Positions 1 through 64,000 of a stretch of 64,000 bases of DNA are shown here, in pieces; the first letter of the stretch is position 1; every line of letters begins with the position of its first letter. This stretch comes from Odiellus spinosus (taxonomy: Eukaryota; Arthropoda; Arachnida; Opiliones; Phalangiidae). The notes beneath the pieces were generated by a model. It made no database searches, had not been told where the DNA came from, and worked only from the letters and a program-made list of their open reading frames with translations. The stretch spans positions 8,232,190 to 8,296,189 of the forward strand of contig OY987236.1 in NCBI GenBank assembly GCA_963920705.1. The letters run 5' to 3'. A program made the translations under genes and the position numbers.

Positions 1-3000
1 CTACATAAAGAGTCCAAAGTGCAATAATTCATTTGCGCAATTTAACTTTTACACTATATGTAACAAATGCACTGATGTCCAACTCTAGTCGGCAAACACT
101 CTGCAATTCGTTGTACACCAGAGTACACTGATTTCAGCTTCGACAGTGTGCATTAAGCTCGAAGTCTTATGAACTATTCAGTATCTACCCTCTCCGTCTA
201 ACTCTTCCAATACTACATAACCGTAAAATATTTACTGTAAATCCGTAATACTTCTTGCAACAAATTACCGTAAATTTTACTGCAATTTCTTGAGATTGAA
301 TCCAAGAAAGCACTAAGCGGAATTAAAGTATCAGGGAAGGGATTTAGTTCCCAAAGTTTATGGCAACACTTTTCGGAAGAATAAGTAGTTCAAAGTAATT
401 TAACTTTGGATGGATTAGTTTTGTTTTTGTTTTTATTTTTACTTCTTTGGAATAAGAGATGGGAGAGAAAAAGAAATTTCGCATCGGAGTAGCTAGAAGG
501 GGCGGGGGTTTAGCTGGTTTGCAAAGGCTTAGAGTTTAATCTCTTAAATAAGGTACTCTTTCTCAGTGATCGATTGGAAGATGCAGTTTCAAAAAGAGTT
601 CAACTTACAATTCTTGGAGATCCTCTAGATACGAAAACGAATCCGGTGGCAAACTCGAGATAAAGTTCTTACTTAGATCTCTGAAAAGAAAAATTTAAAT
701 ATCTTTTAACTTAAACATATTTAATTTGGGTTAATTAGTAACTGTCACCATTTTGTTTGTGGGACTATATTTTTAGTTTTATCATACTATTAAAACGCTA
801 TGTTCAAAATTTTACACCTTTAGGTTAAAGCGTTCTTTCATACAAAAGGTAGGGCTTTCTGGATTAAGTACTTTTACGAGAAAGACCGCGCGAAAAAAAA
901 ACCTATGACTCATGCCGTAACGTGCGAGAATCAACTGTAGGCTCCCCGAATTTTTATGATTAAAATTTAGGAAATGGCAATAATAAAATATGAATTTTTA
1001 CTGTTGCCGTAATGTTTTGTACGACATTTTGAATAGTTTTTCAACGATATCTCCGAAAATGTTACTCAATTGGAGTTCATGAAACATCCGTGAAAGCCTC
1101 ACTTTAACAGATGTTAACCCTAAAGTTAAGGATTAAATTTATCATAAGCCTAATTTTGATTAAATATAGAAGAATAAAAAAGAAAATTGTTAATATTTAT
1201 AAATTACGTTATATTTAAATGCTTGAAATTAAAATATTAAGTTCTTATATAACCAAAAAAATTATAAAACTGTATTTCATTTAGTTTTGATATTTACACA
1301 AATCCATTGCGACCGCCCACATTAAAGCCTAAATCATCTTTTGACGAATGAATAGCCAAAAATTGCATTGATCAAACAGTTTTCCTATGGGGTTACTTTC
1401 GTTCAAATTATGGTTTATAAAACTACTTTTATTGGGATTATTTACATGGGATAGAACCTTTTATATTAATCCGCCCCAGTTTACTCGGAACACAACTAGA
1501 GATATATGAAGATTACGTAAAATTAATGGGAAATAAATTTGACTTCATACAGTTATACCAACAAATTTTGAATTAAGTTTGTTTTATACAAACTAAATAG
1601 CTCGGTGAAACAAAAATTAAAAATGATAAACCAGTATAAACCAACAAATCAGAAAGTCCATAACGCTTCATCAATTCGGTCAATAGAGGAGGTGGGGAAT
1701 AAAGTGGGCACAGTCTGTTCATCGCAAAGTAATGCTACGAAACCATTGAAGACGGGACGTTATCAGGGGCCCTACTTACGCGATACCGGTTTCCTACCTA
1801 AGTGCCCTAGCCCTATAAAGAGATGCTGAAAAGGAAAACCAATATTTTCTTTCATATTACTTCACGTCCTCAAATTGGAGGACCAATGTCCTCACTGCCC
1901 CAGTCAGGAGTTCTAATGGAGTGCCCTTCCCACTTCGGAGGGCGCCGTTTTGGAACACGAGCACGCTGAAACCTTTTACGTCATCAAGGTAACAAATGCT
2001 CTATATTCGACTCTAAACAATAAAGCTAGCTTGCGGTTTGTTGCAAATATCGTACAATTCAAGCGTGCACCCCTAAACGTTATTCTGAACTCCCTGATGT
2101 TTTAATATCTCTTCCGGAGAACCGTTTTCCATTGATTTTTTTGGTAAGGTCAAAAACGCCCGCGATGCGTCGCTTTTACAGCATTTTCTAAGGACGCTGA
2201 AGAATTTGAATACGAGTATTGAACTTAGAGGGAGATAGTAATACGTTGATTTTTTTTATCCTCCCTTTAAATAAAAATGAGGACTGGAAAAGTGTGGATA
2301 TTCTGGGGAAACGGCAAGCAGGCTTTCAGGAGTGAGCCTGAAATAATTTTTCATTTCTTATCGCTCTGCTCGGGAAGGAAAGATCGTAAAAAAAAAAGAG
2401 TTTTTTGCAAAAGACTGCTGGGGTCCTAGGCAAAGTGGAACGGAGATGCTGAGCAGTGAACGAGGTTCTGAGCAAATTCGGGGGCCAAAAATAAAAAAAA
2501 GGGAATTTATAGCACTCTCTCCGAGCTGTGTGAGGGAAAAACGAACCACGTATACACAAACGTCAATAATCCCACTCTCGATTTTTTTCCCCTCGTGTTT
2601 TTGTTTCTCATATTTTTTTTCTTTGCTTTTGTTTTATGTAAGCCGCTTTTTAGGGCCCTCCTCTTTTGAATGGATGAGTCTGAGATTGGCACGTCTTCCA
2701 GACTATGAGAGAACAGCGAGACAGAGAAATTTCGCATGCTTTTTTTATTATTTTTATCCAATTTTGTCGAATTTAAAATGTTTTTTTTTTACGATCTGAA
2801 TTTAAAAACTTGATTTTAAATGAATCTGTCATCGATTTCTCATGCAAATTTATTTCAAATTTGAGTATTATTTGCTAAAAATATATTAGAAATATACATA
2901 TCCCACAAGTATCTCGATAATATAATTATGAAATAATTAAAGTTGTTTAATTTCAAGAACATTATCGTGGGAGATTAAATTTAATTGCTTAATGCTATAT

Positions 3001-6000
3001 TTACCATTTGTTTTTAACTTTTAAAACATTTTTTAATTCTATTGAGAAAAACGGTAGCACTTTAAATTAATTTTAAATTCAAAATAAACTGACAGATGAA
3101 AAAAATGAATGTTGATGAAATTTTATGGTTATATTTCAACACGTTATTTGTTATTAAGAGGCCCCTCATCTTTTCATAAAGAGGTTTGTTTAAAAAACCA
3201 TGAAAATCAAGAACCAAGAACTAGGTCAATAATAAAACACACATTTTTAAAAACATTTAACTCTTATCCGAATGTTTATAAAATAACACGTGTTAACCAT
3301 CAACGAAAACTAGGGTTAGTCCATTCTTTAGAAGCAATAAAGCGAAAGATACGGATAAAGATAAACTAAATGATGTCATATGGCTTATCTTATTGTTCCC
3401 ACATTTAACTTTATTGTCACTTAAGCTAATGAACAGACTATCATCGGATCTGAACCGACGACAAATAAGTCCTAGGTTTCAATTATTATAATAAATAACC
3501 CGGAAGCTATTCTAATTTTAAAGGGAAAGCAAATTGCAATATATGATTGACACTGAAAGTTGGCTTTCTCGTGAACAGGAATGTACACAGGTTGGAACAT
3601 TTTTACAGGCGCACAGAATAATTACCGGTATTATTTTGCCCCTGCAGGGTTCGTACGAGGGTTTAAGTACTTTCGTAAAAATAACTAAAACAATTACTAA
3701 TTAGTATTAGACAATGTGCGTTTTGGTTGACCAATAAAATACCAGACTTTCGAAATTTTTAAAATCTGACCTTTTACCCCATGTTGGAAATCCCCGATTT
3801 ATCCCTGACCTTTTCCCCATTTTGTTAATCCCCGATTTATCCCTGAACTTTTCCCCCATTTTGAAAATCCCTGATTTATCCCTGACCTTTTGCCCACATT
3901 TTGAAAATCCCTGATTTATCCCTGACCTTTAGTCCCCATTTCGTTTATCCCTGAATTATCCCTGACCTTTTGCCCCCATTTCGTTTATCCCCGATTTATC
4001 CAGGACTTTTTGCTCCTATTTCGGGAATCACTGGACGTTTGCCCAAATTTTGGGAATCCCTGACTTGACACTGGAAGTCTGTCCCCATTTTATAAATCCC
4101 CGACTGATCCCTGAACTTTTGCATTCCCGCCATTATGGAAAAAACCTGACTAATTCAAGCTTATCCAAGCTATCCCATGTTCTGTACTAAATCAGTCCTA
4201 TTTTCTACCTTTTCTACACTTACATAAAGCTACGAAATATCTTTATTTAATTATAAAATAAAAATAAAGAAAAATCTGTTAAAAGACAGACTAATTATGT
4301 AAAATATTTTTTACTAGTATTACATATCTCCTCCCAGGAGAAGTATGTTAGGTTAGCGATTACACCAATTAAATCTAACTCATAATTTATAAACCGTCGT
4401 ATAGCAAATGACATCTGACATGGCCCCTTTAAACGAACAGGCCGGAAATACTAAGCTCGACAAGGCTCTGCGGACATAATCTCTTCGCGGTTTCCCAGGG
4501 ATTTACATATTTGTAAATGAATGTAACTTGTCAGTAACGTGGCGTTAAATCCCCGCGAGAGGGAGAGAAACGCAACGCGTATCTTTTGACCCAAATTTAA
4601 ACTCGGCCAAAACGCAATTTTCTAATCCACGTATTAACAAAAGCAGATATCGTGTTTTAAGTGTTATTTAAATTTTGAATTAGCTTTACGAATATTGTAA
4701 ACGGATCGAAATAGGTTCTTACGATCATCAACGTATGATTATATTATAGAGGAGAGGAGAAAGAGAGAAAGAGGAAGTGAAACGAAAGGATAATTCATTA
4801 AACTTGACCAATTATCGCGGGAATTATTTGCAAATTATTCGCGCGCTAATTACACACGGATGCTGTATAGTAAATTACTAAACTATATATACAAACCGTA
4901 TATCAACTCGAGAATACATAGAACATATTTCATATAATTTGAATCAGCTTAAATATTCAGCATGAATAAAGTTAGACTACCATTTATCAACCTGGTTTGA
5001 TTTAATTGATACAGAGGCGAGCCTATCTTTAAACTTAGTGAAAATTTGGACGAACAATTTGTAAACTACCGGAAGTTGCTTCGGATTAATGCACAATGTT
5101 AACCCTCATACAACTAAAAGTAGTCCAAAGTTCTGTTGAGCTTTAAGAGACCTATTTATAAACTTTAGAGAGAATCTACAACTAATCTCTCTAGAGGAAA
5201 GATGTTTGATATAATTCGAATCAGTTTAAGATTTCATTATACACAATGTTGCGTTATCTTTAATCTCTATTTGTGTTTATGAGATACAGGCAACCACTTG
5301 TTTTATTCCTACGTAGATTAGCATTGTGTATTAATACGCCTAGGCTTTAGCAGTAATGCAAAATATTCTTGAACATTAGAACCTAAAAGACGACACTTCT
5401 CGATTCGGTGTTCATACTCTCTCTAACTTCCAGTCTTTGAAGAGAATAATTTTTTGTTTAAAATAAATATAAAATACTGCGTTGAGGTAATTTTTCATCA
5501 AAACGATTGGACGATTTTAAGTTGAAGAATGTTAGATATAAAACTCCCAAGGTTTTTAAGTTATTATTGTTTAAATTCTAAACATGAAAGTGATTGTAAG
5601 GTTTGAAAAGATGGTTCGGGGTAAAATAAAGAATACTGTATGATGACCTCTCACTCCTCTCTCTTTGGAGTAACCATTTATTTCCAAAATTTCGTTCACT
5701 GGATGCCAGGGGGCCCAAAACTAAAGGGGTTTGTGCTCGTGACACCCCTTCAGATCTAGCCTAGAAGCCTCCAGCTTCATAAAGGGTCAGTGAAATACCG
5801 AAATAACTACTTGTCGAACGGGCGTTGTAATATTTGAGTTAAAATTTAGGCTTAACAAATATTTGTCAATACCAATTAGAACCAAAGGCGGAACTATAAT
5901 TTTTTTCTTTTTCTCTTTTCAGCTAGGAGTCCCCTATTTTGAAATATGAGTCCACCTAAAACCTTTTGTAAATGGAGAAATTTATCCAAGTTGGAATTTT

Positions 6001-9000
6001 TAAGGCCTCTAATAGTAAATATAACAAAAGTAGGCTAAAGCCTGCGTATCCAACCCTGGTTTAAATTAGATTTAGCCATGATTAACATACAAAACAAAAA
6101 TGATTTCACCCTCTCTTTAAATAAAACGAAGAAAAAAAATATGAGATAAAGGATGGGGATTGTAAGAGGAGAGGGTCAGCTATAAAGAGAAAGAGAGATG
6201 TGGAAGGATGAAGGCTCGCGTAACTATGACAACGGAAAGAAACAGGATCCGGAAGCAGACTCCCCCTCGTCTTCTTTCCCTTCACTTTTCACGTTTTCTG
6301 ACGCGTCCTCCATCCGAGAAGGAAGTAGATGGGTAAAAGCTGGCGGGATAAGGAGATCCGCCCCTTACCAATACGACCAAAAATAATGGTGCAAAAAAAA
6401 AAAAAATCAAATTGGCAAGTGTCCAAAATGCGATTGGGTTAGAGTAAGCTATAAAGGCGGTCTCGCCTCTTGTCCATGCTGTCCGAGAGTGAACAATTGT
6501 TGGTGCGAGATGGTGTATACGAGAGAAAAGGATGAAGAAAGAAGTGATTGAAATATTACACCAGCGAACTTTGACCTCAGCCTGGTTTTTATCCCCTTTT
6601 TGAACGAAGAATCTGTCGATGAGCGGCGAACTATAAGTCACGCTTTACTTGGGAGGGTTCTACTTCTTTGTCCAAATAGTTTTTGAAAAACAAATATGCA
6701 AACCTAGCCCTAATTTCATTCAACCACCAAGACGGTTTAAATTAATTATTATTGCCAAATTAAGAAATTTTGGCAAGATTTGCAGAGATTATTTGCAAAA
6801 ACGTAGTACAAACTACGTGGATTGATGAAGTTTGTCAAATTTTGCACATTTGCTTTGCAGAAACAAAATTAACAAACTGGTAGGAATTTGTTAAAATAAT
6901 TTTAGCAAACAATAGGTGGATGAATGAAAGTTGGACAATGAGATTTGGTTTGGGAATTCGGAATTTAAAACTAAGCTAGAAGTGATAGTGTTAATTTAAA
7001 TATTGGGAAAAACATGCCTTTCTATACATTCACCATTCTTGGGTCACAAGAAAATATTGCGTAACTTTCAATTAAAATTCTCCGAATCTGCATTTTTAGC
7101 TTTTTAATGGCTGCGGTATATACCAGAAAAACTAATTACAAATTAAGTCTAATTAGGTTAATCTCTCGAGATTTTTTTAGGGTTCTGTAATTTTAATTAA
7201 GGTTTGGTCATGATGGCGTTGAAAATAAAACTGTGTGAAGTAAAAAGAATATATTTCCATTTGAGGGCGAAATGTCACGCTTAGATAATTGGACGGATGA
7301 AGAAATTCCGACAAATAAAGGTTTCCCCTCCTAACCAAAAAACAAATTTTCTAATTGAATATATTCTAAAAGAAATCGTGACTTTTTGGTTAAGTGAAAG
7401 ATAGAGTTAAACTACGAAATGCTGCGTATGCAAACTTTCAGGGTCGATTAAATTAATGGATTGTTTTCAAGAATGGGTTTGTTTAACTGCCCTTGCAAAT
7501 TCAATTTCAGTCCTTTATTTTTAATTTAATAATTCAAAGAGAAACGTGGTAACCTATTTGTCTAGAAATTCAAATGAATTTTGAGTATCATAATCAGAAA
7601 GAGTGTAAAAAGGGATTAAAATTATATATAAATATGCTATAAATTCTTTTTCAAACCAAAATTTTGAAGAAAAAGACCGAGAGGCTGATCACTTCACGTA
7701 ATCGGCGTACAACCCTGTTGCTTTGTCTGTACTAAAATGATTACGCAACTGAGAACGTATTTAGCATTACCAAAGGCTGTAATTTGTTACGTAATAGCCT
7801 TAAAGATTGTACAGATTTTAGGGAAGTGATTAAGAAAAAAATGAACTGAAATATTTTACATTTTCACTCTCTCCTTAATTACTACTTTCATTGAGAATTT
7901 AATAGGATTAAAAATAATGCTTTTAGCTGAACGATAAAATGAAGCTAAATATTTTCGTTCGAAACCCTCTAAATAGGTATTTTATAGTATATTCCACCCG
8001 GGACTTTTTATCACGTACAAACCTACGTAAGATTACCTCTTTAACGTGGCATAAACTAAAAGAAATTTGTTTTTGGAAATTGTTTTGCAGCAAACGATAT
8101 ATTCGTGTTAGAATCTTGGAAGGAACATTAAAGGGATACTAGACTCTGATAACAAGTTATTTTCATTCGATTTGGACTGTTAAAATATGCATAAAACCCG
8201 TATCAACAATCAACGAAGGGTTCGCGGTATTTTGTAGTTAATTATTAAAGTCGCGAACTTGATTCGCTAAGCCTCAATCCGCCGATAATAAATTTTAAAT
8301 TAAAAACTGCTAATGCCAATGAAATATCGGATAAAAATGGCGCTTAAACCAATTAAACACTAAAATGTGCGATATTTATAACGAAAACATCTTTCGGTTC
8401 TAAGACGAACTCTCATTAACATACGCAATTAGGTAATAAATAAATCGGAAATGTCTTCGAGCCTAATTTAGTAATTATAACTGCGAATTGTTACAAAATT
8501 TTTGTCGTGTTTTGAAAATATTTAAGGCAAAGCGTATTTTAAATCTAAATCGATTTAAAATAATAGGTTTCCTGAGCCTATTAACCCTTTAAATTCCTAT
8601 AGAAAATGGCTTTCATATAAGAAACTAGATCCTTTCCAAGCCTGTTACTTAGTAATAGTATTTTTAAACACGCGATGTATTATGGGGATAAAAACAGTTG
8701 TATTTTTTTCTTTCTTCCCGAGAATGATCCTTTGACGCTTTCGCTCGCGTTTTTTTCCGGAAATGAGCTCGGGCTTCAGCGAGATCCGTTCGGAAATAAT
8801 CTATAGTTTATCCAATGAACGAGAGACAACGGAGTGAAAGGCGGAAAGAAAGAGATACGCTTAATGACGTCATTAGTCTCGTATTTCTTCCATTCTTTCA
8901 CTTCATTGTATCTAAGATAATGGACGAACTATATTGTTGGACACAAAAACCCCGGAGCAAAAAAAAAAAAGCACCCACGCTGCCATTCCATTAATCCAGT

Positions 9001-10605
9001 CCAAGTTAGGCTTGGCCTATTTTATATCGCGACGATATTCGTTTGTTTCTATATTGCAGATTCAAAACGAGATAGGAAAAACTTCAGAAAAAGCTAAGCC
9101 TAAAAAGATCTAAATCGAAATGGATGTTTATTTATAGCCTATTTTGATTTTTAAAGAGAAGTCGAAAGAAAAACAATGTTTAGACAATTTTACAAACTCC
9201 AAATCATCAGGTAGGAGTGGCGTTAATTACGTACAGCATTGAGGAACTTTTGTTAAAGCTTGTTATCGATAGACTAGTCAGTTAAGGGGAAGCCCTGAAT
9301 AAATCCTGCCGGAGTGATCCTATCTTTTCACTATTTAAAGAGGTTTAAAGTTAATTTAAAAATTAAGTATAAAAGTAATTGAAAATCTTACTCGGTGAAG
9401 TTACTTTGAATTGTCTCTAGTTTCATTATCAAGTAAGGAAATAGTTCTGATAGCCGTAAAAGCGAAGAAAAAAGTGTCTAAAGTATGGCCCAGAAAAAAA
9501 AGGGCTTCCCCTTTAAAGGTCTAATCTGCTCAAGACTAAGGCCCTTTAAAATCATCTCCTGTGCAGATAGCCTAGTTAAGGACTACATAACTCAGTAAGA
9601 TAATAATGCATCTGTAAAAGGCAGATTGTACTTTTAAATGTAACCTAGCCATTCAACAAGAATTCAAACTTCTCGTATCATTTTTTAGCCTTCAACTTTC
9701 ATTTTATCTTCTTAAACTATCTTTTCCAAACTAGTTACTTTTCAAAATAAATAACTTGAAAGCTGAGAGGAAACTTCATTTAAACATCATCTTTAAACTG
9801 TCATTTACTATCAGGCAACGCTTATGGTCAAATAGTCTTAAGCCTAAACGTAAAGTTTTCTAACATCAAAAGAATTTGATCAAATAGTCAACTAAGTACC
9901 CTTACAATTCAAACACTTCAAACGATTAAAGTAAACGTTGCGGTGTATGAAAAAAATGTTTTTTTGTTTTTTGTTTTTGACTTTAACGTACATAAGATGC
10001 CAAAAAGCTTTTAACCCAAGACCCGGCGAAGTATCTTTAAGTACCTTCTATATTTCTTCAAACCCAACCGCCGGAACTTAAGCAAGAGTTCATATATGTT
10101 GACGGAATATAAAGAAAAAAAATTCTTTACCAATTTTAACGGATAAAATAAGATTATGGTTTCTTATACACTTGTTCTCAGACAAAAACACTGTTGAAGG
10201 TTTTCCTTTGTCCGTTTACATTGTTAACGCGAGTTTTTTTTTTTACACTGGAGGAAATGGAATCCTTAAAAGAGGCTTCCCACTCTTTACTAGTCAGGGC
10301 CTTATCTAGCCTTAGACAAACATACAATAAGGTCAATAATGAAATAAAAGATTTTGTTTTCTTTTTATATCAGAGAGCCTAACTTTTAATTTTGTTTATG
10401 AGGATTCCCGTATAACGTCAAGAATTTACAGAATATAATTTTCAAACCAAAAAGAGTTTAAGGTTATAGAAAAACATTGCGTTTTCTTCAGATACCAAAA
10501 GTCTATCACTATCAGCAAAGGTCCAGGTAAATGTAGCAGCATATTCTAATTCGAGACACTAGAGGTCGCAGTCGGTGTAAAGAGTGAAATCGAAAGCGCC
10601 ACTCT
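1..10605. other. No gene seen (intergenic or intronic)
   Basis: AT-rich DNA with only short, unconvincing open frames on both strands. It holds the pyrimidine-rich array at 3765-4125, T-rich runs near 2580-2790, and scattered TAAGCCTA/TAGGCTTA words. It may be a distal intron of the LRR gene, but I found no LRR exon. Confidence 0.6.
3765..4125. repeat. Degenerate tandem repeat, about 40-bp period
   Basis: About nine copies of a pyrimidine-rich unit with ATCCCCGATTTATCCCTGAC and CTTTTGCCCCCATTTTG. Spacing is close to 40 bp, with drift toward the right end. Confidence 0.85.
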
Positions 10606-10639
10606 TTGGAGAAATTTCGCAGTTGGGAGGGTAGACAAT

Positions 10640-10859
10640 CAGGGACGGAAATAAATTTTTCTTATTGGACCCGCCTTAAAAATTCAAAAGTTATCGGACA
10701 TTTAACAAAATTACCGGACAATGCTACATTTCTTGTATTGAAAAGTACTTTTTTTTTATCGGACATTTGTCCAGTGACCCCCTCTTAAAAAAAAAGTTAT
10801 CGGACATTTGGAAAATTTATCGGACAATGACCAGTGACTTGTGCTTATTTCCGTCCCTA
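10640..10859. mobile_element. hAT-type MITE
   Basis: A 220-bp element with ends CAGGGACGGAAATAA and TTATTTCCGTCCCTA, flanked by an exact 8-bp duplication TAGACAAT (10632-10639 and 10860-10867). CAGGG ends and 8-bp duplications are typical of hAT elements. The interior holds three or more copies of TTATCGGACATTT in one orientation. Confidence 0.85.
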
Positions 10860-11636
10860 TAGACAATATAGCCAAGCGTGGCCCGCCTAAATTACGTCCT
10901 TCTCTCCCCACTCAAAATATCGAGGAAGAGTCCAAACCACTTGAGTCACACAGGGGTGATGATTTTTTTGGCTATTTGTAAGTGAAAACTGGGCCTTCGC
11001 TGATAGTATGAAGATACGGGGCGTTATTTACTTTTATGGATAGACTTTTGTAATAACTTTTAGGAAATGTGATCACCCTGATTTTAATAAATCCATGGTT
11101 TCATAGATTCTCTTAGTTTTATAACGACTAGAATGATCCATTTTGAAGATGGATGGGAAGCCCGCATCATCGCGCTTCTACGCTTTCGCTATGCATGATG
11201 ATTATTAGGTAAACTTTACCATATCTTACGCTAAAACCCAATAACCTAAACGGGTGGAAAAGCGAGATGATACATCGTTCGAAAAGAAAAATCGAAGACG
11301 ATTCAAAGATATCGTGAGATTGAAAGAATATATACCTAAAGAAGTGACCGGAAAAAAGAGGTCTGTACTAAAACCAACGGTGCAAAAAGATAAATTTATA
11401 TTTTTTTTTACGGTAGCGATAGTTCTTAGGATTCTTTTAGGATAATATATCATAAATATTATCCGGCTGTAAGAAGCTCAAGCCATTTACGGTTAGAATT
11501 TCAGGATCATCTCGTTGTTCAAGGGGAAAAATATTGTTCTGTCAGAATGTCAGTCAAATGGTAACCAGGCTATCCCTATATTCTTTTGTTTTATTTATTT
11601 TTTATAGTCTTCTAACGAGAAAAGCAGAGCCTCTAT

Positions 11637-11661
11637 ATAATATTATATATAATATATAATA
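11637..11661. repeat. TATAATA microsatellite
   Basis: Short run of TATATAATAT words. Confidence 0.7.
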
Positions 11662-14150
11662 AAAGAGATTGGAGCATCTTTCGAGCCTCGTTTATGGCCA
11701 GACATGGTCAATTCCATCGGGAATGGCAGCAAAGACAAAGACTTTCTACATGATAGAGATAACGGAAGGATTGTAGCTTTGTTTGTGTTGCATTTTCGAG
11801 TTGGAATTGGAATTTACGTTACCAACAGAACAGAATTTAAATGAAGGGAAAAAAATTGAAATTTTCTCTTACAATTAACCTCTGAATTAACAATTGTCGC
11901 GTTTAGCCTACTGATTTCAAACTATGCTAAGCCTAACTTAGAGAAACGTTTTTAAACTATAATAAAAGGAGGGATATTCGTTCAATATTGTAAATAGTTT
12001 TGTATGGAAGCTTAGCATTGGTTTAAAGAGTCTATTAGGGAAAAATATTGAAGTAAAAGACCTATATTTGTCAATGGTTTAGTAACTTTCACTCTAATTA
12101 ATATCGTACATTATAAAAAAATACATTATATTAATAATACATTATAATTTATAGATTATTTTTATATATTATTAATATATAAATTAAGTACGTGGTGAAA
12201 ACTCAACAGTTTCTAACTACATCTTTGTTCGCAATTAATACTACAATGTAGCGAAACTTGGAGGGCAGTAATACATAATATTTCATACCACAGGGAATGA
12301 AAATAGTTCAGGAAAGTGTTCGCGAATAGGAAGTAGTGTAAGATGCGCTCATAATATCCTTTCAAGCGGGCGAAGATGAACCGTCTCATTTTTTTGGGAC
12401 AATTTAATAAAGACGGCATAGTCTGTTTAGTCCATCCACTCGATTAGAAGCAATAGAGTGAAAGGTATTAAGAATGAAAAGTTGAAAGAGAGAATGAAGT
12501 TTAACAAGTTAATTTTTTATCAATTAAATATCTTGGCATATTTTTTTAATTTATAATAATAATGAGCTCCAAAAGTAGAATTAATCGAGAACAAACGCAT
12601 CCCACTTACAGGCCTAAATTGAAATTTACAAAATCATCCAATGGGGCTAATTAATTATCGGGGTCGTGTGAGAGTATAGACCCGGAAAAACCTAAATTCC
12701 ACTTGGTCCTACCTACAATATTGGGGGCTGATGACGGTCTTGTGGAGCTAAGTTTACTTGCAGAGTTAATTTGTTTTACTATTGAATTCTGGGACGGAGT
12801 CAATTACAGGGAATAGCGACAAAGTTCCAAAACCAGATTTTTCCTAGAGTTGTTAAACAGAAGATTAATTTTGCACTGTGACTATTAACAATAAAAACCT
12901 TTTGTTATAACAAAAATTGACGTCCATAAACGTCCTCTAACGGCAAAACAGTGCAGACTTAACTAAGGAAACGACGTGCGCGTTTGCTTTATGTATATAA
13001 ACATAGCACAAACGCACTAGGTTCTGTTGGTTACTTTTTCCGGCACTATTTGCCGTGAGAGGACGCTAATGAATGTCAGGTTTAATTATTCATCTTTATT
13101 GATAGGTTTCAATTGTTAATAGCCATTGATTGACAAACTGATGACAAAAAGTTCCCAGAATGAAAATATTCCAACGCAGTTAGCAAAATTAATGTTTCAA
13201 GTTGGCAAAAAAGTAAGATTTCCTTATCCATTTGACACTCATTCGCGTCACCCGATTAAGTTTCACTCGTTTTCAGTATGAGGGAAGTAGAGAAAAATCA
13301 GCCTTCATTCTTCCTTACCCAGTATTTCCCTACTTCTTACTCTTAACTGCAAGTCAGAGGACAGGGCCAAATAACAAGAAAGCTGCTGGGTGAGGATAAA
13401 CAGCAAGCAAAAAACATATCCTGTGTGCGTGTACCAGACAAAATTCTTTAAGTGTATATTTTAGGCATCATCAATCATATTTTACGTTATGGATAGGTAT
13501 ATTTACTAAGAAAAATGTTGATGAAAAACGGTCTATTTTTACTTTTTGTAAAACTCTTTAACGTTGGAATATTAATGATATTTTTTGGGTTTATTGAAAA
13601 ATTGTGTCTTTATAGAATATAGGAATATTTATAAAATATGATCTTTCATGACCTATATGGAATTTCTACTGGTGTTCTTTACGAAATGAACTGTAGTGAC
13701 CTCGATTCAACACAACGCGCAAATACAAACTTTCTTAATTGAAACTACTCTTGAAAATAAATAATTTAACGAAATAAAACTTTCCCACACGACTCCTTTT
13801 CAAGCTTTACAGCGAAATTAAAAAAGGGGTAACTTCATATTTAGCCCAATCCTAGCACTGATGGATTATACGAACCAAATAACAAAAATACAATATGAAA
13901 ACGGTTTCGAAAGCCAAGTCTTTTGACGTTAAACATTAAGAGTATTTACAAGGATCCAAGACCGCGAATAACAGAGAAAAGGAAAACCACATCTTTCAAG
14001 TTAAGAATTAACCATTGCGAAAGGCAGACAACCAAACTTGTTAAGGGTGCACCCGCAAATTGCGTGAGTCATAACATTTAATAAAAATTAGATGATGTTG
14101 TCGTTCTGTGTTTTTCGCGGAAATTCACGGTTAATTATGTAATGATCTCG

Positions 14151-14350
14151 TTAAAGGGAGAATACAACGTAACAATTTTTTTTATGGATTTCTTATCGTT
14201 TAAATAGGTATAATCCAGCTAAGCCTTTTTTCCGAGAAAGTTTTAAATTTATTTCTGGTTTAATATTTCTTCGTAACATGGTGGATGGGATTAATTAAAC
14301 GATAAACAATCGACAGAAAATAATTTGTTAGGTTGCAATCTCCCATTTAA
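14151..14350. mobile_element. TTAA-flanked MITE
   Basis: A 200-bp palindromic element, from TTAAAGGGAGAATACAAC to the inverted GTTGCAATCTCCCATTTAA. The inverted repeats run about 55 bp and include TTATCGTTTAA. TTAA at both ends suggests a piggyBac- or Kolobok-type target. Confidence 0.7.
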
Positions 14351-16236
14351 GTCTGAATCAGATTCAAAGATATTTAAAGAAACCAGAATTTCTGAAGCCT
14401 CTAAGACACGGCCAATTTCTTATAACATCTCTTTTGGTATTAAATTGTCATTGCAAACTCAAAATTTCTTTAAACCTAATTTCGAAACTGATTTTTAGCC
14501 GCGAATTACCACGAAATCTTTGGAGAATTTCAATAGTCCGAATCGATTGACAATATTTGGATTATAAAATTTATAATACCCTTTTAAAGAAAGTTTAATT
14601 GGTAGTATCCCGTATTTCCCTAATTAATAATGTAACTATTATTATCAATCATAACCCATCTTGTTTGCGCAACTATTGGAAGAATGACACTCCGCCTTTG
14701 AGCTGCGGTACATTCTTAGGGTAAAAAACATAGAAGAGACCCCGTCCTTTTTCTTGTCGGGAAAACAAGATGATGATTGATTGTCGTGGGAGAAAAATGC
14801 TTCCAGAGACAAAAGTCCGTTGGGAGGTCGTCCGTTCTCGACTAAGAGGGGGTGAGGGGGAGAGTGGCTAAAAGAAAGGGGTTCTACGGCCCCCTACTCT
14901 CTTTGGATGACGACGTATTTTGATACTCAGTAATTAGGGGGAACGTTCCCGCTTAAAATGCCAACTTCTTTTTTCCTGATATAAAGTTTTTGTAATTTGA
15001 AGATATTAAGGGATGCGCTTTAGGCTTTTATGGAAAAAAAATTAAAAGAAGATCAAATTAGCGAGGCGTTTTTGATATATTACGTTCCATTCTTCGCCAT
15101 ATATCTCGCTAACAAAGAAATTAAACGGTATTAAATTGGCAATATTAATGGAAAAAAAATTAAATTTGAAAAATTGCTACGCCTAAATGAAATTTAACGC
15201 GTCATATCTGATAAGAAAAAGACTAGTTAACCTAGTTAGAAATTGACAATGGACACTAGATCAAGATTAATAACAAAACATGGCATTCGTAAGCGTCCTC
15301 TAATGGCAAACAGTGGCAAAACTAACTAACAAAGCACGTGAGCGTCTGTTTTATTGGTTACTACTTTTGCAGTTGGAGATCCAGATTTTGTAATTCATCT
15401 CTATTAAGATAGGGCAACTTGAAAATTATATTTGGCACATTTAATCGAATTTTAATAAGGCTGACTGATCTAATATAATCTAAAAAAATTAACTGTGTAT
15501 GGAAATAATTTTAATTTAATGGCGATTTACTCGACGTAGGATGCTAGGTAATCATGTTTAGAAGTGATATGCCCGTCGAGAACGCTTTGTATTGTATATT
15601 CTCTGTGCATGTAGTCACATTTCATAGGATACAATTGCTTAATAATGATCTCTATAAGAATGAATATTTATATCCTTAAGCTATATTTTATTAATTTCCC
15701 TAAAAAATAATTTAAATTGAGCTTAGAAATTAAATTATAATTCCTAATATTGCGATTGATGTCTGGTCTGGCTCTGATTGAGTTGAAAATCGCTTAAACA
15801 TAATTATAACGATAATAAACCTTTAATCATCAATAATCCTTGTCACAAATTTAATTTTAGCCCGGAAATGTTTATCCACAAGTTAAAATGTAAATATTTA
15901 ATCTTAGCTCTAAATTTGGGTCTTAAAAATCAATATTTATCCATTTGATCAAACCACATAAAATTGTTATCGTAAAATTTCATCAAATTTTAAGTTGAAG
16001 CATAGGAAATATAGGATATAAATATAATATTATTATTATTTGGTATATAATCTAACCTTTTACTGACCTAAACTAAACTTGTATACAAGATAAAACTCCA
16101 AATTTTCGGGCTTTAATTAACAGTGAACGTTATCTTTTAAATAGAGGGAGAAACTAGGCAACTTTAAATAAAAAAAAGGTGATTTCCCGTCACCTAATTT
16201 TGGGATCATTAATGCCTCGATTACTACACTGTTGAG

Positions 16237-16254
16237 AAAGAGAGAGAGAGAGAG
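16237..16254. repeat. GA microsatellite
   Basis: A run of about nine GA units. Confidence 0.8.
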
Positions 16255-17008
16255 AAAAAAAGACCAAATATTTCAAGCAGCGATATTTTAAGATTAGAAT
16301 CGAGCAATTCGAGCCAAGGCGCTACACGATTTAGCTTTTAAATGAAAATACTTTTTTTCAGAATTTAATCAAGTTTCGAATCTGGTTTTTAACATTCATT
16401 GGATTAAACTTAATGGATTATAATAGCTTTTTAAAGGGATGATGGAAATTTATTCACGGTTGACTTAATTCTTATATAATTATAAGGCGTTCATAATTTT
16501 AAATTTTTAATATCATTTTTATGATTGTTCTTGCGCATAATTCGTAAAATCAAACGATTAGAGAACTATCCAATCTTAATTTCGAGCGAGAATGGCACCT
16601 AAAAACAAGTCGATTCCTTATCATTTAAAAAGGCCTAATCGAACAGTAAAAAAATAAATAAAAACAAATATTAAACTAGAAATAAATTTTAAATTTACAG
16701 AGAAAATAGGCTTAGCACCCCATATGTCATCAACCAATGATATTGATCGATGGATCTTATATGGAGAATGCGGGATTGAGATAGGGGTTTGGACAAAATC
16801 CACAAATATCAGCTAATCAGTTGATCATAAAATAATCGGAAAATTATTCGCGATTACATTGGATTTATCATAGACTTCAAGTGGATAATTTCAAATTATG
16901 AATAAAGAAAATAATCAGAAATTTCTTGTCCAAACTCCGATCTCTAATGCAAGATCTTCATGATCAATGTCATTGGTCGCTAGTCCTTATCCGGGGGAGG
17001 ATATCACC

Positions 17009-17160
17009 ATGAATCCAGCTAAGCCTATTTTGATGGTAAGTTTTAAATTTATTTCTAGTTTAATATTTGTTTGTAATTTTTTAACTGTTCGATTAGGCCT
17101 ATTTAAACGATAAGTAATCGATACAAAAATACTCGTTGTTAGATTGCACCCACCCTTTAA
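17009..17160. repeat. Copy of the 14.2-kb MITE family, left end lost
   Basis: Shares AATCCAGCTAAGCCT, TTTAAATTTATTTCTAGTTT and the right end (AGATTGCACCCACCCTTTAA) with 14211-14350. Confidence 0.7.
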
Positions 17161-17842
17161 AATACGATTGAGATTTTAATTTAAAAGTACTAATTATTTA
17201 GAGCATTGCCATGAAGTAGCATTCTCGTTAATTATTTTGATATATTAAAAATATAATCGCCATCTTCAATTTTTTTAATATAAAAATTCCCTGCTTTACT
17301 ACGTAATAGTCTCGTGGCTATTGTAGCGCCTACAGTTGATTTTCGCGCGTTTTGGCACGTGATAAGGTTAATTTCGCGCGGGCATTTTCGTGAAAGTACT
17401 TAATTGCGTTCCAGTACAAATAAAAACTATATCATATATTGCAAAATAAAATCTAGATATTTTTTGGATTATAATATTGAAGTTTCTTTCGAGTAGGTCA
17501 ACTCCACCCATAATTAAAAACTTTTCTGACCATTTACCTTGAAATCTATTTACCTATGGTAACAAATGTTTGAATTTCATCCTCCCTTTAAAACACGATT
17601 TACCGAGTGATTAATTTGGGAACACTTAAAAAAAGGTGGGTTTTAAAGTTTATAGAGCCTCGATAATGTTCACCGTTGATTGATGTAGGGCAGGTTTTCC
17701 AGAACAACTTTTCACTAGAAACTGCTTGATCAGTTATTACATTAAATAACAAAGAATTAAACCGAGATTTACGCGATTTCAAGTAAACGTGAATACCGAA
17801 TTTTCGATTATTCGAAAATAAACAATTGGCTCTATATAATAG

Positions 17843-18016
17843 CAGACGCCGATGAAACCCTCCTTTGAAGTCTATAACTCCCGGGTCTTGTCTACCCCTC
17901 TCTGTATGGGTTAGTGTCAAAAATCGCGATTCGTACGCCTCCTAACGGTAGATATTTTCAGAGCGGGAGTTCGTCCAGCGAATATCTCTAACAACCTTGG
18001 AGTTCGTCAACCAAAC
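17843..18016. mobile_element. Truncated copy of the 19.4-kb MITE
   Basis: Matches the left half of the element at 19367, from CAGACGCCGATGAAACCC through to TTCGTCAACCAAAC. Long blocks are near-identical (GATTCGTACGCCTCCTAACG). The right half and right inverted repeat are absent. Confidence 0.8.
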
Positions 18017-18253
18017 TAGTGTCACTCTAGCATTTCTTAATTGATTTGAAACGGTAAAATCAAACCGATATTCAAATCGGGAGGTATCGTTTTAAGCGTC
18101 TTGTGTTCACGCATTATCTTTATAAATCGATTTATTGTAGCTTCATATATCGGTTGTTGAAACTGAATCGGTATGAAACTGGTTCCCGAAGCAGTTTTGA
18201 GAAATCGAATCAAATCGATACGAGAAAAGACGGTTTCACGCTCATACGACTCT

Positions 18254-18311
18254 ATGGAAACGTTTTAAATCGATTCCTTGGCCTAGTATGAACGAAACTA
18301 CATGGTTTTCA
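18254..18311. repeat. Dispersed repeat shared with 33.74 kb
   Basis: GGAAACGTTTTAAATCGATTCC then GG-C-TAGTATGAACG is found again at 33739-33795 with few changes. Confidence 0.6.
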
Positions 18312-19366
18312 CGAAATATCGTTGACAGTTTCCCCCTGAAAAATACTTCATGGGAAACTAAACAAATTAAGTAATATTTTTTGGAAAAAATATCATTAAA
18401 AAAAATCAGTATTCACGTTCAATTTAAAAGTAATTTTCAATTAACATTCGTTCGGGGATCAGAATTTCGAAACCGAAGTTAATACGCGATTTAAAATTCG
18501 CCTTACGCGATAAAGTAATTATCGGGTCGAGCCAGTCATCTAAAATTAAGACAAAATATATTAATTTACATATTCAAATGCGGTGTTTCGATAGGGAGGG
18601 GCCCATATTTGAGTTGTCGATGACCAAGACGCGGACAAACACCCCGCCCCTTCCGTGTAGCTCCGAAATTTGCACCCTTTACATTATGTTAATTGCGGGA
18701 AAACAAATTGATTAAAATATATTCCAAATCGCGTATTATGGGTCAATGATTCTTTACTAAAAGGGTCAAGCGTTGGAAAATTACCATCTGGAAATTTGTT
18801 CGGAAATTAACTGGGAAATTGATTCCGTACCGGTACCCACATCAGTTTCTTAATTGTAATTGAAATTTAACGCATTTACTATGACCTTTATTATGAAATA
18901 TTAAATTCTGGCAAATTAATTTTCAATTACGAGAATTTATTATTAAAGTTTTGCGAAATATGAGCTAGACAATGACATAATAGAAAACCGAAATAATGGT
19001 TGAATAAATCTTCCATAAATTGTGATAAACATCAAATGGAATAACGTTTGACCTATTATTTAACTGAACAGTTAAAATTTTGACGTAAACCTTAATTGGA
19101 AATAAACTAACATAAACCTTAATTCCACTTGTGCCTGATTGGAACGTGGATAAGGCCTGGAAATTTGTACGGGGGAGTTAATATTGGAAAATTATTGTTG
19201 AGCTATTTTTCACCTTATCAACATTAGACACTAAATGGTTAAATATAATTAATATTGGTTGATATGAAAACACGTTGCATCGTTCTACGACTAATATCCG
19301 GTTAAAGGTTCGCAAAAGATAATTTATCTAATCATAATCACGCAATTTTCCTACACTACATGTGGA

Positions 19367-19705
19367 CAGAAGCCGATGAACCCTCCTTTGAAGTCAATTA
19401 CTCCCGGGTCTTGTCTATCCCTCTCTGTACGGGTTAGTCTCAAAAATCTCGATTCGTACGCCTCCTAACGGTAGATATTTTCGGAGCGGGAGTTAGTCGA
19501 GCGAATATCTCTAGCAACCTTTGAGTTCGTCAACCAAACGTCGTCGTATGTGGAGAGAGAGAATTTCCAATTTCCGTAGACAAGGGGCATGAAGTAGGAC
19601 CATTCCGATCTCCTAAAATTGGGAATTTTACCCATACAGAGAGGAGCTCGCGCTATATGGATCATTAGAGTAGTAGACTTCAAAGGAGGGTTTCATCGGC
19701 TTCTG
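19367..19705. mobile_element. MITE with CAGAA ends and 7-bp duplication
   Basis: A 339-bp element. The left end CAGAAGCCGATGAACCCTCC and the right end (reverse complement of CAGAAGCCGATGAAACCCTCC) form inverted repeats of about 30 bp. The flanks carry an exact ATGTGGA duplication (19360-19366 and 19706-19712). It has no coding capacity. Confidence 0.85.
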
Positions 19706-21770
19706 ATGTGGATTATCTCTTCGTTTATCTTTTAATAATATTTTTTTCCTCGATAAATAAATTTGAAAATTTGCATAGTGACTTTTCCTAAGATTATTCA
19801 CGCACCATGCTATTCAACCTCAATATATATTTAAACAATGAATTTCTGATATATTACCTCTCTTCCGCCTACTATAATTAAGCAAATAAAGTATAATATT
19901 TCAATACGTTCAAACGTACGCTACCTTTTATATTCATATTTATGATTAGATTTCTTAACGAGCGCTGACAAAAGTGGTTATACTTATTTGCAAGACGAAT
20001 TAGCATAATTAGCAAAGTTGAAGCTCAGTGATACATATTGTTAAACCTCATAGAAAATAATATAATGGCTACCAACTCCCCTAAAACAAGAGGAACCCAA
20101 AATACTCCTGGTACTTTGATCGGAATCAAAACGATACTTATGCGCTGAACCCTGAACTAAGAAAGAAAAAGTTCAAATAAATTCCTGAAAGATAGTTTTA
20201 GCATCGTATCATCCAAGCATATACTATATCGAAAAACATCGTCTGCTTATTTATTGGCCACGAGAGTGGTTGGACACTTGCCTAAATCCCGTACACCTTA
20301 TCTAAAAATCCAAAATGTCTAATCGTTCTCCATCAGATACTAACACAATTCCAAAAATCGCTCCCAAAAACATGGTGGCCGCCATTAACAGTATAAAAAG
20401 GACATGGACTACGTCATGTCTAGGAATTATGGTGATCCTCTCGCTTCTTAGGGGTGGAGCGCTTTTCTAACACTAGAGAAAAAGATAGTGTACATCTCTT
20501 TAATATTTTAATTCCATCGAATATATAATTTTTGTAAACCAACTGAGATCAATAGTTATCAATACTACTTTTATTTCCTAACAGGCTTAACACTGTGTAT
20601 TAATCCGCCTTATCCTTGGCGATTTTGTAAACTAATCGTGAATCAAACAATAAATAGAGCAGTAAAATAAATTATAATTTAGGAATTGTTATTCTGACCC
20701 TGTATTTGTGGTGGCGCAAATTACCCCTGAAAATTGCTCTGTTTTTCAGAAGTTTCACTTTCATAGGAGCATGCTTCTATTCTCTAATGTAATAATAACA
20801 CGCGAATATATAAATTTAACAATATAGCATTTGGGGTGAATCTTTGGGTTTTTTCTATTTTATTATACTGGTACATGAATATTTCATCATTATTTTTTAT
20901 TTTTATTTTTCTATTTGAACCTTTACGTTTTAGACGACGAAATAATTTGCACCTTATTATAAATACGGGTTTAATTAACTTTTAATGTAAAACAAATTTT
21001 ATGAGAATAAGAAAGTTGTAAAAGGCATAATGCTTGATAATTTAGATTCAGAAATTGGCCCAGTTCATAATTTTATTTTACGAATTAACAACTTATTTCA
21101 AGCATATCGAAATAAAATGAAACCTTTAATGTTTCAAGGGGTAATGAAAAAATAGAGTTAGGCTTAGTGGACTTACAATCAGTTAATTAAATAAGGGGAA
21201 GTAGGTAAGCCTTCCTCAAAGAGTGGGAGCCGCCCATTTAAAACCAAAACATTACCTCGCGCCACAATTCTAAATCTAGTCAATTAGAGAGAGGCAGCTG
21301 TTTGATTCAGTTCAGTTCGTATTCGTTAATTAGGTCCCTTTTGAATAAGGAAAGCTCGCTAGTTTCACTATAGGGGCATGCCAATTTTCTGAGGCGCGCC
21401 ACCACACGGTCGTAACCTGAACTATAATTTAAGGTGAAGATTCTGTCAAGTTTGATTGAGTTTGATTCTGGCATTCAGTTTTGCGTTTAGCTTCTAAGCA
21501 ACTTAATCAGGTTGAGATAAGTTTGGGCAGTGTAACAATTTATCGAGAAATCTATTTTCTTGTGATATAATCAATATACAATGTTAGTAATAATTATAAA
21601 TTGCGAAACAATTCTAGACTAAAATAGAAATCTTTTAGAGTTTTTCATTTCTTTACCCCCTTTTTATCTACAACCCACCCAAAGGGATGTAGTAGCTCTT
21701 GGACTCGTTGTGTCGGCGTTGAAAGGTCTAGTATAACAAAACATTTCCAGCTAAAACCATCTTGAAACCA

Positions 21771-21771
21771 G

Positions 21772-21798
<27 letters not shown>
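21771..21798. repeat. Poly-A tract
   Basis: About 28 consecutive A. I looked upstream for a SINE-like A/B box pair and saw none. Confidence 0.85.
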
Positions 21799-21802
<4 letters not shown>

Positions 21803-24440
21803 TACAAAATTCCCTTAAAGTAGCAAAATCTACAAAAATTGTCTCTCGTGGTAGCGCGCTTCTTTACGGATTCATCCTTCTTGTTAAATGTCAAACGTCT
21901 CAAACCAACGCGAAGTTCCCTATTCACCCATAAAAACACCAAAAATGTTCTCCTAAAGTTTTCAAGACGAAATTGGGAAACAATTCAAAGTGTCACGCTG
22001 GTATCAGTAAAAAGTAAGGGGGGTGTCTCGCTACTACTCTGAACGTCGCGACTTTTATTATCACCAATATCCTACCGCGAAACCACGCCGCCTAAAGCTT
22101 TACTTTAGTGTCGAACGAAATGAGATCAGAATATAGGTGTTATATAAATGGCCCCTTTTATTAAAGTCTCTGTTCGAACGATTGATGTGAAACTCTAAAA
22201 AGGAAAAAGACTATCTTTACGACCTATCCAGTGAAATTCAGTCTCTAATATCAACACATACATATCCTTGCCTATTCCCGGAGAAAAAACGTAGTAGTAC
22301 CCAAACCCGGTACGAAATGGGGTCTGCGGTCGCTGAGAGAAGAGAGATAGTATTTCCTCGTTCTAACTATGCTAGACCGTGAGCCATCAGACTAGAGATA
22401 TTCGCGGGGATAGATTACCTCATCGAAATGGATTTTTATCAAGTGTCTGTAAGAATATGTTTTACACGGGCAGAGACAGGATGTCCTGGACAGTCCAGTC
22501 TTTTCGGGAAACCACGATTCTGCGTGACCAAAGCCCGAAATAAAATTTATAGGCATAAAGCCACTAAGCCTATAAGGCAAACATCTTTTTATTATAAAAC
22601 TGTACCAGAATGGGTGTGGGACTAAGAAATTCTAATCTTATATCTTTTTATTCTTGCACAAAATTAACCTTGAAAAGCTCAACCCTAGACTTTCAGCTAA
22701 TTTAGCTCTGGCGTATACTGTCTCGAGACTCCTACTATTTTCTATAGTGGCTATAAAAAATTTGCAACTTAATTCTTTAAACCAAAACCACGTAAAAAGA
22801 TTAATATTTGGGCTTTATCTTTAAAATATTCTTTCATTCATTATTTTAAAAATGTAGACCTAAAGTAAAGTGGGGATATCTGATCCAAGGGGGGTGGACC
22901 ATACCCCGTCCAGGAAGGGGTATTGCCCCGTTTGCCAGCCCCATCGGGGGCCCAAGTTACCCAGTCGCAAACGATAAAACCCAAAATAACAGTTACGTGT
23001 TAATTGTTCCCACAAAAAGAAATTGAGGTGTATACCTTTGAACGTGCTGAAATTCAAGACTGTTTCTGACTTTAAAACCTTACATTACAGGTTGTATCAC
23101 TTTGTACTACAGGGACTAAGTCTTAAAGGGGTATTTCGCGCCTTTGATACTGCTGACAACCGATAATGTTTCTTACTATCACACCCTTCTATTCCGGGTA
23201 GAGATTAGAAGGACTGAAGAGACAGTAATGGTCTCTTTTGTATACCGGTAATTAACATAAATTGATTTACAGCTAGGATGGGTGTCGGATGTTCGGGGAG
23301 GCAAACATATATATAGATGTAAGGTGTTATTCAAAGAACTATACATTGACTCCAACATTGGGCGGGTTAACGCCTTTCGCGATAGCAACCGAATTAAGGA
23401 AAAGAATATTTTACGAACCCGCGAGTCTTTAGAAGTTTTAGTAGTGGTTTTATGTTCTTCCAATCAATATCGGAGGAAAGAAACTATAATTAAATAAAGT
23501 ACTTTTCTCAACGAAAAGAGTGATTTCTTTGGATTATAACCCGTGTTTTAAGACCGTTAAAAGGTCAAATTCACAGGACAAAGTGATTTTATGGAAATTA
23601 GAAGGCATAACAGGCGAGGTTTTCTTTGATATTTAAGTGATTTTAAAAATAGATTTGGGTTTAAAAGAATCTGATACGACTTTGCTGGCACTAATCTAAC
23701 ACTTTCCACTAATTGAGATATTAAAATTACCGCATTTGTAAATTTTTACCAAAAATAACATATCTGCAATTTGTTTCTAAGAAAATATTGATTAATACTA
23801 CACTGCATAAATTAAAATTGGCGAAACTAATTTTGACCTAAAATTTTCAAATCATGATCTATAGACTGAGCAGCTTTTGAGCATCAAATTTTATTTACAA
23901 GCATGGTTCAAATATGAGACATGGATCAAGCCTCGGACTCTAAACCATGAGTATCAGTCTCATTAAAATAATTTAAATCATCATGCTTAATAAATTTAAT
24001 GCAGAAAAATTTTAAATTATTTTACATCATCAGTATGGTCTCGTGGCTTTTATAGAGCCAACTGTTGATTCTCGCAAATTCTGGTAGATGATACCTTAGA
24101 CAAATTAACTAAATCCCAGCTAGGTGATGATACGGTTGCTTTCGCGTTGTCTCTTTCGTGAAAGTACTTAATAAAGTCCTACATTTTAGTTTAAACGAGT
24201 TGTAAATAACTTTCCACATTATACGTCATCAAACGTAATAAAATTGATATTTTTGGAATATAAAGCTTGTTACGAAAAAGCCTTCGAAAAATGGTGACGT
24301 CATTTTTATGATAAGAGCTTATTGTAATATAATAATGAATACTAATAGAACCACTTTAAATAAAAATATATAGCCTATCATGACCTCGGGTCAAAGGTCG
24401 CGAACCCCTCGTTAGAACAACAATTTAAAAATTCACTTAC

Positions 24441-24741
24441 AGTGACGTCGTTTTGGTGGAAATGTTGGCCGGAATTGTGGTGAGATTGGCTTGACTACAG
24501 TCGACTTTCAAAGGTTCTGGACATTTGCACATTCGAGGACAGTCGGTGATGGTCGAATCGGTGGTGGTTTCGACGTTTTGGGCCACAGTCGGTTGAACGA
24601 CGGAGTCCATTGGTCTGGTTGGCGAAAGATGGTTCGTTTGCGGAGGTAAAGCGACAGCCGCGAAGCCATTTACCAGTTGAAAGGTCAAAAACAGGCTGAT
24701 CATGTAAAAGTTCAACTTCAGACGACCAGCTGTCGTTAGCC
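24441..24741 (-). CDS. LRR gene exon with signal peptide and LRRNT cap
   Basis: Acceptor TTTTAG, donor CT|GTAAGT. The hydrophobic core is MISLFLTFQLVNGFAAVA. It is followed by a Thr/Pro-rich linker and the cap, whose cysteine spacing (C-x3-C-x-C-x7-C) and LTTIPANI end match LRRNT domains. The first LRR would start in the next exon. Confidence 0.8.
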
Positions 24742-27700
24742 CTAAAATTAAAGTAAGATTAGATAACTATAACATTTAGCCTTTAAACTTAAATTGCTAA
24801 CAAAAGCACCGATTAAAACGTATCCTTTGTAACGGATGTGGTTGACATTATAAAAAAAATATTGATAAATAGATTGAACTACAGGTGCTGGGTCACAAAA
24901 TAACATAAATCAAACCAATATTGTAATGGCAGTTTCTCAAGTATACCCATATTCATTCCTAAGGTAAAAAATAACAGTGTGCCATTACTCTTATATATAG
25001 CCTAAAGCAACGCTCAAAGCTTACAGCACGATTTCGGTATACCCAAAAATAAAACCCATGTTTTTTTCGAAGACCATCCCTTCCTGGTTTCTGAATAGAC
25101 AGAAATCTGTATCATTTGGAAATTTCCATACCTACAAAGTTGATCTATAGCCCTTTATCTCTAAGAGATCCGTGTAGTGGTTAGGTTAAGGCGCGTTGAA
25201 TTATGAAATTGATACAAAATAAGCTAAAGTAGTAAAAAAAATAAAGATGGATTTACTAAAAAGCTATATTTCTTCTCTAGAACTAAGTTTTTGGAAGAGA
25301 GGGAGAAAACGCCTTTGCTTATATACGATTTAAATAACCAGTTTGCATTACTGTCAAAGGTACAATCTAGTTTAAAATAAAGGTCTAGTTAACTAATAGA
25401 TAGCTTTGAACGTGCTGTAAACTTACGTTGTAAGTAACTGCACGTTACTTACGACAGGAAATCTCAACGGGAGTCGTAGACCCTTTTATTTTTTTTTATT
25501 TTTTCCTTTTCATTTTTTACGAAACTCAAGTAAAAATCGTACTAAATAATTCGACCTATATAATAATTTTTTGGTGAAACTGCTGCCTGCCTGGTTATAC
25601 CGCGCGCAGATGGTTAAGCCTTGGCATACATAAAATAACCATAGATATGAAAAATAAGCTAGATCCACTACCCTCACGGCCAACCGGGGGGGAAAACGTC
25701 GGGAACCGAAGGCTGCCATTTGAGGGACATTATGTATTTAGCGCCATCTAGTCAAGAAGGATCAGACACTTTAAAAGGGAAAAACCGCGGGAAATTTGAA
25801 GGGATGAATTCTCGTTTATGAAAGCGCGGGAAACCTAAAGATGCTAATAGGCCATTTGAGTAAAAGCAAAAGCGCGGGAAATTACAAAATGATTAAGCAA
25901 CTTTTTGAGGTTTGAGAGCTTGGGTAAAGGCGAAATAATAGAAGACTAAAAATGGTTAAAAGTTGTGCTTTTTGCAATGTAAACGCAATAAGAGAGTCGG
26001 GAAGGAACAAAAGTGTTCATTTCATAGGTATAAAAAAACATTTTAATATAATCAAAATGTACAATAACCGAGGTGCATTTTTATTATTAAGATTTCTTCT
26101 GGGCAATAGTGAGTTGCAAAGAAAATGGATAGCTGTGGTAGATCGAGACAATTGGAATCCATCTTCATATGATTCAGTGCGTAGTGAACATTTCCAGGAG
26201 GAAGAAATTTATGTTCAAAACGGAAAACACTATCTTAGAGATAATATTGTTCCAACAAAGGTTAATAACTAAAATTAAGTGGTTGATTGTGCAAAAATAA
26301 CGTAAAGGGATGGTGCGGGGAATACTTCTCCGGCTTCGTTGACTATGGCATATCGGATGCTCTTGGGACCTTTTGTGTTTGCTGGTATATGGTTTCCAAT
26401 AACAGCCGAGATAGCCAAACTATTGCGTCACAGGACTTTGGTATTTATGTTAGTAGCTATCAACTGTAGTTGTAAAATACCTCTTGAGTATTTCTTGCTT
26501 GATGGTACACCGGGCGGCTCTTGACGCAGCTTGTGAAAGAATGTTTAGCCAGGATCAACGCCACTGGAGTTAAGTGCGTGCCTTTGGTTAGCGACGGCTT
26601 AAGCAGCAATTTAACTATGGCCAAAACATTGGGAGCAAATTTGGATACAGAATATTTGGACCCCAGTTTCTCAAATCCTGCGAATCCAATGGGACATAGA
26701 ATTTATTTAATCCTTAATGGAGGATTAAAACAGCCATCAAAAAGTGTTTTACAAATCTGCGCTTTGACAGAGTCATACATTCGGCAAAACGTTTCTGTTG
26801 ATATGAAATCAAAAAACATTTCACTATCCATTGAAATTGCTGTTATGCGAAAGTTGGTAAATGCAAATGTATTTAGCGAGCTTCAAGAGCACATGTTCGA
26901 TTTTGAAGTTGGTATCGAACACCATCGTAATAGATTAATGAAAAACATTATTAATTTGTACACAAAGGTTCGCCTTCACAAAATAGCCAAAGATAAGAAC
27001 CTACAATTAAAAAAGCAAGCCATTAGACATAACTATCAAAATTATTTTTGTTTCAAGGGAAATAAAGCCTGTTAAATACCTTTATAATTCCGCTTCCCTG
27101 TAATTTATTTTGTGGATTCTTTTCAACGCCGGTACATAAATCTTCTTTTACTAAAACTAACAAGTAGCATCCTAATAATATTAATTATAACAATAATAAA
27201 AGGAATCAGGAGTCTAAAATAACGTTGCTACCGTTACAACGGAGGCAAGAAATATAAAATTTTCAACAATATCTGTGCTTTCGGCTTTTATAGCAGACGA
27301 AATACGTGTTCGCCATATTTTAGTTTTTATTCGTAGCATCAGATGGCGCGAGCATACACATGAAGGGGGTTGCTCATATGGGGGCGAAAGTGAATTAAAT
27401 AATTCAGTTCTCGCCCGTCAGATGGCGCGGAAAACGGATTGTCCCTCAAATGGCAGCCACCTGGGTCTGACGTACCCCCCCCCCATAGGGCAGTGGGTCT
27501 AGCTTATTTTTCATATGTCTATGAAAATAACTCTCCGATCCTGAATTATTTCCTACTAAAATTACGTGTATATTATATATATACGAAATAATTTATCTTC
27601 AATACCTACATTAAATAGTAAAATGCCATTATGTAACCCTTCTTAATTGGCTGGCCAAGATTAAATATTCATCGTTTTTAAGGGATTGCCAAATACAAAG

Positions 27701-28229
27701 ATGATTCGGAGAAAATTTATTTCAGACTTTTAATTTTAAAATATTGTAGTTTTAACTTGCATGCCTAAAGTCAGCCTTCATAATATTTGTTAAGCCTAGA
27801 TGATTTGAACTGCACAAGTGTTAAATTATTTAAAAAATTTCACTTTAAATATCGTTAAGATTTGATCAAATTTTTACCAATTACTAACAATAATTGTTAA
27901 TTTGACTATTCAAAATCGGCGAAACATTTCAATTTAAACTCCCAAACCGGCATAATTGGGTCAAATTATTTCCGGAATTTAAACAAAACCTGTAACTTAA
28001 CACATTAAAATTTGATAATTAGGCCCTAATCACCACATGTGAAACGATTCAATTATATCCGAAAATCTAACTCATAACACCCATTAAATAACCCATTGAA
28101 ATCAACATTGACTAAGCCTGATTCATTACGTAGAAATAAAATTAAGAAATATTTGCGCTTACCCGATTTCTTTCCAAAATTCCTCGTGGTTCCGAAATTG
28201 AGGCCAACACTCGCTAGAGCCGCTTCCAT
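24441..28229 (-). CDS. LRR-family secreted or membrane protein, 5' end only (two exons)
   Basis: Partial gene. The downstream exon encodes a hydrophobic signal sequence and then an LRR N-terminal cap with CPRMCKC, DCSQANLTTIP. An upstream exon at 28163-28229 has an ATG in good context (A at -3, G at +4), 22 codons and a G|GTAAGC donor. Its phase 1 end joins exactly to the phase 1 start at 24741. The second exon ends in phase 2, as LRR exons often do. LRR exons are not visible in 1-24440 and probably lie beyond the window. Translation may start at the exon 2 methionine (MISLFLTF) instead, in which case the upstream exon is 5' UTR. Confidence 0.6.
25640..25751. repeat. Left terminal inverted repeat of the P-type element
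   Basis: About 112 bp. Shared blocks with the right end read inward: GAAAAATAAGCTAGA, CCACT, a G-run, ACGTC, GGCTGCCATTTGAGGGACA and GCGCCATCT. Confidence 0.88.
25952..27075 (+). pseudogene. Broken THAP/P-element transposase
   Basis: Three recognisable pieces. (1) 25952-26272: a THAP-like zinc finger starting MVKSCAFC, with DNWNPSSYDSV, SEHF and a VPT box; the usual Cys before SEHF is Arg, so the C2CH site is incomplete. (2) 26339-26524: start of the RNase H-like region (LVFMLVAINCSCKIPLEYFL). (3) 26521-27075: a shift to another frame with VKECLARI, VSDGLSSN, then a jump from SNPANPMGHRIYLIL straight to the C-terminal GGLKQPSKSVLQ part. The segment that normally links them, with the rest of the catalytic core, is missing. 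It is not expected to make an active transposase. Confidence 0.85.
27418..27523. repeat. Right terminal inverted repeat of the P-type element
   Basis: About 106 bp, the imperfect reverse complement of 25640-25751. The best blocks are 27420-27428 with 27440-27458, and 27494-27515. Confidence 0.88.
28163..28229 (-). CDS. Probable first coding exon of the LRR gene
   Basis: Encodes MEAALASVGLNFGTTRNFGK and a few more residues before G|GTAAGC. The phase matches the next exon. The same stretch is also open in a second frame from an upstream ATG at 28256-28254 (MDLIYKLKDYGSG), which would be out of frame with the LRRNT and end at a stop inside exon 2. Coding status is therefore uncertain. Confidence 0.45.
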
Positions 28230-28949
28230 AGTCTTTAAGTTTATAAATCAGGTCCATGGTTAACATCGCGTCGCGCGAACAGATAGTAAACTTCCATGTA
28301 TAAAACCGAAAAGACGGAATATGCACTTTGATAAACTAAAACATTAAACCAGGTTGAATCGTTAAGCCTAATCGTCGTGCGCCTAGCATCGTTCTCGTAG
28401 CTGTTCCGTTCGCTGTCTAATAAACGTCTGCCGTAGAGACGGTATAGTTCAACTAACACTTTTTTGGGGGAGGGGCCAAAGGTTAACTAACGACAAATAA
28501 AATTACTCTCTTCCAGCCAGAGTTTCAGCGGGTCTTTTAAATTATGCAACGCGATGTGAATGTACCTAACGCTAAAATTCCAGAAGGGGGCTGGATAATA
28601 TATAAAAAATCTACTCGGCAATAATCCGAACGAGAGTGAAAAGGGGACACTCGAAGAAAAATTAAAACCCGAAATTTATGACGTCATAAAAAAGACTACG
28701 CTGTTCAATCTCAACTTGATCCTTTCTTAAATTTTTTTTATTTTCTTCTCCCCTTATTACGTTAAATGGAGGAGAGGTGGGGGGAGAGAAAATTTAAAAA
28801 AAGTCGGTCACCACGGCACGCTCCCTTACGACAAAACAGGCATCAGCCCAAAACTTTCTCTTTCAGTACCGCTTTCTCGAAAACGAATCACGTCTCTTTG
28901 ATTTAATGAAGAAACCCCTTTTTTGACTCGATAAACTAAGAAGTTTTTA

Positions 28950-29760
28950 AAAGATTACACTGGCAAACTTGACTAGTTATATTATTGGGTAGGAAAAACG
29001 TGCTCTAGTGGTTTCCGTTTTGAAACATAACCACGCGCGAGATGAGATAATCGCGAGTTTACCGAAACAGCGCCTAAACGCGAGTGGCTTCGAGTCGCTT
29101 CCGAAAAATCGCCACATCGACTCGGAAAAAATGGGCTTAACAGAAGACTTTTTTCTTCGCAAAGGGGATAAACAGAGGGTGGGGGGAATGCCTACTTCTT
29201 GTTTATTTTCATCTCGATTTTTATATCCCGCTACTCCCGAGTTTTTTAAGCCTTTGACAAGGAATAGATAAGAGTGGGGGAAAGGGATAGTATGGAAGCG
29301 GAAAAAAAGGGCGCGAATTCTCTCTCTTTCCCGCTCTTTGCGCGCGCCGCCAGCACTGAAAGGTCAGTGCACTATCAGGCCGCCGCTCGCGCGCGAATAT
29401 TTCAATCGCTCGCCGGTTGGCGGCGTTTGGCCCCTTTACGTCACGGCGCGCGCCCGATGTAACAGAAACTCAAAGCCGTTCAATAGGAGAGTTAAAGGCG
29501 ATCTTCTCCTTTGAAAAAGACCCGACCGCCGTCTATGTTTGGAGCGTGGTGGACTGGGGGCACCCTATTCTCGATGTTTCGCCGAACGCTCACCCTCCCG
29601 CCCTTGATCGATGGCTTCACAGCTGCGCGTAGCACGTGGGGGCGATCTAGGCGCCACCGCCTTTTCAACCCTTTCGCGGGATAGGAATGGGTGCAGACAA
29701 TGGGGGCTGTTATCCCCATACTCCCAAATAGGAGTGTAGACAAGTTGGAGAAGATATTGT
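28950..29760. promoter_or_regulatory. GC/CpG-rich island, possible promoter region
   Basis: The only long GC-rich, CpG-dense block in the window; the rest is strongly AT-rich. It has clustered CGCG and GCGC words at 29338-29460 and a CRE-like TTACGTCA at 29436-29443. It lies about 0.8 kb upstream of the putative LRR first exon, so a promoter reading minus is plausible. No TATA box or start site can be assigned. Open frames in it on both strands look like by-products of GC content. Confidence 0.35.
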
Positions 29761-32151
29761 AAGGCTGATTAGACACACTGTTTTTAGCAGACGACGCTAA
29801 GGGTGTTGAATATGTACAGTTTGTACACCGATTACGTAAATGATTGCAGCCTTGTTAATGCTACATAAGTACTCGGTTACGTATCACTTTAGTACAATAA
29901 GTTACAAGCTTGTACACCGATTACGTGTAGTAATCAGCCACACTTTAAATTCCGCCCTTTAAATATGAAACATGAAAACAGACATTTTTATACGAATAAA
30001 CATTCAGACAAATTCAAACAATGTTAAACCGCTATAGGAGATTTTTTGCGGTGTTTTCTCCTTCCCCAAATAAACAACTTCAACCAAGGATCCCATAAGT
30101 AAGACGGATCGGAAGAGAGTCGAATTCATTCGCGGCAAACGCAAAACTTTAACAGTCAATAGCAGCGCGAGTTCCGCAGCTGCCCTTGGTTGGGCGCAAG
30201 AAATCAGCAAGTTTGCGTCCAATTTACGTCTAGAGCCTCAAGTTGTTTAAAAGCTTCATTTCTATATTTGGTTGCTTTATTTCTGGTTCTTCTACACTAA
30301 GTGCTGGTTTAGAAAAGCGATTCATGGAAAGACTACCGCTTCTGATCCTTCTTAACTATAGGATCCGATGCTGTTTAACAAAGGGTACGTGCGGGTTCGT
30401 TGAAGTTGTCTATAGTAGAAGTGTTAACCGCAATATGTTTTGCATAATCAGTGTTGACAAACACGCCCTTGAAAGCAAATGGGCTCTACTTTTCAAGGGC
30501 AAAATATGACTTCACACGCAACAATAACCCATTTTTCCATAAGCATCATTTTCCCAATATCCGAGGATGAAGCTTAAATTATTGGGGTGCTCCGATAATA
30601 CCGATCGTCCCAAGAACTAAGCAAAAATAAAAGTTCGCGGAAAAATTGATTTTGCTTAGATTTTTTTCTTTATTTTATATTATTTTTCAACCATCACTCT
30701 CTTGACATGGTATGATATCCTCAGCCTCTAAGTTGGGCCCTAAAGTTTCGTGTTAAGCCTAACTCGCTTTCTTAAAAAAAATAAAATAAAGAAAAACCTC
30801 TCCTCGCAACATTGATTACTTTTAAAAGCCGACCAAGCTTATTTGCTCTCTTAAACAATGGGGACTTTGTCTAGGGTTAACAGTAAAAAAGAAAAACTAA
30901 TAAAAGAGCTAAAGCGGGTTTGATTGATCGTACGAGTGTGTTAAATAAAAGTTTTCTTAACACTTTAAAAAGACTTTGACAACTACACCCACTAAACTGG
31001 GCATTGAAGCCGCTAAGCCTATTTTAAAATTATTTGAATGTCCAAATAATTACCTATATTTTTCAACTTGCGACAAAAACTGATTATGCCCAGATGCCAG
31101 GTTCTCCTACCTAGAGATGAATCTCAAAGGTCTCCACAGAACGTTTTCACGCATTTTTTTACCTAACACGGTAACATTAGTCCTAGAATTTTTCCTAAAC
31201 CGAAGGGGCATGCATTTCAGAAATCTGGTGTACAAAAATTTTGAACACAACGTCATAGCTGAATTCAAGTGAACTCGGGTGTAAATCGAATTCAAGAGTG
31301 TCGTCACCCTCGGTTGACTTATACTTTAATTGTCTATGGTTGAAAGATCTTTACGCATATGGTATACAATCATATCCAAGACTTCCAATATGCCTTTGTT
31401 CCCTACTTATTTCCAAATTTCAATATTGACATAAGCCTACTTTAATTTGAGATAGATAACCAATTCAAATCGTTAATATTGAAAAACTTCGCTAAGCCTA
31501 TTTTAAAAACGTTTAATTTTTTCGCAACGTTTTTACTTAAATAATTTTGAAATAGGCTTAGCAAAATATGAACTCGAGTGACTTTGATTGATCGAAATAA
31601 TGTCTTCTTAACGCTTAGAGGGACTTTATAACAACTGCGCCTGGTCTGCTAGAAAAGTAACCCCTTTCTTGAATAACAATTTTAAAAGGCAAACTGCATA
31701 AATTAAAGTCGGTACGGTAGCTATGCAATGAGGCTTAAATACTCAGAGCCGAATTAAGGAGACGCGAGGGTCAAAAGGGAGAGCGACAAAGGGTCAACCC
31801 CTAATGCCTCACTTTACTTCTCTTCAATACATTTTTTTTCTTTCGCTTCGCTTGGTTACCTTAAATAACGTGAAGAATTTTAATTCGCCCGAAACGACAA
31901 CTTCCGAGCTTGGGTACACACTCCAAGGAGGCAGAACGCGAAACAAAAGAAAATTAATTCATCCCACGACGTGTGGTTTTATTAATCCCTTGATGTTAAG
32001 AATTAACCGTTTCTTTTTCAAAGGGAGGGCCACACGATTTAAAATGTTCATTATAATTAAATATTTTGGGCTTTACTTCGGATTATTTACATTTATTAAC
32101 TATAGTTTTTGGAAGAAGTAATATGGAAGTCATATTCAAATTAACCGGCTT
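29761..32151. other. No gene seen
   Basis: Contains a 17-bp direct repeat (TTGTACACCGATTACGT) at about 29820 and 29911, and several TAAGCCTATTTTAA words. Open frames of 60-105 codons here show no recognisable domain or splice context. Confidence 0.5.
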
Positions 32152-32920
32152 GAATTTGAAGATTAAAATAGGCTTAGCGAGTTGAAAATATGAAGATTAA
32201 AATAGGCTTAACGATTTGAAACTATGAAGATGAAAATAGGATTAACGAGTTGAAACTATGAAGATGAAAATAGGCTTAACGAGTTGAAACTATGAAGATG
32301 AAAATAGGCTTAACGAGTTGAAACTATGAAGATGAAAATAGGCTTAACGAGTTGAAACTATGAAGATGAAAATAGGCTTAACGAGTTGAAACTATGAAGA
32401 TGAAAATAGGCTTAACGAGTTGAAACTATGAAGATGAAAATAGGCTTAACGAGTTGAAACTATGAAGATGAAAATAGGCTTAACGAGTTGAAACTATGAA
32501 GATGAAAATAGGCTTAACGAGTTGAAACTATGAAGATGAAAATAGGCTTAACGAGTTGAAACTATGAAGATGAAAATAGGCTTAACGAGTTGAAACTATG
32601 AAGATGAAAATAGGCTTAACGAGTTGAAACTATGAAGATGAAAATAGGCTTAACGAGTTGAAACTATGAAGATGAAAATAGGCTTAACGAGTTGAAACTA
32701 TGAAGATGAAAATAGGCTTAACGAGTTGAAACTATGAAGATGAAAATAGGCTTAACGAGTTGAAACTATGATGAAAATAGGCTTAGCGACTTGAAAATGC
32801 TAAGATGAAAATAAGCTTAGCGACTTGAAAATACGAAGTTGAAAATAGGCTTAACGACTTGAAAATATGAAGATGAAAGTAGGCTTAGCGAATTGAAAAT
32901 ATGAAGATTAGAATAGATTA
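32152..32920. repeat. 34-bp minisatellite, about 22 copies
   Basis: Period of 34 bp, containing AGGCTTAACGAGTTGAAACT then ATGAAGATGAAAAT. The core (about 32228-32768, some 16 units) is almost identical copy to copy; the outer units diverge (TTAGCG for TTAACG), and one unit near 32769 is 31 bp. Confidence 0.95.
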
Positions 32921-33632
32921 CTTACAGAGACGTAACTATTCTCTGGTTAAGATTAATATCTTAGGGAAAACGAAGTTAATAGTTTATATTATAGTTAAGC
33001 TTCGGCCGGACTAAAATAAGAGTGTAACAAAGTTACAAATAGTGTAACCTTCTATTTAAAACTAAACTGAGAAAAAAAACATTGCAAAAAATACTATTTC
33101 GTCGCCGCTTTTGCGGAATTTAATTTTCCCCACTAACCGAAACTAATTAAGATTATAATTTCTGTATTACTGAGTTAAACACCTAACTAATAGGGATTTT
33201 AGGTGATATTAGATTTAATAAGGCGGAAGAAAATAGCCATAACTGTCAAAAAAAGAGTATATAGAACTCCTTGTAATAAATTGTGGGCCAAGATTATAAC
33301 AAAAAGTTGTAATGTTCTTTCGTCTCCCGCCAAGAAAAAGAAAGCCAACTATTACAGGGAAAAAGGGGGGCTTCTCTCTCGATTTTTATATTTTTCTCTT
33401 GAGGATTAAAGGTCCTTATTGCCGAGTTTCGTGCCAAAAATTTTGATATACCGGTAGCAGAAATGGAGAGCATAATAAGGATTAATGTGACGGACGCGGA
33501 GGTATACTTAGGCCTAGTTTTGAAAAATAGTATAATATTTTTTTTCCCCGGCTTTAATCCTATCCTCGCACGACGCCATATTAAGAGCGTCACAGCGTAC
33601 TTAAAAGGGGTAATGAAGACAAGTAATTTACC

Positions 33633-33718
33633 GAATTCCACTGGGTGCTCTAGAGCAAGAAAAATCACTCCGAGCACAAGTTTTAAATTATTTGCGACAC
33701 TGGGCGAGTCAGAGCAGT
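33633..33718. repeat. Partial copy of the 51.8-kb inverted-repeat family
   Basis: Contains TTCCACTGGGTGCTCT and CTGGGCGAGTCAGAGCA, matching the arms of the 51.8-kb element. A shorter match, CCCGCCCAGTGGAATTA, is at about 54667-54684. Confidence 0.5.
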
Positions 33719-33738
33719 GAAGATAAAGAAATGAGCTA

Positions 33739-33795
33739 GGGAAACGGTTTAAATCGATTCCAAGGCTTAGTATGAACGCAGCTAATTTTCCTAAA
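33739..33795. repeat. Dispersed repeat shared with 18.25 kb
   Basis: GGGAAACGGTTTAAATCGAT followed by TCCAAGGCTTAGTATGAACG; the partner copy is at 18254-18311. Confidence 0.6.
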
Positions 33796-34786
33796 AACAC
33801 GAGATTTGATTGGCTAGCATGCCCTATTCAAAATGGTGCTCGACCTCTAAGAACAAAATTTACAAGTACTTCAATCAAACTGTTTTTCTCATAACTAAAT
33901 GTCATATTTTAGGGTTTAAGAAATCTAAAAATAAGTTAATTTCCTTCGGGCTCTCTTTAACCCATTGGCTACTGATCATGGGCTGTGTCTAAAAAGGTAT
34001 TGTTTTTGTTAAATATCAACTGCACGACTACAACCCATCTTTCGGTCGCTAGCCTCTGTAATATAATTATATATTCATTTATTCTAAGTATAGATTGTGT
34101 ATTTTTGATCATTTTTTCTCTTTCGTTAAAAAAAGATGGCAAGGCCATGCAACCGGAGATAAAATATACTACTGAGTACTGAGGAGAGTCTCAGCTTGGC
34201 CGGTCTGAATGACGCCTATGTGATGGCATTTCTTTTATATTTTTCATATAATAACGGTCCTTTAGGACCTTTCTATATACGAGATAGCTGAGAGATAGCT
34301 TAATGGTTATAAATTATTTATGTAAGTGAAGATATATCGTAAGAGGAGAAAATGGTTTTAAATAAAATTTAAAAAGGGAGCCGTCAGTTCAAGCTAAGAA
34401 AATGATAACTCGAAAATTTTGGAAGGCGTAAATTTATTCCTTAGAATCCTTAGTTTTTCGTTTTTGATAGAAATCAAATCAATATCTGGTGAAAGTATCT
34501 TTAAATCCTGGACCACCTCTCAATATGGTAGATTAATTTAATTTTACCCCCTTTATCGAAAATTTAATTCAAGCTGTTTTGCGCTAAAATTTCATTGTAA
34601 TCATCTGCACTAACGTAAAATTATTTAGAGATATGTTTCAGGGTTACTCGAACTAATTGTAGAATTTAAATTTTCTTCTGCCATAAATTTCAAAAAGGTT
34701 GTCTGCTTTAACTTTAAAATTGATATATTTTATTTTAGTATCCTTTATCCTAAATAAATCCTCTCTTCTCATTGGTGCTCTTCAGC

Positions 34787-34864
34787 GATGCTCAGAATTT
34801 GATTTAGCTCATTTAATAACATGTGCACCATCGCGTGAATACGGGTTTCATCATTGCATCAGTG
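34787..34864. repeat. GATGCTCAGAAT repeat, single unit
   Basis: GATGCTCAGAATTTGATTTA, then CTCATTTAATAACATG, ending in CATCATTGCATCAGTG. It is one of six units seen between 34.8 and 37.1 kb. Confidence 0.75.
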
Positions 34865-35467
34865 TCTTGAAAATGCACAATTCAAATGAGATGAAAGTTC
34901 TAAATGATCGGGCACTAAATATACATAAACTTTATGATATTAGTCTGCTATAGCGATGCGGCCAAACCAAAATAGATATTTGAAATTAACTTTTAATTCA
35001 GAAAATACAGATTAAATTGGCACGGTGGATGTTGAATTAAATTAATTATTCACGTTAATTGTGAGAAGATAAATGATAAATTAAATTAAAAAGTATAGAA
35101 ATAAGAAAAAACTAACACTTTGATGAGACTTTCATGATGGGGACATATTTAGCGGCAATACATCTATCGTAAATAATTCCGGAAAGTTAACCTAATGTAA
35201 GACTAATTGGTTTAATTTAACGTACCCTGTGCCAATTTTATGCATATTTCACTAATTAAAAGTTAATTTCAAAGATCTTGTTTTGTTTTGACCATGAACG
35301 TGTAAGTTATTTTAATTGCAATGTTTTGGTCTGTAAATTCCACAACAGTGATCTGATCTTAACTATTACTTTCCCCATGTAATAAATTAAAAATATTATT
35401 AAGAGATATGGTACAGCTTTATCGTAAAGAAATTCTTTCTCGTCTCCTCATTGGTAAATATGTAATA

Positions 35468-35640
35468 GATGCTCAGAATATGGTTTAGCGCATTTAACAG
35501 CATATGAATAATCGTCATGATGAAAGCTTCATCATCGCATCAGTGTTTATTGATGCTCAGAATCTGAGATAGCTCATTTTACAACATACGCGTCATTGCA
35601 TTAACGAGATATATACCTTCATCATTGCATCCATCTTGCG
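35468..35640. repeat. GATGCTCAGAAT repeat, tandem dimer
   Basis: Two units start at 35468 and 35552. They share GATGCTCAGAAT, a TTTAACA/TTTACAACATA block and the CATCATCGCATC/CATCATTGCATC end. Confidence 0.8.
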
Positions 35641-35764
35641 ATTTATGGAGATCCTAAATTTATTTCCATTGATGGGTCAGAGACCAATCGAATGTTATTG
35701 GAAGTCTCATGGAGATCTCGCCTTGCTCATTGGTCGATGACCACTTCAATGCGAAGAAATTCAG

Positions 35765-35912
35765 GATCACCATGAATCCAGCTAAGCCTATTTTAAATTG
35801 ATTTCTAGTTTGAAATTTGTTTGTTAAATATTTTTACTGGTGGATTTGGCCTATTTTAACGATAAGGAATCGATAACATATCATTTGTAGATAGACTGCA
35901 TTCTCCCTTTAA
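35765..35912. repeat. Copy of the 14.2-kb MITE family
   Basis: Begins ATCACCATGAATCCAGC, as at 17.0 kb, and ends GCATTCTCCCTTTAA. The left inverted repeat is missing. It lies inside the 34.8-37.1-kb repeat cluster. Confidence 0.7.
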
Positions 35913-36146
35913 GAACAGGAAGAGTTGGAATTAATATTAAAAGATGTTTAACTAAATTATTATTCACTATAGTTTGCATTCACTGCACCTAGATTTTTCT
36001 TTAACTTTAATACGAGTAAACAGGTCTTTTCTGTCAAACTTTTTATTACACCGTCCTCCCCTCAAAATAATTAGTTAAGATATGGTTCAGCTTTATCTTA
36101 TCACAAAGAAATCCCCTCTTGTTTCATTATTGGTCAATATGCAATA

Positions 36147-36320
36147 GATGCTCAGAATATGGTTTAGCGCATTTAACAGCGTATGCAGCATCGTCGTGGT
36201 GAGAGATGATCATCATCGCATCAGTGCTATTGATGCTCAGAATGTGAGTTAGCTCATTTTACAACATACGCATCATTGCATTAACGAGATATATAACTTC
36301 ATCATTGCATCCATCTTGCG
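36147..36320. repeat. GATGCTCAGAAT repeat, second tandem dimer
   Basis: Units start at 36147 and 36232. Nearly the same as 35468-35640 in order and spacing, including CATCCATCTTGCG at the end, so the whole dimer was duplicated. The GTGATAC-flanked MITE lies just beyond it. Confidence 0.8.
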
Positions 36321-36353
36321 ATTACCGAAAAATACACAGTTCAGCTGTGATAC

Positions 36354-36670
36354 CAGAAATAGATGAACCGAAATTATCAACGAGAGCTTAGATTGGGAAA
36401 TGCATTTTATTTGGAGTGAATGGGGAGGGTAAGCACTGGGGGAATGGGCTTCCTCGGCCTCAATGAAATACCGAGGAGGATCTTGGGAAACTGATCGCCC
36501 CACGTAGCGACGGCTGCAAACCAAGCCAGGTGGCGCATTCAACGTTTCTCGGCTAGGCGAAATTCCGCGGGGGAGGGGGCTACAACTGTCGTCTAAGAGA
36601 GGGGAAACGGAGAACTTGCCTGTGGCGTTAGAGGAATAGCTCGTTGATAATTTCGGTTCATCTATTTCTG
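36354..36670. mobile_element. MITE with CAGAA ends and 7-bp duplication, second family
   Basis: A 317-bp element. Inverted repeats of about 32 bp start CAGAAATAGATGAACCGAAA and are nearly perfect. An exact GTGATAC duplication lies at 36347-36353 and 36671-36677. The interior is GC-richer than its surroundings and does not match the 19.4-kb element, though the CAGAA ends and 7-bp duplication are the same. Confidence 0.85.
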
Positions 36671-37023
36671 GTGATACTCATTGAAAATAAAGCTTAACTT
36701 TCTCTACAAATCATTTAAGAGGGAGAGTTGGAATTATTAGAAGATTTACAACGATATCCCTGAATAAGCTATGCCTGAAACCCTTCAATGGTTACGAAAT
36801 AAATGAATTTTCATTCAATATCTATTTTGTTTTCAATGTATTATTTCTCACAAATGCGTGTTACACACAAAAGGTTGATTTTACCCTAAATTTCACAAAA
36901 CTAACATTTAACCATGACTAATATTTATTTTAAAATAATTATTTAGACTTAAAAAAATTAAATATATCAAATTTAAACCATATGGTCTTAATATCCGAAT
37001 GTAATTACATTCATTAATTCACA

Positions 37024-37103
37024 GATACTCAGAATATGGTTTGGCTCATTTAATAACATGTACACCATCGCATGATTACGTACTCATCATCGCATCAGTG
37101 TTG
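37024..37103. repeat. GATGCTCAGAAT repeat, single unit
   Basis: GATACTCAGAATATGGTTTG ... CATCATCGCATCAGTG; closest to the unit at 34787. Confidence 0.7.
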
Positions 37104-40100
37104 TATAGTAAAAAATACGCACTTCTTGCAAGATTAAGCCTAAAATAATAAATTCACAATTATTTCTCATTCAGTAGATTCTATAAGCTGTAGTTCACTG
37201 CACTCGATTTCTCGCAATTATTTGTCGTATATAAACACGGGTAAAAGACCGTGACCTCGGTCATGGCACTTTTATAGATGTCATGGTTATATGTCAGTTC
37301 ATCTCACTACGATTTTACAGCATATATATTATCTGCATACCTTAAGTTATGGAAGTAAAAATTGTTACGATATAACAGAGCTAAAAAATTCACCTCAGCT
37401 TTAGTTAATTTTGCAAATAGTTCTTGCAGAAGTTTATATCGCAAATACGCAGTATTCAATGTACCCAAACCTTTTCAGAGAGTCTGAAATAACATAGGTC
37501 TAGCTTAAACTTATCCTTAAAAGAGGTTGGAAATCCTGCAGTAGCTGTTGGTCCTGTAAGTGACTCGGTGGTCCTATCAGGGCTTTTGTGGATTTCATGA
37601 ATACGCTTGAATGAGCGCGTAATTCTGCCCTTTGATAATAATCATAGCTAGCTTCTCTTTTCGGCTTCTTTTATATTAAATCATATATATCTTTACACCA
37701 AGCCCCAAGAAAGACTTGAATTCAGGGAAGATTTCTCTTATCAAAAGATAGAGACGAAAACAGCACGAAACTGTTTACGAGAATACTTGCACGTTCAAAG
37801 AAAAACCTCCATGATTAGTTATATATATTGAGCGCGATGCAATCTTTCTGGCTTTTACTGACCTACGTGCGTTTTTTCAAAGTTGAAAAAGCTGCTAAGA
37901 AAATAAGATATTGACACGAGAAAGTAACTTTGTATTTGCTACGTTTTGCCTATATTGCTTCTATGCAGTGAGTTAATTGGAATATTGACCGAAAGATGGT
38001 TAGAGAAGTGTTTTTTTTAAGAGGCAGCTGAAGCAAAATTAATTGTTTTATGCCTATCCCTTATCAATTATATGCCAGAATCATTATTTAAACAGCTGAC
38101 AAAACTCCCACTTAATTGAAGAAAAGACTAAACACTTAAGAGTAACAATGGTTGCTAAACAAAAATGGTGTCCTAATAATCTATAATTTAATTATAATTT
38201 AGAATAACTAAAATTAGGTTCGCTAAGTCTTCCATAAATCAGCTCGATATCTCTCTCGGGGTCTCCTCAATTTATCAGCGACGCATATCCAGCTGAGAAA
38301 TAAGAGTTATTAATTGTTCTTCCATTATTATTGCTCTTAATTAATAACTTATATCCTTATTTTAATGGTTATGCTTCCTCATATTGAAATATTTTAAACG
38401 TATTCAATTAACTTATAACGTATATTCTTTCGCCGTAAAAGGCGGAGAAAAGGTTGAATAAAATTCTTATAATATATTTTTTCTAAGAGAGGCCCCAACC
38501 GCTAAAATAGATGGCTTTTCAGACTGAAAAGACCTCCGAGAAACATTTTCCACGACTTTTTCCTCGTAAAATTCACCTAAGAAAAAGGTTATGAACACTG
38601 AATCAAAAAATCAAAACTAAACCTATTTTCTGTAAGGATAATGTAAGTTCCCCTTTGCGAAACATTTAAATGTATGAAAGTATTGCCTTTTTTTTTTGGA
38701 GTAAAAAGATTAACAAGATGGGAAATAAAGATTTCTCCAAAAGCTTAATGCTTCTGAGGGAATATAAAGTGTCTTTCACTTTAAACGATTTTAAAAGAAA
38801 AAATTATCTAAAAAAATGACGATTGCCTAGTATTCATCAAATAACTAATTTAAAATAAAATTTGGAGGAAAGATCTGTTGTTCACTCAAGTAAAATTAAC
38901 AATTAACATTTAGGGTAAATCATCATTTTATAACCTTGTATCTATCCTTGGGATCAATTTCTTAAATTCTGGAAAGCATTCCCGAATTTTGTTCAATAAA
39001 AAGAAAAAGTTATAAGATCTAAAACCTTTCAAGCGTTATCTAACAAATTCTGTCATCGTCGAATAACTTAACGTCAAAACTGGGAAGATGACATAATCTC
39101 GACAAAACCAATTTTCTAAAAACATTTTCTTTGGATTCTCTCCTGGGGCCCACGCGAAAGATATCCAATTTCCCAACAAAAACGTCAATATTGTTTGAGA
39201 TTTCTAGACTTGGCTTCGATTTTCTTCGAATAAATTAGGTTCGTTGGGAAAAACATATACCGATCATCCAAATCAATATATAAATCGAAACACTGATAAG
39301 CTGATTTAAAGATTATTTTACACGTGACGTCATATTTTCGGCATTATACTTTTAAGGGAGAATGCATCCCGACAAAGTGATTTCTATTGATTCCTTATAG
39401 TTTAAATACTTATAGGAAAACATTACGAGCAAGTAACTCGGTAAGTAGGCTTAAATGAGAATTGATGTCTCTCCATGGAAATTTGAGCTATGTTCAGCCT
39501 ACTTTCTATGGAAGTTAATTGATTATTACTTAAAGTCAAGATATGGCGGCGTAGGAAAAAGGTCACAGTAACGTCACTTAAGAATGAATAACGTTTTTGA
39601 TGTCACAGTGACGTTGTTTTTAAATATTCACAACATTAGCTCGAGTTCATTTAGTAATTTTCTTGTGTAATAAACAGATTAAAAGATAAATAGAAAAATC
39701 ACACGCTATCTCGTCAAGATGGAGTAAAGCCAACTCGTTCTACAAGAAAAAATAATCGAAATATCGATTTCGGAGCGAAAGTAAAAATGAAACGAAAACA
39801 CAAACAGTTTTGAAATAAGATTTATTTTATCATCGTTAGGTAATTTTATTTACAGTAATATTTTCTTCTTCATTAAAAGCTACCAAAAAACACTTCAGTT
39901 TTGTTTTTGTCGAGGTTTTGGGGAACCCTATAATACGTAATTATCTGCTCATTCTCGTCCTTAGCTATGTATATATATTCTAGTAGGCCTAAAACACTTC
40001 CAATTTTTGTTCATTTTGCAAATTCATTTGTTTTTGGGTTTATTCGGTGTTTTCTTTGTAAAAAGATAATTAAAAGAGTAGTGGGGGGCTTCAAAATTGA

Positions 40101-40769
40101 ATATTTGAAAAAGTTTATACTCTTTAGTTAAATGTTAAAATTAAGGAATTTCAGAAGAATAATCAAATTCATTAAAAAACTGAATTTAGATTAAAAATAA
40201 AAATGGAGTGAAGAATAAAAAAAATCGACTTTCTCGTAATCATCCACTTTTCGTGAAGTAAGATGGCGTTGGTAAATTTTGGTATTTGTTTTTCGATCTT
40301 TTGTTTTTGTGGTACTTTTCAAAAAATGGAGGGGACGGATATAGAAAAATACTCTCGTTTGTGTAGTGGAATGTTACGTTTTTTTTGTATGTTGGTAAAA
40401 AGACGATTTTTCTTTCGGTATATATAAATTATTAACCAAAACTTCGACAAATAATAATTATAATAATTAAAATAAAACAGGACGGGAAGACAATATGTAC
40501 ATTAAAACACAATTTATAAACTTAGAAATAGGGGAATGAATGTATCGTAGATATTTTTTCTCGAATGTATCGTAGTTTTCTTCGTAGAATTCGTTTTCTG
40601 AAGACTTCGACATTTCAACTTACTGTTATTTCTTAGAAATTATCAACAACCCTCATATTTCGGTCCAACTTTCATTTAAATATCCAATAATATAATTTTA
40701 GTATATTATTTTGGTTAAAACGTCTCAAAATTGTGTAGAATAATTCATCTCTTTTCGTGGTTTAAACTT
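37104..40769. other. No coding sequence seen; contains the 3' flank of the large gene
   Basis: AT-rich. The 3' UTR of the minus-strand gene should occupy its right-hand part. Holds one MITE fragment at 39352. No open frame is convincing. Confidence 0.5.
39352..39415. repeat. Inverted end fragment of the 14.2-kb MITE family
   Basis: TTAAGGGAGAATGCAT followed by GATTCCTTATAGTTTAAATA matches the terminal part of the family in inverted orientation. Confidence 0.5.
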
Positions 40770-41012
40770 TTAAATTTTGGTTGGGATTTCCGTTTCAACG
40801 TCAATCTTTTTTTCAAGATCGGGATAGGCGGGCGGAGGGATATCGTCTTGAAGGGCAACTTTTTTCACTCCATTCATTTCATTTTGGATGGATTCGTACT
40901 CGGATTCTACAGTTTGAATTGCCACTCCCGGATTTTTCTTGACAGTGTCGTATGGATTAGGCTTAGCCTGATTTTTTCCAGTGATGAAGCCATATAGAGG
41001 GCTGTTAAACGC
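40770..41012 (-). CDS. Exon 22: terminal coding exon with NPxY and PPxY motifs
   Basis: Residues 1964-2043 plus a TAA stop at 40770-40772. Found by reading past the donor of exon 21: the acceptor is ATTCTAG and the frame stays open for 80 codons. It contains KPNPYDTV (NPxY-type), EYESI (Tyr-x-x-hydrophobic) and IPPPAYPDL (PPxY). These motifs usually bind endocytic adaptors or PTB domains and WW-domain proteins such as Nedd4-type ligases. The 3' UTR is not defined; possible AATAAA signals on the minus strand lie near 40038-40043 and 39821-39826. Confidence 0.78.
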   Translation of the reverse strand, partial: AFNSPLYGFITGKNQAKPNPYDTVKKNPGVAIQTVESEYESIQNEMNGVKKVALQDDIPPPAYPDLEKKIDVETEIPTKI

Positions 41013-44000
41013 CTAGAATTTTGGATTTGATGATGATAAAACTTAGATTTCTCGAAATATAGCTTCCTTCGATGATTCGCGATTTATTTTCAAAACATTA
41101 CATGCCACGAGACGTTGCGTAAGAATCAATTAGATTCTCCCTCAAGAGTGCGAGTGTGCAGATTTACAGGCTCAACATAACAATGCTATGCCCGTGTTCC
41201 ACAAAATAGGCTTAAATAAGCGCTTTACATGCTTCAACATTTAGTCTGGACTTGGAAAGCACCGAGCGTGCATACAGTATAGGCTTAGAAAATCTAGACA
41301 AGGCTTAACATGCTGTTCGTAGCATATTGTATAAGTTCCGATATATTAGACCCGATTTAAGTTGGATATGCGTAGCGTATAGTAAAAAACCTGAAGACCC
41401 GATTTAAGTTGGACATGCGTAGCATATAGTAAAAAAACCGATTTGATACCCAATCAACTTATAAACATACCCATGCCTTGACATTTTCCCCACCGATTCA
41501 AGCAACATTCCACAAATTTGCCAAGTTTTAAAATTACCAAGCTTCCATGATAATTATATCGCGGTCACAAGTTCACAACCAAACTGTCGCAAGCTTAAAA
41601 TCGTTCTTAATTAATCATGCATACCTCTAAGTATATTGAAATAACATTTACAGCCAGCCAGACAAAAATAAAACGCTATTACACACAATAAGAATGAAAG
41701 TGGACTCACCAAACTAACTAAAGAGTTCCTAGGTGTTTCTCCATTTTTACCTCGATAATACTGCAAAAGTAAGAGTACAATTACTTCAAAATTAAGCCTT
41801 GGCAACCAACGATGAATCGAATAAATTAAATTCAGCCTTAAAACTTACCGAAACAAGGGCGATGAGAATGAGGACTACCAAGATGGTGATAACCAAAGTA
41901 ATGGCGACTAGAGTGGCGGTCCCGTCACGCGAGATGGCCGTAATGGCCATATGAGTATCCGGAATTCGATTGTCGAAGACTTCAACGTCGGGAGAGACGT
42001 AGTCGGATATGTAGTAGAAATGAGATCGTCGATAATCGGCCACCATGCTGCCGTCGTTCATCTGTAGGAGCAATCCTCCGGTCTTGACCATTTCCTCCAA
42101 TCGGAAAGCCGAGTCAACCTTGTTGTCGCCAATCAGCGAGAAGGTTACTTTCGTGCTTCGAGGAGATGGTTCGACGGTCACATCATCATCGACGCGAGCG
42201 TCCAAGCGTTTCAGTAAATGTTGCGAAAGGCTAAACGATAATAATTATTAATTTAATTAACTAATATTTTATAACAGTAATTCGTAAACTAAAATATAAA
42301 ACTAACCTTTTTATGGATTCAGCAGAGTTGGTTTTCAACGGTGACCCTTCGTGTCTGTAGGTCAAAGTTATATCTACACTCTTGATGGGCACGAACTTGC
42401 ACTTTTCATTTTGCCTTGGAAATGTGTTGGATTCGGGTAGTTGAATTCCAGCTTCATCGACGCACCAACATTCTTCCTTTTTCGTATTTTTGTCTTTCAT
42501 ACACTGGGTGGGTCGGAACTTGCCCTCCAAATCACATTCTGGCACGTACTCATGCTGCAAAGCGACGTCGTTGGATCGTAATGATCGCATATGTTCGCAA
42601 CGCGTCTCTGATGTAACTAGAGGAATAACTATATCCGGTGCCGAGGTGGGTGGTTGACAATCCACATTCTGTCCAGCTCTATCGACGAAAACGGGAGTAC
42701 AAGTGCAAGGATCTACGGTGCAAACGGCTTCGGCATTGCCCGGACAACTGACATTAGCGCAAATGCGAGAGCGGCTGCAAGGTTCGAGTTCTTGAGTGAC
42801 TGAAGCCCATGGGCAGTATACCATGTCTACAATGAAATAAGTTTAAAAATTAACGAAGTTCATGTTTAATGCTTAAATGGTACATTCTATAGTTGTTTAT
42901 CGTACCAGGACATCTCGCTTGACATTCCTCCTTCGAAGCAAAATTGTTATCATTCCCACCACATCCTCCGTACTGGAATTCGACGCATTCGTGACTATGT
43001 TTGTTGTAAAACCAACGAGATATTTGAGCGCGGCACATTCCAATTTCCATAAGTTGTTCGCAAACTGGTTCTGAGTAAATTAGATTTATATTTAATTTTA
43101 AATATAAATTATTGTAATTAGTCTTAACAAAAACAAAGGGACTTACTCGGTAATACGCATTCTTTGTGACATTCATCCATGCTTAAGAAATTATTGTCAT
43201 TTCCGCCACAACCGGTGTACGAAAACTCTTCACAGCGTTGACTATCTTGGTTGAAAAAGAATCTGGACATAGCCGCTCCGCAATGTCCTTCTTTCACCTT
43301 CTGCGAGCATTTATCTTCGCAGTTAACTTTCTCGCCATTTTCGTCGACAAAATGAACGGCGCAATGATTACAAGGATCCGAAACGCAGATGGCTTCCGGA
43401 TGTTGGGGACAATAAGCTTCGATGCATTCTTCTCGGCAAACTTTAGGGTTAAAATCCGAATCGGGGCAGATGGGTCCCAAAGAATGTCTTTCAACAACGG
43501 TACCGTTACGGCTACACTTAACGATTCCTTTGGTCAAGGAATCGTGGATAGGGCGTCCGTACTTATCGACGCACCAAGCTAAGTCTCCTTGTCTTTGTAC
43601 AACAGCATATCCTCCTTCTTTGGAACAATTTGGCATGTGTACCTTCATCAGATTTTGACTTCCGGCTCCATCAAACGCACCAGATAACCCGGATTCTGCC
43701 ACTTCCTTTTCGGTGACGTCAAAATTTTCGAAAGAGTCCATTCTGGGCTCGACGCATTCCATACCGCAATCGCCCATACAACATTTTTGGTTACCTTCGC
43801 ATTGGGAATCGGTAAGACACTTATGGCGACATCTCCAACTCATGCTGCGAATCAAGCTCCAGAAGGAAGGCGGCGGGCACATGCCTGGTTTCGTTATCAT
43901 GGCTTCGTGAACTTCGTCAGCGACCATGCGCGCCATGATGCTACTAAAAGGGTTGACTACTTGAGGCACTCGAACAGAAAGGCTACCGAATCGGGGACCG

Positions 44001-47000
44001 ATGACTACAGCTATTCGAGAAGTTACTGTAGAAGAAAGAAAAATTTCTCTGTCAGCTTAAACATGTAGAAACGAAGGTAAATTCTTTTAAAGAGCCCCCT
44101 AAAATAATTATCATTATGCGCCAAGTTGTGATCTCCATAGTTGAAATTACACTTTTTTAAAGGTGAACGTTATGTGATAGTTGACACAAGTTCAATTAAA
44201 CTCGGGATATACTTAACTACTGGGACCGATTTGCAGTTTTTGCAGTTCATTTGGTTTAAATATAATATCTGAAAAATATTTTCGAGCTAACCTGAAATGG
44301 GTCCTTGGTGTCGAACGTGATCATGATCGCTATCGGAAGACATTTGATCGGAAAGAGCACCACTTAGGAATCGTCCTAAGAGCGTTCTGGACACGACGAC
44401 CGGCATGGGTGGTGGAGGTGGTGGGGGATACGCTGGAGGCACAACGGAATCTACAGATTCCCCTTCTTCGATATAACTTTCGATAGAAGCCGAAGCTCGT
44501 CGAAATCCCTTGATTTTATTCACCCATGCTGAGCTGTCCAAAACGTCTTGGACTTCGCCCATGCACGCCGTCAAGTCCTTGGAACAGGAAACTGGTTGGT
44601 TACGATTGTCGAAGAATTGAGCTTTACAACCACCACACGGATCTACGCGACAAGTGGCGTTAGGGTAAGAAACGCAACTGGCGCGGGAACAAGTGTCATC
44701 AGGACATTGATAAACTGGTAGACCATTGGCGCAGACTTAAAAAAAGTAAAGAAAACAAGATTAGGTTTTATAGGAAAGACGTAATAAAGGGTTGATTTAA
44801 AATTAATTTAAAACAATATATAATGTAATTACTTGGAATTTCGCCTAAATTACGTCCTCCACGTGCAGAACAGGCTGGAGTACCGCGGATAACGCTACCC
44901 GGTTGTTGGTCACCTTCTTTATTGACGCACCAACAAAGTCCTAGTGCATCCAAACATTGCACTGTTTCCCAATCACCACTCTTTTTGTCGCATCTAATTA
45001 AAAATTAATAATTGTCGGCGAAATATGAATAAAAGGCCTTTGAAATAAATATTAAATCAGGGAACAAAACCTACTTTGGCAAGAAGACGATTTTGTTAAC
45101 ATTCTTTTTAATCTTCATATTTCTTTCGCGGATTCTTTCACATTCAGACATTACTGACAAAAAAGAACGACAATAAATACGAGCAATTCAATTAACGAGC
45201 TTTAGTGACTAAGCCGTGGTGTTATAACTAGTCGGGGAAAGGGGACAATAGATAAACTTGCGAATGTATTTCATTCTCAAAATATTCCCCGGAGGAAAGG
45301 GAGATGTAATTAATAATAGAACTATAAGACCCGTCTCGAGGGATTTCTAGTTTGGCACAAGTTCAAAATTTTAAACAAAGGAAGTCTTTATCTTTCTTTA
45401 ATAGTCTTTTCCATCAACCTAAAAAATCGTCAGAGTCACTTGGGAATAAGTTAAGAATCGGGACAAAGACTCTCTACTGATTCAAAGCGGTTCGTCTTTT
45501 AACCGACTGGACAAGTAGTTTAAAAAGACTGCGAATAGGGTCGCTCGGAGTAAATTAAGTAATGGGACAAAAGGTTTATTAAAGTTTTACGAGATTCTCT
45601 CTTAGACAAAGAAGTATTTTAAAATGACTGAAAAGTAATCAGAGTTACTTGGGAGTAAGTTTAGTATTGGGGAAAAGGCACTTTAAGATTTTAAGTAATT
45701 GGCATCTTACCTGGGCAAGTTTTTTCGCAATCCGCCTTAGAGTCGAACCGATTTAGGTTACCATTACAACCTCCGTATAGAAATTCTTCGCAACTATTTT
45801 TCCTGGCGTTGAAATACCAGCGATGCTTAGCCGCTTTGCACATTCCGATTTCTTGAGGCTGATAACAAACATCTCCTGCGAGTACCAAACGTGTTATTCC
45901 ATGGAGAAAGATAAAGTGGCGTACTTAAGACTTGAAAGAATGCCAGCGATAGACAATAGTTTCCCGTGGATTTAAAAATACTTTTTTTAAGGGTTAATTT
46001 GTAACTTTACACGTTGATAAGAATTATCTTTGCTCAATCTACACTAAATTAACCCGGATTAGAAACTGTTTGTAATTCTTAAATCGTGTACACGTAATGA
46101 GACAAATAGATAAAAACTTGTACTGTACCAGACTTGTCTTCATGGAAATTGTGTGGCCTTCAATTAAGTTTAAGTTTTATAATATTAAAACGTATTTACT
46201 TGGTTTGGGACAACAGACTGAAAATTGTCCAAGAGGACTTAAGTGGCACTTATGGGAAGATGGACAACTATCGCTGGACGGTCCGCAAGTAGCCGGTTCG
46301 CCCGTTGTGGCGTTCAACAAAGGTTCGCCTTCTGGACAAGGATTGGACATGTCAGGCATACCTATAATATCGTGATAAAAATATTAAATTCGGTATGTGT
46401 CCGATTTTTAACGATGCCCTTGGATACTTACATAAAGCGATAGGAGGACATGGACCAGAGGCACAGTTTACTTGGATGGCGCGACACTGTTCGCCAGGTT
46501 TTTCACATTTTACCTTCTGTTAACGAAGTGTTTAATTAATTAAAAATATTTAATAATTAATATAAGCAAATAATTGAACTTACGTCGCAAGGATCTCTAC
46601 AGGCGCAAGTAAAACAACTGTTACCGCCCATCTGGAGACCATTGGGGCAATTCAAGTCACAGTCTGCTGGGTAGCATTTTTCCGGTTCTTTAAATTAAGA
46701 GTAGAGTTAAGCCTTGGCTTTAGTGGTACTAAAGAAAGATTGTTTCACGGTGCACAACTTACGGGTACAGTCCATAGTTCCATTCGACAATCCTCTCGTT
46801 CCTGGTAATTCAAACCCGTTTTCGTCGACACACCAGCATGTTCCACTTACGGGATCGCATTGGGTCGGTTTGAACGCTCCAGTTTCGGCATTACAACCAG
46901 GAATGTACGTTTGAGAAGCTGGAATACCGTTTTCTCGCGCTCGGTGTTCAGCGACCAGTTTCTCGTGAAGACAAGCGGTCAGGAGCAAAGGCTTCATGCA

Positions 47001-50000
47001 TTGAGTACCACATCCGTTCGAGCAACACTTGAGATCGTCGGCGCATTCGGTATCCGTCGTGCAATCGAATTCGCAACTATCGTGTTTGGCAGGGATCAAG
47101 TAAGGGCATTGTCCAGCTTTACCAGTAATGGCAGAGTCCTGGTTAGACGTTTCTTCACGTTCCAAGGCGATGACGTCATTAGTGTTTGGTTGAAGAACTA
47201 ATTAAGACATTATCTTATTGACCAGTACTTACTGAAATTACGCAAATTAAATAATAAAATGGAAATAACTCACTGATTCTAGGGCAGCAGATGCCACGTG
47301 GTTCAGAATCTTGCAAGGCAACGCACATATGAGAGTCGGGGCATTGTTGGTAAGGTGCCATTGGTTCGCAAGGAACTGGGACGTTGTTTTCTTGGTACAT
47401 GAGAGGGTTGCCCACTGGGCAGGACGGATGGTTTGTGGTCTGGCCTTGGACGCGACTCTCCACCTGTTTCGGGACGCATTGAGGGACGTGAGGACACCAA
47501 GCGCTGTCGCAAGGAGCTTGTACCATTTGGCATTCGCGATTTTCGCCGCATTTCGCGTGCTACAATTTAATAAATAGTTAAAATTCCCTTACCCCCGAGG
47601 CGAAATTATGTCGAGAGACTTACGTTACAGGGGTTTCTGCATTCGCAGTAGGGACAACCTTCATCGTCCATTTCGAATCCGTAATCGCAACCCAATCGAC
47701 ATAGAAGACCCAGACAACTTCTCAAGGCACGAACTATCAGTGAAAAAATGCGCAAACTTCACCGATGCTGAACGAAACTCAGGCGTATATTAAAAATGTG
47801 TAGTTTACCTTCTCGGCAATCGACCTTGTTTTTGCGAGCTCTGGTGTTGATCAATTCACTACCAAACTCGTCAACACACCAACATTCTGTGTCTTCGGAA
47901 TCAACTTCGTTGCATTGAATGGGTTCGTACGAACCATCTTCTCGACAAGTGGGTACTGGTAGGGCTAAACTAGCGTTATTGTGACCTCGTTCCAATTTTT
48001 TGCTCATGTCTCTAAGATACTCGCACACTGTAATAAGTATTAGGTACTTAAAAGGGGTGCCCATAAATTCATCTTGGGAGCTAATTTACATTTCCAAGTT
48101 TGTCTATTAACTTAACTCGCGTGAAAAGAAATTAACTGAATAATAAGACGTTTACTTACTGGTTGGCAATCTTGGTGGTCTGGGATGAGCGCAAACTGAT
48201 CCGCACTTCTCTTCTTGACAACATTTCATTCCTTCCTGGCAATCATTATCGCTGGTACAAGTCATATTCTCGCAGGAATTCGGTGGAGGGACGAAATTTG
48301 GACATTGAGGTTCTCGAACTCCGTTATCTTCGGCGACAACCGCGGCGTTATTTAACGTTGGGCAACAAATACCGGTATCTTGGTCCGCTTGAACTTCGCA
48401 TTTAAAATTGAAGGGACAGTTAACATTTGGTCCGCAAGTAACGGCGTCTCCTGTCACCACGTCGACTAGAGGACTTCCTTTGGCGCACGTTGGTCTGTTT
48501 TCTCTCATGCATGTGGCGATGGCTGGGCAATTACCACTGACACAAGGGTCTTCCTTCATAACGACGCATTTGGCGTCTTGTGGACAAGTGATATCCTCGC
48601 AAGGCTCCAAGCATTCGCATTTTGTGCATCCATCGTCATCGCCTTTAAACCCGAAAGAGCAGTTCAGGTTGCAATGGATTTCAGCGCATACGGAACTGCC
48701 GCTGGAACGGGCTTCGGGCGTACAGAAAACGGTATGGGATGGTCCCAAAGATCCTTTCATTTGAGCGCCAACTTCATCAACGCACCAACAAAGACGACCG
48801 TTCGTGGTACATTGTCTTGGGATAAATTCTCCTTCCTCTGAACATTGAGGAATGTACGCTTCGTAACTAGGATTGCTCGTGATAAGCAGTTCAACAACCA
48901 TCTTCTGTTGCTGGCATACTATTTAGACCAAAAGCGTCATTATATTTTGTTTAATTTCGGATATATAAAGTAAAAAAACCTACGGGTAGTGTTTCCTGGT
49001 TTCAAACAGACTTTTCCGCATTTCTGGGATTCACAACATTTGCTGGGACCACCGCAGTCCATGTCAAGTTTACAAGACTTTTGCTGATCGCATTGCAAGT
49101 CGGTGGTCTCTTCGTCTTTGGGGCATTGTCCGGGTTTATCTGCCAATACGAAGGTTTTCGTTAATTCATTTTCGCTTCCAAGCTTATGATTAATTATCAA
49201 TTCTTACCTAATAAGGGACAGCAGACACCGTAGTCGTTACCACGCATTACGTTACAAACGAAATTGGCAGGACACTGGGGTTTGTTGACTTCGACACCGC
49301 ACAGAAAGGGCTTACCGCGATCGGGCGAGTTCAAAGGTTCACCAAAATCGCACTGGTCTTCGAGGCTTCTAGGACGTTTGCATTTGGCAAATGGAGGGCA
49401 TGTTAAATCGGCACAGATGGCTACTTCCACGCTACATTCCTGGCCACCGGGGCAGGTCTTGTCCTTTTAACGAAGAATTTAAAAAAATCATTAAAAAAGG
49501 CATTTTTGCAAAGTTTGTCAAAAAAAAAGAAAGGGTAAATAAAAAAACTTAATTCACGATCAAGCTCTTGGCTCAATCGTACCTTTTTTACAATTTTTTT
49601 AACCCCGATCGAAATAATAAGCCTATTTTCGGTTTATCACCTTGCAAGGGTTTCTACATTCGCATAGAGGACATCCATTTTCATCTAGTTCGAATCCGTA
49701 AGGACATAACATTCTGCAAACGTGACCAGCGCACTTGTCCGGGGACGAGCAATTAACGAGTTCCAAGGATCTGGCTCTCGTTCCGGGTCGTTCGAAACCT
49801 AGTTCGTCGACACACCAGCATTTTCCATCGTCTCGATTACACTGAACCGGTTCGAATTCACCGCTCTCCCTGCACTTTGGCGTGTAAATTTCTCCGTAGG
49901 ATTCTCGCTGGAACACAGCTCTGAGTTGCTGACAGCCTGGAAAGATTCAATAACTCAATTATAACCAGCCTCTCTTAAAGAGGAACTCCTCGTACTGTAC

Positions 50001-51063
50001 ATTTCGCCCAAGTGGTCTATCCACTTAATGCCACCGAATGGAGGTATAGAGCTATACTTAGATTCAAAGGAAGGATAAGTGGATTTTCAATACGTTCAAG
50101 ACTAGGGACCACAAGGAAACTTTAAAGGAATGGTTTATGCTAAGAAATGTTTCATTGGAATTATAAAAGGTATGTTTTTGCCCTGCTGTAGCCTCGCTAA
50201 ACTTTCTATTGGCCGCCCTTTCAATAGAAAACATTTTATTAGTGTCATAGTTGATGAACGTTTGTCTGTCAAAGTATAGCCTAAATGGAAGGCGCTCTAG
50301 GTAACATTTTAATTGTGATTAACCCTTTTGAATGGTGATGCAAGACAAATGGTTTCGTTTAAAAAAAATGTAGTGCAATTCCTTTTGAAAACCATCAGTA
50401 AGATGATGTCAGGGAACAGTTTTGGAAGTGTTGAATACTCCAGCTGTTTCTGACTATAGTTCCACGTATGATTTTATTCGCGTTTTGAGATTCAAAAAGA
50501 CCCTTGCTCGAATGTGTATTTTTTGGTAAGCTTATCGCTTACGATCCCTACTTTTAGCATCATTCTGTTTAATTCCGCGAATACGTTTAGAAACTTTACC
50601 ACCAGGAAGTTAGGGATGAATAATAACTTAGTTTATTCAAAAATCGCTTCTATTCCTGGGATTTTTTTTTTTTTTTTTTTCTTTCACGCTTTGAAACTTT
50701 ACCTGTTTTAAATTTTAAATCCATTCGCTCTAAAAGCGCCGCTACTAAAAGTTAGATTACTCTCATTTATGTGAATACTTTGAACCAATGAAGATAAAGG
50801 CGGCGTTTTTCAACATAAAATATGGAGTTGAGAATTCCAATGATAAAAACATACATTTTTAACGTTAAGTGAATTAGAAAGATGACCTATCACATTTGAG
50901 ATCAAGACCGCGCTGCTTAATGGGTTTGGGACTCTCCTGATTGTACAATTATCCTAAACCCAAAGTCCAGAAATAATATTAAAAACTAGCATATTGTCAA
51001 AACTATTGATATAAAGGTGCATTCCATAAAGTGCAAAAACAAGAAATTGGAGTCTAGCGAACG

Positions 51064-51094
<31 letters not shown>

Positions 51095-53449
51095 GTAGCA
51101 ATTGTTTCGTTTGGAAACTGGCTTCATGGTGATAGCCTCGCAAAATATTCAGTTTTCCACTTGGAAAAAAATTGCCTATCATCTTAGGATTTTAACAATT
51201 TCTCCCACCTACGAATTGCCACCTTTACAATTCAGATTGCCAAATCGGGTTGTTTTCTTGCTACGAATCGTTATTCAAATTTTAAGTCAGTAGAACATTG
51301 GTTCCATTGGCTCTAATCTTTTAGACAAGACCCTAGGAAAAAAATCATTGCACAAAAAAATCTTCCTTTGTCGTAAAAATTTACATCAAAATGGTTTAAA
51401 AAAAAGATGGGTTGCTGCTTAGGTAAGAGTTTTCCCTTATACTATACGATAAAAGGTTGCGTTAAAATCATTGTTGTATAAAGAAATGGCAGTCTGGGTA
51501 AAATCTCCCATAGGTTCAAGAACAATCAAAGAGTGGAAACTGCTAACATTCTATGGGTATAGTCCCACTAGCTAATAATAACGCATTTTATGCTCAAATG
51601 CTGAGCCTAAAATAGCGGAATAAGATATGGAATGGATTTTTTATCTAACTCGCTTGTCTCAGCTTTCTTATGGGAATCTGAAGTCCATGTGAATGCTCAG
51701 AATTTAACGAATTAACTTTCAATAATTTTCTTCTAAAATATATTTCAATTGGTTTTGAAAACAAGTATGCAGTACGTAGCCTTTACTAAAACTTCTCATT
51801 AGTATTGGGCTTATATAACAAATCCACTGGGTGCTCTCGAGAGCAAGTTTCAATGGGCGACTCGAGCGCTCGCGAGTAAAGTTTATTTTCCTTTTTCGAG
51901 AGACCAACTAATTGAGAGCACTTTTTTCACCGATTTGATTGGGGGATGCTCTAGTCAGAGCACTCCGAGAGTGGTCCAGTGGAATTCGCAGAGTGCTCTG
52001 AATCTTTTAAAAATTTAATTGATCTTGCCCTCACTCGCTATAGAGCAACTGGCAGTGGGCATTTAAAAAATATCACATCCCCCAATCAAATCAGTGAATA
52101 AAAGTTGGTTCAATAGGTTGCTATCACGAAAATGCCCCGACTCGCCCAATGGAATATAAAACTTGTTCTCGAAGTTTCTAGAGCATCCAGTAAAATTAAG
52201 TATTAATTCACTATACAGCAATTGAAATTGCGTAACTATTTTTGGGGGGTTTCGTGTGGACTTAAAGATATTTTTTTTAATATCCTCTTGGGATGAAGGG
52301 CGAGTTTTTGAGGAGCAAACTTAGAAGCCTGAGTGCGAGATGGAGAGAAAGAGGCCCGGACTAAGGAGGGGGATAAGCCTCTCGTCATCAGTCTTAATAC
52401 GAACAGGATCGATAAGTGATATTGGTTCGAGATGATGTCAAAATCAGTTTAGAGGAGATCCAAATGACAGTTTTAAGATTACATATACGTTCATATCGGG
52501 CCAAGGGATTTTTTTCTTATCGTAATGCTTTCTAGAAAGGCTCATAAAATCGTTTCTAATATCGATTTAGCCCTGTAATTTACTCTCGGATTTATCTTTT
52601 ATTTTCACGGGAAAGGAACAAATCCGTTCGGGGTTTTTAATACACTCATGATCGCCGTCATTTTCCTATCTATATTTCATACTAAATTTAATACCACGTA
52701 ATATTCCGTCTTGGGATTTCCTATATACTTTACAAACGGCTTTAGAATAAATCAATATGCCTAGAGAAACAATCGTTTTTAAAATAATTGATTTTAGTGA
52801 TGCCAATTTTAGAAGGCTTTTGGAATTGATTTTCATTTTTCGAAGCTGAAACGTCAATTTACCTGGAGTAGTCTGAAAATAGGTTGACATTTTTTAATAA
52901 ATTTTACCTGGGGGATTTTGAATTTTCTTGACAGTTTCGATAATTAAAGGTTTATTTTAACGTTGATGAGTATTGAACGCAACAGTTGTTTGCGAAGTTA
53001 GTCACAAAAATCAATTCTAGACTTTCTTTATTGAAAAAACATAATTTTAAGGATAATCCCCAAAAGCAAACATTTGAATTATGAAGGGATGTCAACTAAT
53101 TATTAATCCCAACTGGATATGTTCCTTGAAATTATACGCACTGAAAAGTACGGGAGAACTACTTTAATCACTGAAATATAACATTGTACCAATCCGCCTA
53201 CTTCAGCCTTCGTTTTTAATCTTGGACGAAGAAATGTTCGGAAAATAAATGAAATAACGATTATGGGCTCACCAGAAACAAGGGGAGTGGTGCAAACTTG
53301 AGCGCACCCGTTGGAACAACACTTTTGCACGTCTTCGCAATCGCCGTCCGTGCTGCACTCGGACACGGCAGCCGTACATTCCTGTTTCGAGTAGATAGCG
53401 TCCGGAGAAATGGTTGGGCAACGGCCCTCCTTGACGATTCCGGGCACTG
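40770..53449 (-). CDS. Multidomain WAP/thyroglobulin-1/antistasin/lustrin/Kunitz transmembrane protein (22 exons, 5' end missing)
   Basis: Predicted single-pass membrane protein with a very long ectodomain of protease-inhibitor-type modules; a role in controlling extracellular or surface proteases is inferred from the families. Exons from 5' to 3' are the 22 CDS entries below. Every intron is GT-AG and every junction keeps phase, giving 2,043 codons with no internal stop. Order: (WAP, Tg1, antistasin, short Cys module, lustrin-type) four times; Kunitz, Tg1, unassigned Cys module, Pro-rich linker, WAP, degenerate Tg1, Cys module, two Kunitz, Cys module, Tg1, SEA-like region, TM helix (about residues 1923-1945), then about 98 cytoplasmic residues with NPxY and PPxY motifs. 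I count 5 WAP, 7 Tg1, 4 antistasin, 4 lustrin-type and 3 Kunitz domains. Residues are numbered from the first complete codon of the first exon found. I did not recognise a named orthologue. Confidence 0.9.
41710..41760 (-). CDS. Exon 21: membrane-proximal cytoplasmic tail
   Basis: Residues 1947-1963, a 51-bp exon encoding YYRGKNGETPRNSLVSL. Its basic residues just after the helix fit the cytoplasmic side. The acceptor is TTTTGCAG and the donor TTG|GTGAGT; both junctions are phase 0. Confidence 0.75.
41849..42230 (-). CDS. Exon 20: SEA-like juxtamembrane region and transmembrane helix
   Basis: Residues 1819-1946. A cysteine-free alpha/beta-looking segment (LSQHLLKRLDARV, KVTFSLIGDNKVDSAFRLEE) has the size and placement of a SEA domain just outside a membrane. 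This is inferred; I see no clear GSVVV-type cleavage motif. A hydrophobic helix (TLVAITLVITILVVLILIAL) follows. The acceptor is CGTTTAG and the donor TCG|GTAAGT. Confidence 0.85.
42307..42826 (-). CDS. Exon 19: unassigned Cys module C, Tg1 domain 7, start of SEA-like region
   Basis: Residues 1646-1818. Third copy of the unassigned module (AVCTVDPCTC, VFVDRAGQNVDC), then a Tg1 domain (CEHMRSL, PECDLEG, TQCMKDK, ECWCVDEAG). It then enters a cysteine-free region (VDITLTYRHEG) that resembles the first strand of a SEA fold. The donor is AG|GTTAGT, phase 2. Confidence 0.88.
42906..43070 (-). CDS. Exon 18: Kunitz domain 3
   Basis: Residues 1591-1645. A complete Kunitz domain in a 165-bp phase 1-1 exon. 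CEQLMEIGMCRA puts arginine at P1, and FQYGGCGGNDNNF is the core. The same core in exon 17 suggests a recent duplication of adjacent Kunitz domains. Confidence 0.93.
43147..44025 (-). CDS. Exon 17: WAP 5, degenerate Tg1 6, Cys module B, Kunitz 2
   Basis: Residues 1298-1590, the largest exon. A non-cysteine segment (TSRIAVVIGPRFG) precedes an eight-cysteine WAP (KCCMGDCGMEC). Next is a Tg1-like stretch (MPNCSKEGG, LAWCVDKYG) that has lost several cysteines, then the second unassigned module (CVSDPCNHC, HFVDENGEKVNC), then a Kunitz domain. In that Kunitz, EGHCGAA puts glycine at P1. The donor is A|GTAAGT. Confidence 0.92.
44292..44735 (-). CDS. Exon 16: unassigned Cys module A plus Pro-rich linker
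   Basis: Residues 1150-1297. Begins with the first copy of an unassigned module (VSYPNATCRVDPCGGC ... FFDNRNQPVSC). It is followed by a long linker with ACMGEVQ, an acidic stretch and a run of seven prolines (PPAYPPPPPPPM). The linker lacks the dense cysteines of the rest of the ectodomain. The donor is G|GTTAGC. Confidence 0.85.
44833..44993 (-). CDS. Exon 15: remainder of thyroglobulin type-1 domain 5
   Basis: Residues 1096-1149. Continues the Tg1 domain with CDKKSGDWETVQC, LCWCVNKEG and a final TPAC. The acceptor is TAATTAG (phase 2) and the donor A|GTAATT. Confidence 0.86.
45075..45153 (-). CDS. Exon 14: first part of thyroglobulin type-1 domain 5
   Basis: Residues 1070-1095. Encodes SECERIRERN and leads to FLPK at the donor AA|GTAGGT. 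It supplies the first Tg1 cysteine. The intron inside the domain is in phase 2, unlike the other Tg1 copies, which have no internal intron. Confidence 0.82.
45427..45680. repeat. Three degenerate ~107-bp direct repeats in intron 13
   Basis: The words CAGAGTCACTTGGGAATAAG and ATCGGGACAAAG recur near 45430, 45540 (shortened) and 45637 (CAGAGTTACTTGGGAGTAAG, ATTGGGGAAAAG). Confidence 0.6.
45711..45875 (-). CDS. Exon 13: Kunitz domain 1
   Basis: Residues 1015-1069. A full six-cysteine Kunitz/BPTI domain encoded by one phase 1-1 exon. The segment CYQPQEIGMCKA puts lysine at the predicted P1 site, a trypsin-type residue in this family. FLYGGCNGNLNRF is the conserved core. Confidence 0.93.
46200..46361 (-). 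CDS. Exon 12: lustrin-type domain 4
   Basis: Residues 961-1014. A lustrin-type cysteine-rich repeat: CPEGEPLLN, GEPATCGP, CPSSHKC, FSVCCPKP. It closes the fourth super-repeat. The acceptor is ATTATAG and the donor A|GTAAAT. Confidence 0.88.
46432..46516 (-). CDS. Exon 11: short Cys module 4
   Basis: Residues 933-960. This exon of about 28 codons is the short Cys module alone: KVKCEKPGEQC ... NCASGPCPPIALC. It shows that the module is a separate exon unit between antistasin and lustrin. The acceptor is GTTAACAG and the donor T|GTAAGT. Confidence 0.85.
46584..46687 (-). CDS. Exon 10: antistasin-like domain 4
   Basis: Residues 898-932. Encodes KCYPADCDLNCPNG, then SCFTCACRDPCD. It lacks the acidic stretch seen in the other antistasin copies but keeps the cysteine spacing. 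The acceptor is AATTTAAAG and the donor GAC|GTAAGT, phase 0. Confidence 0.85.
46763..47197 (-). CDS. Exon 9: WAP domain 4 plus thyroglobulin type-1 domain 4
   Basis: Residues 753-897. A linker leads into an eight-cysteine WAP (GQCPYL ... KCCSNGCGTQC) and then a Tg1 domain (ACLHEKL, PGCNAETG, TQCDPVSG, TCWCVDENG). The intron usually found between WAP and Tg1 is absent. The donor is C|GTAAGT. Confidence 0.9.
47274..47559 (-). CDS. Exon 8: short Cys module 3 plus lustrin-type domain 3
   Basis: Residues 658-752. Starts HAKCGENREC (short Cys module, ending WCPHVPQC), then a linker and a lustrin-type repeat: CPVGNPL, PVPCEP, CPDSHMC, GICCP. The acceptor is AATTGTAG in phase 0 and the donor A|GTGAGT. 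Confidence 0.88.
47624..47733 (-). CDS. Exon 7: antistasin-like domain 3
   Basis: Residues 621-657. Read directly from the sequence because it is short. It encodes SCLGLLCRLGC, then YGFEMDDEGCPYCECRNPC, closely matching the antistasin modules in exons 2 and 5. The acceptor is CACTGATAG (phase 1) and the donor AAC|GTAAGT (phase 0). Confidence 0.88.
47809..48027 (-). CDS. Exon 6: thyroglobulin type-1 domain 3
   Basis: Residues 548-620. One Tg1 domain: CEYLRDM, PTCREDGSY, IQCNE, ECWCVDEFG and VDC give all six cysteines. The acceptor is TTATTACAG and the donor G|GTAAAC, phase 1 on both sides. Confidence 0.9.
48160..48918 (-). CDS. Exon 5: Tg1 domain 2, antistasin 2, Cys module 2, lustrin-type 2, WAP 3
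   Basis: Residues 295-547. Five modules sit in one uninterrupted exon: Tg1 (CQQQKMVV ... LCWCVDE), antistasin (GFKGDDDGCTKCECLEPC), short Cys module (ITCPQDAKC ... NCPAIATC), lustrin-type (CAKGSPL ... TGICCP) and an eight-cysteine WAP (PQCPNF ... GSVCAHP). Other super-repeat copies have introns at these boundaries. The donor is A|GTAAGT. Confidence 0.92.
48984..49139 (-). CDS. Exon 4: WAP domain 2
   Basis: Residues 243-294. This exon is exactly one WAP domain with eight cysteines, from GQCPKDE to SKCCESQKC and GKVCLKP. Both boundaries are phase 1, typical of a shuffled module. The acceptor is TTGGCAG and the donor C|GTAGGT. Confidence 0.9.
49208..49463 (-). CDS. Exon 3: short Cys module 1 plus lustrin-type domain 1
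   Basis: Residues 158-242. It opens with a short five-cysteine module (TCPGGQEC ... TCPPFAKC) and then a lustrin-type cysteine-rich repeat: CDFGEPL, GKPFLCG, CPANFVC and a terminal GVCCP. The acceptor is TTAAAAG and the donor G|GTAAGA. Confidence 0.87.
49641..49936 (-). CDS. Exon 2: thyroglobulin type-1 domain 1 plus antistasin-like domain 1
   Basis: Residues 59-157. The Tg1 domain starts CQQLRAVF and carries the diagnostic QC and CWCVDE motifs. It is followed by an antistasin-like module with C-x3-C, PYGFELDENGC and CECRNPC. The acceptor is TTTCCAG and the donor AAG|GTGATA, phase 0. Confidence 0.9.
50661..50681. repeat. Poly-T tract in intron 1
   Basis: About 21 consecutive T; a poly-A tract of about 26 lies 0.4 kb away at 51064-51090 in the same intron. 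Confidence 0.8.
51064..51090. repeat. Poly-A tract in intron 1
   Basis: About 26 consecutive A following GTCTAGCGAACG. Confidence 0.8.
51823..52192. mobile_element. Composite inverted-repeat element in intron 1
   Basis: The outer arms resemble each other inverted (CCACTGGGTGCTCT and GCAAGTTT with ATGGGCGA on the left; their inverse on the right). A tighter inner inverted repeat, 20 of 21 bases identical, lies at 51928-51948 and 52076-52096 (GATTTGATTGGGGGATG). No clear target duplication was found. Confidence 0.55.
53273..53449 (-). CDS. Exon 1 found: WAP domain 1
   Basis: Residues 1-58. A complete eight-cysteine WAP four-disulfide core, including the paired QKCC and a final QVC, spans about residues 8-53. 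The donor is G|GTGAGC. The acceptor is a tandem TAG-CAG, so the exon may start at 53449 or 53446; both keep phase 1. A leader exon must lie further 5' (higher coordinates). Confidence 0.85.
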
Positions 53450-56400
53450 CTAACATAGACAAAGACAAAGGAAAAAAAAGAAATGGTCAAGAGGGGGGTC
53501 TTCAAAATTGATCAGCTGTCAACCAAAAAGAAGCTAAACTTAATCTAAACCCAACACCCCTTTTACCTACCCACCTTCCGCAGTTTCCACCCCACCTAAA
53601 CTTTTATTTTACCAGCCTGGTTCGACAATTCTACAGCAATTGTAAAGGTACCCTCATGAAACCATCGTAATTGCACAAAGTTCGTAAAATGTGGCCTTTA
53701 GAAAAAGTTTGTCAAACTCTTTGTTGTTGGTAAAAATACGGTTTAAAGAAAACGTTTCCCAAACTCTTTGAGGCCCAACTTTATTCGGTAAAAATATAGC
53801 TCATACAAAAGGTTTACTTAAATCGTATAATTCGTAAAAATATGGTTTATAAAACGTTAAAAGTTCTCCATCCTAACGGTATATATAGCCAGTAATACAA
53901 GAAACACCTGGATAGGATGTTCAGAACTTCAGAGAAGTTAAAAGATTGCTCATTTTGGCACGTAAACTTGCGAAGGTTCCTTTAAACTTCTTTCTTTTTA
54001 TCCCGTTGACAATTTGAGAGCAATTTGGAACGTTTTTTCCAACATCCCTGGCGACTCAAACAAGCGAAAAACAAACCTATATGACGGAGGGGAGGCGGAA
54101 GGATGGACTTTTATTTTCAGGATTTTTTTCCAGTCGGTGGATGGAATGTTGAAAGGAATTTTCTGTCTAGTCTGTCTATTGTCTTGAAAGCAATGTAGTA
54201 AAAGGAAGGGAAAAATAAATATCCTAACCATCCCAGATTTTCACTATATATATTGAACCAATCATATAGCGAAGTAAAAACTGACAAATCCACGCTCGTA
54301 GTCGGGTTAAGACAATAGGAAATACGTGGATATTTAGGGCTGTAGGTTTGTATTACGTTTTGGAGAATTCAATTATTAGACCATATAAAAATATATCTAA
54401 AACTCCACAAATATAAGATGGAATTAAATTTAAATATTGTGAAACAGGGTTCGTATTAAAGTTTAAATAAATTTTCCAAGAGTTCCCTAACTTTAAATCC
54501 CCCTAATAGAACAGCTACAAATATATTCAAACTTTTTCACACCCTTTTCATTTAATTTAACTGCCGAAATATAGTTAAAATTTCAAGCCATGATAAATGT
54601 TTACCGCCAAAAGAATTGAGATTTTTCCATTGGAACATAAAAAATTTGCTCCACAATGTTCTGACCCGCCCAGTGGAATTATTTTTCTTGCTTACCTGGA
54701 CATTTGCTGATATTATTAAGCAATGGGGTGTTGTTTACCTTTATGGAATAAGTCTTATAGACTTTTGGTATCGTTAAATATTAATCAAATTTAATTATTT
54801 TTTTCCTTTTACATTTTAAGAGCGCGCAAATTTCGGAGTCTTAATTTAGAAAGTCTAATAAATCAGAATTTATATGTTAAACTAAAAAGGTTAGAAGCGA
54901 AGTAGGTCGTACCCCATAAATGCTTCAAGTAGTTTCCCCTAAATCGATCTCATCATGAATTTAAAATTTTAAATTATTCCTTTGCGCTACAGCGAGCAGT
55001 TATCCTAAAGGGCTTTAAGGTTTAAAATTATCTTTGCTATTAAAACTCAATTATGCTATATACAAACAAAATATATACACTTCATGAAAATTTAATGAAA
55101 TTAATAGACAATTCCACATCAAGTCTGCAACAAGCTCAAAGTCAAAACTAGGTTATTCGTATAGGATATAGCTTAACAGAGATAGAAGCCTATAGATTAT
55201 AACGCGTGTTGTCAACTCGACGTGGAATAGAATTAACACTGAAAATTTTAAATTGACCATTTTCTCTTATTCAGATCTGGTTGATAATCTGTTCAAACAA
55301 GTTGAAAAATTATACTAAATACGTCAGAAATAGACTCCTTTAATTTATAATTAAAATAATAATTTTTAATTATGAAGACTTGTAACTTTTTTAAAGCAGA
55401 ATTATGCCTAGTTCCGTTTGACCTCAACTATATATCAACCCTAAAAAGTGTTCATGCAACGCTAAAATTTAGTTCTAAATTGGTAACTTACCCTGGTAAT
55501 TTACGCGGTAATTTTTGAACTCTAGGCAAGGTCGAAGCTTATAATATTTTACTAAGTTTGCAATGCATAGAGTTAATATCCATTTAAACTATATCAATTG
55601 AAAACATGCCCGTATGTCCTTTATAACAGCTTCATATTCTTATAGTTATATTCGAATATATGATTAGCTTAAAAGCCATTAACGTTTTACAACCTCACCA
55701 TATTTTAAAACAGTTAATAACGATTTCCTTTTAAAATTCATCGATAAAATTAAATAAAAACGATCCGAAAAATTCAACTGATAAATGTGACCTACATTTT
55801 AAAGGCATCGTTCTATTTAAAATTCTAAAGGGGGCGGGGAGACCAGAGAAATGGTTGAAAAATGACCACTTCATTGTTCGTGCCGAAAGTATCTCCCCTT
55901 ATAACTTTTTACCAACATCAGCCGAGATTCGGAAAAGGTAGGTAACCCTCTGTTCGTAGCCTTACTACTACTTTAAAGTTAGTGGGAAATTTAGTAAGGG
56001 GAGGACCAAGATGAGGACATACTAGAAATCAACGTCACGTAAGAGTGGCAGAATGAATGTATAATGGAAACTCGGCCTTTGACAACGCTGCCAAGTTACA
56101 TAGAAAAATCACATCGAAGATGGACTTTGGATGAAAAGATGATAGAGAGAAAGAAGAGAAATACATTTTCAAATCCGCAGCATCCCTATCTCCCTTCATC
56201 CCTAAAGTTAGAATCAGTTTCAAATATGATTCCGATATAGGTTTACGACCTTCCATGTCGCTCTAAGAAATCAAAACTTAGATATAAAGCGGTTCAATAT
56301 ATTTAAGTGGTGAAAACTCAGAATGATTTTGAATATTTGAAGTTCACTATATGCAGTTTTGTTCACGAATCGAAGCAGAATGAAGTGAAATTCTATTAAT

Positions 56401-59400
56401 ATAAAATCTTTTATATGGTTCATAATTCACTCTAATCTTTAAAGGGAAGATGAAAGAGTAAATTAGGATATATTTGGTATTTTTATAAGATATAAAAGAA
56501 CTTATTACAGAAAAAAAATTCTACCTTTTTCTAAAAATTATCGTTAATTATGACCCAGAAATAAACTACGTTAAATATTCGTAAAAATTTTACCTAGATA
56601 TATTTTTAACATTTTCATTTAACAGCGTTGTTTCTTAACAACATTTCAAGCCATAGGAATAAAATTTTGAATATGGTGTTTTAATAATATGATAAAATAC
56701 AAATAGATTTAGGCTTAGCAATATCGATAATTAACTGAAAATTACCACCATATACATTTGGCTTCCGGCCCCCACTACATTTGAATTTAGCCACCCCGTT
56801 TTAAAGGGTTTTTATTTATATTAACAATAAATATTAATTTGGAATAATGCGTTAAGTCTATTTTAACAGTACGATTTCATTATTAAAGTATATTATCCTT
56901 TTATAGATAACTTGATTCAAACCTCTTTCCTGTACAGACACCCCTAGACTTTATACATTAACCATAGAATAAGTCCACGGAATAACTCCGAATATTGAGT
57001 AAGGCCATAGATTAATAATGATAAATATATGACAAGCACCCCACTAAGGAGCTATATCATCCTATACTTTTACCTATCACATCATTCGTCTTTATATCGT
57101 GATGTCCCGTCCCCCCGGGGACACCTAGAGACTCCATTTAGAGAAATGCCGATTGAACCGGACACATCTTTTGGGATAAAAGATCCAAAAGGAAAGGGCC
57201 TTTTAGCGGTGGTGGCCGAGCGGACTTATTACTATAGCTATATACGTTTGGGGGGAGGGAAGCGACGAGGGTAGGAGTGAAACTCCCACATCAACGACCT
57301 AGGCAAACTCGTATATCCTAGCTATATAGATCTACGATTCAAGAGAATGATGTAAAAGGAATAGGGATGATGGAGGGGGTAAGAACAGACAGAATGAGGA
57401 GGGGAGGGCCAAAGAGAGAGAAACTAAAGAGAAGAATCCTTCAAATCCGGGAGGATCTACCTTTGGAGATGGCTAGCTGGCTTGCTCATGGTGCATAAAA
57501 AAAGGGCCAAATGCATGAAGCGTCTCTCACTTTAATCAATGGGCCAAAGTTGCATGAGAAGATGAAAGATGGGGCCGGATGGATAATGCGAATATCCCAT
57601 TTACTCCCTCCTGTTTTTTTTTCGGGATTATTTTTCAAGGGTGTACGAAGTGGATTATTTTTTTTTTAAGATCGATTTTAATCAAAGGGAAGATATAAGG
57701 CTTATAAATGGATTGAAAAATGACTAGTACTAACCGAAATCTGCTCTCCAGAAACGTTTATTAACGGTTAATCGTTTTTCTCAACCAGTAAAGTTAATTT
57801 AAGAATATAAACTTGCGTCTAGTGTATCAAAATTGATCAGTATTATTGAACTTTTATATTTCAGGTCAATTTTATTGGAAGTAGAATTCCCCAAGTGGAC
57901 TAATTGGATTTTGAACTCACGATAATAATAATTCTGATAGCTTTAGTTCCCAAATCAATGCCATTATATCTCATAGCTAGACAACACTATTATAGATCAG
58001 ATTATCACATGGCTTTTTCATTGATTTGGTCTAGCAAATCTTGAATTTTCGATATACTTCCAAAATTTATAGTGATCCTAACGCCATCTATAGTTGATTT
58101 TACCTATAAAGGGAGCCTAAGTAGGGCTGAAATTTAAATTAAACTTATTTCAGAGCCCCTTTAACAACTAGCCCTAGTAGAGAGATACCCCTAGGGTAAC
58201 GGGGAGGAAAGCAGAGGCTTTCCCGCGTAAACCTTTGGGAGAAATGATGGTGCGAGAGAGCTACTCTATATCGCTGCTGTATCCAACATGCAGGCCAGAG
58301 AACAATGAAATGGCTAGCGCCTCAGTTTACAATAAGGGGCGCGTTCCTTCAGATCCACCGCTGAGCTAATTTTCGGTACATTGAAGAATGAATGGATGAT
58401 GATTATGATGATATTTCTTTTTTATTTTTCCTATCATCTCGCGTACGAGGGTTAATTGTAGGGGGAATGGCGCAACGCGCGCTAATTATTCCCAAACTGC
58501 CCAGAGAAATGATTTAACGGATTTAATTTAAAAAGGGACGGTGAAATGCCGCCAACTCTATCGATTTTCATTTACTCGATTGATTTAGTCTTAAATGAAT
58601 GGAAGGTAGAAATCGATATTGGCTATTAAAACCCGACTGGTTATTTTAAAAACACAGACTATGCTATTGTTAGAAGAAACACTTGAGCTAATTAATACGT
58701 ATAATTGTAGTGCAAGGTTATTGTATTGGCATAAAACAACTATTTTTAGTTACTTATTAATTAAAATTAACTGCTTTTGAGTTATTTCGAATTTATTAAG
58801 TAACCAAAAGTAAGTAATAATAAACTAAATCAATTGAAATTTAATTTTCATTCTTCTTTTAAAGAAACGCTGAAGCAGAAAAAACGTGCGACCGTTTAAA
58901 TGCAAATGATTAAAGTGAAACTGTCACTTTTCATGAACTACAAATAGAAATTGAGTAGCATTTTCGGAAAGATCGTTCAAAAACGATTCAAAATATTTAC
59001 AAATGTCAAAATGTCCTACGTTTCGTACGAAAATTATCCTTAATTACTTTCCGGATATAAACTACATATCGAAATTTAGATTTTAAAGTTTCTCAAGAAA
59101 GAGTCAATCCAGACGTATAAATTTTTGAATATGATAATACTAAAAACATATTCAGTCCGTGGGTATTCGACAAAAAAAGGTGACACGTTCACTTTAAAGA
59201 AATATTAGATCTCTAAATCAAATAGTCGAGCTGTGTAATTAAAATCGAAGTATTTTCATTTTTTAAATTTAGGCAAAAAAATTTGTTCCATTTTATATTA
59301 CAGAATGTGGTATTCATATTTGAAAATCTGTATTATATTTCAAAATTGGCCAACAATATTAAAAATACGAATTAATCATTTAGTTTCCCTTTAAACAGAT

Positions 59401-59779
59401 TGAATTTCCAATTTGTATTACTTATTAACTATATTTTTTTTTCTTCTCGATGCAGTAGGGACTAACTTCCGATTAATTTTATCCGCGTGAATGAAGACTA
59501 AATAAAAAAACAGAGAAGTTCAAATAAAAAAAGCATCTTTAAACGACATCATTAATCAGCCTAAGGATATTAGACCCAAGAATAAATTGATATAAATTTT
59601 TCTTTCAAGCTATCTCAAAAACGAGCGTAATATATTTCTCCCTCGCTATTTCTCTTCCCCATTTATGATGTAACAGACGAAATATTGCAAGTGCCCCTAG
59701 TCATTTGATATAACAATTTTTCAAAGGAAACGGATTAATTCGATTTAAACATTATACTAATATCTCCTGACCATACTCA

Positions 59780-60120
59780 ATTTGGACAAAATTAGACATT
59801 TCAAATACGCTGAATTTCCCGGTTTTCACTGACGATTTAAGACCAATTTCCCTGACTAAAGGACTATTGTATTTCCCCTTAATTTTCCCCAGTCAATTTA
59901 GACAAAGACATTTCAAATTCCCTGAATTTCCAGGATTTCACTGACCATTTAAGACCATTTTCCCTAATTTTCCCCCGACTTTACTTAACGACAGCCATCT
60001 TTACAGGGATACCCTGACTATTAGGTCCAATTTTCAAAGTTTTTGGGATTTTTCCTGACCGTTACGCCCAATTTTAAAATACCCGACTTTACCATGTTTT
60101 CCCCGACCTGTGGCAACCAT
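59780..60120. repeat. Degenerate repeat rich in CCCTGA/TTTCCC
   Basis: A unit of about 115 bp starting near 59781 and 59896 (GACATTTCAAAT, CTGAATTTCC, TTTCACTGAC, ATTTAAGACC), then decaying CCTGAC words. It resembles the 3.8-kb array in composition. Confidence 0.65.
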
Positions 60121-63100
60121 GTAAAATGGTTGTAAGTTCAATAAGTTGAAGAGATAAATAGATTTATCGCTCATTTACCAGATGAGGTAAAAATCTTCTA
60201 GTTTCGTCAAAAATGGTCCAAATTGGAAAATTCCAATAAATTCGATCAATAGATCAAATGAAATAACCCGAATTCAACAAATGTGGCCGGATCAAAGGTA
60301 TTTCAAGTAGTGGTATACTTCGGTTGCGTGATAAATCGCTCACGTGAAAACCCAGCTTAGCTAATCTTGGAGATTAGCATTGCGTGTACTGACAATTCCA
60401 CCCGGAAAATATTATCAATTTGGACGGAAAAGAAGGCAAGAGGGGAGGATTTTTGATACATTTTCGTCGATAAGACTTCCGGAAGTAATGGATATTGTCT
60501 ACCATCTTCTATTATCTTCTTCTAACAGTTTTTGAACAATTCGGATGGAAAAATGCTGTAGAATATAGGAAGGAATTAGGAGTTTCTGGTATTTCCTCAT
60601 CATACAAGTCCAGAGGCAAGGTAGAACTACTTCCGGGACTAAGTGATGGTAGGGGTCCTGGTACTCTAATAGACAGCGGATTGACCCTCAACCCTGGGGC
60701 GATGGAGACTTTCAGAGTTAGTATATATAGGATAGTGTTAGCACGCCCGTGGATAAAATAGCTATAGCAAGTTCCGATGCTGGACGCTGGATGAAAAAAG
60801 TATAGATTTCCGATAAAAAGGAGAGGGGGGGGGGGACGCTCTAGCTGATATAGTTGGAATCACTTTGAAGTTCAACACGTACCGAGGTGGGCTCCCCTTT
60901 CTTTTGCTTTTATCTTTAATATGGAGATTTGGTAACTTACAGAACATATTTGCTTTGTACGTGCTGAAATTTTAAAGAGACTTCAACTATAGTTAAAGGA
61001 CGCACCTTTAGCCGACCCGATTTAAGTCCCTTGACGGGCCGCTAGAGGGCGTTTCAATACGCCCACTACTATATATAAGACTGTATGGCGACTGGAGTTG
61101 TTGCCAAAAAGATTTAGCACAAATATGACGCTAAAATAGCCCAATTCACAGCCCCAACACTATCGAAAGGTTAAAAGTAAATTCAAAATAAGTTTAATTT
61201 ATTCATAAGCCCCAAAATTAGATTTTAAATCTTTCAATCATCCATTAATGATGTTATCGTTAGATAACATTTTTAAACCATGATGTTAGGCTATAGCTTC
61301 CAGAATGAAGTTTAAAATCTTAAAACGTGCACCCTGATTGGTTTAAATTATAACGCGACTTATTGCGACCCAAACATCTTCTTTAAAGTTTTTAACAATA
61401 CTGAATAAACAGATAAGAAAACACGAACCCTAGCAGACGATAATTCCTTCGCGAATTTTGAATTTCTCGCGTAGGAGTACAATAAACCGCCCAATTGTTC
61501 TTACATCCAAACAAATACCAGCCCAAATCAGTGTAAAAAACCGCCCAAACCGGCAACCCTGCTTAGGCTCGTAAGAAAATCGTTGGTAAGTATCAGCCCC
61601 GTGGGTACTAAAGCTTGGGACCAATGGTATACACGTGATCCCCAAGCCCCTCCCGGTTTTCCGCAGCCATATTCTCTTCCGGATAGGCTTGACGGTAAAG
61701 CTACAGGATGACTACTTAGAAAATAAATGGGGCAAATATGTAGAATAAGCCTTCGACAGGTAATACGTCATTCTTTCGCCCCGACTTAAGGACAGCTCGC
61801 CGAGAGATGCCCGCTACTCTTTACTTTTGCATTTTTTATATTTCTCAAGAGCCAAGTGGAAGAGAGGATGGAGAAAAATAAAGAACAAGGTGGTAAAGAA
61901 GAAATAATTGCCTAACCCTATTTTAATACAGTAAATATCGGTAAATAACCAAATTCAAAGTCTTCTGGATTTTTGTAAGTGTACGAAAGATCAACCTTGT
62001 CACTGGTTGAAGTAATTTTATTTCGCACTATTTGAAATGTTCTAATCAGAAAGAGACGCAAGACCCTAATCTTGACAATGTAAAACTTTGGAGTCGGACC
62101 AACTCAAGGTGGCAGACACTTTAATTCGCTGTACACCTGATTGATTCTAACTGCGCGTACGTGTTGTCTTCCTCTTCTATTTCTTAATTTGGGTCTTTGA
62201 ATCCTTTATTATTGTTCTAACTCTAAATTAATGAACTATCTATTCGCAATTAATGCTTATTACTTGGGAAGCAGTCCCGTATTGAATAAAAATGAACTTT
62301 CAGTACAGGAAAGTAGACAAGACTCCTTATACACACGACTAAATAGGGAGATGCCCAGTGTGTCCCTTCTCCTTATATTTCCTTCTGATACTATGAAGCT
62401 GATCATCAAAGAAAATAGTCAAGAATTGCGTCAAAATGTATGAGGATGAAACTAAAATGCGTTATGTTAAGATGACGGAAAACGTATTTTGCACACGTAT
62501 TGCGTAAAGAGAAAAGAATACATTTTATTCTATATGCTTATACCTTTCAAAAAGTTTCTTAAATTGAGTTTTTTTTGGAAATATTTCATTCAAATGCGCG
62601 TGAAAATTCCAAAAAAAAAATGACAGAATATTTTGTAAAGTTTCAGACTTTTCTGTTTGATGTATTAGATTTTAAATCAGGGTATTGCTTAAGAATTTGT
62701 ATGAAATTTTACTGTCCAAATAATTCGTTTTTATAACCGATATGAATTTTAAGAAAAATTTCAATGATAGGTATTTCTCTTGAATAGATGTATATTTTTT
62801 TAAATCATGAATTTATACTTCAAATAAATCATATTTGACCCGGGCCATCTTTGAAATCCGTATCATACGAACATTTAACCAATCAGGGCGTGAATTTTAA
62901 GTGACACATTTTTTTTTAAACCTTTCTTACAATTTATTTTGTCTAAAATTTCTAATCAATCATGTAGAAGTTAGTAGTTTGTGTAATGAAATATAAGAGT
63001 CTAATCTTTGGGTAAGAAATCGAATAACTCTTTCACCATTCTTTAAATTAATCTCAAACTAACTTCAAGTCAGGTCACACGAGGACTAAAATTTTGGATA

Positions 63101-63301
63101 GAAATTCCTAAAAAATCAATCTATTGATTCATCAAAAAACGAACAATTTTTAGATATATTTAAAGAAAAAAAAAAACGCAAGTTCTCATGACCTAGGGGA
63201 ACAAAAAAGTTCATAAAATACACAATATACCTAAAAAGGAAATGGCAATATATAAAAACATATATAAACTTTATATTATATAGACCCTATTTATCCAAAA
63301 G

Positions 63302-63326
63302 AAAAAAAAAAAAAAAAAAAAAAAAA
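63302..63326. repeat. Poly-A tract
   Basis: About 25 consecutive A after CTATTTATCCAAAAG. Confidence 0.8.
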
Positions 63327-64000
63327 TTTAAATGTCTGCCCCCGGATAACCATTTCCCCTTTCTACCTCTCGCTATTTTAAAAAATGCTTTGAAAAGATG
63401 GGCAATTTTCTCTACCCACTGAAACAACTCTGCCAGACTTCCGGACCTCCAATCAAAAATTTCATACCCCTATTATTTGCCCCTCTTAAAAGTGAGAATG
63501 TAAAAGATTTCAATTGGATTAGATTTTTTAATTTTGTGTCATGGTAGTGGAATATTTATAAAGGTACTGGTTTAGGACTATTAATAATTTACTCTTAATT
63601 CAATTTCAAACGCGCTTCATTCAACCTACGAATTAAGTTAACTTGAATATAATTAAGAATATTTTTAATTAAACGATAAATAATTTACGTTTGGATCCAT
63701 ATAATTCATATTAAAGTTTTGAGAAAAATTGAACTAACTTGAACAGAACTAATCTGATCATGCGTTTAGAAAACGAATTCTGATTCAACCTATCATTTTA
63801 AATAACTTGGATCGTTTATCTGGTTTTCAATGGACAATTTACATCCAAAATTAATAATTTTGATCAATGTGCGTAAGGATAACTCTTCCATGTATAATCT
63901 AAATATTTTTCATTAAAGGCCGAACTTTCTGTTGAGGGGTTCTCCTAGTACGGAAAATTTACCGTACCATTCGAGCTCGAGGAACAATAGGGGATCGTGG

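Follow-up and report, generated by a model that had tools for sequence, protein, structure and literature searches.

The combination of protease-inhibitor modules considered here has already been published in arthropods, in a family of proteins that is known but little studied, and no functional study of such mixed inhibitors stood out in the open-licence literature. In Drosophila, CG5639 probably has a similar mix of modules. Published gene lists, in the excerpts concerned, place it among the peptidase inhibitors and pair it with SLPI, a WAP protein, as the equivalent in the fly, and one such list calls it a serpin. Among the closest described systems, two come from moths. In PxSPI44 of Plutella xylostella a single protein brings together WAP, antistasin, Kunitz, Tg1 (there termed TY) and WR1 modules; going by the listing in the available portion of that survey, it has three WAP, two antistasin and one Kunitz modules, compared to five, four and three in the protein described below (PMC5309989). 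BmSPI56 of Bombyx mori is described in the excerpted text as “mixed-type”, with Kunitz, antistasin and WAP units together with a “TSR” cysteine-protease inhibitor unit, which we read as a thyroglobulin repeat; it has one Kunitz, three antistasin and two WAP units, a likeness that concerns the description rather than sequence or module order (PMC3278429). Proteins termed WAP-ATN thyropins are reported, in the part of the source considered, to be common to insects, crustaceans and mites (PMC3407033).

Surveys of single inhibitor families give a more scattered picture. The accessible table of one of them lists a Daphnia pulex sequence of the WAP family with five WAP domains, the same number as here and a likeness in WAP count alone, and that table holds no WAP sequence for Ixodes or Tetranychus (PMC5673224). 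The WAP/antistasin/Kunitz class is reported as absent from one wasp in the excerpt of the study concerned (PMC5691223). For the salivary glands of a predatory bug, the available part of the survey lists a Kunitz/WAP protein and a separate antistasin protein, with no WAP/antistasin/Kunitz mix found there (PMC10545863). Scans of non-eukaryotic genome-contig and viral-contig collections with the present sequence returned no relatives.

In the window, the whole 64,000-nucleotide stretch of Odiellus spinosus DNA that was analysed, WAP, antistasin, Kunitz and Tg1 modules all occur in one predicted protein, as they do in PxSPI44, BmSPI56 and the WAP-ATN thyropins. The locus is probably one large gene, whose product would be a type I membrane protein of the mixed protease-inhibitor type in which an ancestral block of modules has been duplicated to four copies. 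Exons were located by eye and by frame matching at AG/GT borders, from the DNA letters rather than from RNA. When joined in frame, twelve minus-strand exons (E1-E12, 53446..46200) give 1014 residues arranged as four blocks of five modules, and every internal border shows both an AG acceptor and a GT donor; residue 1 (Val) depends on an assumed first base. Block 4 finishes at position 46200, and the model runs on past it through ten additional in-frame exons (45875..40770, minus strand) to a stop codon at 40770. The whole model has 22 exons in a single frame with AG/GT borders, and the residues found number 2043, of which 194 are cysteines. The exons, with the evidence for each, are as follows:

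53273..53446, minus strand: E1, WAP of block 1, phase 1 in and phase 1 out, beginning mid-codon (splice sites; Pfam WAP, 39.9 bits)
49641..49936, minus strand: E2, Tg1 and antistasin of block 1, antistasin P1 Arg (splice sites; Pfam; alignment to antistasin 1skz)
49208..49463, minus strand: E3, short Cys module and lustrin-type module of block 1 (splice sites; Pfam)
48984..49139, minus strand: E4, WAP of block 2 (splice sites; Pfam)
48160..48918, minus strand: E5, Tg1, antistasin, short Cys and lustrin modules of block 2 and WAP of block 3 in one unbroken exon (splice sites; Pfam)
47809..48027, minus strand: E6, Tg1 of block 3 (splice sites; Pfam)
47624..47733, minus strand: E7, antistasin of block 3, P1 Arg (splice sites; Pfam)
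47274..47559, minus strand: E8, short Cys module and lustrin-type module of block 3, the latter unmatched by Pfam and with six Cys present (splice sites; cysteine pattern)
46763..47197, minus strand: E9, spacer, WAP and Tg1 of block 4 (splice sites; Pfam)
46584..46687, minus strand: E10, antistasin of block 4, under the Pfam cut-off, P1 Asp (splice sites; Pfam)
46432..46516, minus strand: E11, short Cys module of block 4 (splice sites)
46200..46361, minus strand: E12, lustrin-type module of block 4 (splice sites; Pfam)
45711..45875, minus strand: E13, Kunitz domain 1, P1 Lys (splice sites; Pfam)
44833..45153, minus strand: E14 (45153..45075) and E15 (44993..44833), fifth Tg1, split by a phase-2 intron (splice sites; Pfam)
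44292..44735, minus strand: E16, cysteine module X1 and a linker with PPAYPPPPPPP (splice sites)
43147..44025, minus strand: E17, WAP5 (Arg at the P1 position), degenerate Tg1-6, module X2 and Kunitz 2 (P1 Gly) (splice sites; Pfam)
42906..43070, minus strand: E18, Kunitz domain 3, P1 Arg (splice sites; Pfam)
42307..42826, minus strand: E19, module X3, seventh Tg1 and start of the juxtamembrane region (splice sites)
41849..42230, minus strand: E20, juxtamembrane region and predicted transmembrane helix (splice sites; structure prediction)
40770..41760, minus strand: E21 (41760..41710) and E22 (41012..40770), putative cytoplasmic tail with PPAY at residue 2023, and stop codon (splice sites)

The array of four blocks is a real, well-ordered coding sequence. 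The initial annotation had described a fourfold succession of WAP, Tg1, antistasin, short Cys and lustrin-type modules, and exon joining together with Pfam bears this out; its statement that none is missing or swapped also holds, all five modules being present in the same order in each of the four blocks. Pfam recognises the WAP and the Tg1 modules in every block, and the antistasin module in every block as well, with the block 4 copy lying below the curated cut-off (19.9 versus 21.2 bits). Lustrin-type modules are matched in three of the four blocks, and the block 3 copy, which yields no Pfam match even at E up to 1, has its six cysteines in place. The short module also has six cysteines in all four copies, none of which scores above any Pfam cut-off; its best match is to an EGF model, for copy 2, at an E of 1.5e-4, which is below the cut-off of that model. 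Outside the shared cysteines, identity between blocks ranges by module from 12 to 57%, and the block copies are therefore old.

Beyond the array, E13-E22 encode, in order, Kunitz 1, Tg1-5, X1, the PPAYPPPPPPP linker, WAP5, Tg1-6, X2, Kunitz 2, Kunitz 3, X3 and Tg1-7, after which come the juxtamembrane stretch, the transmembrane helix and the tail carrying PPAY. Over the whole model Pfam matches the WAP fold in five copies out of five, and the Kunitz fold is found in all three copies both by Pfam and by the count of six cysteines, with Kunitz 1 and 2 matching boophilin, TFPI, bikunin and SmCI. The QC and CWCV motifs of Tg1 are kept in six copies of seven, the sixth being degenerate through loss of cysteines. 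Module X occurs as three Cys-rich copies between 42657 and 44733 (minus strand) with a DPC..C motif region common to all, and no copy has a Pfam match above cut-off. The transmembrane helix is predicted with a pLDDT of 96-97 over its last two stretches of ten and mostly under 50 over the rest, the juxtamembrane region being a low-confidence structure prediction. The predicted helix and tail, both lying outside the region in which the array was first noticed, support the earlier suggestion of a surface protein.

Candidate reactive sites were assigned by reading the P1 residues by eye from sequence and alignments. The P1 residues of Kunitz 1, 2 and 3 are Lys, Gly and Arg (Lys or Arg in two of three), and those of the antistasin modules in blocks 1-4 are Arg, Asn, Arg and Asp (two of four, with six cysteines in all four). 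Alignment of antistasin module 1 with antistasin, gigastasin and hirustasin covers their loop region, where the reactive site of these inhibitors lies. For WAP modules we presume that P1 directly follows the second cysteine, as in elafin and SLPI; this residue is Thr, Asp, Glu, Glu and Arg in WAP1 to WAP5 (one of five). The second cysteine aligns with that of nawaprin and not with those of elafin or SLPI, and the assigned WAP position thus rests on cysteine order. Taken together, five of the 12 Kunitz, antistasin and WAP loops have Lys or Arg at P1, and within the four blocks alone Arg is found in two of the eight WAP and antistasin loops. Tg1 domains, for their part, are often not protease inhibitors, and motifs such as QC and CWCV are no guide to whether a copy inhibits.

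The introns at the block borders number 12, of which the three between antistasin and short Cys modules are in phase 0 and the other nine in phase 1. Three border positions recur in three blocks each: the intron between WAP and Tg1 (blocks 1, 2 and 3) lies in the codon preceding the first Tg1 cysteine, at a common residue and phase; that between antistasin and short Cys (blocks 1, 3 and 4) lies at the same residue after CR(N/D)PCx; and that between lustrin and the next module (blocks 1, 3 and 4) follows CCPxx each time, again with residue and phase in common. The Tg1/antistasin intron is found in blocks 3 and 4 at positions one residue apart, and the short Cys/lustrin intron in block 4 only, while E5 spans four successive borders, from block 2 up to the WAP of block 3, with no intron. 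When introns were placed at random, at least one slot common to three blocks appeared in 30 of 200000 runs, compared to the three such slots observed. Under a stricter null, which confines introns to module borders and keeps the observed mix of phases, all phases agreed in 10529 of 200000 draws, and the phase evidence is therefore moderate under that null. The exons flanking the phase-0 border are of phase 1-0 and 0-1, so that copying either of them singly would break the frame, and we infer that the antistasin and short Cys modules moved together.

The trees are less telling. The initial annotation had proposed that a whole five-module cassette was duplicated, in which case all five module types should share one branching order. 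We compared the four copies from this one sequence, from which a single branching order cannot come. The best likelihood tree joins blocks 1 with 3 and 2 with 4 for WAP and Tg1, 1 with 4 and 2 with 3 for antistasin, and 1 with 2 and 3 with 4 for the short Cys and lustrin modules; the AU test at 0.05 rejects no tree for any module, and the concatenated modules prefer the first of these groupings with a RELL support of 0.56. The proposal of cassette duplication is thus favoured by the intron positions and phases repeated at the borders and finds no such agreement in the module trees, whose best orders differ without significance. Because these positions and phases recur, duplication of whole blocks followed by loss of some introns is the best reading, and parallel gain of introns at the same residues is less likely than block duplication with intron loss. 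Read this way, the gene structure records how a mixed-inhibitor protein grew: a block of five different modules was copied whole, and introns still mark many of the old module borders, if not the four within E5.

Alternatively, each module type might have been amplified independently, the common order arising by repeated shuffling of phase 1-1 exons. Phase 1 is the usual phase for exon shuffling and the predominant one at these borders, and the disagreement among the single-module trees would fit such a history. However, shuffling would have had to produce five modules in identical order four times and to reuse three border positions exactly, one of them a phase-0 border that does not allow shuffling of one exon at a time, and we regard such a history as very improbable. 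A different question is whether block duplication took place within one gene of the full extent modelled. E1 starts inside a codon, in phase 1, and the exon for a signal peptide is therefore missing from the model; the 10.5 kb of the window that lie upstream of E1 yielded no confident candidate for it. A scan for hydrophobic starts covered the five introns longer than 200 bases and found them in three, E1/E2, E12/E13 and E16/E17. The locus could hold two adjacent genes (E1-E12 and E13-E22): from E2 to E13 no intron is longer than E12/E13 (324 bp), which coincides with a change in module order and contains a signal-peptide-like start (46143-46092, minus strand). Yet both phase-fitting GT donors of this start create a stop codon when joined to E13, the E12/E13 junction is the same CCPxx phase-1 border as at the ends of blocks 1 and 3, and PxSPI44 and BmSPI56, in the excerpts of their descriptions, have Kunitz together with WAP and antistasin units in one protein (PMC5309989; PMC3278429). 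Similarly, the main transcript could start in the 3.3 kb first intron, where the stretch 52836-52734 (minus strand) is the most hydrophobic start of all; as it also fits the phase, an alternative first exon at 52836 that skips WAP1 is possible, though the donors after it are weak, the best-listed ones scoring 2 of 6. AT-rich introns frequently hold hydrophobic starts, and the one in E16/E17, inside the gene, is of similar strength, so such pieces arise easily; those at 52836 and 46143 are possibly alternative first exons and possibly chance. Two genes, or a main transcript lacking WAP1, seem improbable overall, and one single gene is the best reading of a model predicted from DNA.

How such a protein might act is suggested by the distribution of its modules. 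An ancestral WAP-Tg1-antistasin-short Cys-lustrin block would have been duplicated as a unit to give four tandem copies, placed ahead of the Kunitz/Tg1/WAP region, the transmembrane helix and a short tail, and the product would sit at the cell surface on a long, rigid, protease-resistant stalk. It would carry a few working serine-protease inhibitor sites, namely the two Kunitz and two antistasin loops with Lys or Arg and perhaps WAP5, while the remaining modules would serve mainly as spacers or as surfaces binding matrix or cysteine proteases. PPAY in the tail, which we take to be a contact for a WW-domain ligase of the Nedd4 type, could link the protein to such a ubiquitin ligase for turnover. 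A surface stalk with a few trypsin-type sites, its other modules being spacers or binding faces, appears likeliest, but it has to be weighed against a purely structural role, in the extracellular matrix or in cuticle attachment, with inhibitor folds as spacers and no inhibition. This is compatible with the gene model and agrees with the Thr, Asp, Glu and Glu in the block WAPs, the Asn and Asp in antistasins 2 and 4, the Gly in Kunitz 2 and the cysteines lost from Tg1-6. It accounts less well for the Lys or Arg kept, together with six cysteines each, in Kunitz 1 and 3 and antistasin 1 and 3; moreover, the available portions of insect surveys read other P1 residues as inhibitory too, Gly as elastase-type (PMC3278429) and Thr as directed against subtilisin and fungal proteases (PMC5309989), so that the loops with these residues may inhibit as well. 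We would give the structural role a real, if minor, chance. The same residues leave a smaller one, making it rather unlikely, for a membrane-tethered multi-headed inhibitor in which competent antistasin loops (Arg, blocks 1 and 3) alternate with disabled ones (Asn and Asp, blocks 2 and 4); if true, active sites would recur every two blocks along the surface stalk, with non-inhibitory WAP folds as spacers. The suggestion in the initial annotation that the protein acts on several protease classes fares accordingly: the Lys or Arg in two of three Kunitz and two of four antistasin loops speak for some inhibition, whereas most WAP and antistasin loops of the blocks lack the usual P1 residue, and multi-class inhibition by the four blocks is weakly supported by the sequence.

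Several other elements lie in the window. Within the 3.3 kb intron between E1 and E2, at about 51940-52100, an inverted pair with TTTGATTGGGGGATG was seen by eye and is perhaps a small transposable element. Two open stretches at 25928-27072 (plus strand) match the THAP (31 bits), TNP-like RNase H and THAP9 C-terminal models, which identifies them, on these model matches, as putative remains of a P-element/THAP9-like transposase. An open stretch at 24440-24766 (minus strand) combines a hydrophobic N-terminus with a match to a leucine-rich-repeat N-terminal domain (33.6 bits); it is probably the initial exon of an LRR protein that is either secreted or placed at the surface. Tandem arrays are found at 32157-32916, with a 34-base unit in 22.4 copies and 95% matches, and at 3766-4021, with a 40-base unit in 6.5 copies.
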